Assembly: GCA_013115145.1 (NCBI GenBank)
Contig: JAAPAO010000096.1
Location: 1 to 64,000 of the forward strand
From: Perkinsus chesapeaki
Lineage: Eukaryota > Perkinsozoa > Perkinsida > Perkinsidae
Length of the DNA: 64,000 nucleotides
Reading direction: 5' to 3'
The notes under the pieces were generated by a model that had not been told where the DNA came from, made no database searches, and saw only the letters and a program-made list of their open reading frames with translations. Below are positions 1-64,000 of this stretch, piece by piece (positions within the stretch are counted from its first letter, which is position 1; each line of letters starts with the position of its first letter). Position numbers and translations under genes: made by a program.

Positions 1-381
1 GGGAAGCTTTTAGAGAGGGACTGGCGCTTTTCTCTTTGGTCCAATAGTGGATTGGTCCAAAAATGGGCAAACCTGGTTTTCGTCGTTTTGGGGCGTGCGC
101 TATCTTTAAAGCGCAAAATGGAAGTAGTAATCGATTACTTTGAGCAATTGTACATTTCCAGCTGTCGAACAGCTTTGCCTGGCCTCCCTTGGGGGAACTT
201 GCTCTTGCGGGTAGCTTAAACTCCGACATAAGTCGTCTGCATTTGATTTGCTCGTAGACTTGTGGTTTGATTTCCAGTGGAACGTTCGTGAGTGTTTTGG
301 TGCATCACGTGTGTTCGTTTCTCAAGACGAGTTCCCGTGTGTTGTTGTCAATTCATTTTCATCTAAGACTGGGTCTAATTA
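1..381. other. Non-coding flank before the tandem array
   Basis: I see no supported exon here. The stretch is AT/T-rich in places and ends just before the first signal-peptide ATG of the array. It probably holds the promoter and 5' leader of the first array gene. No TATA-like or other element could be assigned with confidence. Confidence 0.4.
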
Positions 382-2020
382 ATGCATCAACTTATATTAG
401 TATACTACTACTCAGCCGCCTTAGCTGTATCAAATCACATTATCGACATCACAGTAATATCGCCACATTCACGGCAAGCTGTCGCCCCATAGTGCTTTTT
501 CCCAGAAAGTGGTGCCGCGTAAGACTTCAGTGCCACGGTTTGAACATCTCATCGCCCGAACAGACGGTGGCATTCCAGTTCTGAGGGTAGGCTTTCACCC
601 GTTGACTCTGGCTCACTATTGCATTTTACAAGGCCAATGGTCTGGATTATGCTACTCTTGATGACCTTTTCCTCGGGGCTCCGTCAGCTTCGTTCATTGA
701 GGTAGCAGCGCTCAGTCCTTCTAAACAGTAGACGAAGGCGTTTTCAGCCGATAGTGAGTTTCCTCACGGACGGCCGCTCCGTGCGGTTTTCTCGGAAGGA
801 AGGCTTACTGTCGATATCGGAGCTAATTTGCCGTGTAAGTGACATAAAGCAGTACAAGAAGCAGATGGCTGATGATGTTGCATATATCTTTCTGGAACAC
901 TGGACGTAGCATCGAACAACTTACTAGTTCAGCCGCATCCAACTGTTAGGAGTTTCCCGTTGAAGTTCCCTCATTGGAAAAGACACTCGATGAAGAAAGG
1001 ATACGCGATAGAATTAGCAGACGATGATCAGACGGCAGCGCTGAAACTACTTTATATTGGCCTGCTGGGGGAAAGAGCAACCTCCGGTGGATGGCCGGAA
1101 TTTACTGACGTGAAGCGAGCTAGATACGAGAAAGAGATGACGATCGACGAACGTGTTGCTACTCGTGGAACCATTGAAGCTTTCATTGTAGAAAGGCTAT
1201 GTATAGCAGTGGAGGAGGCACAAGTAAGCAAGTTAGGATGAGCTTGGTCATTATCGAGCTCCAGCATACTACAAAGATGGTGATGCTTCGGCAGTTCATC
1301 AAGGATGAAGGTTTTGCGATGAACGCAACTGTTGTGGTAAGTTGAGGATGAGGAACAGATAGACGACACTCTTAAAAGGATTCATGCGCGTGGCAAGCCG
1401 GGAATCTTGGGAAAGCTGGGAATTTATCATAATTTGTTTTTCGACAATCGAAGGCGAGCATAGACTTTATGAAGCACTGGTTTCAGGCGGCACCTCCATT
1501 GAGCCAGAAATACGAAAGAAATCTGAAAGTAGCTGCTCACTAGGAAGGGACAAGTGTTGAGCGGCCTCGGCCTCCTTAGGTCTTTGTATTGTCGCCTAAC
1601 TCACTTTTCAAGCATCGCTTCAAGATGGAAGGATTGGTCGCCAACCGTGGGTCAGCCGAGAAACACAGTGTGACATTTGGTCTTGATAAAAGCAATAGAC
1701 TATTGCTCACTGCTTACGATTGCGGCGGGGAGGATAAAGGTCACGCAATATTACCGTAATTGAAATTGATGAAAGTCGTGTTCTCTTGAGCAGTTCTCGT
1801 TAGGAACATTCCAATAAGCGCATCTCCCGAGCACAGTGAGATGTGGGTTGTAGAGACGGTATCATACTCCCCGCTGAAGCTGAACCCGGCGGCGGCGGCA
1901 ACAGGTGTTTTCACCTTCCTTGAATGGCTTTATTCAACCATGTCGAGTAGCGATGCAAGCTTGGATGCCGCCGATACGGTATTTGTGAGAAACCTGTGCG
2001 AAACGTTACTGAAGCGTTAA
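382..2020 (+). CDS. Array gene 1: secreted two-domain protein of unknown family
   Basis: Function is not recognised. An ATG at 382 opens a short hydrophobic signal peptide (MHQLILVYYYSAALA), then an intron to 505. Spacer exons lie at 506-586 and about 629-702 (ending GAPSASFIE). Domain 1 is exon A 748-905 plus exon B 950-1223; exon B contains ALKLLYIGLLGE and VERLC. A linker exon follows around 1281-1339. Domain 2 is exon A 1613-1755 plus exon B 1804-2020, with FLEWLYSTM and FVRNLC, then TAA. Both A/B junctions are phase-2 introns (44 and 48 nt), as in the seven genes downstream. Each domain has one cysteine in exon A (SELIC, AYDC) and one in exon B. It is closest in sequence to array gene 3: both share FPHW at the start of the first B exon and a GAPxAS spacer exon. 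The signal peptide is short, so the start is the least certain part. Confidence 0.72.
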
Positions 2021-2231
2021 TGAGGGTGTGCACCTTACAGGAGGCATGTACCAAGGATGGTGTTGTAGTTGTTGTTGTTCATCTATCTTGTCAAGATGTG
2101 TCGAGTTTTCTTACGGTTCGTCGATGCATTGTTGTGAGGTCGGGGGCGATAAAGTCCATTTTACGTTGCTACGGTTGCGCGGTAGTTATTGTGGTGTAGT
2201 GTCGTCACCTATCACGGTTATCATTGAAGCT

Positions 2232-4078
2232 ATGAGAACAGCAACTGTCGCCACTTATCTGGCTGCAATGCTCATTGGGCAGTCCACAGCTATCAAGATC
2301 CAGACTGCTAAAAAAAGAGTAACAGAACGTAAGTTTTATAACAATAATTTGCTCAGGTAGAGAAGGCGGTGCTTGAGGCAGCCTCGACAATCACTAAGAG
2401 GCCCGATATGAAGCTCAGGGTGAGACTGCCGCGGCCGAGCTGCAATTCCCTGTGGATGATTTGTCTATCAGATGGATCCGAGGGGAGTCTCAGCAATCAT
2501 GGATGAACTCAAAAATGTGAAAAATAAAGGTTGTTTCGATAATATGTACTCTTAGGACAAACGTAATGAGATATCCGATAGTAAGGGAAATGTCATCTAC
2601 ACGGACTCCCATGGCCCTGGCAACCATTTAAGCGTCGAAGGTATGCTGTATAATGGTGATGGATATGTCTACTATGAACGAAAGAGGTAGGGGCAGCAGA
2701 ATTGGTGGCAACAATTTGGTGAAATACTTATGCGATTTGCAACAACTCGGATCGGTGAGTTCGGTACAGGCTTTAACGTTTTTCATTGGTCAGTATTAAG
2801 CTTGAGAAGGAAGGAGCCTATAATAAGAGAGGAGACCGTGGTGTGAAGGGAAGCACAGCCGAGGCGGAGGTGAAAGACGCGGCCGTGGGAAGTATCTGTT
2901 CTGCGCTCGAGAAGGTAAATGAGATGATCGGTGGCGATGATGTCGGGTAGCTGTTATTATGTCAGACTGAGCCATATATTCTAGCCGAGAAAGAAGATGA
3001 TGGGACAGCTGCCGTATCCGTGAGTACTCAATCATGCAAATTGTGAAATATTAGTCGTAGTCAGAGTACGCATTAAATCGAACCTTGCCATCTTGCATTT
3101 ATCCCTGCGTGGCAGAATGACACTCTGCATGATCGCAAGTTTTGGCGGGATTAGGTGTACTTCTCCCCAGTCAGGCATATCTCCGCTATGTGGTGGTGGC
3201 ATTCCTTATTTTGCAGAGCTTATTATTGAGCCATTGCTCTTTTCAGGGCATTCCCGATAAAATAAGGAAGATACCGGAAAGGCCAGGCACTGATTGGGCC
3301 CCGGGGCCGAATTTCCTAAATGTAAGTCTGCTTGCATACACCACCATTATAGGGAGCCATGTAGCCTCACACAATTGTGTTTATCTGGAATCAAGAAGTC
3401 GGACCTCCGAAGGCGGAGATTCGACGAAAATTTTGCTAGAAAATCGCTCCCCCAGATGGAAGGAGGATTCATGTGACGGAACATCTGACGTCCCTCTACG
3501 ACTTCCTGCATTGTTGTCGCTTTCTGGGTCTGAATTCCGGAAAGGAGAGGTCTCCCGTGTTCGCTTTGCACCAGTGAGTGATCTGTTGTTGTTCCAGACG
3601 GAGTTGAGGCTAGGTGCCTATTCAAGCAGGCTGAATAGCTTTGTGAGGTCATATGATAAGAGTAGTCGGCGTAATCTATTGGCGATATTTGCCACCGTCA
3701 ATGATAAGCTAACCCTCGCCACCCTCTCGTGCGCAAACAGCACTGACGGTCTTAATTCGAGCGAGGTTGTCTTGTAAGAATCAGCTTTCGTCGACGCTTT
3801 AGTGATATTATCCCCTCAGTTACTTTCCTGGCATGTTTCCTGAGTACCCATCTCTTTCCACGTTCGATAAGTTCTCTTACAGCATGAAGAGTGGTGAAAG
3901 CGGAGATAACGTCATAAAGTGGATCTATAATGGCTTAGTCAATAGGATCACGAAGACTGACGGGAGCGCTGTGAAAGAGTTGAAGGCCAAGAGCCTTTCC
4001 GCCGATGCGCTATTCTTAACCCTTCTATGTGATGTGGTTAGTAAGTCCGATGGTATCAAGTTTAACACGAGGGCCTAA
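2232..4078 (+). CDS. Array gene 2: secreted one-domain protein with long charged spacer
   Basis: Function is not recognised. The ATG at 2232 starts a signal peptide (MRTATVATYLAAMLIGQSTA). After an intron a second exon reads VEKAVLEAASTITKRPDMKLR. Between 2.4 and 3.5 kb there are several short, highly charged exons whose edges I resolved only in part. The single domain is exon A 3598-3773 (contains LATLSC) and exon B 3820-4078 (YFPGMFPEY, then VIKWIYNGL and LFLTLLC), joined by a 46-nt phase-2 intron and ending at TAA 4076-4078. Unlike its neighbours it has only one recognisable domain and a spacer of more than 1 kb. Either the first domain was lost or it has diverged beyond recognition. The array context and conserved exon phase make it a family member with good confidence. 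Confidence 0.68.
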
Positions 4079-4345
4079 AGTGAAGCATAATATCGTTTTG
4101 TTTATATTCAACCAATTCATGTTGTTGTGGTTGTTGGTGTGTGTGAGCTAACATGGTCTTGTGTTGCCTATGAGGGGCCTGGATACTATCCAGGAGGCTC
4201 CTCAGACACTTCGTTAAACCACTTGTTGGGAAATGCATTCTAGCAAGTGTCATTATAAGATCGCATGCGCTGAGATCCGCGGTTGAGCAGACTAAACCCC
4301 AACTCTGAACTCCCTCGCACATCTCATAGCTGTTGCAACACTTAC

Positions 4346-6581
4346 ATGCATTTTATCATCTGCGCCTTGTCGGCAGCAGCCATCTTACTGCCTCAAGCCG
4401 AATCCTCGGTAGGAAACTCACGCACCTCTGTAGGAAACTCACGCGAGGTAAAAGCGTGCCATTCGCGATCAGTTCGGTGGAGAAATGATTGTCGTTCAGA
4501 TAGTTATGGCCAGGAGAAACGCAGAAGGTTACCAAGAACGCTTCAAGGTGTGGAATCCTTCGAATGAGAGCCCCATTGTGGGACCTATTCTTGACGTGGT
4601 TTTTGACGCAAAGGCTTTCGGTGATATGATATCCCTGATCTAGAAGCGTTCCTTTGCTCTGCAACTTAAGCTACCAATACACCAACCAGGAAATGTAAAT
4701 GTGAATAACTCCTGTACGTTACGAACTTTCATCTTGACCACAACATTTTGTGTCTTGGGCCGTAATGTGACGCAGCAAGCATCAGTTGTGCAAAACTTGG
4801 CGTTTGGGATGACGGCCTTCACTAGAACTAAGAGACTGTTGTTAGCACGTCACTGCCGTCAAGACTGACCTACCGCCTTTTAAGAACCTCTTTGGATCAA
4901 GCAGCGTATCAAATCTCAAGGTAAGGTTCCTTGCTTTGCTGCAGTTGATTTTTTCGACCAGGCGGGCAGTCTGAGTTCTGAAGAGGTGAATAAGATGTTC
5001 AAAGGGGCTCCTGACGCTTCTCTCATTTCGGTAAGGCTTTGCCAGTACATGAAGATCCAAGCTATCTATTAGTCTTCATATGTGCTGAAGAGTGAAGATG
5101 GGATGGCGAAGCTCACGGTAACTGACAAGCAACTACTCCTGGCTGAACTCGCCTGCTACAATGGGGAAAACGGAGAGACAGAGACTAGAGTCTTTCTGGA
5201 ACCAATTGAGTAGGGCTACGGCGAGAGTCAGATCCCACACATTGCGGTTAATGCTTCGTAGCACATTCCGCGTTGATTTTCCTCACTGGCAAGGCTCTCC
5301 GAAACAAGTACGAATCTCATCCGAAGGAGGTGTGTCAGCCGCCAAAAGAATGCTCTATGCCGGACTACTCGGAAGGCATACCGTTCTCAATGGTCAAATG
5401 GCGTTGCAAGAGCCTAAAGCTCGAAGGTTCATCAAAAACACCGCCTCCAATCCAGCACAGCGCAACCTGACTGCAGTATGGATCGACGAGTTTATAGTAG
5501 GAGCTCTTTGCAAGGACCTCAACCCTACATATGCTGTACGCCATTCCGTTTGTCGTGGTCATGTTTCCCAATATACTTCTAGATCAAAGCTCAGATAACA
5601 GATATCAAGAAAGTTGATGATACGCACACAATTCTGGTGGGTCGTCTGAGAAGCTTTCATGTGCCATGGGCTTTTCAGGTCCCACAAAAATTGTCAGGCT
5701 CAATATTAGATAGAGCCTATGATAGCATTCCACCACCCTCCCAGTTGAAGGTAACATCACCCGTCGGCTCATCTATCAACATGCGTTCAACTAACTCAAG
5801 CGTTAAACTCACTGGAAGCGTGTCGCCGCTTCCACCTTTGTCGTTATGCAGGCCAGGATCAGATGCATGTTTTTTAGATAACACCCGACTCTGATTCTTT
5901 TATCGTCACTGGAACATCGTCCAGAAGCGATGGCTCTGGCCCGGCGTTTGTTGCTTTCAAGGAAACTGTGCAGGAGAACGTGCTCTTCGTCAAATCCGCT
6001 AGTTGCCCAGACCTTGGAGGGATTATGTAAGTTCTTTCATTATTTACCTTTTTCCCGATCATTTCACGCAAGCCACCACATCTGGAAGTGCGATGCCGTG
6101 AACTTGTGGGGCCTTTTTTTATGGGACCTTCTCGTGGCTCCCTCGTGAATTTAACAGCTGCAGAGCTTGATATCGTATCACATTTCTGAGTGACATGGGA
6201 AAATCAATTCCTCGCGGCACTTGAAAGAAGTCTAGCGTCGTTTGCTTATTTGGATGTATGATTGAGTTGATACCCTATTCCTCGGTAACGCAAAGTCGCT
6301 ATGTACTAAGTGCGTCTATCTACTTCTTTCCTTTGCTTTTTCCCCGTAGGGAGCTACCTACGAACTTCGTCGACTTTACGTCCCTCAAGGATATGGAGAC
6401 GGCAGTGTTCAAGATGACTTCTAAGAAACAGATTCCCACGAGTATCTCCTTGCTCTATGTTGGTCTGATGCGCCGCATGGCTGCCGAAGAGAAATACACT
6501 TCTTCGCTTACTGCGAATGATATGCTGATCGATCAGTTATGCGAGTATACCAGAGCCGAATCGGAAGATACTCACTTCTAG
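4346..6581 (+). CDS. Array gene 3: secreted two-domain protein of unknown family
   Basis: Function is not recognised. The ATG at 4346 starts a signal peptide (MHFIICALSAAAILLPQAES), followed by a perfect heptapeptide-like repeat (SVGNSRTSVGNSR). Spacer exons follow to about 5027, including GAPDASLIS just before domain 1. Domain 1 is exon A 5091-5209 (LLLAELAC) plus exon B from 5262 (AAKRMLYAGLLG, FIVGALC). A linker and an LK-ending spacer exon (5669-5750) follow. Domain 2 is exon A 5878-6026 (KSASC) and exon B 6350-6581 (ISLLYVGLM, LIDQLC), ending at TAG. The A/B intron of domain 2 is 323 nt (6027-6349), about seven times longer than the other A/B introns in the array. Domain 1 is closest to domain 1 of array gene 1. 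Confidence 0.72.
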
Positions 6582-6821
6582 ACCAATCGTCTGAGGAGTG
6601 CTCAAAGATGACTTACTTTCATGCTAGATGTTGCTGTGGAGATGATGTTGGAGAAGCTATTAGTTTTCGTGTTATCTTCTAATTCAACCAGTGCAAGTGT
6701 AATTGAAGCCATACTGTCTTCGTAGCTTCTACTGTTTGTTATGCCAACTTTTGCTACCTTCCTCTTGTGTAGACGGTACCATTACAGTGCTTTGTTCAGG
6801 AAAGTGGTTTCACCATTTTAT

Positions 6822-8454
6822 ATGCTTCCTCTTACACGTTCTCTTCTCTGTGTGCTATTCCTCATATATTTTGTCACGGCGAGTACCAGGAGTTACTCAG
6901 ATGCCAACGACGAAGATGAGATAGTAACCAGAGTCAACTTGGCTCATTCGTCATCATTTATCTCCGTAGGGTGATGACGATACTGGAATCGATGAGTTCC
7001 TGGATGAGGCTATTTCTTTACTTCCCGTCAGCGCTATAGATGAGTAATTGTATAATATGATATTCTGTTCCACTTCAGGTTGAAGTGCCGTTCACCAGCT
7101 CTCTAGTGTTCCCATCCGCACAGACAGTAAATTATAACTTCGCATCGCCATATAATCTTGTTAACTTAGGTTGGCATAGAAACGATCTTACAAGGCCTAA
7201 ACATCACCGGGGTATGTATCACTATCCTGTCGTCCAACTAAATCGATCGACTTCTTGCCAGGACAGCGGCATCATCGATAGCGGAGCGCTTTCTGTGACT
7301 TACGGGCATTGCAATTCAAAGAGTCGATGTCTATTCGAACTAAAATGTCATTCGAGGATAAGTCATTTCGAACATGACGGCGCTTCTGCCTTTTACCTCT
7401 TCCCCCGAGGAGCTCCGTAAGCGTCAAGATATACCTTTGTACTTACAATCCTAATATTCTCAGACACGTCGCCTTGGCGAGCGAAGGTGTGCCAGCAACC
7501 GAATCATGTAAAACCGAAGATGGAAAATGCATTCTCTTGAACAGACTATGTAACAATATCAGAAGTGATATCCTGGAGCTCACTAGTTCGGAGGAAAGGG
7601 CGCAAGAATCGGTACTGAACCGTTCCTATTTCGATATTGTTTTCGTGAAACATTAGAGCATCCCCTTCGTTGAGCTCCATGGCACGTTACCTTTGCATGA
7701 GGCCAGCATGACGGTACTTGCATCAGTCCAGAAAAACTCGTATATGTTAGCCTCGTAGTTCATGTCTGAGGTTGTCCCTGACGAGATAGATGATGTAGCT
7801 GAAGAAGGCAACAAGGGAGAGCGGGACCTAGTGGTAATTGAGTATCTACTGAGAAATGGTTCCTATCCGCTCCGTATTTAGGTTAGATTGGTGAGTCTAG
7901 AAGACGGCGGGCATTATTATAGAGTTAAAGGGGCCCCTAATAGTTATTTGGACTTTGATATAGGAAAAGACAACCTCCTTGCGCTCCAGCGTATGAGTTG
8001 TCCTGTAGAAGGTAAAAATAAAGGAAATAAACACAAAGATACCAAATTCGCTCCACCAGAAAAGTGAGTATCGTGCGCATGTGTGGCAAGGTAGACATCT
8101 TTCCTCAGAACCTTCCTTTGGGAGACTTCATTTTCCGACCACATTGATAAAAGAATACTCCTCAGTATCGTTTTACCGACGAAGGCCAAGCTTCCATATG
8201 TTCGAACCGCACTGACATGGCTCGCGCTAGGATTCTCGCCGGAGTCGTCGGGAGAGTCGAGCAGCGCCGAGCCTGCCGACGAGGCAACAGCATCCTACTT
8301 CATGAAGAATCAGGGCAGACTCGGCCGGGTACTCATAGACAATATATGTTCACGAAAACAACCCCAAGCGAAGCAGAAAAGCTCCCTACGCCTTCTCAAA
8401 ACCAAAACGACTGCCAAAAGATCCTCATCAAAGCAATCTTTAATCAAGTTGTAG
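6822..8454 (+). CDS. Array gene 4: secreted two-domain protein with basic tail
   Basis: Function is not recognised. The ATG at 6822 begins a strong signal peptide (MLPLTRSLLCVLFLIYFVTA), then an acidic spacer (SDANDEDEI, GDDDTGIDEF). Domain 1 is exon A 7262-7416 (LFELKC, AFYLFPRGAP) plus exon B 7464-7611. That exon B is short and lacks the LKWLYxGL part but keeps LLNRLC. A linker exon (IPFVELHGT, about 7657-7710) leads to a second spacer. Domain 2 is exon A about 7882-8063 (RMSCPVE) plus exon B 8109-8454 (ALTWLALGF, LIDNIC). The protein ends in a strongly basic Lys/Arg/Ser tail and stops at TAG 8452-8454. Both A/B introns are phase 2 (47 and 45 nt). The model can be read through with consistent frames from start to stop, so this is one of the best-supported members. 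Confidence 0.78.
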
Positions 8455-8692
8455 AATCTCTTCTATTATGCAACCGATGTCCTTAACAGCTGTAGCTGTT
8501 ACCTGCTTCAACTTCTTGTGTTGTGACATGTCTGGGATGAGGGGGAATCTAAGTAGTCGAATCTGGAGTAGAGAAGAATGATGTTAAGTATACCATTGAT
8601 GGGCTATCTAACGCGTCCTAATACATCTGGGCTATCACCTCACCGATCTGACCTCATATGAATCAACTACTTTGTACACCATGTGAGCCAAA

Positions 8693-10968
8693 ATGTTTTC
8701 TCTAATTGGATTGACTATATTAATATTGTCCGTAATAGTTACACTTGTTCTTATCCCTGTGATAAATGCGTTTTATTCTCTTCCCATCATCCCTCGCTTT
8801 GCTCACCCACAGCGCAACTCCCGCCGGAGACCAAGAGACCACCTCAGTTGATGTAAGTGATAGCAGCGAGTGAAGTGATTTCATTTCGAGTTTTTTTTTC
8901 AAGTTTGATGAGATTATCAAGGGCCTCGAGGATCAAAGCCGACAACTTGAAGATGAGGTGAGTCGTTATTCAACGCTTGCGGTTGGTTAACGATTTTTCG
9001 TAAATACCAAAGCTCTCGTCATCTCGTGTTATCTCCTTGACATCACCGAATACCTTTGAAGTTCGAGGCTCATAGGGACAGTGTATTACCCAAGCCTAGA
9101 GTCAACCGCAGATGGGATATTCCTAATAGTCAACCCGATTCCACTGGTACTCATTGCCCTGGATGAACTCATCACCCATGCACTCGTCGGAAATGACCTG
9201 TATGGGTGGTGGAGAATATGAATAAGCGCACTGCCGTGGAGTACACCACTCGTTTATACAACCTCCACCCATGGCTGATGTGGCATGGAGGAGCTGTTGG
9301 CATCTCAGATCAGCAAGCTTCCGAAGGCTTCTGAAGGAAGAAACGTCGCAAAGGTAAGTGGCTTATGATTGTACTGTGGCGATATGGTGTACCTTAGGGA
9401 TCGGATAAAACTGAAACATCTAATCTGGTTCCTCCGCCTAAGGTAAGAATGTTGCAACCATTGGAAACAGGTGAATGATTTAGCCTAAGAGAACGTACAC
9501 GACTTATACTGTGGGCGCTGCAGCCGAGGTGAGCCTTTTCATTGGAGGTATCATATTATTCCATTCCAGGGCCTGTATGATATTGATTCAGCGTCGAACC
9601 ATGCCAAATTTTCTCACCGTGACAGTGAGGGCCGCCCTATGCTTTCTGAGATTAAGTGTGCCTCACGCGTAACGTATGGTGGGTATGAAAGTGCTTCCTA
9701 CTACTTTCCCGATGGCTACCCGTAAGTATCTTAGACGTCTCATTATTCTGCTAATTTTGGTTGATCAGATTGACTGGGTTATGTGATCCTACAAAGACTT
9801 TAAATTCATGTCTCCTACCAAATGCTAGCGCGGAACTAGCTCAGATCATTTGTCCACGTATGGTCGAGTTAGTCGACGAAATTGTTGAAAAAAGAGCGGA
9901 GGAGAAGACTCCCGAGGGGCTGAATAAGACTGAAGTTAGGAAAGAAACGGTAGGCCCATTTCTAAAAAGTATTGTAGCTCTCACGACCTTTGTGCCTTTT
10001 CAGGATCATCCTTTCTTTGAGACCCACAATTTGAAAGAAATGGGCAGGGAAATAGATATCACTGTAAATTCAGCCACAAGGCTGATTAAGCCTTCAATGT
10101 TGTTGTCAGTTTATAACAAAGGAGTTGCCCAGGAATGGTGATTTCACTTTTGGAAGTACACCTCAGACAGCCCGGAACTTGACAGTGAGAATATGAAACG
10201 TTGAGCCTTGAGTACGAAGAGATTATTAGCGTCTGTTAGGTCAAGCTTGTGCGAGCAGCCGAAGAGGTGAAATACAGGGTGCAAGACTTGGCGGATAGGA
10301 GCGCCGATTTCAAAATTGATGACGGACGTCTCACACTTCGCACGCTTATATGCCCAAAGGAGGAGAAAGTGACAGCTAAAAAACCGAACAGGAGTAGATT
10401 GCAAAGCGCGATATCGAAGTTACCGAAGTTCTTACGTAAGAAGCAAGATACGACGCAGACTTCGAGCGTTGAGATGTTCGCTGATGAAACTAGGTAAGGC
10501 ATTGAATGCAGCAGGCTGGTTTAGTGATCTACTTTCAGCGCTACTTGTGTCTTCAGATCATTTCCTGCTAAGTGGCCCGACCTACCTACGCTATCTGGAG
10601 TCGACAGTGCCACCGTTACGCTCTCTCCGAGTGCTACATATGACCACGTGGTCGGCGCCTTAAAGTGGCTGCTCCTAGGAATGGTGAATCATGCCACTAC
10701 AAATACGCCTAAAGATCAAAGTACAAGCCAAGCGAAATCTCCATACGACTCCATGAAACCGAATGATATTTTCGTCCATTACCTTTGCCGTTATATGTCA
10801 AAGAAGAGGGCAACAGCTAAACTCTTGGAAAGTCCATCATCGCCCCAAGTTGTCGAGCCTACCACCCAAACAGGGACTGGAATCCCGGACCACCTGAACC
10901 GCGCCTACCAAACCTTGCATGTCAGGGGGAGGAAGAAAACGACAGACGATAGGAAGGCGAGCATATAG
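8693..10968 (+). CDS. Array gene 5: secreted two-domain protein with basic tail
   Basis: Function is not recognised. The ATG at 8693 opens a very hydrophobic segment (MFSLIGLTILILSVIVTLVL) taken as the signal peptide; the first splice junction after it is unresolved. Spacer exons include FDEIIKGLEDQSRQLEDE. Domain 1 is exon A 9570-9721 (SEIKCASR, SYYFPDGYP) plus exon B 9769-9949, a divergent B with ELAQIICPRMVELV. A linker (DHPFFETHNLKEMG) and a spacer (to about 10183) follow. Domain 2 is exon A 10240-10493 (RTLICPKEEK, with an inserted basic stretch) plus exon B 10557-10968 (GALKWLLLGM, FVHYLC), ending RGRKKTTDDRKASI before the stop. The A/B introns are phase 2, 47 and 63 nt. The gene lies about 240 bp after array gene 4 and 220 bp before array gene 6. 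Confidence 0.75.
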
Positions 10969-11185
10969 GTAGATGCCATCTGTGAAGGTGACATCATCGT
11001 TATCTCATTCTTTTATTTATTCTCCGATATTCGATTTATAAATTTATTCTTCTTTCTCATGTGTGATGTTCTCATGATGATGTTATGTGCATTTACAACG
11101 AGTCGTTGAATTTGTCAATAGCCTTCGTTTAACCATTATGGCCACTATCCACTATCATTGAGCTTTCACGTTATTCTCCATCTTA

Positions 11186-13864
11186 ATGCGTAAATACCAT
11201 ATCCTGCTACTTGTCGCTGTGTTAGCTATAGCGAAGAGCTCAACGAGCCAACGAGATGAGGAGGTGAGTTATCCCAGTCAGTGCTATTTAGTATAAGTAT
11301 CTTCCTGTGCCAGCAGAGGCCAATACCCCCGCCACGAAAGAATAAAGAGAACGATCAAGTGAGGCCCGGGCTGGGCGCGTGTAACTGACCTATTAGCATG
11401 GTCAGCTGTGTTCCGACTCTTCCTCGGTAAAGCGGCGCTGCATGATACCATACTTGAGGAAGCTAGCCTGGATTCAAATTGGCCATCGAATCATTATTCC
11501 CTCAGGCTCGGGTGGACTCTGTGCGTCATCGTCGTGATCCTCCTCCTCGCCCAAACGCCGTAAGATATTTTCCATTTGCTTTGCCGATCACTGGGTGTCT
11601 TGTTCAGACGCCGACGCGGTTGCAAGGTTCTACAGCAACTGACACTAAGGCGAGGATGCTTGGTTCGAGGAAAATACATCATCTATTTTCAGGGCTCTGG
11701 AGGACGGCACGGGGTTGAGGGGATTACTCAGCAAACTATCGCTGTATGTTGTGATGATATTGTTGTCGCTTCGATCCTCGATTGTTATTGTTTAGCAGGG
11801 AGACGTTGAAGGAAATGGAGCTGTTAGGAAAGCACCCGCCAAGGTATGTAGCTAAGTTAATATACACGTAACTAACGTGACTTAAGCTACTTGTTGTTGT
11901 TGCAGCCACCAAGATCGTTTATATCTGGACAGAGCGCCGAAAGCGGCTCCCTGAGCGGTGCGGGAAAGGTAGGTCTCATAGGCCATATAGGCGCGATGTG
12001 TGTGCATTTGTGTATCAGGAGACCACGCAAATGAAGACGATGAAGAAACGAGTGAGTTTACCGCCGATTAGAAATATCTACCTCTGAACTGTCATGCAAC
12101 CTAAGCAGAGGCCGTTCGGAGGCCGAGACGCAGCTCCTGGCCATCATTTGATGCTTTCCTAACGTTCTAGGCCCCGGCTGTCCCAGACGACCGGTACAAG
12201 GACTTCAAGTCACTGCTTGCCGAAGGGGAGACTAATATCCTCGATGTATGTGATGATCCTTAGACTAGTTTATTGGCTTGATGCTTATTTTCCTCAGAGT
12301 GCAAAAGCTATCACCACTGGAGCGGGTGATATCGGGAGCATCGCGAATGTACACATGCCATATCGCCATATCGGGATAACGCTTGTTACTCTAGGAACAC
12401 AACATGATCGTTTCTGACGAAGGAAAAATTATTTTCCAACCAAGTCATGAAGGAGAGACGTTGATGATAACAGAAATGAAATGCCCAACCAGGGATAGAT
12501 ACAAACTACCCAGTTTCCCCCACCCGGAGCACTCCTACTATATATTTCCGGAAGGCCTTTCGTGAGTCTTTCTCCACTCCAAATTTTTACCTTTATTATT
12601 CAGGAAGTTTCGACTGAGCTTTGGGATGTTTAAAAGTGCTACCAGAGATGACACTTATGAAATTAAGACGTCGTCCAGGCTGGAAGACTCCTTGAAGATA
12701 CTCTACATGGGGCTCTCATGGGATAGAGCTGTTCCGGCGAAAGCCGTCCATGCCCCCGCTCTCCGAGCTGCTCGGATCACTGATAGACTGTGCCATTTCG
12801 TACAGAGTGATGTTGAAGCACTTGTAAAGAATGATAAAGATAAAGTCGAAGGTGGAGTCAAGATGTTGAAGTCGGATGACAATGAGGTGAGCATGGTCTG
12901 TTAGTCCTCATTCGTATGCGAAGCAAAAAACGGAGATACTCGTGTTGCGCCAGCTAGACAGCTGATAGAGCTGTATTGAGCCATATCCTCTCCAGGCTAT
13001 ACCTTTCGCAGAACTGCATGGAACGGAACCTCTGAAGGATTCGCCTATTAAATTCACGGTAAGTATTCTTCCCATCAGAGCCTGTCGTGAGTTGTCTCAG
13101 TTCATATCGAGTACCGCACCAAACCTTAACTCCCCTATTATCGTCGATGATAAAGTTTTACAGCTTAATGTTAATGATTTGAAGGTAGGTCAGGGGACGG
13201 AGATCTGATTACTCTACTTATGGCTACGAGAGTTGAGGCAAACGTCTCTAGGTGAGAAACGAAATATATGCCATAGTCCGCCGGTATATTATAGTTTATG
13301 AAATCTCATTATATTACCCGTTCAGGTCACCCAAGTAGGTCGCGCATTCTACGAAGTCCAGTCTGAAGATTTCAAAGTGCGCTTTGAGGCCCATGCTAAA
13401 TATTTCCGTCTTAAGGAAATGAAATGTCCGGGCCGCTGGTACTCAGATAAACTAGACTCTCCTACCGATTTCGTCTTCAAGGAGGGGCTCAGGTAGCGCC
13501 AATCGTTCTAAATGTTATCTCGAGCATTGCTGGTATCTTCAGCGATTTTTTGGTAAAATTTCAAGGCTCCGATTTACTGGGGGAAGTCACTAAAGCCACA
13601 TTTGACTTGCCCGATGCTACGGAGGCCGAAGTGGCCCTCAAATGGCTATTGCGAGTTATCTCAGCAGAGGCCTCTTCAGTATTGGAGACCATGGAGGGAA
13701 CTAATAAATCTGAATTCTTGATGAGATCCACAACCCCAGAGGGATTCCTCATCCGCAACCTTTGTCGCCAGAAGGGCTCTTCAGAACATAAGAAGGACAC
13801 TTCCAGTCGTCCTGTTTCGAAGGTTAAAAGCGTCCTTAAGAGGGTGAAGCCGACTCCCAAGTGA
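11186..13864 (+). CDS. Array gene 6: secreted two-domain protein, many micro-exons
   Basis: Function is not recognised. The ATG at 11186 begins a signal peptide (MRKYHILLLVAVLAIAKSS). The spacer from 11.3 to 12.3 kb is a run of at least eight micro-exons of 30-80 nt in phase 0, rich in Pro, Arg and Gly. Domain 1 is exon A 12395-12561 (TEMKCPTRD, SYYIFPEGLS) plus exon B 12604-12886 (DSLKILYMGLSWD, ITDRLC). A linker exon reads AIPFAELHGTEPLKD. Domain 2 is exon A 13326-13492 (KEMKCPGRW) plus exon B 13543-13864 (VALKWLLRVI, FLIRNLC), ending in a basic tail (KSVLKRVKPTPK) and TGA. The A/B introns are phase 2 (42 and 50 nt). The frames join cleanly through both domains, and this gene best defines the family consensus. 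Confidence 0.8.
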
Positions 13865-13978
13865 TAATCTATGATCTGATGAAGATGTTTATCAATAGCT
13901 GGTGTTCATGTACAACGGTGTTCTGCTTCATTCTCTATTGTGTTGTTAATCACTCACTTTTTCCCTGCAAGTACATCG

Positions 13979-14067
13979 CGCATTCTACATTCTATCTAGC
14001 CCTATGATAGGGCCAGATAGAATATAGAATGCACGATAGATAGGGCCCCTATGATAGGGGCCCTATC
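13979..14067. repeat. Two adjacent long hairpins between array genes 6 and 7
   Basis: The first inverted repeat spans about 13980-14032: arms of about 26 bp beginning GCATTCTA..., with two mismatches that would be G-U pairs in RNA. The second, 14039-14067, is a perfect palindrome with arms GATAGGGCCCCTAT. They begin about 115 bp after the stop codon of array gene 6 and end about 90 bp before the ATG of array gene 7. They could form a 3' RNA structure, a cruciform, or be the remains of a small non-autonomous element. Confidence 0.75.
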
Positions 14068-14154
14068 CATCAACAACCCCATTCAAAATGCATGAGCCAG
14101 GTATTCAATAAACAGAAGTGCGCGGCATTGTATCATTCAGTTCTACCCACTGTT

Positions 14155-17100
14155 ATGCCTATCAAGTTTCACTTTCTCTCCCTTGCTGCTCTCACGAGTA
14201 CAAGCATCTCTCTAGCTAGTGTAGGCGGCCCCGACGGAGTCAACCCTTAGTCGTCCTTCAGTTGCTCAGCGGGTTGTCATCTAGTTCAAGTTTCAACGAA
14301 GATTTTGGTAGAGCGTATAAGAAGGTGAGATAACCTCCCTTCTAAATCTCCTGCCTTCTGTATGAACAGGTTACTCATCGCGATTGGGAAGGGTCGAAAT
14401 CAAGTGCGTCTACGCGTGAGGGAGACACACCAGTAAGCTTCTCCACAAGCAGGTTTACTTCAGTACAGGGCTCAGAGTAGACAGTGATCGCTCTACCAAG
14501 CTCGGTTCTTACTAGAATGCGAACGACTGTGACCATTCGCATTATCACTTTTATATCATTATGCTCAGGTAAATCGTCGCAGACGTCACTCTTCTGCTGA
14601 GATTTTCCCGGTATCTTATTCCAGCACTAAGCTTGAGCCTGATCTGTCGTTCAGAAACCGTCAAAGAAAGATCGTCCATTTGAGAGAGTGCAGAGCTTCG
14701 GTGGTTTCGACAAAGAGGAAAGCGTATCTCATAAAATGGACTCTATGCTTCTCATTTTTGCTGTAGATGGAAGCTGAAGTCCCACACACTACGGATGAAG
14801 ATTGGGAACATGCATTTGATACATCCCGCCAAGTGAGCAGTCATGCCATAGTATTATGCTGTGGGATTATAGTACAGTGCGGAAGCTTGGACTAGTAGAG
14901 AAGTGTGCCTTTACCGATAAGACTTTGTACCTATTCAAAGACTTGCTCTCTAGGCGGCTTAATCACATCAGTGTTTAACCGGTGTGAAGGAGCTACCGCT
15001 AACTCCGTACCGCACTTGCTGCAACCCGTCACGGATGTTCAGCACTGTTCCGTATCTTTCTTGATCCATTTTTTTAATTATCATCTGGACATCAATGGCT
15101 TTCAGGCAAGCGAGAATAACGTGGGCCCCGGCAACTTGTTGACACTTGCTGGCAGCAAGTCCCCTCTTCCGCCAGACATTGCGGAGTTTGACCCATTACA
15201 AGGAAAGGTATGCTGCTTACGACTATTATGTATACCGTCTCTTCGTCAGACCGACGGAGATCAAAACGGTTTGACGGCGCATGAGGAATCGGGATACTCA
15301 GCCCAAGTGCGTTTGCAATAAGTTCCTTTTACCAAACTCGGCGTACCTTTCTTTGGTATTCAATTCAGCAGGCTACAGTACGGTAAAGCAGAGATTCTCT
15401 TACCTTCTCCTCGACCACGGTTTCCGCCATCAGCTTACTTCCAGCCTGGGATCAGATTCGTCCTTCAGTTGGTTGAAAATTATGACTTACATTCAGTTCA
15501 TGAGTTTGACTGAGCATGATATACTCGTAACCTCCATTTCATCCAAAACGCTCCCCCGGGGACTTATGAGCATTGTAGCTCAGAGATTATCACTTTGTCC
15601 CTCTGAAGGAAACGTTGTCAACTCTGGTACAAACGAAATTTGGTCCAATAGATTCGTAGCCTTATGTCGACGACTTCCTACTAGAAAGTTCCTTGCCTAG
15701 TCTGAGGGGGCTCCTTCTATCGCAATTGAAAAGATGTTTGAAACGACAGGAATTATTAAACTTGAGAATAGTGGAATACGGAAGGTTAGGGGCATAGATT
15801 TAACGAATACGTCATACTAGCAATGTGATAATATAATGGCTTTTTGTTATAAGAAAGGGTATCCTTGTTGACATCATCTGCTACTCCACTATCGGAGTGA
15901 TTTCCACTAGATGTGCTCGCCAGAATAGTTTCTAAGTCGCTAGTTTGTGCTCACCTTATTCAGAGTACCGGTGACTCGATCCTCAATACTGCTATAATAG
16001 ATAGCGACACTACTGTTACCAGCAGCGGGAGCGGCAGTCACACGAGCAATGTAGAGGATTCTCAGCTGCATATGAGGCAGTGATTGTCATTCACAGGCTC
16101 CCAAGCGACACGAAAGCCAAACGGCGCAACCGCCTTTTGATCAACTCTTGGTAAAGGATGAATACAATATGTTGAAGGTTAGAATAAGCAGAGTTCGCAT
16201 CATTTTCAAGTTTCAGAACGATGTCTTTGGAAGACCAAACCTCATCGGAGGGGAAGGCGAACGGCTTGTTTACCCGGTAGGCCTCAACGCGTGTTACTTG
16301 GCTCTTTCCATTTCTCATAATCTTGAAAAATCAATGTGTCTTAGGAACCCACGTGGACCACACATACTGGCAATTTCATGATCGAGTTTTTCACACCGTC
16401 ATGGTCCCAGGGGCAGCTGGCAATCAGGCAGTTAAGCTGCAAGGCCCGGTTAGATTATCATAATGACCACTTCGCTGGATATGTGTTCCCTAAAGGCCTA
16501 CAGTAGCAAAGGAGCGCCAGCTTGTCACATCCATCTTTCCTTCCTTCAGTCGTTTCAATATGAGGTTCCCTGGATTCCCTGGAGCCCCAAAGGAGCATCG
16601 CCTTTATGGCATACAACACACTGGTCTCCTATCAGACTCTGTCAGACTCCTCTACATAGGGACAGCAGAACCCGTCGAGGGTCCCCCCCAAGACGTCAGG
16701 GCTAGCGCCACTCTACTATATCCAATTACAGTAGCTTTATGCAAGATGATTCAAGATGACATCACTGCTCACGAGCAGGATGGAGACTATAGGATACTCA
16801 AGGTATCATATGGCGATATCTGTATTATATAGCCTTCTCTTAGGATGTTCCATATATCGAAGCGCATAAAAGCATAACAGGAGACGGTGGAGCAGAGATA
16901 ACAGTAAGGTCCACTCTGACCCGCACTCATTATTGAATTGCCCTTCAATCTAGCTGGTATCAAAGGCGCTGCCCGGACCGGATGATTTTCCCAATAAAGT
17001 TGACTCCAGTGTTCCTGAGCCCGAAACTTTAAAGGTAGAAAGAACCCAATGTGCAAAAACGGAGATGCTCATATGGTATCTTCTGCATTCAGGTCGAAGT

Positions 17101-17706
17101 CAAGAAGCGTAAAAAAGGAAATTCAGTCTACACAGTCAAAGACAAGGGCAGCTTCATTTCTTTCGTGTCCGAAAAAGATCGGCTTAGATTCAACGCAATG
17201 TCCTGTCCTGGCAAGTTGCTCGCCAGTAAGATTTCCTACGAGAAGCTCGAAACCAAGCCAGCGTAGAAATTGAGCTTTCTGGGGTGTGAAATGTTTGCAT
17301 GCCTTTTAGGTACATCTCCGCCCAGTGGAGAAGAACGTTCCTTAAAGACTATAATGTGCTTCCTTTCGTGATGAAGGAAAGTGCCTCCGACGAGGAAGTT
17401 ATTAGCGCCTTGCGATGGGTATACTCTGGTCTTCCGTTCCCTCACTCTGGTACGGGTTACATTCCCGGGTCTAAAAGGAAACCTCCCCCGAAGTCCAGTG
17501 CTAACAAGCTGTTTGTGAAGATTCTTTGCTCGAATCCACCGGGAAAATCTGGGGAGAAGAAGAAGAGCAAAGGATCAAAGATTAAGAAGGAAAAGCTACA
17601 GAAGGAGAAAAAGGGGGATAAAAAAGAGAAAAAACCGAGAGATGCCCAAGGTGGAGGCAAAGGGTTTATGAAAGGCCTTTTCACACGAAAGAAGACAGCC
17701 TCATAA
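14155..17706 (+). CDS. Array gene 7: largest array member, lysine-rich tail
   Basis: Function is not recognised. The ATG at 14155 begins a signal peptide (MPIKFHFLSLAALTSTSISLA). A Ser- and charge-rich spacer of short exons follows to about 15.3 kb. Between 15.3 and 15.7 kb is a poorly resolved region that may be a degenerate domain: its frames are interrupted, yet it keeps an RFVALC-like end. A well-formed domain is exon A 16345-16502 (IRQLSC, GYVFPKGLQ) plus exon B 16550-16802 (DSVRLLYIGTAE, TVALC). A linker exon (DVPYIEAHKS) leads to the last domain, exon A 17093-17262 (FNAMSCPGK) plus exon B 17310-17706 (SALRWVYSGLP, LFVKILC). The protein ends in a lysine-rich tail of about 60 residues and stops before 17707. 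The A/B introns are phase 2, both 47 nt. The gene could in fact be two genes, but I found no second signal peptide. Confidence 0.68.
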
Positions 17707-17936
17707 ATCATACGGTCTTGGCCTAGTGAATTCAGTACAGGATTTCAGAGCTGCGACTCTAACTTACCAAAATTTATTCTATTTGAAGTATCTATAAACT
17801 GGCTCATAAAAAGCATGCGTGTCAGCGGTGTGTATGTTAGACTCAATTCACTCAAGTTGTTGTCCTTGTTAATAAAGGGTTGGTGCTGCTTACGAAGACT
17901 CGAACCAACACTATAGGTTGAGAAATCGAAACACAC

Positions 17937-17990
17937 TTGCTCGCTCTGCTGAGCAGAGCGAGCAACACAAAAGAGCAGAGTCTGCTCTTT
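17937..17990. repeat. Two perfect short-loop hairpins between array genes 7 and 8
   Basis: 17937-17965 is TTGCTCGCTCTGCT, a single G, then its exact reverse complement. 17970-17990 is AAAGAGCAGA, a single G, then its exact reverse complement. The two hairpins share the GAGCAGA core. They lie where the signal peptide exon of array gene 8 would be expected. Confidence 0.8.
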
Positions 17991-18192
17991 CGTGTTCGAA
18001 GCAGAGGGCAATTAGCTGTATGCTTTAGAGCGTTCTTTGTGAATGCTTTCATGTATAGACTTCACCAAAGAGCAACGTTCGATGACGCAACGGACAATAT
18101 CGCTGTATTTCCGTCCATTCTCAACCCACTCGATTTCCTTGGAAGGCTATTCAACATTTCTAGCAAGTTTTACCATTTTTAACTTCTTGCAG

Positions 18193-19552
18193 GATACTAA
18201 CCGGATAGAACATGAGAACTACAAAGCTGTCTTCACTGACGGGGGCGAACTGGCGCTTGCAGAGCTAATTTGCTTACATCCCACCTTGATAAACTATCAG
18301 ACGGTGTTTAGCTTCCCAGAAGGCTTATCGTAATAAATCTCTTAGATAGGCACGCAGATAGCAGGCTCGAATCTCAGGAGATTCAAGCTCGACATGGCGA
18401 AGCTGGCTGGCGCACCCCGAACGCCACAAGTCTATACCATAAAACGTTCACCTTCTATACAGGAATCTTACGGACTCCTCCTTACCGGTCTGGAGTATTT
18501 CACGAAAGAAAGCAACATGCCTAAAACAGCTGAAGAAGTTATCTTGAAAGGATTGTGCAAGATGGTCGAGGAAGACGTCAGTCTCATGATCGAGAAAGGA
18601 GCAAGTTTGCATTCTGAGGCGACAGGATCCCATGTTTTGCAGCGGCCAGAGAGCAGAAAAGTCATCAATTGGGTTCATCCCATTGCTTAGTTCTCTCCTT
18701 TAGACTATTCCATATTTAAGGCTCACCAAGTTTGCCTTGACAAATACGTCGGCCATTGTTGATGTACCAACCATGCTTAGAATATGCTAAGCTTCGATTT
18801 TGGTCTTCTGCCATGTCAGATGGTATCCGATGAAGCACCAATCGACCTTTCTTTCGCAACTGATTTCGCGTTACCCAGTCCCAGTAGCCTAAAGGTAAGT
18901 TTCATGACTTCTACAAGTTCTGGCAGTATTGCGTCGTTGCTACGGGGCCGTTCATGAGACAGATTTTTCCCGCAATCTTTGAAGGTGCTTGTCATTAGGT
19001 TGCGCCGTCTTCTACTTCGAAAACCTACAAGATTTCTCACGAAGGCAACTGGTTGAAGTTCGGTCTCCGCGATGACTTCATCGTCCTTAAATCTTACCAA
19101 TGCCCTATGGAACCCGGGGAGTCTCACGAGACGTCTCGAATGAAAGAATTCAAGGATAGAAAACGGCCCTTGTAGTGTGATCCCAAGTTCCTCACATACA
19201 CACACTTGTCATTCTTGTCAGTTTATTCGAGACTCGTTGGATGCCATCAGATGCCTTGTCTGATGTAACACTCACATCTTTCCGTATACCCCAAAGTCTC
19301 CAACTTAATATGGCATTTGTTAACGCCTACTTCAAGTGGTTTTATGTTGGGGTGGCCTTGAATTCATTGGAAGGTAGACCCTTCCCACGAAGTTATGCTA
19401 ATCAAGAATATTTGACGACTGCTACCGATGCGAATGACCTATTTATTCGCAACGTGTGCTATTATGCGCGTTTGCGGGTAACGGAATCTAGTGCTCCAGT
19501 CCAAGCTCTAAGGAAGTGCAAATCATGCTCATCTCTTAACGCATTGGTATGA
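18193..19552 (+). CDS. Array gene 8: two-domain protein, 5' end missing or unresolved
   Basis: Function is not recognised. Domain 1 is exon A 18193-18329 (LAELIC, FSFPEGLS) plus exon B 18378-18660 (SYGLLLTGLEYF, ILKGLC). A linker exon (TIPYLRLTKF) and a spacer ending SSLK follow. Domain 2 is exon A 18999-19171 (LKSYQCPME) plus exon B 19222-19552 (AYFKWFYVGVA, LFIRNVC), then a stop. The A/B introns are phase 2 (48 and 50 nt). A possible upstream exon around 18080-18110 reads TFDDATDNIA. No signal peptide was found between the stop of array gene 7 and this point. The gene may be 5' truncated, or its first exon may be too diverged to see. The interval also contains the hairpin pair at 17937-17990. 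Confidence 0.68.
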
Positions 19553-19836
19553 AGCTAAAGGATGATGTCATTGTGGCTTATATTGTTGTCCTTGCATGTT
19601 GTACTGTGTGGTTGTCTAATTTCATTTCTTGTGTACATAGTGTAGGCACAGACTCAACAAAGCATGCAAAGTGTAACACAACACATGCCTGATCTGCGTG
19701 AGCTACTACTTGCTACGCAGCCAACAACCTACTACCACATTAAGAGTATTCTTTCAAGCGGTTTATCTTAACACTTGCGAGCGCTACTCCAATAGTGTAG
19801 TATGGAAACGTATAGTAATGTATCATGACAGTGTAC
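19553..19836. other. Convergent intergenic region
   Basis: The + strand array ends on the left and the - strand separase ends on the right, so this 284-bp segment should hold two facing 3' ends. No exon was found. It is the only strand switch between the array and the long block of - strand genes. Confidence 0.6.
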
Positions 19837-22800
19837 TTAAATTAATCGACCAGCATAGCACACAAAGGCACCGCCAGACAGCAGTTCGAGCTTAACGCTT
19901 TCTCTGGCTAACGCAATCGATACCGGCAAGTCAAATACTCCCTCTTCATGTACAGGAGAGGTGCTGGAAGTAACTCGCCACTTCTGCAGCAACTCGATGC
20001 AGAATGAATCGCACTCTCTGCCGAGGACTTCCCATAAGGTGCCAACAACATGAGCGCTTCCTCCCACCATATAGTAGTAAGCTGGAGGGATAGGCTCGAA
20101 CCGTCCATTAGCTATACCGGACTCTGAACACCGAATAGAAGCGCAACCCATGAGAAGGGCATCCGCTCTCAGAATCTGCGAAGCAAGCAACCGGGTGGGC
20201 CTATTTATCGGGTCTTACTCTTTTTTCCATACTACTAGTGGACCAATATTGTCCGCCGCCACTGTGACCAATATAAAGGAATACTCGACGGCTCGAAAGT
20301 GCTTTGATGACTTCTTCAATCGAAGGGTCAGTACCTGGACAGGATAATTGATCACACTGCAGGCCACCCCAATACGATGCAATATTTCGTATTTTTTATG
20401 ATTTCTCATCTACTAGTCATTCACATCTACTAGCTGTAGATGACTCGTCTACTGTAGTAGACTTCTACTATCGACTGTTCCACTCTGAAGCCTCGTAGCA
20501 CATGAATTGTCTGATTGTCAGCATTTCCTATACAAATGCAGTCTCACTGCTCAAGGCGGTGTGTCTCGCGTTCTACGCCAAGACCAAGATTCGAGTAATA
20601 GCGCGAACTGACCGGCTTTTCCTTCCCAGAATTCATGTGCCAAAATAGGGTCGAGCTTCCTATTAGCTTTGGTGAGATCAGCGCTTGGATCAAGAACATA
20701 ATATCCGCCCTTGCCAGCAGCCATGGGATGACTTTGGACCATTAGGTTAATGCAACCACCGCGTACAGTTGGATGTTGTCTGAACTCAGCATGACTCCAT
20801 GTATGCTTTGCTCATCACCTACCCGCCAAGCATGGCTTCTATGGGAAGGTTCATCAGACAGGGTGCTAGGAAGAGGAACAGTGCGGAAGCTCGTCTACTA
20901 CGATCAAGATTAGACCTGAACCGGCGTAGCCGAATTCGCCAACAGCATTTGTATGAACTACCCCTCATCTATATCAAACTCGAGCGCAGCACGGATCATT
21001 TCTCGAGCCTTTCGGCTTGTCGTCGTCTCCGAAGAATCGTCCAAAGCATCCAGGGAGGCCTCGGGTGATGCACAGTCTCCGTTACCGATAGTGAGCAGCA
21101 GACGCCAGTCTCCCAGGAGCTCCTTCCGGATTCGCTCGGTAGCTCGCCACGCTCTGGCTTCGTAGTTGTCTCGACTTCGCCAGAATTTATGACCATCTTG
21201 TTTCGATTGAACAGCGAGGCGGACATCGGCCATGTTGTCGGAAACCACTTGCTCGAGTTTGCCAGCTGCCCGCAGGACCGCCTCGGGTGAGGCCGATAGT
21301 AGCGCCAGCAAGCAGCGACCTACATGAGGGATAACGCAAGCCTTCCCAGGAGGAGACATACCCCAGGGAAATCTACGTAAGAGCCAAAAGCGGCCTAGAT
21401 GATCTTGCTCTATGAATGCAGAGTTGAGGGCGACAGGGTAGTGTTGCGTATCAATATCATCGGCCCATTGGGAGGTGCAAAGACGGACAAGTAACCTTTT
21501 GAGAAAAAGAATGTTTCATCAAAGTAGGCATGTGGTTACTTCTCCCGTGCGAGCCTGTCATCCAGGAACGCTGGAAGGTTGTTCTCCGATGATCGCTCGG
21601 ACACTCGGTATTCCGTCAACATGAAGAGGAAGGCTCTGGATGACCAGGAAACTGAGCGGTGAACTCGAAACAGAGCATGAGAGATGTCACTGACCTGCTG
21701 TGATGGCGGCCTTCGCCACCACACTACTGAATAGCTGCCTATCATGCTTACTGACTTTGCACAAGGAGATGTCCCCCAATAACGATAGCAGCAAGCCTCC
21801 ACCCTTCCGTGCCAGCCATGCACTCTGTGACTCTACAACGGCTTTCTCAAGGCTTGCTCGCACGGTGGCTATGAGCCTGGCCATCTCTGCTATATAAGAG
21901 CAACAGTCTTGTCCAGCCCCCCGGCGCCGATTCGTGTTGCAATCGCTCCGCTGAGTGTCGCTCCCCAGTAGAGCCAAGACCCGCCTCAGGCATTCTGGGC
22001 AAATGGTCAGCTTGGGCTTGGTCTCATGAACCACCCAGTAAGCATGCGTGGCCTCTTGTAGATCTCTCTCGGTTGCACGCTCACGCGCCACACTCGGGAT
22101 CTCCGGCATCGCATCTCCAGCGCACTGAAGGGACGACTAAGGCGATGAGTGCTTGTAGAGAAGCCAACCTCATCGGTGATGCTAGTAAGGAGAGCTTCGG
22201 CAACTGAGCGGACAGTTAGATGGGGGCATTCAGCGGCTTTCTGGTAGAAGAAAAGTGCTCCCTTCTTCGATCCAGTGTCATCATGGGCAACTCCAGTTAG
22301 AAGGGCCGCCTTGTACGCCGCCATTACCTGAAAACTCAAGATCAAAGTAGGCGGAGCGATGCAAGCCTAATTGGTATAAAGCACAGCAGACACTTTCACA
22401 AGGGGGAACGAACGAATGAGTTCAACTTTCATCTGCTGGCGAGAACTAAAAGGCAGCTACATTTCACCTTCCACGCTCCCGAGTCGATCGCGTCGTCCCC
22501 GAACAACTGCCGAGACAGCGAGCTCGAACCGTTGGTGAAGTCACTCACATTCACTGGAGGCCACCGAAGCAATCTGAGCTGCAACGGAGATATCCGACTC
22601 CGAATGGTCCACGGATCCTCACCAGTTTGAGACCTACCGCCGATCTGAGCACGGCTGCGTGGTCCCGACAGTACAGCCACTCCAAGACAGCCAGAAGGAG
22701 CTTTGGCCGCTCCCACCACGCAGGCTCATCAGCCAGGACATTCGCTTTAAGATCGCGGATGGACTCGGCAGACCAGAGGTTAACCGAGAAGTCGGTGAGG

Positions 22801-24170
22801 TGAGGTAACCAGGAGTCCTCTTGAAGGTAACAATTACCACAGGCATGGAGGTGATGATAAAGACTTGACTTCAAAGTTGCGAGTAATGCATTGCTGAGGA
22901 GGATTAGGAATGCTTGGGGCAGCATTGCTTTGCGAACGGCGAAGCGATAAAGTTGTAGAACACTCCCGAGGAATGTATGCTAACGTGGATACAAGAGCTG
23001 CTTCATACGAACCTCCGCAACAAGCATGTTCCCCTCACCTGTCACCATCAGGTCCATTTAATACGACACAGCCGGCCAAGATAATGGTGAGGTCAGAATC
23101 AGACAGCATGAACCATGGCGACGCCACATGATACACCAATTTGGCCAAGTTAGACCAGTCTTTCCCATTGGAGCGTTTGGACTCTAGGACCTGACCGACA
23201 GATAGCTACCGCAGGCCCTCATCAGATGAAGAACCTGAATATCTCGAGCTATCGTCGAGTCAACACCAGTAGTCTCGGTTATCAAATCAACTATTTTGGA
23301 CATAGTTGCCGATGCTTCTTCCGTCTCTGTCAGCGACACTCTAGAGAGTAGGACCGAACACATGAGGATCTTCATATGCTTGGAGAGACCAGGCTCATGC
23401 ATACTAGAAAGTATGAAATCGCGGGACATCTGCCAGACCAATTTCATCTGCGTTCGGGCCGGCCTGCTGACCTGTGCGATTAATCTGGCCAAATCATATG
23501 CCGCCAACTGTATGGCAGCCTCATCATGACCAAGTGCCGCTCTAAGGGGTGCCTCAACAGCTTCAAGGACAGCACGATCACCAGTAGCTGACCTGACCAG
23601 TATGGCTACCATACATCATCACACGTAGAATACCGCGCAACAGTTCGAAGTCTGATAATATTGGTGATAATATTTCCCTGGTCAGTTGACGTCGACAACT
23701 CCTCAGCTATGATCCTTGAGAACACTGTGAACACTTCTTCCTTGTCAGCACCACCTTCAACAACTGGAGCGGCAACAACCGCGCCTAACATGTCTTGGCA
23801 CTGCAATCGACTGTACTAGTCACTTACCCAGGCTGATCAGATCGGTTGCGTGATCCCCGCTGAGTCGTTGAGCTATCCGAGCGGCCAAGAGTGCCCCATC
23901 TAGCGGCTCCAAGGGCTCATTCTCAGTTTTGCCCGCTGCCAGAGTTCTCAACCTCAGTCGGAGCCCGCCCGGCTTGAGGTGAACTGCTTTACATAAAGCT
24001 CGGCGCTCCTTTGAACTCAGTGGAGTCTGATCAACGAAGATTCAACAGTGAGAAGAACTGCTAGCCACCACCTTGGGCAGCACATCAGTTATCTTGCGGA
24101 CTAGAATCCCCACGTCAGAGCCATTACTTGCTCGAGCCAGCTCGGCCAACATTTCCTCAACGGTGACCAT
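19837..24170 (-). CDS. Separase (peptidase family C50)
   Basis: Separase cleaves the cohesin kleisin at anaphase onset and also acts in centriole disengagement. The C-terminal protease domain is clear. The catalytic histidine motif reads LYIGHSGGGQYW, with the His codon at 20264-20266. After a 43-nt intron, the catalytic cysteine motif reads ALLMGCASIRC, with the Cys codon at 20143-20145. Family landmarks follow: FEPIPPAYYYMVGGSAHVVG and GTLWEVLGRECD. The gene stops at 19837. The upstream 3.8 kb is a series of exons with Leu/Ala-rich helices, as expected for the alpha-helical superhelix of separases, and no family-specific motif. The start is placed at the ATG at 24170 (MVTVEEMLAELARASNG), because upstream frames are closed and the next gene ends 66 bp away. 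The N-terminal part is inferred from continuity and could be a separate gene. Confidence 0.85.
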
Positions 24171-24236
24171 GACCTCCTCACTTGTCACTGTAATTCGGTA
24201 TTAACAACGCAACATGACAAGAAGGTAGATGTTGGG

Positions 24237-25285
24237 TTAATTAAGTGGTGCGCACTTGGGCATGTACGCTCCAGCCTCCTCCCTGCACTCGTTCCAGGTG
24301 AGGCGATCTACACAAGAATCAACTTGAAAAATATCTTGGCTGGACCCACCTGGTCCCGTAGGAGAGCCCTCATCTCTGTTCCCGCTACATGGGACCAACT
24401 TGTAGATAAGAGGCCTGAAAGGGTATCGTTGGATAGCTCAGCAGCTGCCTGCTGCTGCTGCTTCTTACAGAGGTGCCTCGGCGACTGAGGGATTGATACC
24501 GGTCTCCTGCTCCAGCACTTCCCTAGTGAACGGCCTTTCCTCTGGTGTCCCAGATTCTATAGAGAAAAACACATAGAATGCTACAATATTATGATGTAAT
24601 ATTGATCCGGATTGGTGATTAGTTCAGATTAAGAAGTCACCCAGGACCACTGAATATGCAATTGGCCACAAGAACAATTACCGTAGGCAACCGGCCGACA
24701 CTTGCTCAAATTGCTATGTGTGTTTCTACATGGCACGACCTGGCTCGGCCCGCGAAGCTGTTTCGGTTGTCCTCTAGCAATGGCCGAGTCGAGGACGCCG
24801 CTCCAGATGCGGCTGCAGCGTACTCGTGGTAAAAGTGGTAACCGTTGTGTATCCCCAACAATTCCATGATAACACTTTGCACCGAGGGATGTGTGCTAAC
24901 ATTATTCCGCAGCGGGAATCTCAACTATTATAATATGGAAGCGCGATAAGCAATGAGTATAGTAAGCAAGTCCTCTTACCTGCAACAAAGGTCGCCAAGG
25001 AGTGGTGATAGCCATTGAACTCGAAGTACCTGATAAATCACAATAATGGTAGGGATTGGAAGAATACGGCTACTCCCGAATGAGCTCATTGATAATGACA
25101 TTTTCCCTGGGTGGTTGCGGCACCTTCTCCTTGCCTTCAGCAACGCCGCCGCCGCCGCAGAGCACGTCGAACACTTCGGCCCGCAACCGTGCTCTCAACT
25201 TGCCCATAGTGCCACGAGATTCTAATGCCGATTCCAAGGCTTCCCGTAGCTCGTTTAAGGAGTCACCCTCAGGCATATGAGACAT
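24237..25285 (-). CDS. CEP20/FOPNL-like centriolar LisH protein
   Basis: CEP20 (FOPNL/FOR20) acts at basal bodies and centrioles. Exon 1 starts at the ATG at 25285 (MSHMPEGDS) and contains SRGTMGKLRARLRAEVFDVL, matching the family pattern of a helix followed by LKARIRAEVF. The next part reads NVIINELIREYFEFNGYHHS across a short intron at about 25028-25070, which matches the family LisH motif INELIREYLEFNKY. After a long intron (about 24.57-24.98 kb) the next exon begins ESGTPEERPFTREVLEQETG, the equivalent of the family's ESG...P segment, and then comes LPLIYKLV. The stop is at 24237-24239. The human family member is about 170 residues, similar to this model. The C-terminal exon is the least certain. 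Confidence 0.85.
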
Positions 25286-25643
25286 GGTAAGAGAGTAGCT
25301 GATAAGAACCTTGCTATTATAGTAGTGCAACGAGCACTGGAAGCAGGTGGAATCATTTCGATCAATTGAGGCTATGCTGTGGTATTTCTACAATTCGCGA
25401 AAAAGGCCGATATTCACTGACCGTGGGGTATATAGTAACAATTTAATACAGACCAAAGCGCTAATGTAGCTCAGAGGCCCTGACCGACTTCGTGTGATGA
25501 CACAATGCCAGCGTTTTAGAGCGCACAGAATCTGAAATGTGATCGAGCGCACCTTGTTCAAAAAAGACCTCCATCGGAAGACAAGAAGAAAGTGAACCTT
25601 CGTACGCCTGCGGGCATACAAACAATAAGGACTCGAAGATCCA

Positions 25644-28600
25644 CTAGAAATAGTGTATTGATTGACATGATACTACTACTGTTGAACCCAACTCATAGGG
25701 ACATGGGCAAATACCCAAAACACACAGTACGATGATGATGATGATGATGAACAAAAGAATGAGTGAATTGGATACCACCAGCTACGCCAATACAGTATCT
25801 GAGCCATCGATTAAAACAAACCTTGTCACCGTCCTTACCGAAGTCGACCTCGGCAGCGGCAGTCTGAGGGTCATGCACCATAGTCTCCGACTCGCGGTCT
25901 GAACCTGAAAACCAAGGCACCTTCATCCGTGTATTGAAGTATCTATCGCACTGTAAAGGATATGTTGCAGGATCTGCTCGTGGGGAGCCACGAAATCATC
26001 CCCATCATCATCAAGAAAGCTCTCCTGCGGTGGCCCATATGGCGCCGCCGTCGCGTTGCATACATCTTCCCATGTCCCAGTTCGCCCAGTCCAGATCTCA
26101 AGAGCACGTCTGCAAACAAATCGATCATGAGGGCGAGCGCTCTTTACACCATCCAACCTATAGTCACTCCACATGCACTTTGCCTTGCCCACACACAGCT
26201 TCGGCACAACTTCTGTTGCGGAGCCGGTCGAGTAGAAATCCAAAAGGTTACCGTCAACATATCCTCCACGGTGCTGAAAATAGATTATATCTAATAATGG
26301 CGTGAGGCCGAAAATCTATTCGAGGCTCCGAATACGCCCGGATGCGAACCGGAGCTGGTTGGCGAAAAGTCAGGCTTAAACACTACGAATAGTCACCAAG
26401 GAGCCATCGGTAGGCTCTACTTGGTGAGTTGGTCCCGAAGTAGGCCAGTTTTGGTTTTCAGTAATACCCATCAGTAGTATTCATTATAAGCACCGCCATA
26501 TAACAAAGGCTCCGTAATATAAAGCATTACTCATCTGGCTCAGCACCCTCATGTCAGATTACCGTTGACAAGGGTTAATCGCTGTACACAATTTATAATG
26601 GTGCATGCTAGTATCACTTCATGCACTTGCGGGGGCAATCAGAAATCTAGAGATCCAAACTGTGGCTACTAGTTGGAGAAGAAAGCTTGTAAATATGAGG
26701 TCTCCTACCTTCTGTTCGGTCGAAGGCTGAGTCGGCTTCCAGAACTTCATCTTCAGCGAGGTCTCCGCAGAATCGTCGTCATCGTAAACCTGATTCGTAA
26801 ACCAATAACCATTCATCATCGGTCAGGTGATGGGGCACCTCGAATACAAACATACTGCCAGCAGGCAGGTCCTTCTTAACCACATCATCTATTTCAAGCA
26901 TCTTGGCTATGGCCATCATCAGCTCACGATGGTTCAGGAATACCCCTATCTTAAGCCGATCCCAATACTCCTCCGCAGTCTGAGAAAAATAATATCATAA
27001 CGGAACTCATCGTGAAGCTGGCCTGGCAGAATGATAAGACCGACAGATCGACTCAGGAATAGGTCGGAAATAAAACGGACACCAATCGCCCATGCAACTA
27101 TACTCAAGTACCCCGAGGATCCGAATGCCAGGGTAGGATCTTGGAATGTGCTTGGCATGAGCTAGAGTCCGTCCTAATGACGCCACTACTAGGACATTAT
27201 ATCATCTACAGAGTCTCAATTAGAGAGTATCAATGGATGCCGCTCAACCGCAAAGCGGCATCCAGTTTAGTTGTTCAACTGCATAGCTTTGGATCTTATT
27301 GTTAGTGACAGATGACAACTTAATGAATGTTGCCGAGGTAAGCCCCGATATCCCGTCGACTTCGGAGATGCTCCTGCTGTTATCTTACCATGCTCCATGG
27401 TTCATCAGCTTTCGACTCCTTCAGCATCTTCAATCCGATAGGCCAGTATAACCTAATAGCACCCATCAACAACAACAAAGCCGAGTCGGAAGCCTATACG
27501 TTGATTTGCTCTCTTCCGTTGAGTCCGGACGGCGTGCAAGGCGTAGAAGGATCTCCGGCATTCTGCCCATCCAGTAGGTCACCTACACACCATACGCCAT
27601 GACGCGTGCGTGCAGATGACTCCTACCTGCTGCTCTGTCCCAAACATTTCCTCCGTGACGAGCTGATGCGACAGATCAATGAACTGTTGGATAACGTCAT
27701 GTGACAGTGTGGAGTTTATGTCGTAATCTGACCGGCTCTGCTTTAGGGTTACACAGGTATGGCAGTATCACTAAAGCCGTCGACTAGCTTCATTCATACT
27801 GATGGGACTTTCACGCACACTTATCAAGGCTCCACCGCGGAAACGTGTGAGCGCACATATAGCGCATTACGCCGCTTTGGGCTGTGGCCAAAACCAAAGT
27901 CCATAGGCGCGACGTCAAGCGAGCTAAGTGGTCAACTAACTCGCTTGACTGACGCACCACCACTCCAGAGGTTATAGGGGGAGCTCCGCAGCCCCATATC
28001 TTTACACAAACTGCGTACTAGAATTGAACTTTGATGAGCATATTAAAAGGATTCGATATAGAACCCCTGAAGCCCCCTCCAAGTGGCGACTAAATGAGTA
28101 ATAGAAATACTGGGTAATCCAAGTCCCTGTCACCATGCTCCCTGGCTGTTCCCATGTCACCTACCTAGACCTTCATTTCTTGCAAAGCTGAAGGCATCAG
28201 CTATATTCTTAATTGTCCATGTGAGAGGCTTCTTGAAACTCGTCATATCCACCCCACACGCGGCAGACACTTTTGACAGGAGATCCTTCTGTTGTATCCG
28301 CAGTTCTGGAACGTGCTCAGCTTCCCTAAAAACAGGACATCATCCTCACACCTCTATCCTCTGCCTCACCATTTCTTCCGATCCTGTTGGTAGGTAGACT
28401 TACACGGACCATCCCTCGGCAGATTCATAATGGTATCGAGATTGTGCATGGTTGTCATTATCGGCACAATGTTAGGTCTGCTCTTGAGATACCCTGGCTG
28501 GCCTGTTCCCTCTGGGTAGAGCCCTTGGATCAAGGACTAAGGAGAAGGATATTTAATATAAGTCATCTAAATGATTATGTCCAGGAAGCCTAGCCATTAA

Positions 28601-29331
28601 GGTCTCAAAAGGAGAAAGGACTTATCAATATGATGTTGAGATCCAACAAACCAAACCACCTTAACCTATCCACGAGGGCCTGCCTACGGCCATAATACTT
28701 ATGTTGAAGAACAACGGTCATAGTTCGGCCCGAGTAAAGCACGCGAGCGCTTGAGCACAAAAACACATGAAGTGTCACAGAGACAAAGACAGAGTATTGT
28801 TAACAGATGAGCCCACTATTGATTATGTGGTCATCACGGCTCCCAGATGTGAGAACCTCACGGGTGAATCACTTACTAGGAGTGACGCAACGTTTCTGTC
28901 CATCCTCTCCGCGAAGAAGAACGAGCTTCCGTCATTGACAAAACCATTGCCAGATTTCGGCAGCAGATGACCATACTGTTCCCGCAAATAACTAACAATA
29001 AATCCACTCACAAAGGGAAGAAGACAAACACGGCCTACTTGCCACTCTCCCAGTTCTCAGCAAGACCGATTCTAGACAACGCCGCGCCGTACTTGGAAAA
29101 AACAGGCTCGTCGAACTCCTCTAGTTGAGCCTATCAACGAAGCGATTTGATCATGCCTTCAGCAGCCTAACAGATCCGTGCCTTCATATTGGGACAGAGA
29201 TAAGGGACCGGTGCGTTAGGCGCTCGGTTGCCATGCCTGGCGACTACGATAACCTTCTTCAGCGTCTCCTTGCCGGACGCTCTCGAAAACAGCGCTGAGC
29301 ATAGCCAAAGAAGGAGATGAAGGTTCAACAT
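25644..29331 (-). CDS. Membrane-anchored histidine acid phosphatase
   Basis: Histidine acid phosphatases hydrolyse phosphomonoesters, usually in lysosomes or at the cell surface. The ATG at 29331 begins a signal peptide (MLNLHLLLWLCSALFSRASG). The catalytic motif RHGNRAP lies at 29218-29238. Further exons fit the family in order: EEFDEPVFSKYGAALSRIGL, YLREQYGHLLP, MDRNVASLL, SLIQGLYPEGTGQPGYLKSR with VPIMTTM, and AACGVDMTSF. Late exons read LNHRELMMAIAKMLEI, where HRE probably takes the place of the proton-donor HD/HAE motif, and LPAGSMFVFE. The last exon encodes a hydrophobic segment with a run of isoleucines (ILLFIIIIIIIVLCVLG), a likely C-terminal membrane anchor, before the stop at 25644-25646. 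Several exon borders, notably between the first two exons, do not fit simple GT-AG rules and need transcript data. Confidence 0.82.
25731..25750. repeat. GAT trinucleotide microsatellite inside a coding exon
   Basis: This is a pure GAT repeat on the + strand. Read on the - strand it is an ATC repeat that encodes the isoleucine run in the predicted membrane anchor of the acid phosphatase. Length changes would lengthen or shorten the hydrophobic segment without breaking the frame. Confidence 0.85.
27234..27264. repeat. Short perfect hairpin in an acid phosphatase intron
   Basis: The arms TGGATGCCGCT and AGCGGCATCCA flank a 9-nt loop. The hairpin lies between late exons of the acid phosphatase gene, in sequence I read as intronic. 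Confidence 0.7.
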
Positions 29332-29626
29332 CGACCAAGACGGGAATCTAAAACCTGTCGAGTGAGATCGATATGATACCATCGGAACGCAAGTCGATAA
29401 AAAGGAATGAACGCCAATAGGCAGCACTTCAATGAACTTATGAGAGTCGATTAAATAATAATAGGACAAACTGAGGCAAATTAACTTAGAATATTGGATA
29501 GACGAATCCGTCCGGCGCTTGACCTGCGTCACTGCGCCATAAAATAGAAAAATATGCGAAACAGAAGCTACAATGTTAAAAGCAAAAGTACATATGAAAT
29601 CGTTGGAGTGCTCGCGTGCCATCATA

Positions 29627-30440
29627 TCACAGCCGATACTTGCCAGCCGAATGGCCTTTATTTTCGGCGAGAATCTCGGCAAGTTCTTGACTGGTCTCCA
29701 CTGGAGCAACTGACATCCTATCTTGTTCAATCCTTTCCGAGGCTAGCGAACCACGACTGCTCCTTTTCCTGATAGGAGCCTTCCCACTCATTTCGTGATT
29801 CAGGTTCAATCTGTGTATGTCAGTAAAATGCTCTGAATCAGTCAAGATAAATATCTTCAATAGGATACCGAAAAGTGTGAAGAACAGCTCCAACGAGGCG
29901 GCCATGCCGACCAGTAAGAACTCGTCGTAAAATCTGCTGTACTCTTTTTTAGTGACCAAACTGTCAGCTTTCCGCACAATCCTCCCCGGAAGCTCCTCGA
30001 GCAACGGGTATATGATAAGCGGATAGGAATCGGTGTACGCACAGTTCCGCGAAAAGACCTTCACATAGCAGTTGGCTCGCTCAGGACTGAAGCCGAACAC
30101 GCATCCCTCTAGCGATGTGGCAGCCTCGGCAATGTCGACGTCGAACATCCCAGAGCACCCAGCTTGAATGTACTGGCCACCAATGGTTCCAGACTCATCC
30201 ACGCAAACCAGCACAGAAGGATCGGATATGCCATCATAGACCTTTTCGAAGACTGTCATATCACTGCCACCGTCACCGGCACCCATTTTAATGGTCTGAG
30301 AGGGAAAACAGCATGACAGCGATGCGTGCCATTCGGTGGAGCTCACCTGAAACACTAGCTCTCTGGAGTACTTATAGTCATAGGAGACTGATATAATACC
30401 AGTATATGAACGGTTACCACCACGACTGAGAGACGACAGG
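29627..30440 (-). CDS. Uncharacterised single-pass membrane protein, 5' end open
   Basis: I do not recognise this gene. A small exon (YDYKYSRELVFQ) joins through a 48-nt intron to one long final exon beginning TIKMGAGDGGSDMTVF. The long exon has four or five cysteines in a likely extracellular or luminal part (LVCVDES, IQAGCSGMFD, EGCVFG, ANCYVK, RNCAYTD). It then has one strong membrane segment (FLLVGMAASLELFFTLFGIL) and a basic, Ser-rich tail with KAPIRKRSSRGSLASER. This layout fits the last membrane segment and tail of a tetraspanin-like or receptor-like protein, but no signature motif is present. The stop is at 29627-29629, about 300 bp upstream of the acid phosphatase start. The true 5' end, probably between 30.4 and 30.9 kb, is not resolved. 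Confidence 0.6.
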
Positions 30441-30980
30441 ATAGGATTGATGTACAACTAAGCTCGACGTGAAAAAGTAAATATAGGATTTTGAACAAAG
30501 AGCAAGAACAGTTGAGGGCACTATATGGTATTACGCGAGAAACGATAGTACCACACTGTGGTAAAAATAATGACCTAGACACTAGGGCCATGTCTCTAGC
30601 ATTCGACCGTCAACAAAATGGAGAGCCCGTAAAGTGGATAATTACCTAATTATGGTAACGCATTCACCGTCTATACTATATGTCCCTGAGCACCCAGGAG
30701 CCGAGGGTGTTTTCTCGAAATAGTCATTAACGTCATTAAACCAAGGGTATCTGAGTAGATTAAGTAATCTCTTTACCAGACACACGTGTATGTTGCGAAA
30801 TCTGGTTCATCATTATACTGTCTATTAACTTATGCCACTCTAAGAGCGGAATCAAACTCGACAGATGTGAGTCACATCATATGACAGTGTAAGTGCACGC
30901 AGACGAATTGCAACCATTATCATCCTGGGAATGGTGGGGTTGTGGTAAATACCTCCATTCACGGAGGGGAGTTTAACGGA

Positions 30981-31280
30981 TTATATTACAAAATCGACTA
31001 CAGTAACTGTAATAAAGTTGATTATCTCTGATGAATGTTGTAATGTGTGTGGATGTATAACAATGATAAGTTCTGTGACAGCCACATCGGTTGCGAACCA
31101 CGACCAGGTGTCGCCAACATAGTGGATAGTGGAAACAAGTGTCACCGCCATTCCTATAAGTCCTGCCCAAGTCTAAGCCGTGGCTGTGTGACCCAATCAC
31201 ACTCGCCGCGAGTTGAACGCACACTGGACACTATTATTGCTCTGAAACATTTGCTGCCAGTACCAGTCGTCGATAGACAT
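30981..31280 (-). CDS. Possible small hypothetical protein, two exons
   Basis: I do not recognise this gene. An ATG at 31280 gives MSIDDWYWQQMFQSNN, which can be joined by a GTGTCC...GGCAG intron to an exon with MAVTLVSTIHYVGDTWSWF and a hydrophobic end (INFITVTVVDFVI), with a stop at 30981-30983. The product would be about 75 residues with two modest hydrophobic stretches. Support is only frame continuity and splice signals, so it could be chance. Confidence 0.3.
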
Positions 31281-32041
31281 GGCCGAGACAAGGCCATATC
31301 TTAGAATGGCTTTCTTTTCAACCGAAGAGACAGATGCCAGTAGCTGAGTTGGTTATGCCAATGTCTTCGATGAAATGGTCGCCGCTTGCACTTGTACAAA
31401 AACATTACTGTTGGTCGAACTAGAGACCTGACAGATCTCTAGTTCGAACAGTTGAACAGGCTCAAGTACGTTTCTATTCGCAGACGAATTGTGTCTATTT
31501 GTAGTCTACAAATTGTGTAACTTGCGATAGATTGCCGCCGGCAGAGATACCTGCCTGGGGCCTGTGGGCCACAGGTCGTGGGTATCCACCGAAAATACTC
31601 TGAATTGAAGACCCAGCTTCCAGAGGCAAAGTCAGAGCGAGAAAAAATGTATGCTGTATCTCAAGAGTTCTGAGTTGAACCCAAAGAAGCCTGATGTCCA
31701 CTGGGAAGCCTCGAGTTAAACTCAGTGACTTCACTAGCGCAGAACCGGCTTTCATCCAGCGAATCGGGGTGCGCCGCCAGGCTTGCAACTGCGAGCTTCA
31801 TACTGGAAATACACCAGCTACGGTACGAAAAAATCATGGGGCAACTGTAACGAGAAGGAACAAGGGCCCGGCTAGCTGGGTAAAACATAGCTAACCGCAC
31901 CCAGAATGCCGCAAAAAGCCGGCACCCAAGATCCATTTATTGGATTTGCCCGAAAAACTTAAAAGAGAATCAAAGGTTGTTCGATGTGACACACATTAAG
32001 TTATTCCGCATTCGGCAACGACTACCGATAGATTGCCAAAC
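31281..32041. other. Stretch without a resolved gene
   Basis: I could not assemble a gene here. There are - strand open segments at about 31.5-31.9 kb (for example AGSSIQSIFGGYPRPV) but no consistent start, domain or splice chain. A 12-bp perfect inverted repeat lies at 31415-31447. Confidence 0.35.
31415..31447. repeat. Perfect 12-bp inverted repeat
   Basis: TCGAACTAGAGA at 31415-31426 is followed after 9 nt by its exact reverse complement at 31436-31447. It lies in a gene-poor stretch. Confidence 0.75.
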
Positions 32042-32690
32042 TCACAACGTAAGGGCTCGGCCATATGGCGGCGACATAATGTCGTTACTAACAAAGGCTG
32101 CGGGATGATTGGGATTTTACATAGGATGCGTCTCGGCGAAGCGAATCCATATTGCAGACTTACATACAGCAACTGGGAACCACCCCATTTAAATGACAGT
32201 CCTCGGCGGACTCCGCGTTGAAGAGAAGGCACACTGAGAGACCAGAAATCACATCCGTACAAGTGAAGAGTGCTTCCTACGCGACAGGGAGAGAGCCACC
32301 AATAAGCCGCCTCGGAATATCGTTCGACTGTTGGGCGGCCATCGCCAGAGCACCACGCTGAATCTGACATGTTCCATTCAATTTCAGAATGGTGCGGGGA
32401 TGTATCTCACGTCGTTAGAGCTATGGGAGCAATAACTGAGAGCATCGCCACCGCAAAGGTAGTCCACCGCCCTTGTACAGCAGCAGCATTAATTTCAGAT
32501 AAATAGTAACTGTTGAACAGGTAGGCGACAAATGAGCAGAATACCTTACAGATTGCTAACGACGAGGGCAATTACAACCAAGGAGACATCATAGTCGAAT
32601 GGGGAGGAAGAGTCTGGATTTATGTCGAGCTCATCGCGGGGAACACCCCAGGCGAACGACGTCGACCTAAAAGGAGGATCCCCATGGTAC
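32042..32690 (-). CDS. Probable small multi-pass membrane protein
   Basis: I do not recognise this gene. The exons read, in order: a Ser/Asp-rich segment (FRSTSFAWGVPRDELDIN); a hydrophobic exon (FCSFVAYLFNSYYLSE, then FAVAMLSVIAPIALTT); an exon with GGLLVALSLSR after a 47-nt intron; and LCLLFNAESAEDCHLNGVV, with NGVVPSC probably in a luminal loop. The product would have three or four membrane segments. The stop is set at 32042-32044. The join between the first two exons is not resolved, and the start could lie near 32690 or further upstream. Confidence 0.45.
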
Positions 32691-32973
32691 CGGAAAGCTT
32701 CGAAAACGACTAAGAGAACCTGTCAGGTTCTCGCGATGTGGCAGGTCGTATCAGTGACCCGGTCAGGTTGACTGGTATGGAACAAGTTTCTACTGTACAC
32801 CGTAACGGTATAATGCAAACTTCGCATTTACGGGCTATGTGTGCATCAGATTGATCTCGTCACCACATGAGTTGTGCAGCCGGTCACCCAGTGGGCAATG
32901 TTGCTGAATCCGTTTATACTATTCTTTCCACTACTAGGCAAAGGCCAATTTGGTGTCAAGTTTCGCCCCTAAC

Positions 32974-34841
32974 TCACCGTTTAATAAAGCTCTTCTTCTG
33001 AGGATGACGGTTTATATGCCAAAACCAGAGTAACAATAGAACCAATACTCCACCAGCTATTTGAAGGATCGACAATACATAAGGATATGACACAGTGACC
33101 CAACCCTCTTGGTTACGTCCAACAGCATGGTCAAACTCTCTAGTGAAGCAATACCATACAAATATAGCAACCACAATACCAACACCGACCAGCTTGAGGA
33201 GGCTTCGTGGGCGCAGATCCGGACATAAACCAGGATGCATATGATGCCCCAGTATTATTGCACCTGAGAGAAGACATCGGGATACACCTAAAGTGATTTC
33301 CGGATACCAGTATACAAATAAGGAGAGCCGAGAGGCACGTTGGAAGGCCCGGAGAATCGTATCCGAAGCACGGAAGTTTGGCTGTGTTCTCTGAAGCCCT
33401 GCGAGAACCAATCAAAACGGGGGAATTTGGAGGTCTACAACCCTCCAAATTGTCCCCGGCAGTCCGGTCCATCAGTTCACACTTCACCATATTGTCCGTG
33501 TTGTCCGGTCACGACAAACTTTCCCTGTGCTTCTGATCCCGCGCAGGGAAACGATCAACAAGCGTGAGGTACTTCCCAGGCGGCCTACCGAACATAATGG
33601 CACTGTGTGTCATAAACAACTGGGCGCCTGAACCGAATGTCCGTTCAACATCTGCATCGTCGCTTTTATCGTAAATGAGCACAAAGAACTCAGCCAGCTG
33701 CAAGCCAATAATTAGTATGATAACAGCAGTGGCGAGCAAACTGCGACGTCGAACTACCACAGGACTGTACCTACAGTAGAAGCGATGGCTGCACAAGAAG
33801 GATGAACAAGATAACATGGCTAAATAGCTTTACTAATGAATGGCGGCGCGTGAAGATTTTCCAAAGACTAAGGAAAGCTTTCTCTGAAAAAGCCAGTTTT
33901 GAAAATTGAATCTTCCTATCTACAATATGATAGTGAAGTGGGACTTACTCTAGCATATAAATTAGAACACCGCTCTTCACAATACTTTGCCATATACTCA
34001 GCACATGCGTATACCAACCAAAGGAGCCATCGACCATACGCATAATATTGTAAGTTATATAGCAAAACCATACGATAAATAAAAGGATGTGATCTGATAG
34101 AAAAGTCGTAAACCAACGCTTCACAAACTTCTCTCGTCTCAGATAAGCCACGCCTTTCCGCAATGTCTGGAAGACGCCCATACCATTCAGTTCTTCATGG
34201 TGCAGCAAACCATGCTCGTGAATCCTATGATAGTTCGGCTTGTAGCAGAAGAAACACACCACATAGAGGGCCGTAATGGTGATGACAGACGTGACCAACA
34301 ACACAGTCTCCAGCCGCTCACTCTGGCTCTTGCCGTCACCGTAGCTCGGGAACTCGGATTCCTTAGCGAACGAGAAGCATGCAAATACCAACACTTGCGT
34401 TGCGCCAAATACTAGAACGAGCACCACCAGCACATTCACAAATAAGCCTTGCACTCCTTCTTGCTTTCGGGTGTGCAGCTTATGCCTATGCCCATTAACC
34501 AGCGCCCACGGTGCGGTCTCGGGATACTTGAAAATCCTAAATGGTAGTAGCAACGTACACACCTTCGACAGTATACTGCGACACCGTCCTCGATCATCCC
34601 CCTCACTCTCCACAGAAGGCAACCGACCGGGCGGAGACCCCGGCAACGTCGGCGGAGTTTCGACCGGCGGGCCTTGGTCGCAACCTAGGCCGCCGATCTC
34701 CTGCGGAAGCTCTCCGATTCCAACCGAAAAGCGTACAGATCTTCGTATATGCGGATGAGCAAGTGGTGACGGAGGCAAGGAGGAGGAGGAGTCGGAAGGT
34801 TCTGGGATACCATGAGGGGATGGCAGACGAGGTGGGTCCAT
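32974..34841 (-). CDS. Uncharacterised eight-helix membrane protein
   Basis: I do not recognise the family. Three exons join cleanly: 34841 to about 33951, about 33790 to 33590, and about 33400 to the stop at 32974. The start ATG at 34841 opens a soluble, proline- and serine-rich N-terminus of about 100 residues (MDPPRLPSPHGIPEPSD, with RRSVRFSVGIGELP), likely cytosolic. About eight membrane segments follow, for example LFVNVLVVLVLVFGATQVLV, VLLVTSVITITALYVVCFF, LLATAVIILIIGLQLAEFF, LLKLVGVGIVVAIFVWYCF and ILQIAGGVLVLLLLWFW. The length is about 500 residues. No transporter or receptor signature could be named, so it could be an ion channel, a lipid scramblase-like protein or a lineage-specific family. 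Confidence 0.8.
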
Positions 34842-35522
34842 TAAATGAGTAACTTCACAGGACAACGTAACACATCACAGTCAGACGATAAATGTAGCAC
34901 GTGAAGGACTGACACACTCTCAGGTAACCTGAGCCAGGTTTTCCCTTTCATCCATAAAAAGCTGGGATGGAAATCATCATTCAGAAACTGCGTCTCGATC
35001 GTGCGGGCTACATCTGTACAATAACCGCCACCGAAGTCACTACGCTCCCTGACCCCTTCAATTCGAACGGGTCTACAAAACACATAGCGATATGGACCGA
35101 TAAGTGAGAGCGACTATGGAACGGCAGACTACAGAGCCTAAGTGTGATACAGAACCGAAGCCGGGACTTCCCACTTAACCTCCTGCAAGAAAATTACCAC
35201 TTGAAACGACTTGACAAAAGGCTTGTTTACTGAGACATAGAAACTGCAACGTTAAGAGGACATTCACCAACTCTATAGAGCCTTTCACCCACTCAGGAGG
35301 AATAGGCCACTGAGTGCATCGCACTCGATAGATTATAAAGATACGTCCGATACCATCTCTCTAACAACTGTGGGATAATATATTATTTCTCGATAACCTG
35401 TTCAACCTAGTAATGTAAAAAATTTAAATCCGCCTGAGCCAGTCGCCCCCCATCAACTGCCTCTGGTGAGAACTACTCATATGAATCACTAGAGATCGCT
35501 AACAGCTACAGCACGACCACAG
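34842..35522. other. Intergenic stretch
   Basis: No exon is supported. This 681-bp segment lies between the stop of the MFS transporter gene and the start codon of the eight-helix membrane protein gene. It should hold the 3' end of the former and the promoter of the latter. Confidence 0.45.
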
Positions 35523-38500
35523 TCAAGGTGATGCCATCATCCTAGCCGAGGCAGGATTCGACGGCAGTGCCGGTTTGGTCATATGTAGGACCCTATAGAA
35601 GCTATTAGTGGCCTTGATCATCCACAGTGTTGCCACACAGCCCACTAGCAGACAACCGATGTTAATGGCGAAGCTGGTAGAATAGCAAGCGGAAGAGATG
35701 CACACCTTCTTGTCTGTACACAAGTAACAATGATAATAAATACCTCAGACACCGGCTTACTTCCATCAAACGTAGATTCGCGATCATAGAGCCTGCCGAA
35801 GGTCAGCGACGCCAACAGAAACGAGCCCGTCACCTGAACCAGGATCATTATAACCAACATTCCGCCGGAAATGATCCGAGCATGGCGGGGAAGTGGTAAA
35901 TTCCTACCTGAGCAACTTGGGTGAGGGCGTACGTCGCCGCTAGATGACTTCGACCATACAGCTCTGCGCATATAGCTGCCATCAACGACCAGAATGTACC
36001 TGCGGGAAGTGCTCAGTACTTTGGGCTGAGTTAGCAGTTAAGTGAATCTAAGCTGCTTTGAGTAATCCAGTTCCCGTCCAAGCCACCTAAGGTCTCTTTA
36101 CAGGAAATGGCTCCAATAAGCGGATAACCGATACTGCTGTGAACTCGCCAAAGCGAGAACCAAAAAGGCTTTTTAGGCCAGAGTATTAGTCGACAGGCTA
36201 GTACCAGCCGACCGGCCACTAGGCAGTGCACCACTGCTAGCTGGGCACCGAAGAGCCAGCAGCTCAACCAACAAAGTAGACTGATTAAGCAGCTTACCAT
36301 AAGCCATGCCCACAATGGCACATCCGGCAAATACCAATCCTAGCAAGGCCAATATGTATCCGAAAATCATAAGTACCAGACCAAATAGCAGCGCCCATGG
36401 ACGGACCACCAAGGAGTCAGATACCCTCCCACTCAATACTCGTCCTGGAAGGAAACGAATAGTTCACTCTACAATGTGAAATTCTCACGCGCCTCATAAA
36501 TGCAAGCAAGCCACTGGTGAGAGAGGCGTCAAGCGGTGTTGGAATATAACATCATCGATGGCGTTTGGCTATGGAGTCCATAACCTAACATCATCGATGG
36601 CGTTTGGCTATGGAGTCCATAACCTAACATCATCGATGGCGTTTGGCTATGGAGTCCATANNNNNNNNNNNNNNNNNNNNNNNNNNNNNNNNNNNNNNNN
36701 NNNNNNNNNNNNNNNNNNNNNNNNNNNNNNNNNNNNNNNNNNNNNNNNNNNNNNNNNATAACCTAACATCATCGATGAGTGTATTGAAGTCTATTAAATC
36801 TAACTCGTCTTTTATCTATCATTTCATTGCTCTTAATAGTTCCAGGGATCTTGCAATATCCTTACCCGCAGCATTGCCGATTGATATCATGCTCACCATA
36901 CTAGCCACAGCACTCTTGCTCAGGCCAGCCGCCAGGCCTATTTGAGCCGAATTATTGATAACCGTCAGGCCACCGCCAAGACCAGTCAACAGAGCCACAA
37001 AGTACAACCAGAATACTCCAGTGAGCATGCTAGCTGGGCCCTGCCATCACATAATCCTTCCTAGCATTTTGGTTCTAATTACATTCTTAACGCATTTATA
37101 GCATCTCCTGTCACTAGTAGGCATCTCCTCCAAAGGCTCCTGCTCCAACATAGGGTCGCTCTTCGCCCTTGGATCACTCAACGACCGTACCTGAAACCAA
37201 ACACGGATGCCCACAAGGAACCTGAATAAGCCCCGACATGGTTACAGTAAATTTGACGGAGCACCGTAAAATTTCCCCTCTCAGCAAAGATTCAGAATCA
37301 TCATTTGAATAGGTTAGAGATATCATCATATTCTACACCTATTCGATAGGTACCCCATAAACACACGCCTCGACGATGGAGACTAACACCAGCAACTACA
37401 ATGTCAACAATTCCGGACGACGGCATTAAGGACTCGATATTCTACTCAGCCTCCGAATACTTCGAAAATCGAGTCTGAGCTGCCCGATATCTCAGTCGCG
37501 CTTTAACTCAAGATACTCTCAAGGCAACCCCCGGTTGTAATCAAGTTTCTGGGATTAATATGAGCCCCAGAAAAGCTGCGCGCTCTCACAAATGGAGCTA
37601 CTCCATCAAAGCTGCTAGCAAAAGTTCGTAAGCATCTGCCGCAGTAGCTCAAAACGTAAAGGCGTACTCCCTCCGACCGTTCCCTTCATTACGTCTGTCT
37701 TAACAGCTATTGGTAAGTAAAGTACAGTCGGAAGTATAACCACTAACGATGTGGTAAACCTACATTAACACTTACAGACACAAATGACGTCGAATGCGAA
37801 GAACGGACATTTAATAGAAATTTCACGAGAAATTCCGACCGATTTCCCACCGGAACCGCTCAGCATCACGCTTGCTTGTATCTCGCTAGTACGATCTTCC
37901 GTGAATCGATAAAATTAAATAGAAGGTAGTGGAAGGTTCTCGCGGAGCATAAGCGTTATGGCTCATCATCATATAGGCAGCTACATAGCAAAACACTGCA
38001 TTAGGCATTCGAACGATAACGCTTCGAATGTTCACAATTGCAACGGACGCCATTATCTAAAAATATTATTTCCGACCACCAACCTACGCCACAGCTCCTG
38101 GCAGCACACTAGGCGCCAGAGAGTAAACCGTGAGGACTACTGCTAATATAAGTAACATACCATACGATATAACAAAGCATCGATGATAGGCATAGTACCT
38201 ACCAACACGACAAGATCACAGAAAGGAGCGGTATGAAGATATTACTCCACGCTCACATCCTCGTGAACAACAAATATAAACCTACTGCCTATGGCGGCTA
38301 TGATGGGAGATGCTATGGCCACTGTGACGAGGAAATCAAGAGTATTATTGGAAAGGAATGTAGCCGTCACACACACCAGAAATGAGGCACCTGAGATATA
38401 GATTTAGGCAAAGGCGTACAATTTTTAATAAATCGTGGTAACAGATTGATAAAAATATTAACATGTGAAATCCAGATCTGACGCACATGATGATGATGGT

Positions 38501-40136
38501 ATTCAGTATAGAGGTATCCTACCTAACCTGACTAGTAGAGAGTTTAATTACTTCATTTCATCATTGGGTATCTTATACACTGGTGGAATTCTTTGGCGCT
38601 GAGATGGGTGGGTACAATGGCCGAGGTGACATGTTTGAACCTCCTTATGCAACCAACGTCGCTGAATTCGATTCCGAAGTCAGTTTAGCTGCTTTTATCA
38701 AAAGAAGCTAAACTCGGCCCTGCTTTTCCCACTCTAGAAGTCATTTCATGGATATACTCAATTTTCCAAAACAATTCCACCCGTGCATATGAATAATATC
38801 AGATCAATTGTCATTGTATTGCTACCAAAGTACAACAATAAAGCCAACTACCCACCGCAGGCGTTCAATGGAAGGTAAGCTTAATAGTATCAATGGTAAA
38901 AGGCAGGAGGCAATAGAGAAGGTCGCTAGGGAGAATCGATAAGGTAACCCTAAGCCCACCAAACGACCATGCCATTCCCAACCAACAGCTGCGATAAAAT
39001 TCTACTCAACCCGCTTCCTTATCGCCGCCGTTCTTACTCAAACCATAGAAGGCCTTAACAATGCCCACCAACTTCCCTCGATGCCACGGAAAATTCTTAG
39101 TATTGGTTGACACCAAAGCACTGTCCATCCATCCTACTCCTTGCCCAACACATAAAAAACAAAGTATCTGAGGAAAGCCGATGAACAGTGCTCACTGAGA
39201 ACTATGGATGATGATGAGGCACTTACCGGCGGCAGGGGCGTCCAAATCCCCAGCCTACTGGGCAACCATACAAGGACGTAGCCAACACCGACCAGTAGAG
39301 AACCTGGAACGATATACAACACTCCAAGGAAGAATCGAGAGAGCAAAACATATGAATGTTAATGAAATAAGACGTAATAAAAGTAGCCCAATCGGTGGTA
39401 CCAAAAGTAGACAAAAAGCTGCCACAGAAGGCATCTAAAGGATGAATAGATTCGCTAACCTTTATCAGCCCTAGTTCCCCTTTTACTACCAAATAGTATT
39501 GTCGGCCGCGGGCCGTACTTATCGCAGAATACTCCACCGAACACCGACAGACCATTGCCGGCATTGAACGCTAGAGAGAGGTAAGTCAATTGGGACTAAA
39601 GGATTAATGCATTAATAATATTATTAACAACGTTAAGTCGGCATAACTACAATTTAAATTTACTCGCTCGTTCAAAGCGGAAAAAGTAAATATCTGTGCC
39701 ATCTTACTACGAGCTTGGACATGTGTGAAATTAAACCGCCTCAAGAGGCAAGTTATTCCTAATAGAAGTATTTTAGGATTCGAGCTGTATTAGAGTATAT
39801 AAGAATTTCCTATATAGAGCGGCTCTAGACTACGACGACCAAGTTGATAGAAAGATCAGTATCATTGCCTCCTCATTTCCCCGGTTATTATTCTACAGCT
39901 GCTCTAGACTACAGAGAACTCCATCAATAAAGAGCTCAGGTAATCATTTCCGAAGCCTGCCCGTTTTCCTGTATTAATATTACCTGGCTCAGATCCAATG
40001 CGAACTTCAACTGTTCCGAATACAATCCAAAGGTATATACCGAGCCACATATCAACATGATTGGTAAGGAGGCAGCAGCAGTGGCCCAGGCTGCAACATT
40101 GGGGCACATCGGATGGTCACGGTCAATGATACTCAT
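35523..40136 (-). CDS. Nodulin-like / NFD4-like MFS transporter
   Basis: This is a 12-helix major facilitator superfamily protein of the nodulin-like (NFD4-type) group, whose substrate is unknown. Exon 1 (40136-39984) has CGSVYTFGLYSEQLKFAL, the family start. Exon 2 (39595-39490) has AFNAGNGLSVFGGVFCDKYG with GPRP, and exon 3 (39303-39227) has GSLLVGVGYVLVW. A later exon has FWLYFVALLTGLGGGLTVIN with MISIGNAAG, which joins across an intron to RVLSGRVSDSLVVRPWALLF. The last exons give SLFGSRFGEFTAVS, LMAAICAELYGRSHLAATYA and a cysteine-bearing final helix (VCISSACY...LLVGCVATLWM). The stop is at 35523-35525. The exons between 37.1 and 39.2 kb were not all resolved. The assembly gap sits in an intron, so the coding sequence is probably intact. 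Confidence 0.85.
36548..36780. repeat. 39-bp minisatellite with an assembly gap
   Basis: Identical 39-bp units start at 36548, 36587 and 36626 (each begins AACATCATCGATGGCGTTTG). The array then runs into 97 Ns (36661-36757) and resumes with a partial unit. It lies in an intron of the MFS transporter, between the exons ending SIGNAAG and starting RVLSGRV. The real copy number is unknown because the assembly broke inside the repeat. Confidence 0.95.
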
Positions 40137-40894
40137 AGTAGAGGGAAAACAACAACAACAACTTCTGAAATAATGCAGTGGTGTGCCTACTACCTCCTAA
40201 GGATGACAGAATAGGATGGCACATTCTCAGGAGGTGGAACTACCCATGAAATGATTCACTATGAAGTCAGCTACCATCGCGAACTAATTACCACCCATAA
40301 AAAAGACGTAATAGAGTAGTAAAAATAAGTCGTCATGTGCTGCTTCTCAACAAGTGAAGCTTCCCTCTTAGCCATCCTACACTTTGAGTTTTTAACAATG
40401 ATGAAAGACAGCCACTTCTCTGCCATCAACCCGCACCCTCTATATGACAGTCCTTCACAGACAACCATCCCTCCTCAGAGCTCACTTTAAATGTAGAATA
40501 TTTCCCGACTAAAATCCCGGTGTCCCTCATGCCAACAGAACGGCTCGCTGTCACCACCGAGTTCCCACAATTCGATAATCAACCCAATCCACCCGCACAT
40601 TCACAAACCACCAAACTAACGAAATCTCTATCCACCCCCCCCCCTCCCCTGCCGTCCCGCAATCCGCTCACTTCCAGCAAGCTAGCAGCAGCAGTGTGAC
40701 ACAAATGTCTTCTAGCCTTGGCGCCGCACTAAACAAGCATTCACCCCCTCCCCGTGAATTCACCTAAACACCAGTCGTATTAACAAAAATTAAACTTGCC
40801 AAAATAGTTAAACCAGTAGCCGGCAAAGTGCCACTATGATGATCATGAAATCGATCACCAGGGCGAGCGATATCGATTATCTTGCGAACCACTT
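40137..40894. other. Intergenic stretch
   Basis: I see no coding region. The sequence contains a cytosine run (around 40637) and C-rich segments. It separates the stop of the beta-propeller-like gene from the start of the MFS transporter on the same strand. Confidence 0.5.
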
Positions 40895-41790
40895 TCACTG
40901 AGTAGACACCACAACTAGCTGAGCTGTATGATCTGCCATCAATGCAGCCACCACCATTTCTCCGCCTTTCAAGCTCGCGATTCCTGTGTACCGTTCAACC
41001 CCTTCACTGCGATCTAATTCCGTAACTCTCAGAGATCCATATTGGAGATCCCATCGATGGAGCGTGCCGTTCGATAATAGAATTGAGACGTCAGATTCTT
41101 CAGAGTGCGCAATCCCCGCTATGGGCGTATCTTTCTGGTAGTCGCCGATCTTAACTCGTTTTCTCCATTCCCCTTCACTCCCCCTTTCAAGCATATACAC
41201 CCTTCCCTCGCCATTCGCCGCCACAGCTCTCGAGGCGCCCACAAATCCAATTTTCGCTATTTCCATCGGAAACGTCACCTCCGTCCCCGAGCTGCAATTC
41301 CACAGAGCCCTACCGCCAAAGGCAATAAGAATAGACCCGTCCCACCACACAACATCTGTCCCCTCTCGGCCCTCCCAGCCCACATCACACTGACCTTCCG
41401 GCCAAATACTAATGCCATCCGTTGCCACCAGCGTACCGCTCTCTCCTCCTTTCGTTGCCAGACCCACTGGAACGAAAAACGCCGCCAGCGAAGCGAAGAT
41501 TTCCGCGCTGGTCTTCAGCAGGCGAGGCTGGCCAGCCCCCGTGCCTCCCGGCAGAATGAGCCCTGTCCCGGTGGGAACATTCAAGACGTCCAATAGGCCC
41601 CAGATGAGCCTGATACGAAAGAAAATGGGCAAGGGAAGATGTCGACTATACATTATTATACTACTACTATCCACTAATAAGAATACCACGCACCACATTC
41701 AAATGTATTGCAATAAAGATGCAGGAAAACAGAGAAGGAAACAGCGAGTCCCATCGACCACGACAGCTGCTCTATACGCACGCGTGGCAT
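40895..41790 (-). CDS. Secreted or ER beta-propeller-like protein
   Basis: I do not recognise a specific family. Exon 1 starts at the ATG at 41788-41790 (MPRVRIEQLSWSMGLAVSFS) and encodes an N-terminal hydrophobic signal or anchor. After a phase-2 intron of about 75 nt the second exon begins LIWGLLDVLNVPTG and runs to the stop at 40895. It shows repeated short beta-strand patterns ending in aromatic residues: SGTLVATDGISIWPEG, DGSILIAFGGRALWNC, SRAVAANGEGRVYMLE, VSILLSNGTLHRWDL. This is the look of a WD40/quinoprotein-like propeller with at least four blades, shorter than a full seven-bladed one. The C-terminus (TAQLVVVSTQ) has no ER retention signal. Confidence 0.6.
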
Positions 41791-42276
41791 CTGTGGAAGA
41801 TACAGTGTCCAAAATTCTGTCGCTTTATCGAGCATGCCACTCGATTCCCCAGGTCATGGGGACTTCTAAAAAGATTTCCTTAGAGTTGCCTTACATCTGT
41901 ATATTTTTTACTGGCACATGAACAGAAATGGCGAGAAAAATGTAAAACTTTATCGCATACGTGAATCGTACAACTAGCTCACACCCATCTGCAGAATCTA
42001 CGGGGATTATGATACATTATACATAACCATTGACAAACTTCCCCGCCCAAGCAGTACAGATCCCCGTAATGGACAATAAACGGCATTACTAGATTCCCAT
42101 AATGCCACCATTACCAGTATAAGACTCAAAGACCTCGAGGCATATCCATTGCTCCCAAAGGAACGCACTTGACCATTCCTCTAGCCCCAGCAGCTCTCCC
42201 AATTTCTATCACAATAGGACCGCTTTCCGATCCCCAACCAACACATTCCTATGACGCCAGATACCTCCCCGCTATA
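41791..42276. other. Intergenic stretch
   Basis: I see no exon that fits a gene on either strand. It lies between the stop of the unknown gene at 42.3 kb and the first exon of the beta-propeller-like gene. Confidence 0.45.
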
Positions 42277-42860
42277 TTACCCAACTGCCCATGTAAAGAC
42301 TACTATACTGGACGCTTGTTTATATATTGACCATGGCCTCGATGAATACTTAATAAACTGCTTCCTGCCTCTATCTTCACCCTTCACCTCATCTTTGCCA
42401 CCGCCACCACCCTCAGACCAATCCGCGCTTGTCGAAGCGAATCTACACTTTCCGCTGGACGCCAACCACCACTCTTCCTATATTACGTGACGTTCGGCTT
42501 AACCTCTTCAATAGGCTCAAGGCCCGGAGATCTTTTAATGTCCTCAGGCAGCAAGCTTTTAGATATCCTATCCGAATGCCCATGCTCATACCTACAAGAA
42601 TCGATGCTTGGGCTGGGTTACATAATCAATGCCACCAAGTACAATTTCTAATATAACCCATCACTTCACTTTGGACTGCTATATCGGCATTCCCTGCTCT
42701 GCACTATACCATAGACAGATCTATATTACTAAGTAATATATAATACATCAGTAGCTGCTCACACAAGGCGGCCCCGGCACGAATAAAACGATCCCTACTC
42801 TCAGCAACCAAGCTGAAAACGCTCGACCGTTACCTGCGTATAATGTCGATCTACTTTTTA
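42277..42860 (-). CDS. Unrecognised gene, C-terminal exons
   Basis: I do not recognise this gene. The final exon reads TFASTSADWSEGGGGGKDEV and continues through a basic segment to a hydrophobic end (SSIVVFTWAVG), with the stop at 42277-42279. It joins through a 44-nt phase-2 intron to an exon with YEHGHSDRISKSLLPEDIKR. A further upstream exon around 42.72-42.83 kb reads SLVAESRDRFIRAGAALCEQ. The connection between these two upstream exons is not resolved, nor is the start. The final hydrophobic stretch is short for a membrane anchor. Confidence 0.45.
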
Positions 42861-43080
42861 CGATTCAGACCTTCTCTTATTGCCGAAGTACTCTCACTAC
42901 TGATTTAATATAGGATGAAAATAACAAATAAAATATTGCCAAATTATCCGACGTAAGCCTTTCTATATGACCCACACAAATTACGCACACTGAATCCTGC
43001 AAGTAGAAATCTGCTAAATCACCAGCAGAGCCGCGACCAGCCAATTGGCGCCTTCCGACATCCCTCCATCCGTTGTATTA

Positions 43081-44040
43081 TTACAGTTCGCTACTGTGCC
43101 GTTTTTGGCCTCCCTTCACCTCACTGGTTCCCGTGGCGTCTTGAAACTTCCTAACAGCTTCATAAAAAGCATGAAGCTCAGTGGCGATCTCTTCAGGCGT
43201 TGGCGAGGGGCTCTCTCCCAGCGAATCACTGCTTGAACCCTACCCAGCACGAAAATGGTAAACATGCATCGCTTCGCTCCGCCTACCATAGACTTTAATT
43301 CCAACAGTGGCGGTTGCCATCGAATATCTCCAGTGTCAGTATTGAGGTAATAGTTCACTGATTGGCCTGATGACGAAGCCCTTATTCTACTTCCACTGAG
43401 AAATAGGACGAAAACGAAACCAGAATGAATATGCCTTCTTGGTGGTAACAGACCATGATCAAGAAAGACAATACCTTCGGGCTTCACTCCATCATGGTGA
43501 TAAAAGTAATAATAAAAATTCAAGCGACTTGAATGGTTCACACTTGTCTCTTTGAAATTGCAATGATAAGCGCATTCCTGCTAGCAACACTCCCTTTTCC
43601 TGTACGACTCCCCGGCGCTATCTTTACAGGCCATTGTATTTCATTGTCATTATTTCACTAGTACGAAAAATACTGCGCATGCTCGTATACTACCTGAAGT
43701 ATCATCGAAGTAGCTTAATTTAACCCATTTCCCTTTGGCCAACTTATTAGCTGGTATCTGACCAGCTCTACCGAGCTCGACCATTGATAAATGCAGACCA
43801 TTCCTGAAAACCAGATTATCCTCATTTATGCTTCTAATTCCTATCTACTATAAATTCTTACACACAACCTATCATTAATACTTTGGGAGGATCATTCAAG
43901 AAGCTATCAGCTTGATCATCGTGATCCAATATCACACTTGATAATGCAGTTGATGACGTATGTTGAATGATGTTAATATAACTGCCCTTATTTACTATAT
44001 CACGTCCTTGAAGCAAATTCTGTACTACAGTCCTCCAAAT
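43081..44040 (-). CDS. WW-domain protein, 5' end open
   Basis: WW domains bind proline-rich peptides. Here one WW domain is split over two exons: WVKLSYFDDTS ends one exon, and GQSVNYYLNTDTGDIRWQPP continues after a phase-1 intron. Together they give the two spaced tryptophans, the YY pair and the closing P of the family. The upstream exons read QNLLQGRDIVNKGSYINIIQ and NGLHLSMVELGRAGQIPANK. The last exon is Ser- and Glu-rich (GSSSDSLGESPSPTPEEIAT, then a helix LHAFYEAVRKFQDATG) and stops at 43081-43083. The start lies above 44.0 kb and is not resolved. Partner and process are unknown. Confidence 0.62.
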
Positions 44041-44518
44041 AAACTTACAATATTTTGGAACAATACCATTACTTTACAACGGGAACGAGTTTAGGGCTCA
44101 TTTTCGGATATGTTACGCATATCGCAGTTCAGACTCACTTGTCAAAATGTTGTAACCGTTTCATGCCTAGTTACTGACATATGGGCGAGCGAAATTTTTG
44201 CGCGTGCCAGAATTGCCAAATTAACTTAAAATAATTATTAACCATCAACGGCAACAGATGTGGGTCTGTGTGCACAAACAAGACAGAAACCTATAAGGAT
44301 CAAACCAGCACACCATTGCGCTCATATAAAAAAGTAGTATCTGCTGCCATGCATGCAAGGATATGTCTATAATCACCCATAATGCTCTAGGTCATAGCAG
44401 GCCGCCGCCGCCGGCCTCCTCGACCATCAGCTTCCGTGCACTTATTAGTATCCCTCCATACGTCAAAAAAGGCCTGTTTGAGTTGCCTCCTTTTGAAAAG
44501 CATAGGCTCTGGTGAAGA
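44041..44518. other. Stretch without a resolved gene
   Basis: The first exon of the WW-domain gene may lie here, but I could not place it. Otherwise the sequence shows no supported coding region. Confidence 0.35.
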
Positions 44519-47500
44519 CTAGTTTTCTACTCCTATCCGACCCACGCGTCTACGCTCCAGCCCTTCATACCGTATTTTCTCGAACTCTTCTTTAAGATTA
44601 ATTATCTCTCCCTGCTGCAGCCTCGACAACTGCTCTTGATTCCGCCCAAATCGTCGGAACAACTTCTGTAGTTTCCTCTGTGCCGAGGCACATTCCTTTT
44701 CCAGCTTTTTCGAGGGCGTTTCCGCGTCACTGTCGCCCCGGTCCACATCTCCCCACAGGAATTCGCTTGCATTCTTAGTCTAAAACGCGAACATCTTCAG
44801 CTGCTCCGATAGATGGTCCTCACGTCAATGCCGAGGTCGGCAAGTTCTTGCTGTATGAAATTGTGAACTTGATTCTCTCCGATTATCTCTGAAAACAATC
44901 TATCCACCACCGACTGGCCTGTGACACTTTTTCGATCAAGTCTATTTTGTAATACATATGTAGCATCCGAGACACTAGTATCGAGTGGTATATAACGTTT
45001 TAATGCATAATAGGATAGGAGGCCACGTCCCCTCCCTCTACATCCTACAGTACTGCATTTTAAATGGCAATGAAAAGTGAGGAATTGTGCGAAAATAAAA
45101 AATATCGATATAGTACATAATCTCATACAACACTTATTATGCACTGTATTATTATTAGGTACTTATTATTAGGATGCGCTTGTTATGTACTGTATGCAAG
45201 CACCTCCGCCACTCCCCTCCTACTACTACCCGAAGATATTCCCACCGTACTGAACTTGGCCGGCAATCCTCCCTTCGACTCTATAGCTTGGACCAATACA
45301 AAACATACCCACATACCATTCAAAATGAACGATACCAAAGCGATAGCTTTACCTTATCACCAAAACAGGTCCAAAACCGAGGCAGACAGATTCCTACCTG
45401 GTGTCACTTCCCCAGCATAATCGAACGTCGCTGCTACACCGGCCGATAAAGGTGCGCAGTATATAAGGAATGTCATTAGAACAGCCTCACCCTTGCTTAA
45501 TATTAGATTAATCTTAAAGTGTAAAAGAGCAGTTGTAGCCATTACAACCACGAATGCCCAAGCTGCCCATGGTTGTCGATCCCCTATCATAGTTGTCCTA
45601 AATAACAACAAGTCTTCGCATACTGGCACCATTCTACCTAGTAATAATAGATACGCAACTCCTGGAACACACCACGGTACTAAACCACAGTCCGATAAAA
45701 TATAACCGATCGTATTTCCGCCAACTTTTCGATGTCAATAATTAGGCATGAAACGGTTGATCGATTTACTGTCAGATTTTCGATTATCATTACGGTTCTC
45801 ATGTTTACTATCTCTTGGCGTTGGGCTGTACTAACTCATGCACATTCATATAATTTAGATCAGCCAGAGTAAGGCCAGAAGATACACGAGGCCGCTCACC
45901 GACTTTGATCATGCTTACCCCAGAGCGAAGATAGCAAGAGTCATTAATAACTGATTAGTTCCCATGGCCATACACACCCTGGCATACGCATCATAGCCCT
46001 GCCAAGATGTTTGGAGATGTTGAAATAGTTTGAAGTGGATCTGGTACCTGTGGATCTGAGATATCATTTCACAGCCGTTCTTTGGAAGGCTCAGAGTCTC
46101 AACGAAGCCGGATCTGATTACTCAAGCAGAGCCTCGAGTCAGACAGAATAAGCCTTTTTGGGTCGACTTCGTTCTACTGCGCACAAACGATGTCATTTTT
46201 TCCTGGACCAAACCAATGTCACATCGATATAGTACGAGGCTGCTGTGACGAGCCAGGAGCTGATTTTCAAGGAGCTTATTAGCGACGCCTATTATCTTGC
46301 TTAGTCCATCCAATTTACACAGTCCAACTCGACCTATGAAGACTCAAGCTCATCCGGCCCGAGGTCTCCAAGTACTCTTCAATAAGACGATACGGCAAAT
46401 TAAACACAGCGGAGCAACCGGGCAGCTTGGACCACTTAAAACCCGTTAATATTGAAAACGCACTCCGTATCCTAGTACACACAAAAACTAGTAAACAACA
46501 ACAACGTGAATCAGCAGGAAACCTACCTCATCAGAAGACCCATAAAAGATTCCCAAAAGGTTGATAACCGGACTACTACATTCTATCGGCTTCCTTCTTC
46601 ATATCATCTCTCTCCATCTTTTGCAGCTGTTCATGCTTCCGTGCCATTGTCGCATCGACTTCCTCATTTTTAGGGGCCAAGCGATGCAGGCCGGGTATCC
46701 GCAGAATCGAACTGCCAACCCCTGATGCCTCGTAGTCCTACGAACAAGTCCACCTCATTAATTGCGATACTATGTCTACAACCGCGCACAGTGAGGGAAA
46801 TGTTATATAAGACTGACCGCGCTAGTGCCACGGGGAGAGCAAACCTAACCAGGTGACCTTCCTAGGCCATGCCCACGGCCATATACGGTATCTAGGACGA
46901 AGAAGCCAGGGAACCGGCAAGATCCACCCCAAGCTTGTAAATTACTAAAAGTTATTATTGATTAACATAGTAAGAAATTCATTATATCATAGTGTGCAGA
47001 TATAAGCTATTTTCCCCGTGGCTCACCTTGAGCGTCGCTGATGCAGCAGCGATCTCGTCAGTACCCGGGACAGGCAACCTGTAAAGGAAGGACTCGTCCA
47101 CCGAGGCCACCGCCGCCTGCTTGTACTACCGAAGCCATTGCGTAAGGAGACGCACTACGAAGGCTTGGGCAGTTATAGAAGCATGCAGGGATAGCCAAAC
47201 TGATACCAAAAGGAACATAGTGGATCCTGATAGGTTAAGGCACCTGGAAAGAACGGGACGATGAAATCTCACAGTCGAATTCACAAGGGTTTGATATGGA
47301 AATAATTCAATTACGAGTCTAACGATTGAAGTGATAGATCCGGGAATTAGGAAGAGACAAGGGTTCGTTCTCCTATCAAGTGTATCGTCTTTCTTGAGGT
47401 TCTGTGTACTTACCACATCCACCAGAGCCAAGGAGGATTCTCAGGCGGCAAAACACCATCATAGAACAAGGCAATACAAAAGCCGAGCATGAGGGTGTTA

Positions 47501-47760
47501 ACAACAAGGTAGTTATCCATCTTGGTTATAGTCAAACCGAAGAGGTCTCGCAGATCCTCCCTGTACAAACCAACCTAGAATGAATCTTGCACGGAGGTTG
47601 AGTAAAATATCTTTCCTACTTGTTGCAACCGCATGTTTTGTATCTGATGAATTTTATTCTGCCTCAGTGTCTGGTCGAATACAAAGGCATCTTTATTATA
47701 CGAGAATATCGAACCGGCGCCGCTGGCCAGCGCCGCCCCCGCAGCAGCAAGCTCTGCCAT
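44519..47760 (-). CDS. Dinoflagellate-type multi-pass membrane protein
   Basis: I place this in a large uncharacterised membrane-protein family that, from memory, is abundant in dinoflagellates. Function is unknown. The ATG at 47758-47760 opens MAELAAAGAALASGAGSIFS, followed by a YNKDAFVFDQTLRQ-like segment. The second exon reads YREDLRDLFGLTITKMDNYL, then NTLMLGFCIALFYDGVLP and PPWLWWMW. Next come LLVSVWLSLHASITAQAFVV with RLLTQWLRLPVPG, a charged exon (MARKHEQLQKMERDDMKKEA), a helix pair HFKLFQHLQTSWQGYDAYAR with MAMGTNQLLMTLAIFALG, then AWAFVVVMATTALLHFKINL and VLMTFLIYCAPLSAG. The C-terminal exons are soluble, with an amphipathic coil (KKLEKECASAQRKLQKLFRR). The stop is at 44519. TAG at 46576-46578 looks like a stop but is better read as a splice donor (AT|GTAGTAG), because the family continues beyond it. 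Confidence 0.75.
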
Positions 47761-50204
47761 TTAAACAATGTCTACGAAAGAACAACTTAGTCGCTTTAAC
47801 ACAATAATATAGAAGAAAAAGATATGTTATGACGAAGGCGTTGGGAGGGTATCTTTGGTGAGACCTGTATGATAGCAATAGGCAAGTACGTAGTGTCAAT
47901 AATAATAGACCTTTTGTCGTGCAAAAATCCAAGGACAAGTAGAGTTCGAGTAGAAGCCAATCAGGCAAGTGCACGAAAAATAATGACAGATCGATCGGGT
48001 TGTTGACCTAGTTTTGGTGATCTGGTTATAGAACAGGTGTTGTCAAAGCCAATGAGCCGTATGGACATTTGAATGACAGAGTCTGGTGAGGCCATTCGTA
48101 TCGCTTATTGATAACAGATACTCTATAACGTGAGTAAACAACGCTACCAATGAGAGTTAATTTAACTCTCATTTAACTCACACAAAGTATCTTAAGTTGA
48201 CGAGCGCAAGATACGATTGGAGTAAAATGATACTCAAGAGGGACAAAGAAAATGTTGACTCGAAACACAAGATGTGTACAAGAGACTCTCTTGATTCAAG
48301 AGTCTTGAAGAGAGTTGCACAGGGAGAATGATAAAGCCAAAAAACGTCCGATATTATGTTCGGGCAGTTTCTACTATTGAAGCTAGCCATAGCTCTGTCG
48401 ACTTAAATCATACTGTCATAGCAGGAAACTAATTGATTTAGCCTACCTAACACTAATGAAAGGTCACGAGTACATCAGCAATAACGTGTGAAGATGCCTT
48501 GTGTCTGCGTATAGATGTACGCATGCACAAATTCTGGGTTAAGGGCATCTTCGTCGTGGTAACCCATCTGATCCAATATGAGTACGTCCAGTGGCCAGTT
48601 GGTCGATTCTTATTTCACCCCTTATTGAATCATCCGCTACCACTCCGTCCATCTCACTTCGGCCAGCCGAGTGCGCCCACCGCGCGCCATTATCTTTTCA
48701 TCCACTGCCACTTCATCCATTCGTATTTCGTCCACATCTCGCGTTGCTGAACTTTTTAACATGTCACCGCGAAGCCGCTTCACCATATTGGCAAAGTGGT
48801 GAATAGGAGTCGTATAATATTCTCTGGCCGGCTATCCCACCGAATAGTACGTGGAGTCCACAATTGAGACGATAAAAGGAAACCTACTTCCAATCCCAGA
48901 ATACAGTCCTCCAGAATAATCTTAGAATATTTTGAAATAACATCATTACTTCACTACTTGAGTCATACGAATCATTCTCAGAGCGGTTCCACTTCAGCTG
49001 ATTCGCGAGTTCGTATTTGTATAACGTTCAGGTAATGAAGTAGATCGGAATATTCAAGTAGAATGATCCCCGACACCCTCTACTTAGTAGAGTGACTACC
49101 ACTACTACTGTAGACTCGGCTCATTATGACATTAGCAGGCCTTTAAAGAGCTCAGGGTTTTATCCTCCATACTGAACGGTCGTACAATATTCTGGCCTGG
49201 TGAAACTAGCTTAACTTCGCTGAGTTAGTTTAGCTAACCGCACTAGCGAAAAACTTTTGGTTGTCCAGGTTGTCGCAAGCTCAGTATCACCGACATATCC
49301 TTCCACCGTCAAGACTCGTCGAGTGTTTCAAGACCTGAGGAAGAAGGAACAGTTGATGACGATTAAGGCTAGTAACCTTAGATCAGTTAGACGTGATTGT
49401 TGTATCATGTATTTGCTCGTTATTAAGGACCATTTCAATCGACATAATCCTCGAAATGAGCTCTAATATTTCCCCGTGCGCAGGGTCCTGCGCTGAAACG
49501 TGCTCCCTCAACATTTACCATGCGAAAGTCAGTGAAATGCATGAGCGTATGCCGCCTTCGGACATTATACTAGTTATTGTATGATCATCAATATCATTAT
49601 TATTTCGCAGCTTCTGCGATGCCCGCGCAGGGCGGGAGGTTCACTTGTATGTCGACTCTCGATCAGTTATAGATCGCGAAGATATGAAAAGCGCGGGACA
49701 TGTAAGACATCGTTAGATGTCTTGCAGAACTACTAATAACAGTGACTGTAATAGCAAAACCTGACACGACAGTGCCGCGACGGCACTATGCAGCACAGTC
49801 TGTGCCGTCGGCACAGTCCTCGGCACCCTGCGGCCAACGGATTGGATATGCTAGCACAATAATTTCTTCCTACATCGTGATGGTATTCATTACTCTACGC
49901 GATAGCACAAGAATTCCTCCTTACCTGTCCCCATATCGTGAGGGAACTTCGGCAGTAGGAGGACTTCGCTTCCAGTAATTAAGGAACGAAGGTAAGTTGA
50001 GTTGCTGGAATCGCGAACGGGACTGGAATCTGGAACGCAGACGGAAGTAGAATATACCGCCGCATGGCGCGACCGGGTAGATCCCATGTGCACTCCATAT
50101 TGTGCAGCATGGGCACAGACAGTGGCGCAAGGCGGATGCGCGCAATAGAGCCGCTCCTCTTGAAAGAGCTTTGGTGACAAGAAGCTGGAAACAAGTTTCG
50201 AATC
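47761..50204. other. Long stretch without a supported gene
   Basis: No gene could be supported in these 2.4 kb. A + strand segment at 49.26-49.37 kb (TYPSTVKTRRVFQDLRKKEQ) and one at 49.49-49.58 kb look weakly coding but lack context. The stretch contains a perfect palindrome at 48149-48171 and, from about 49.85 kb, the promoter-side flank of the first GH18-like gene. Confidence 0.4.
48149..48171. repeat. Perfect 23-nt palindrome
   Basis: ATGAGAGTTAA, one T, then the exact reverse complement. It lies in a gene-poor AT-rich stretch. Confidence 0.75.
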
Positions 50205-51312
50205 ATGGTTTATGACATGAAAATCCTGCTACTACTATTAAGTCTGGGATGTGGTGCTGATGTACCTTTTTATAAAGGTGTTGGTTATCCGTGGGTTAAA
50301 GACACTCAATTCTGTTTTAACTCGACTTTATGCCCGCAGCGTGTTGATTATACTTGGAAGTGGTATTTTAATACCATTATGGATAAAGGGGCAAAGCGTT
50401 TCATATTGGCTGGGTACTCCATTATCGATAGCAAGATCATACAGGATCCGCCATTCTCTCCACCGTGGGACAAAACGGATTTTGCGAACTTGAAGAAGAA
50501 GGTATCAGATGCTGGCGGACTTATTTGGTTACAGTTTGAGCGAATCTATGGAAAAGGAAAGTTCGATGAGTCTTTGTTTCGAGAAAGCGCTAGGCAATTC
50601 ATACAGAACTACTCCGTGGACGGGTTTTTATTTGACTTGCAAAAGCCGGAAGTTGCAAAGGATGCATATAGGATTCTCAGCACAGTCAAGGCGCTGGGGA
50701 AGACTGCCGTTCTTCAGTAAGAATAACGGCTGGTGTTTGAGTATGGTCACCTGAATAAATCGGTGAAGCCTCCTTCTCAGATATTGGCCAGAGGCCGAAA
50801 AGGCAGTGAAGAAAACTGGGTTAGGTGCACTTGCAGATTACACTGTGGTCTACTTGACTCCCTACTTTGACAAATCTCTCACAAAGGTATTCAATACTGA
50901 TAAGTTTGCTATCAACAGAGTCGGAAGTGCCATAAAAGCCGGAGCAAATGCTAAGGCCATAATACTGAGAGTGAGCTTATCTTAACCGAGTCACTCTGAC
51001 TCTTTGCTATCATTACTCTTTTTTCAGATCCCGCTTCTTGCGCGGGCTGACTATGAATCTAGTGACTCTGGATATTCAAGCGCAATTTTTGATATGCATG
51101 GTGACCCTAAGGGAAGCGGCTCTATTATATTCCCTAAAGGCAAAGGATATTACTTCTTCTCCCAACCGCGAGCTGTAGAGAAGGTCATCTTGGTGAAGAA
51201 AATGGGACTTCATGGTATCATGATTGACCCACCATATAGCGAAACCACGGATATCTATCCGTGGGATGACCGCTCTATTTTCTATGCTTTAGCACAGTCA
51301 GTTAAGTCGTGA
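50205..51312 (+). CDS. Secreted GH18-fold protein without catalytic Glu (copy 1)
   Basis: The fold is that of glycoside hydrolase family 18 (chitinases and chitinase-like lectins). Three exons: 50205-50716, 50781-50970 and 51028-51312. The start gives a signal peptide (MVYDMKILLLLLSLGCGA). The GH18 active-site strand, normally DGxDxDxE, reads DGFLFDLQKPE: the middle Asp is Leu and the catalytic Glu position is Gln. Exon 3 starts IPLLARADYESSD, like the family strand GIPxYGR, and ends with YYFFSQPRAVEKVILVKKMG and HGIMIDPPYSE, like the last GH18 strand (GGxMxW) with the Trp replaced. It is therefore probably a carbohydrate-binding pseudoenzyme rather than a chitinase. It faces its paralogue at 52.7-53.8 kb tail to tail. 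Confidence 0.82.
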
Positions 51313-52675
51313 AGCTCAACAGCGAACGATTGCTCGCGGAGGTTCGACAATCGTTACGGCCAATATGGGACGTATGGTATGATGGACTTTATCGTTCTGT
51401 GTATATCTCCCCGGCCATCACTACTGCGTACACGAGATCGTCTGGATGACTTCTTACTACATTATTTTCGGTAAGTTCTCACGAAGGACCAACCAGTTTA
51501 CCCTCCATTGATTTTCTCTAGTCTCGAGAGTATCAGCGATCTTGCGTAACACAAGTTGCGTCACCACTGTTACCGGATAACAGTTATCCGATCCGCTCGT
51601 TAGGCTGCAGCCGAAAGGTGAATGCTAGTGACGACCCTTTTTATGGCTTCGAGTTCCTGCTACTCGAAGTCAGCATCTCCCCGTTCCCCTGACCAATATT
51701 GAACTGACAGGTTGTCAGAGACAACACTGTCTGACTATCGTAAGCGTAACATTGTCGAGAGGAGCGGAGAATCAGACTATACTTTAGTTTGTTTGTCATA
51801 TAGTTACTATATTATAGTATACTGCATCTTTCTTCATATGAAGAAAGTTTTCTCGAAAAACTACTTCTGTATGAACCGAGTTTCAATGTGGAATGATTCC
51901 ACCGGAATCCTACGGACTTGGAGTAGGAGTACAGTCTTCTTGAAATGATCGTGGATTCGGCGATGTTCGCTTCATAATGTCGTAAACTCCTTCTCGAGAG
52001 ATTCGGGCACCGAATTACCACTCGCTTCCACCGTGTATAGAAACGTCTAAGAAACACATCTTTCGTAAAAGAAATATAGCTCAATGTTTAGTGGCACTTC
52101 AACAGTGCAAAACACAAGCTCATCAAGCTGCAAGTTCGTCAACTTACTGAAACTAGTGAGCCTTACCTTGACATGGGAGAAAAATCATCCAGGCGATATA
52201 TTACAGTATCAGGACTGATATGGAAGATGTTAGTCATCTTCAAAAATGGAAGATGACATGCCAACAGATCAAATCTCTCTGGTAGAAAGCAACTCTTACA
52301 AAACTGCAAACTATGTGGCAGCATCACCAGAAGCTAGAAAGCATCACTTATCAGTCATGATTACGTCTTTATTACGATTATTGCAAGAGTCTCTATTATT
52401 GACTTAGATCTAACTCAGTGATAGTGGCCGCTAGTTGTATGTGGTGGAGTGTTCCTGAATGAGACTCACTTTAACTACTACAGTGCAAACACAAGCCGCT
52501 AACATCGAGACTAGAAAACTCCGCAGAATGAGACCTGGCAAGAGTTTGTCCGACTCAATGTAGTAAAAAGTCATCCAGACGATCTTGTGTAAGGAAAGGT
52601 GAGGTTCGAGGAGATGCAGGCAGATCAATAAGGCGCATCGTCATACCTCCGGAAGTAGTATTTTGCTGCTCAAAC
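51313..52675. other. Spacer between the two GH18-like genes
   Basis: No gene is supported in this 1.36-kb spacer. Two related segments in the same orientation, near 52.10-52.20 kb and 52.47-52.60 kb, share AACAGTGCAAA/CAGTGCAAACACAAGC and GTCATCCAG/ATCATCCAG patterns. They look like an old short duplication. Being the centre of an inverted duplication, the spacer may hold the breakpoint. Confidence 0.4.
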
Positions 52676-53794
52676 TCATGCCTTAACTGCCTGTGCTAAA
52701 GCATGGAAAATAGAGCGCTCATCCCACGGGTAGATATCTGTAGTCTCACTATATGTTGGGTCAATCATGATACCACCGAGTCTCATTCTCCTCACTAAGT
52801 TAACTTTATCCACAGCTCGTGGCTGAGAGAAAAAGTAATACCCGTCTCCACTTGGGAACATGATAGAGCCATTCCCCTTAGGATCACCATGCATATCAAA
52901 AATTGCACTTGAATATCCAGTATCAGAAGATTCATAGTCAGCCCGTGCAATAAGCGGGATCTGAGAAAGAGAGATTACAAGTGACAGGAAGCCCAAGCGA
53001 TTTGTCGGTCCAAGTACTCACTCTAAGAATTATGCTCCCAGCGTTTGCGCCAGCATTCATAGCTGTCCTTATTTTACGGATAGCAAACGTATTGGTGTTG
53101 AATACTTTTGTAACAGATTTGTCGAAGTAGGGGCTCAAGTAAACGAGTGTGTAATCTGGAAGTGCACCTAACCCGCTCTTCTTTACAGCTTGTTCGGCAT
53201 CTGGCCAATATCTGAAAATACAAGAGACATCTCAGAGTCGCTCTGTTCAGTCTAGTATAACCCCAGCAGAAATACTTACTGAAGAACAGCAGTCTTCCCA
53301 AGTGCCTTGACAGTGCTGAGGACCTTGTACGCATCCTTTGCCTTTTCCGGCCTATCCACGTCTAATACGAAACCATCTACAGAGTAGTTCTGCATAAACT
53401 GCTTCGCGCTCTGACGGAAAATTGCCTCATCAAACTTTTCTTTCCCATAGAAACTTCCAACCTCTAACCAGATACTTCCACCGGCACTTGATACTTTCTG
53501 ATTAAGGGTAGCAAAAACATTTCTGTCCCACTGTGGATAGAACGGGGGATCTTTTGTGACCTTGCTGTCAATGATGGAAAAGCCACCAAACAAAAAACGC
53601 TTGGCTCCGTCAGCCATAATGGTGTTGAAGAACCAATCCCAAGTATAGCTGACATGCTGTGGACATAGAGTCGAGTTGAAGCAGAATTGAGTTTCCTTAA
53701 TAACCCAGGGGTAACCAACACCTTTATAGAAGGGTATGTCAACAGAATATCCCAGATTAACGAGTATCAGGAGAATCTTCACGTCCAGGACCAT
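52676..53794 (-). CDS. Secreted GH18-fold protein without catalytic Glu (copy 2)
   Basis: This is the paralogue of the gene at 50205, on the opposite strand and with the same three-exon structure: 53794-53280, 53211-53022 and 52960-52676. The signal peptide is MVLDVKILLILVNLGYS. The active-site strand reads DGFVLDVDRPE, so the catalytic Glu position is Asp and the central Asp is Val. Exon 3 opens IPLIARADYESSD and ends GGIMIDPTYSETTDIYPWDE. Most of exons 1 and 3 can be aligned residue for residue with copy 1. The spacing of cysteines near the N-terminus (FCFNSTLCPQ) is also shared. Loss of the catalytic acid in both copies, with different replacements, suggests the common ancestor was already non-catalytic or that both are under relaxed catalytic constraint. 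Confidence 0.82.
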
Positions 53795-54300
53795 GAGTCT
53801 GAAATCGTTTACCGGCTGTATTCAGAAACTGTTGCAATCTCCAGCGGAGCCAGAAGCTTGTTCCTTGCCATCATTCCTCACTCAAGCGGAGCGGCTCTGT
53901 TGTGCGCCTATATCACGCGCAACTGTGTGTGCCCTGATGGACGCAGAATACAATTCCAGTTAGTCAGTTTGGCTCACTTGTTCTGCAATCCTTTCTTAGT
54001 GAGGATTAAACCTTTGATAAGCTCAATATTATTGAGTCAATAATGAAGGTCACTCCTTATACAGGAAGTTGCCGTATCGCCCGTTTCCCAGAGTTCTTGC
54101 GCTGTTGCGGCTCACAATTTGTGAGGACGAGAAGGGCGATAACAAGATACAGGGAGAACTTCTTGTGCTATCGCGAGGAGTGGAAGAGTTCAATATACGG
54201 ACAATTCTTGTGCTATCACGTCGCCTCACGAGCAACTGACTTTTTGTTGGTGCCTCTACCGTTTGTTGCTGGAGCCTTGAAGGTACTAAACTGTAGCCGT
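53795..54300. promoter_or_regulatory. Duplicated 5' flank of GH18-like copy 2
   Basis: On the - strand this flank shares blocks with the flank upstream of copy 1 (about 49.85-50.2 kb). Both have GATAGCACAAGAA-type repeats (twice here) and a block ending CAACAGAGCCGCTCC here versus CAATAGAGCCGCTCC there. The duplication that made the two genes therefore included several hundred bases of upstream DNA, probably with the promoter. Confidence 0.5.
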
Positions 54301-54960
54301 GTTGTATCGGAGGCGATCGTTTAACGACCGTCGTTACCATCTTTCTCTTACGATCTTCTGGTAGGTGGCAGCCTTCAGTGTCAGGGGGTTCAATCTTTGT
54401 GACAAGCTCTGCGGAGGCTGAACCACTTTGCCGCTGTTTTTTAAAAACGGCAAAGAAGTTTAGCTTCGCATTTGCGTTCAGAACATTACTCCCCAAGTAT
54501 TTACTGTATAAGTATTCGTAGGAGCTGTTCTTGTTTTGAAGATTGGTCTCGAATAATGAACCATGATTCGTATATCCCTCCCAATGGAAGACTTTCATTT
54601 CCTGATGAGTAACTAGTAGTTACTAACTACGATACTTCCGAGGTGTTCGAGTTGTCCTTGTAAAGGATTGGGTGGTTACTAACCATACTCTAATAGAGAA
54701 ACGAGATGCTACAGCAGCCCGCTTGACTGACGATACCAGGCAATGAGCTGCAAGTAAGAGCCGTCCAATCAAGTTGATTGAACCATCATTTGGGTGTGCT
54801 TTATTCGATGTCGCTTCGCCATATTCGATGACTACAGTTGCATTAGCTTTATACTTTCGTACACTGTCCAAAATAGGAGGTTGTTGAGGATTGAATAGGG
54901 TTCATATTCCCCCACAGTTTGGTATCCGTATCCTAATAGTGAATATTCTTAGTGTCTTTT
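54301..54960 (-). CDS. Possible unrecognised gene
   Basis: I do not recognise this. The - strand shows weakly coding segments: DTDTKLWGNMNPIQSSTTSY just before a GTATAAAG donor, a segment with HPNDGSINLIGRLLLAAHCL, and a segment with NLQNKNSSYEYLYSKYLGSN that continues through KKQRQSGSASAE. No splice chain, start or signal peptide could be fixed. The string AAHC recalls a trypsin motif, but no other protease landmark is present. Confidence 0.25.
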
Positions 54961-56175
54961 CCAAGTAATGCTGACATATAAGTGAAAAGATAAACCTACT
55001 ACGTACAACCTCAAGGCACTCAGAACTAGCAGTTGGCTAACTGATACGGTGAATAATTCACCCTATGGATCAACTGCTAGTTGATCCAGTCTGGATCGAC
55101 TTGCCACTGGACGTAGTTATACTGGGTCAAATGAGATACACCCAGCTCAGGGTTAAGGGTCAATTTGTTTCTTGGGTTTAGCAAGTGCGCCATAATCAGT
55201 CGACAAATCGGGACGATTATCGGACGCTTCCGTCGTACCTAGTATTGCACCGATTAAATCTCGGGAATTTACATGCAAGGAATTTCCTCGCTCGCTGAAC
55301 GCGTGCCGAATATCTAATCAAGACACCAAGCGAAAATGTCAGCTTTGCATTGTAAAGGGGTAACATCAGACCCGAGGCATTCACACTCACTCGATTGAGC
55401 TTATGGAAGGCCTCAAAAGATAGTACCGGAGCCAACACGGCCAGTGACTAGTACAGCTATTCGATGGCGGCGCGCTAAATTCTTGTCACGATATTTTTGC
55501 GCCGAGCGCACGGCCAAAGCGTTTCTCCAGTCTCACACCAGCTTCAAGGCTACTCCAATAATGGCTTGCAATTAATTATCCTCCTCATCCTTGTATCTTC
55601 CAGGTTATGTATACCCTTTGGAATTTCACAGTCTGCGTTGCGTCCAACTTCCCATCTCCTATAGCTAACGCCCGGATTCGGTCACAGATCATGCATTATG
55701 CTCTGTTCCGTACTAGTTAGGGCTCCGTAACGTTTTCTTATCCGCTGTGCTCCGAAAGTACCGGCCCCTCGTGTGGATTCTAGCTACGCAGAGGACAAGG
55801 GCTTCTCTGTAATTCGGGGGTGTTCTGCTTTGTGAGCATGGCGGGGTGATGCGTACGACGAGCTGCGGTCACGGGCCAATTTTTGATAAGAAAATTTGGG
55901 CACCGGGTTCCTGGCAGTCCTGTGCCAGGCTGGCACAGAACACACGATAAGCGGCTGTTTAGGAATGAACTTCCGGTTTTACAAGCGGTTGTGCGTAGTT
56001 CAGCGCGATATTGCCAGTCACCGAGGGCTTTGGTCAAAGGCGATTGGCTTTCTAAAGTGTTTTTGCGGACACCTCGTTTTAGCACAAGGACCCTTCGTGT
56101 CACTAAATTCATGAAATGAGTTCTTCGTTTCCGGTTCTATAACATTACTTTCCTCAGGGCCCACAACCTAATCAC
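54961..56175. other. Stretch without a supported gene
   Basis: I found no supported coding region. It contains a nested inverted repeat at 55024-55082. The last part should contain the promoter of the GILT gene. Confidence 0.45.
55024..55082. repeat. Nested inverted repeat
   Basis: The outer arms AACTAGCAGTTG (55024-55035) and CAACTGCTAGTT (55071-55082) are exact reverse complements. Inside lies a second perfect hairpin, GGTGAAT-A-ATTCACC. The structure could extrude as a branched cruciform or fold in RNA. Confidence 0.75.
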
Positions 56176-56918
56176 ATGATAGCCCACATCATCACCGTTC
56201 TTAGTATCATTGGCCGTCTTATTGCAGGAGTTGACGTCGAGCTCTACTATGAAAGCCTGTGCCCATTTTGTCAAGACTTTATCACTGAGGACCTCTACTG
56301 TGTTATGAACCAGCCTGATTTGGAGAAGCACATCAATCTAACTTTTGTTCCCTATGGGAATGCGGAGTAAGCTGGTCCTCTCCACCTGATGTGAGCTCTA
56401 CCGTTTCTTAGTATCAATGAAACAACTAAGACCATCACTTGCCAACATGGAGAAGACGAATGTCATTTCAATTTTTATGAGGGTTGCATGATTGCCAAGG
56501 GAGGACAGGATCAGCTCCACACTTTTAGGGCTGTTTCTGCACTTGAGGGTAGTGAAAAACTAACAGACGATGCTGCTGAACACGGTAAGAGTGACGCTTG
56601 CCTGCCGCAGTCATCAGCATGGATTGATTTCAGCATGCAAGACGTTTGGTCTTAATTTTGATGCTATTACAGCTTGCAGGAACTCTGACCAAGCCTACGA
56701 ATTGCAGAAGAGATTCGCCGAGAGTAAGCCGGTTCCCACACTGCTCCCAATTGCTTCGTCCAAATCATTGGAGTTGTCTGACATGTGATTGTCTATCAGT
56801 GACCGAAGAAGCAAGACGAAACTTCACGGAGCAATATGTTCCATGGATCGTCATCAATGGAGAACACATCGATGGCGATGACTTCGCAAATATCCTATGC
56901 AAGGCTTTACGTGAGTAA
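56176..56918 (+). CDS. GILT-type lysosomal thiol reductase
   Basis: GILT enzymes reduce protein disulfides in acidic lysosomes. Four exons join cleanly: 56176-56366, 56412-56584, 56634-56723 and 56800-56918. The ATG at 56176 gives a signal peptide (MIAHIITVLSIIGRLIAG), and the mature protein starts VDVELYYESLCPFC. The CPFC redox site lies at 56259-56270. The GILT signature CQHGxxECxxNxxxxC is complete at the start of exon 2 (CQHGEDECHFNFYEGC). Later landmarks are ACKTFGLNFDAITAC and VPWIVINGEH, as in the family. The length of about 190 residues is close to mature GILT domains. All motifs are intact, so it is probably an active reductase in the endolysosomal or secretory route. Confidence 0.93.
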
Positions 56919-59725
56919 GTTATGACAACTGTCGGCTCATAGCCTATGCTTATCCGAAATATCGTCTAAGACATTCAGTGTCATTACTTTGGTACCAATC
57001 ACGCCGATAGAGTCGCAAAGCACTTTAACTGATTCGTCTTCTTCAGACACCCTAGGAAGTGCGAATGTCCTGAAAGCGGTGGGTTCTTACATCCCAGACC
57101 AGGGTTATCGCTGGCCTAATACTCCATTATAGGGGCCATATCAGGCTAGCTTAGCTGGCCTAGCTTTACTGTTATTAATCTTGCCCTTGCATTAGGGCTT
57201 TCTACTAGTATACAGAGGAGCTCTGTGAAGTGATCGTTACTGTAACGATGATGTAACATCAGCTCACTACTATTAGTAGTATCGAATACCAACTATCTCA
57301 GTAGAACATCGTCAATACCTTTCTCTCTTTCTTGTTACGTCTTTTGTGTTACATTGAGTGAATCAGTACATCGTGGATATGATATCGAAGTGTACCAGGC
57401 TAAGGAACTGTAAGAGAAAATCTACTGTAGACTATCTAGTAGACGGCATCTACGCAACGGTTGACATCCCGTGAAGTAACTTCACTGAAGTTGATTTGTT
57501 TCGCAGCATTGCTTGGTCAGCAATAGCAGAAGGCAGACGAGGCTTCGAAGGTCAATGATTGAGTCAATCACGATCAGACCGTCAGTCGTTACCCAGCAAT
57601 CAGATCCTACTCTCTTTCAGCATCAAAAAGGAACCTTGATGAAGGGTTTTATTGGGAAAGCATGTGGTAGAAAAAAAGATAGTGTCGCGGTGTGCTACAT
57701 ATAAATCATACGAATGCAAAGAGATAATATTGTTAACAAATCAGTAGCATAGGTTGCTAGGTACTCTGATTTGGATTACCTATAGCAGATGATAGAGCAG
57801 ACAAGCAACATTTGGGCTACAGATTTGAAATACTAATCTCGGTGGCTGTCAGCCACTGGCCGAGACCTAGCTGCGGTATCAATTGGAAGGCCACCAGACT
57901 GGTGGCATCAGTCTGTACCTTCCAGGAATCCTTTTCACGCTTGAGGCCACCAATTTGGCGAGCAGGAAAGTCACTTTCGCGGATAGGGACATCAATTTAG
58001 CCATTTGCGGTGGGGGTCGGATAGGGAGATCAATTCCGCGAATGAGGAAAACAATCTCATGAAGACGGATCATGATTCCAGGGAAAAGGACATCAAGATC
58101 GGGTTGTTCTACAAATTACAACTCTCTTTTTCATCCTCAAATGTCGATTGCGTGACTGACCTGGAGGCCCCTGAAAGGTCGCAAAGTCGACCTGGTAGAG
58201 TTTATCGTTCACATAGACTACTGACTCAGTAGTATTGCATGGCGAGTGGCATTTAGCGCGGTTGACTGGAGAGGTTTATGCAGTTCCTACATTGCAGTAT
58301 ACCTGACTTTCTACGAACCTGAAATGTATCCTGGATGAACGATGAAATGGTCGCCATCTTCGGAACCGTGATGAGGTTCCTGACTGAGGGCATGCTAGGT
58401 ACTCAATGAGTACTACTCATTAAGCGTTTGAGGAATGATACGAACCTGAGTTGATCTCGATGCGCGGAATCAATTCGGGTTTATATTAGAGCTCGGACTA
58501 CGGAGCCACTCGTGCATATTCTCCATATTGAAGATTTATATGCACGGCGACTGATAGGAAGTAACTAATGATATGCTAGGGCATCGGTACAGATAACTGC
58601 TGAGCCCTAACTGTTACACCGTGCAATTTGTGTGTAGGGCAAAATACCTTGTTCACAATCTCGTGTCCGAGGGAGCGCGAATCACGCCCTGATTCAAATG
58701 TCAAGGAAGCCTCACTTCAACACCCATGTTCGATGTGGCATCACTTCTCGGATTCAATTCCGACATCAATACTGATCAATGACATGTAATCTCTAGATAC
58801 TAAATTATATCTTTGTGGATCTTCGGGAGCTGTACCTTATTTCCTTGGCATCCTCGGTAGGTGCTAGTGCCGCTCCTTTGGGGGCGATCTGTCGTGGGGA
58901 GACAGACCGCTTTTTGGTGCCTCAGTCTTTTCAGGAGCATTCTGGAACTGCTAACTCTCATTGAAAGGTTCAAATGGTGCTTCCGACTGGGTATGGCTCC
59001 TTCTTGAGTTCTCGAGCTCGCGGGAATCGAATTCAACTGCTATGATGCTCAGCATCGACGATACCCTCACTGAACCTTTTCAGATAGGCTCCTCAATGAA
59101 CCAACTCGTACTATCAAAGATAGGAAGGTTTTCCCTAATATGAGAGCATTCTTACAGCTTATTCTTCCTGTAGAATAGTGATATTATTGCTGGAGGCAGG
59201 AAGAGTTGCATCTGGTCCGCCTGGTGCGAATCGCACCAGGCGATATCGCACCAGGCGATACAGCTTCTGCTCAGCATTGGTCCAGTGCACAACTCCCTGT
59301 CCTCCATTCTAGATGCACAAGTTCTTGGCAAAGCTCTGCTCGTGGTTCTCTACTCATATGCATAAGTCATGCTGGTATAGCGAATAATTATCCAGCCTCA
59401 AATTTCTTAAGACTAAAAAAAATCGGAAATAAACTAAACGGCCTTGGTATGCATGGCGCCTCGTACAGCCACCGGCCCCAAACCCATTCGGGAAGAGGCG
59501 TGGTAGAAGAGGTGGTTGCGGTGGCGCTCAAGCACGATTTATCCTCTCACTTCTAGGACGATTAGCAGCTCTGCCCTTTCCGTAAGAGCTCATCGACCCT
59601 CATCAAAATCGAGCTCTACTCAGGATCCATGGCTTTCAGAGAGCCGCTTTCCGTGGTACTAGGAAGGAACGCAGTCAGCGTCGGCTTCTCGGTACGGATT
59701 TGTTTCAAGTAGGTTTCAATATCTT
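56919..59725. other. Long stretch without a confidently supported gene
   Basis: No gene is firmly supported in these 2.8 kb. Small + strand segments look weakly coding. One at 57.63-57.70 kb ends KGFIGKACGRKKDSVAVCYI. One at 57.94-58.15 kb has repeated ADRDIN/SDREIN-like motifs separated by a frame change, which suggests a decayed repeat-containing gene. A direct repeat CGCACCAGGCGATA occurs twice at about 59230-59260. Short perfect hairpins such as ATCGTTAC-T-GTAACGAT (about 57233) are common. Confidence 0.4.
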
Positions 59726-59971
59726 ATGTTTATCCTCAACCTGCGCACCATTTTCCTCTTCATGTTCGGTAGCTTCGTGGTTCTGCTGTGCCCGGCTGAG
59801 CCCTCTGTGGAGACTGACCACGGTGTCCGTAGCTTGAACCGCAAATCCGACTGTGACTTTTGCCGCTTTTGCACTGGAGGAGGAATTCTGGTGTTTCCTG
59901 TCACAATCCCCTGTGCAACCTACAATGAAAAATGTAAGGGTGATGAAGAATGCAGCGAATGCTGCGATTAA
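59726..59971 (+). CDS. Small secreted eight-cysteine protein
   Basis: This is a single-exon gene of 81 codons. The ATG at 59726 opens a strong signal peptide (MFILNLRTIFLFMFGSFVVL), with cleavage likely after LCPAEPSVE. The mature part is about 45-50 residues, with eight cysteines arranged C-x2-C-x2-C-x12-C-x6-C-x5-C-x2-C-C (motif ends: CDFCRFC, EKCKGDEECSECCD). No family was recognised. The layout is that of small disulfide-rich secreted peptides such as protease inhibitors, antimicrobial peptides or effectors, and I cannot choose between them. The stop is at 59969-59971. Confidence 0.7.
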   Translation: MFILNLRTIFLFMFGSFVVLLCPAEPSVETDHGVRSLNRKSDCDFCRFCTGGGILVFPVTIPCATYNEKCKGDEECSECCD

Positions 59972-62193
59972 CATTGTCTTCCAGCTCTCGGAATGAAAAT
60001 CTTAGTCCGCGTCACTATGCCCTCGAAGTCATGTCATGCTATTCTTTATGTTGTTAAGTTAAACATCTCTAATCAACCCGCTGGCTTCCTCTACACTGTA
60101 TTGACCTCGTCTTGGTCTCTTAAGCTATCGGAGGCCAGAGTGGCCTAACTGAGGCCGCTTAAGGGTCTGAATGGAGACGTCGATAAGAGCTATGTTTCAT
60201 AACATCGCACCATCAATGTCGACTCTACTGCTGAGCTGTGTTAAGTCTGTCCATCATCAATACTACGTACGTCATATATTGTCGTGTGTTTATGTCCATT
60301 GCTGTAGAGCGCGCCACCATCTGGGCGACTACGGACTGGCAGTTGTGCTTCTCCCGTGGAGCCTCCGGCGCTCGAGGCCCACCCCCACACCAGAATGAGA
60401 GCCTTTTGTTGACCATCATGCCTCCTGCGGGTCGCATTACTAGAAACTTTGCTGATACCCTATCTGCTCAAGGATCTGGTGAACACAGCAGTCGTCACTG
60501 GGGGCGACTTTGATGCTCAATTCTGGTGATGCTATTGTACGCAAAAGTCGGCCGATTGACCTATTTCTTGTCAATGAATGCTCTTCTTGTGTTCCCTTCA
60601 GTGTTAATGTATTGAATTGAGCAAAAGAATAAACAGCCAAACATCAGATGTATACGGAATTATTCATTTTTCTTGCTTTTCGAAACCCTCAGTCGCTGCG
60701 CCTCAGTCATCAGCGATCTTCGATTAGTTCGTGGCGAATATGCGAGAAGTGAGTTTTGGAGAACATGGTTTTATAAGCATCGATTAATGAACCACATGAC
60801 AGACATCAGCGATAATCGATAATCCAAGAAAGATACGCACTGTGGCGACACTGTCACAGTTACAGCGAACCCCACGACCTTCGGCAAAGCAGGGGCCTTA
60901 CAGGAGGTTAAACTAACAAACGTCAAACAATTCAACTAGTTTGTAATCAGTATACACGAAGTGAGTCATGACGAGACTCTACTGGCCACAACTGGCAGGC
61001 AGTGCGGAAATGAGCAAAATGTAGCACAGAGTCTACTTGTAGATGGAATGGTTGATACTTTGTTACCTATGAACACTGAAGGTCAGTAAATTTGAAGCAA
61101 ACGTGGAGTGAATGTTGTGAGTCGCTACGAGCGAGTTCTGGCTTCTCCTCGGTAGCAGTGTATATGATTATGGTTGAAACTAAACACATCACCCTCAGAA
61201 AAGTCGATTAATGCAGCTAACAGCAGACATTAGGAATACTCGATGACATAGTCGGATGTTTCAAACAACCATTTATGATTAGTTCCTCTGTGGAACGGTT
61301 CCAGTGGAATCCCCAGAGCGCTTAAAATAGTGGGAACATAATCCCTAAGGGGCGGACAGTAAGTCAGTTAGTTCTTGCACGGCGACATCATCACCACTTA
61401 CATATTATCTACCCATCTCTCCATGTGACCCGGATTCTTAATGAGCTTTGCGGTGCTGCAGAAGATCGCCGGAGTATCAGTATTAGCAGTATCCCAAGCA
61501 CCATGGTTATTCCGATACCTAATGCATGTCAAGCTCAATATCGTGTACACACTCAGGCAGTCTAATTATGAATAACAACAAACACACTTGTTACTGTCCC
61601 TTCTCAAGACAACAGTGTTGTCTTAAGAAGTTGTCTTAATAACAGTTAGGGACAATTGTGTTGTCACAACACAATAGTCCCTAACTGTTATTCTAGCTTA
61701 TTATGAAGACTTAGCAGCCGCACACTTACATAAGTACGTGACTAGAGTGAATTTAACTACTATTGTTGTTCATTCAAGGTTTGATTCCCATTCGTACAAC
61801 AACTCCTGCGTAATGTCTGGTGACTCATAATTCAGCGATACCGTTTCGAAGGTGGGGTCGAGTCGGCTGATTCTGGTACACACTGGATTCCGAGTCAAGA
61901 CCCCTTCACATCAATTCTACAACTAAAAGTAAGTTCCGTGAAATATTTGGCATCCAAAGCTACCAGGTTTGATGGTCTACTGATGAGCTATGTACAGTAG
62001 CAGTCATCTAGACTCTAGAGAGGGGGAATAGATGAGCAGCCATAACTTCTCCAAAAATGGGGCGTTCCAGTTAATTTTCCCTTCTATACAGTACTGGCAT
62101 AAACCCACAGTTTTGGAATATATGTATGTGGCTTAAAGTTTACTGCCAAGATTTACTGATGGACTTGTATTGTGAAGCATCCCCGAGGAATAC
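59972..62193. other. Long stretch without a supported gene
   Basis: I found no firm gene. A weak + strand two-exon candidate around 60.17-60.51 kb (ending TLSAQGSGEHSSRHWGRL) lacks a signal or domain. The stretch contains the 55-nt palindrome at 61638-61692. The unresolved last exons of the phosphodiesterase gene probably lie at about 61.8-62.19 kb. Confidence 0.4.
61605..61692. repeat. Long near-perfect palindrome with a satellite hairpin
   Basis: 61638-61692 has 26-bp arms (starting AATAACAGTTAGGGAC) around a TCA loop with one mismatch. Just upstream, AAGACAAC-AGT-GTTGTCTT forms a second small hairpin. The TGTTGTC/GACAACA-type sequence recurs in both. It is not near a recognised gene, so a mobile-element remnant is as likely as a functional RNA structure. 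Confidence 0.8.
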
Positions 62194-63405
62194 CCGCCAT
62201 GGTCAGCAGTTATCAAGATGAGCGTTTCATCCTCAATGCGACCCTGACCAAGAGCCTCCAGCATCTTGAAAACGTAGCCATCGGCGTTTTTCAAAGCGGC
62301 GTAATACCTGCAGCAAAATGAGCCAATCAGATGCAGGAAACTGACTGTGGAGAGCCCCAGTAGGATTCATGACCAGCGCTGTCGACCTGAGGCATGAGGC
62401 GGCCGGAAGACAGCAAGGAGTGGTTACGGACCTCTTCAATGTGGAGAAATGTAACATGAGGTGCATCATCGGCTATCATCAGATCGAAAAGGAACTTCAC
62501 CGGACCATCATCATGCATCTTTCCTAAACCGACCATCCTCATCTTGACCTATTTGCCGAGCCTTACCGTCAAACTCGTGGTCCACATCGTTGCCAGATAG
62601 GGTTTCTGAAACATGCTCGATGATCGAGACAGATAACGAGACATAACGTACGCAACCAGGACCAGCCATATGCAGAGGCCGTTGAAATGAGCTTTGAGAA
62701 GGTCTTCGCCGAATGGAAAATTGTTGGCGGTAATTTTCCTGAGGATCAACTCCCGCCTCATTCGACGCGGAATCTTACCTGCCCCAGTTACTGGGGCGAC
62801 GCGCCCATCCACCAAACTGCTCGGGCTTGAGTCGTTCAAAGACCATCCATTGCTGAGTATTCCGGTACCGGCTGGAGGGATGCCTAAGAGCATCGTTTGT
62901 TATGACCAACACTAGTAGTGATGATATCTACCTGTCAGTATCGTCGACCAATTTGGTGCGCTGATAGTGGGATTCTTATTTCGTGCTGAGAACGTATAAG
63001 CGCATTCATCAGAATCAATCAAGGACCTGAAGGCGGACCAAGGATGACTTCAACATCATAAATACTGAAGAAAGGTTCACATTCCACCGTTTGCTCTTGT
63101 GCAACAAATCAATCGTTCTACCACGACTACAATCCAAAAGGGATACAACACTACTGGTAACCAATGACGGCCTTAGGAGACACCAGATATGCAAAAATGA
63201 GAAGTTCTAGCGGACACGATTACGCTTACTTCAGAGTTGGTGCGTGATCTTTCGTAATGTTCCTCAAATAAACCCCGCCGAGCCCATCAATGCCGATTAT
63301 CAAAGCCCGCTTGAACATACCGTGTGGCCACGCACTCGTATCCGCTCCTGCTTCAATAGCGAGGAGGAGGAGGAGGAGGAGCAATGACAATATTGCGAGA
63401 CGCAT
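62194..63405 (-). CDS. Secreted type I phosphodiesterase / nucleotide pyrophosphatase
   Basis: This enzyme belongs to the alkaline phosphatase superfamily (type I phosphodiesterase/ENPP-like) and should cleave phosphodiester or pyrophosphate bonds outside the cell or in the lumen. The start at 63403-63405 gives a signal peptide with a leucine run (MRLAILSLLLLLLLLAIEAG). The metal-binding start motif reads RALIIGIDGLGGVYL. The nucleophile region PTISAPNWSTILTG lies in the next exon. GIPPAGTGILSNGW, GKLPPTIFHSAKTF and DSAGHESYWGSPQYYAAL follow, the D-x2-GH being metal ligands. ALKNADGYVFKMLEALGQG and ITADHGG complete the site at about 62194. Exons after DHGG were not resolved and lie toward 61.8 kb. 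All visible catalytic residues are present. One internal splice site near 62.6 kb is unclear. Confidence 0.83.
63361..63381. repeat. GAG trinucleotide microsatellite inside a signal peptide
   Basis: A pure GAG repeat on the + strand is CTC/CTG-type leucine codons on the - strand. It encodes the leucine run in the hydrophobic core of the phosphodiesterase signal peptide. Confidence 0.85.
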
Positions 63406-63619
63406 GCCAGGTAATCGGAAACTGGATCGATCGAGATTGCCATCTGCCTTTTGGAACGAACGCATATCGCTCCGCTAAACCTGACAATATACCGTGTCAT
63501 GTCGCAACAGTATAGGCCAAGGGCCATGGCTATATAATTGACAATACTTCAGAATAACACAACACATAGAAAATACAGAGACAACTAGCCAATTTCCGAG
63601 CGACGAACTGAAGTCGGTT

Positions 63620-64000
63620 AAGCTGTACGCATGAACACAGAGGAGAAGCCTACATTGATCAACAGTGCTGCAAGGATCATCATGTTGATGGTGTTGCGGT
63701 TTCGGCACCCACCCGGCAATTGCCAAGTCGGGTGATGCCTTCTGAAAAAGCAGCATTTACCTGCTATATCGTCTCTGTTCATTCCCCTGCCCTGCCCGAG
63801 TGACAGGTGAGGCACCCAGAATAAGTACCGGACAACAAGAACAGGCAACTGGAGAGGGGGTACTCCCATATCAGAGGTAACAACTATAACACCGGACACA
63901 AGCGAACAAGCCAGACTTACTTGTATGGAGCAGTGAGAATCCCTCTGGGACATGTCCGCCAACTTGAACGACATCAACAAAGAGATCGAGCGAAGCTAGC
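63620..64000 (-). CDS. Partial gene at the window edge, unrecognised
   Basis: I do not recognise this gene. The first visible exon runs off the right edge and reads ASLDLFVDVVQVGGHVPEGF, ending SLLHT at a GTAAGT donor near 63922. Further exons may include GRGMNRDDIA and ASPDLAIAGWVPKPQHHQHD. The stop is not fixed. The frame of the first exon is well formed and conserved-looking, but no named family came to mind. It reads toward the phosphodiesterase gene on the same strand. Confidence 0.45.

What the first reader, a model, noticed from the sequence alone, without database searches (positions are those of the whole stretch)
382..19552. Eight-gene tandem array of an apparently undescribed secreted modular protein family
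Eight co-oriented genes of about 1.4-3.6 kb, mostly 210-290 bp apart, share one design: signal peptide, a charged micro-exon spacer, then one to three copies of a two-exon domain. I count 15 well-formed domain copies plus one degenerate copy. Overall residue identity between copies is low, yet exon order, the phase-2 intron between exons A and B, a PxxExHGT-like linker exon and an LK-ending spacer exon are kept. I do not recognise the domain. Preserved architecture with strong sequence divergence is what rapidly evolving surface or effector families look like; that role is inference.
Basis: partly seen in the sequence, partly recalled or inferred. Interest (0 to 1): 0.87.

Follow-up and report, generated by a model that had tools for sequence, protein, structure and literature searches.

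The report
Orphan secreted two-domain gene array
A row of eight neighbouring genes in a mollusc parasite appears to encode soluble, probably secreted proteins, each built from two copies of a domain that matches no described family, on exons whose reading frames would let whole domains be duplicated or skipped but not halves.

Summary
The window is Perkinsus chesapeaki. Between 382 and 19552 lie eight co-oriented genes; I find 16 copies of a two-exon (A+B) domain, two per gene. As modelled, 16/16 A/B introns are phase 2 and 23/23 module-boundary introns phase 0; 13 and 17 of these are in automated models, the rest were set otherwise. Public protein FOL47_011245 equals the second part of gene 8. 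Copies share 11-29% or less identity, carry a Cys in exon A (15/16) and B (16/16), and have saturated third codon positions. First- and second-position domains are distinct types, so a two-domain gene was duplicated. No other relative was found in Pfam, PDB sequences or the protein database. In the own genome every match below E 0.1 lies in this array. 'Surface' is not supported (no anchor in 8/8 two-domain models); 'rapidly evolving' is unproven. Best reading: soluble secretory-pathway binding modules, function inferred. Fold tests could not run.

The parts
382..2020 (+). gene 1; domain 1a exons A 748-905, B 950-1223; linker exon 1265-1336; domain 1b exons A 1580-1755, B 1804-2020
2232..4078 (+). 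gene 2; degenerate domain 2a A 2556-2686 (no Cys), short B 2794-2914; linker 2966-3019; spacer 3247-3321; domain 2b A 3598-3773, B 3820-4078
   Evidence: 2a rests on position and phase
4346..6581 (+). gene 3; domain 3a A 5073-5209, B 5262-5535; spacers 5583-5636, 5679-5750; domain 3b A 5878-6026, B 6350-6581 (323-nt A/B gap as modelled)
6822..8454 (+). gene 4; domain 4a A 7262-7416, short B 7464-7611; linker 7657-7713; spacer 7759-7833; domain 4b A 7882-8063, B 8109-8454
   Evidence: 4a fails the leave-one-out test
8766..10968 (+). gene 5; domain 5a A 9570-9721, short B 9769-9949; linker 10004-10063; spacer 10110-10184; domain 5b A 10240-10493, B 10557-10968
11186..13864 (+). gene 6; domain 6a A 12395-12561, B 12604-12886; linker 12996-13058; spacer 13101-13184; domain 6b A 13326-13492, B 13543-13864
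14155..17706 (+). gene 7; domain 7b A 16345-16502, B 16550-16802; linker 16844-16903; spacer 16954-17034; domain 7c A 17093-17262, B 17310-17706
18193..19552 (+). gene 8 (first exon not found); domain 8a A 18193-18329, B 18378-18660; linker 18704-18763; spacer 18820-18894; domain 8b A 18999-19171, B 19222-19552
   Evidence: second part identical to public protein FOL47_011245 (P0005)

Best explanation
A tandemly duplicated family of soluble secretory-pathway proteins. Each is an N-terminal signal, a run of short spacer segments, then two copies of one domain of roughly 110-130 residues (first-position type a, second-position type b) joined by a linker and a spacer exon. Shown from sequence: the domain copies, the exon layout as modelled, the two domain types, and no match elsewhere in the own genome below E 0.1. 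Inferred: the two conserved cysteines pair across exons A and B in an oxidising compartment, the proteins leave the cell unanchored, and the paired domains act as divergent binding modules (ligand or inhibitor type) outside the parasite, the paralogues giving a small repertoire. Because modules are bounded by phase-0 introns and only the A/B junction is phase 2, whole spacers and whole domains can be duplicated or lost in frame, but half a domain cannot.
For: 16/16 A/B introns phase 2 and 23/23 boundaries phase 0 in the final models, of which 13 and 17 are in automated models, against mixed phases (12 phase 0, 11 phase 1, 15 phase 2) in 13 crude gene predictions elsewhere in the window; leave-one-out recovery; hydrophobic N-termini in 7 of 8; no transmembrane segment, GPI-type tail or KDEL-type end in 8 of 8 two-domain models; Cys in A in 15/16 and in B in 16/16 copies, exactly 1+1 in 12 of 16; a and b types separate (0 of 5,000 permutations for 16 copies, p 0.001 for the 13 with full-length B); codon positions 1 and 2 conserved above random pairs, position 3 hardly; public annotation gives the same exons for the second part of gene 8.
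Against: No transcript or protein evidence. Signal peptides judged by hydropathy only, with starts partly chosen for it. No structure. Gene 8 has no recognised signal. Exons before the first domain are uncertain: over all 111 introns of the free models in the array, 69 are phase 0, 17 phase 1, 25 phase 2. Nine of 39 modelled introns are 104-323 bp and may hide exons. The excess at codon positions 1 and 2 is inflated because the alignment was made on amino acids. Similarity does not fall with distance along the array (p 0.21 and 0.37), so a simple neighbour-by-neighbour history is not seen. No ligand is known.
Confidence: 0.42

Rival explanations
1. Structural or matrix proteins of a Perkinsus life stage (zoosporangium or hypnospore wall, mucus), secreted by the same route but not acting on hosts.
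For: Soluble secretory character, paired Cys and basic ends in genes 4-8 (net charge +4 to +9 over the last 30 residues) fit matrix proteins equally; nothing found ties the array to hosts.
Against: Low identity between copies is unusual for wall repeats (recalled); the only tandem repeat listed inside 382-19552 is a short one at 4404-4444, outside the domain exons.
Confidence: 0.25
2. A divergent form of the alveolate IMP2_N (immune mapped protein) fold, which in Toxoplasma TgSABP1 binds sialic acid.
For: Lead from recall: alveolate, similar size, a strand-rich part then helices, an FPxG-like stretch. TgSABP1 carries IMP2_N, is surface-located and binds sialic acid (PMC12210739: passages and Discussion section read).
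Against: No PF18590 match in 11 of 11 domain copies scanned or in 4 further proteins; no PDB sequence match for the alignment and only an unrelated one at E 0.84 for the consensus. PF18590 found nothing in the own genome, but rang in none of the 14 control genomes either, so that search says little.
Confidence: 0.08
3. A decaying array: old duplicates, several no longer functional.
For: Degenerate 2a, short B in 2a, 4a, 5a; gene 8 lacks a recognised first exon; only gene 8 surfaced as a public protein.
Against: Protein-level pattern kept while third positions are saturated. The 8 two-domain models are open with GT/AG joints, but the modelling asked for that, so it weighs little.
Confidence: 0.15

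Closest known systems
FOL47_011245, hypothetical protein, Perkinsus chesapeaki (P0005)
   Same: It is gene 8 from inside domain 8a on: 260 residues, identical to the end of my final model.
   Different: Begins inside domain 8a and is unnamed, so it does not show the two-domain or array design.
Schistosoma micro-exon genes (MEG)
   Same: Signal peptide, short exons mostly a multiple of three, secreted products (PMC10526429: start of abstract, passages).
   Different: MEG introns are given there as 100 to almost 5000 bp; here 30 of 39 modelled introns are 41-63 bp. The passages I saw describe no repeated globular domain. No homology implied or tested.
Tandem gene families of Plasmodium (SERA; P. 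vivax MSP3)
   Same: Clustered or head-to-tail related genes at one locus (PMC7132891 and PMC3662707: starts of abstracts only).
   Different: Different domains; SERA has a papain-like protease domain, and no Pfam domain was found here.
IMP2_N domain (PF18590), e.g. TgSABP1, PfIMP2 (PDB 5LG9)
   Same: Alveolate domain of similar size (89 profile positions), reported to bind sialic acid (PMC12210739).
   Different: No sequence match to the profile; fold untested.

Membership tests
IMP2_N (PF18590) | match to the curated profile | tested here: not met
   0 of 11 domain copies (E up to 5) and 0 of 4 proteins (E up to 10); HMMER filters drop most matches above E 0.1; 5 of the 16 copies were not scanned as A+B
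IMP2_N (PF18590) | fold like PDB 5LG9 | not testable with these tools
   predictor busy, then switched off
Schistosome-type micro-exon genes | short exons a multiple of three after a signal peptide | tested here: inconclusive
   boundaries between domains 23/23 phase 0 as modelled, 17 of them in automated models; exons before the first domain are uncertain
Schistosome-type micro-exon genes | alternative splicing of those exons | not testable with these tools
   no transcripts available
Schistosome-type micro-exon genes | long introns (100 to almost 5000 bp) | tested here: not met
   30 of 39 modelled introns are 41-63 bp; the other nine are 104-323 bp
Membrane- or GPI-anchored surface antigen family | transmembrane segment or hydrophobic C-terminal signal | tested here: not met
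   highest 19-residue mean hydropathy 0.91-1.42 in 8 of 8 two-domain models; gene 2 has a 13-residue stretch at 1.91 within its last 30, the domain's own last helix region followed by a polar end; parts before the first domain not tested
Membrane- or GPI-anchored surface antigen family | tandem gene cluster | tested here: met
   eight co-oriented genes, 211-311 bp apart where measured, six gaps
Any Pfam-A family | profile match | tested here: not met
   the only listing was DUF3701 at E 0.068, below its cut-off, in the stretch before exon B of 3a and out of the gene's frame

The most novel reading that the evidence does not exclude
The phase layout is a working cassette system: modules are phase 0-0 and each domain is locked by an internal phase-2 intron, so alternative splicing of spacers and whole A+B pairs yields many in-frame secreted variants per gene while never producing half domains. 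That would be a protist counterpart of micro-exon gene diversity, built on a new disulphide-linked domain so far seen only in P. chesapeaki.
Probability: 0.13. Interest if true: 0.78.

Novelty: new variant of a known kind. Interest (0 to 1): 0.5.

Why it matters
Perkinsus parasites harm oysters and clams. This gives a defined and, as far as the searches reached, mostly unannotated candidate secreted family with exon coordinates, two domain types and a conserved cysteine pair, ready for a structure, transcript and secretome test. If the exon-phase rule holds in transcripts, it also offers a way to recover such families where a standard annotation shows only part of one gene.

Tried and rejected
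Third-domain copies in genes 6 and 7: no profile match. A weak own-genome match on contig C387 (E 0.25) was fetched and rejected: best profile E-values there 0.28 (A) and 0.75 (B). Matches on C720 (E 1.2) and C184 (E 2.5) were not fetched. Contig C203 shares exactly 73 bp with the window start: in its fetched 19.9 kb the best profile E-value is 0.097, so I read it as a shared repeat or assembly branch, not as a continuation of the array. The rest of contig C881 (64001-79733) gave no match above the decoys. Bacterial/archaeal and viral contig scans with P0005 found no relative. Rate tests were not attempted: third positions are saturated and no orthologue was found. A profile-profile comparison with IMP2_N was not possible: no member sequence at hand. 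Limits of the negative database results: needed shared 5-residue words and a length within 0.55-1.75 of the query, and scored only the best 7,994 and 7,999 candidates; the control gene on the same contig did find P. chesapeaki and P. olseni proteins. Own-genome searches score few candidates (4 to 10 each), so distant clusters are not excluded.
Full report
What the window is. My model of a gene at 50.2-51.3 kb is 100% identical, over the 82% of it that is covered, to FOL47_011251 of Perkinsus chesapeaki, on a 79,733-bp contig. The window is bases 1-64000 of contig C881, also 79,733 bp, of an assembly of 35,393,606 bases in 884 contigs. The array starts 381 bases from a contig end and may be cut there.

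Checking the observation. Iterated profiles of exons A and B, run over six frames of all 64 kb, place the copies on the + strand between 769 and 19471 (one A match at 37187 entered through the iteration). A codon-and-splice dynamic programme was run without anchors and then with the exon frames rewarded but phase free; remaining joints were set by hand. The final two-domain models have 39 introns: 16 of 16 A/B introns are phase 2, 23 of 23 others phase 0. Of these, 11 and 14 stand exactly so, and 13 and 17; the other 3 and 6 do not. GT/AG ends and open frames were required by the modelling and are no evidence. Thirteen crude gene predictions elsewhere in the window have mixed phases: 12 phase 0, 11 phase 1, 15 phase 2. 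With those frequencies 23/23 and 16/16 would be about 3e-12 and 3e-7, but paralogues are not independent and some joints were chosen by hand, so the figures only say that the layout is not random. Over all 111 introns of the models, including the uncertain parts before the first domain, 69 are phase 0, 17 phase 1 and 25 phase 2.

Leave-one-out profiles beat all 2,695 decoys for exon A in 13 of 16 and for exon B in 11 of 16 copies; 2a and 4a are not supported by this test. The public protein FOL47_011245 equals the end of my final gene 8. Three of its four joints were in my model before I saw it; the fourth (A8b/B8b) differed by one codon in the same phase and was then taken from it.

Anatomy. 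Genes 1-7 begin with hydrophobic N-termini (best 11-residue means 1.56 to 3.45; on the opposite strand 16 of 138 chance ORFs reach 1.9, five of our seven do), though several starts were picked by eye for that look. Between the domains lie a linker exon (PxxExH in genes 4-7, HGT in genes 4 and 6, not in genes 1 and 3) and a spacer exon, ending LK in 4 of 7 genes. Exon A has a Cys in 15 of 16 copies (not 2a) and exon B in 16 of 16; 12 copies have exactly one in each, 2a 0+1, 4a 3+3, 5a 1+3, 8b 1+3. In 8 of 8 two-domain models no transmembrane segment, GPI-type tail or KDEL-type end is seen; gene 2 has a moderately hydrophobic 13-residue stretch (1.91) near its end, inside the domain; the last 30 residues of genes 4-8 carry +4 to +9 net charge.

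History. Within-type similarity (a with a, b with b) exceeds between-type similarity (0 of 5,000 permutations for all 16; p 0.001 for the 13 with full-length B; one alignment, first 150 residues per copy). So the unit duplicated was most likely a two-domain gene. Similarity does not decline significantly with distance along the array (p 0.21 for a, 0.37 for b). In aligned codons, identity above random pairs is 0.095, 0.162 and 0.013 at positions 1, 2 and 3: synonymous change is saturated while the protein pattern persists. This is why I do not accept 'rapidly evolving' as shown.

Relatives. Pfam: none above cut-off. PDB sequences: none for the alignment of 11 copies, one unrelated listing at E 0.84 for the consensus. 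Protein database of 5.8 billion: none for gene 6, only FOL47_011245 for the eight-gene profile. Own genome: consensus query, 10 of 10 matches in the array; type-a consensus, 11 of 12 in the array and one elsewhere at E 1.2; type-b consensus, 8 of 9 in the array and one elsewhere at E 2.5; gene queries, one outside match at E 0.25, rejected. Identity between copies is low: 15-25% to the first of 11 aligned domain copies.

Mechanism. I commit to soluble, probably exported, disulphide-linked binding modules working in pairs. The sequence shows the domain pair, the cysteines and the lack of an anchor. Export, the bond and binding are inferred. Matrix or wall protein is the strongest rival. The IMP2_N lead came from recall; the sequence test is negative and the fold test could not be run.

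Literature. Searches on Perkinsus with gene-family, genome, multigene or surface-family and secretome terms list no paper that, by title and start of abstract, describes this array. Only the listed rows were seen (20, 18, 12, 12, 12), the 12 rows do not mention Perkinsus, and subscription papers are not held, so this is no proof that it is unpublished. Introns of P. marinus genes are given as 39-1622 bp, mostly under 100 bp (PMC3101222, passages read), which agrees with 30 of 39 modelled introns.

Noticed in passing
window 13975-14037 with 14035-14071; 17937-17965 with 17964-17996; 61600-61630 with 61638-61692: Twin near-perfect palindromes with 1-nt loops lie back to back in two intergenic gaps of the array and once outside it: 6 of the 8 such palindromes found in the 64 kb are in pairs; two shuffles gave 2 and 0 palindromes. 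Five other fetched loci gave three, not back to back. Resembles double-hairpin elements (recalled name).
   Followed up: partly
window 1-73: Identical 73 bp at the end of contig C203, then the sequences part: repeat or assembly branch point at the array edge.
   Followed up: partly
window 50178-51312 (+) and 52676-53794 (-): Inverted pair of genes matching FOL47_011251 and FOL47_011252 (the latter named chitinase by a source), with a third P. chesapeaki protein and a 39% identical P. olseni one.
   Followed up: partly
window 56176-56788 (+); 62133-62893 (-); 29170-29742 (-): By eye from translations only: a GILT-like thiol reductase, a PIG-N/phosphodiesterase-like gene and an acid-phosphatase-like start.
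   Followed up: no
window 36547-36757: A 39-bp tandem repeat (2.9 copies, 100% matches) runs into a 97-base stretch of N.
   Followed up: no
window 382-17706: Only gene 8 surfaced as a public protein in two searches limited by length and shared words, so genes 1-7 may be unannotated or differently modelled.
   Followed up: partly
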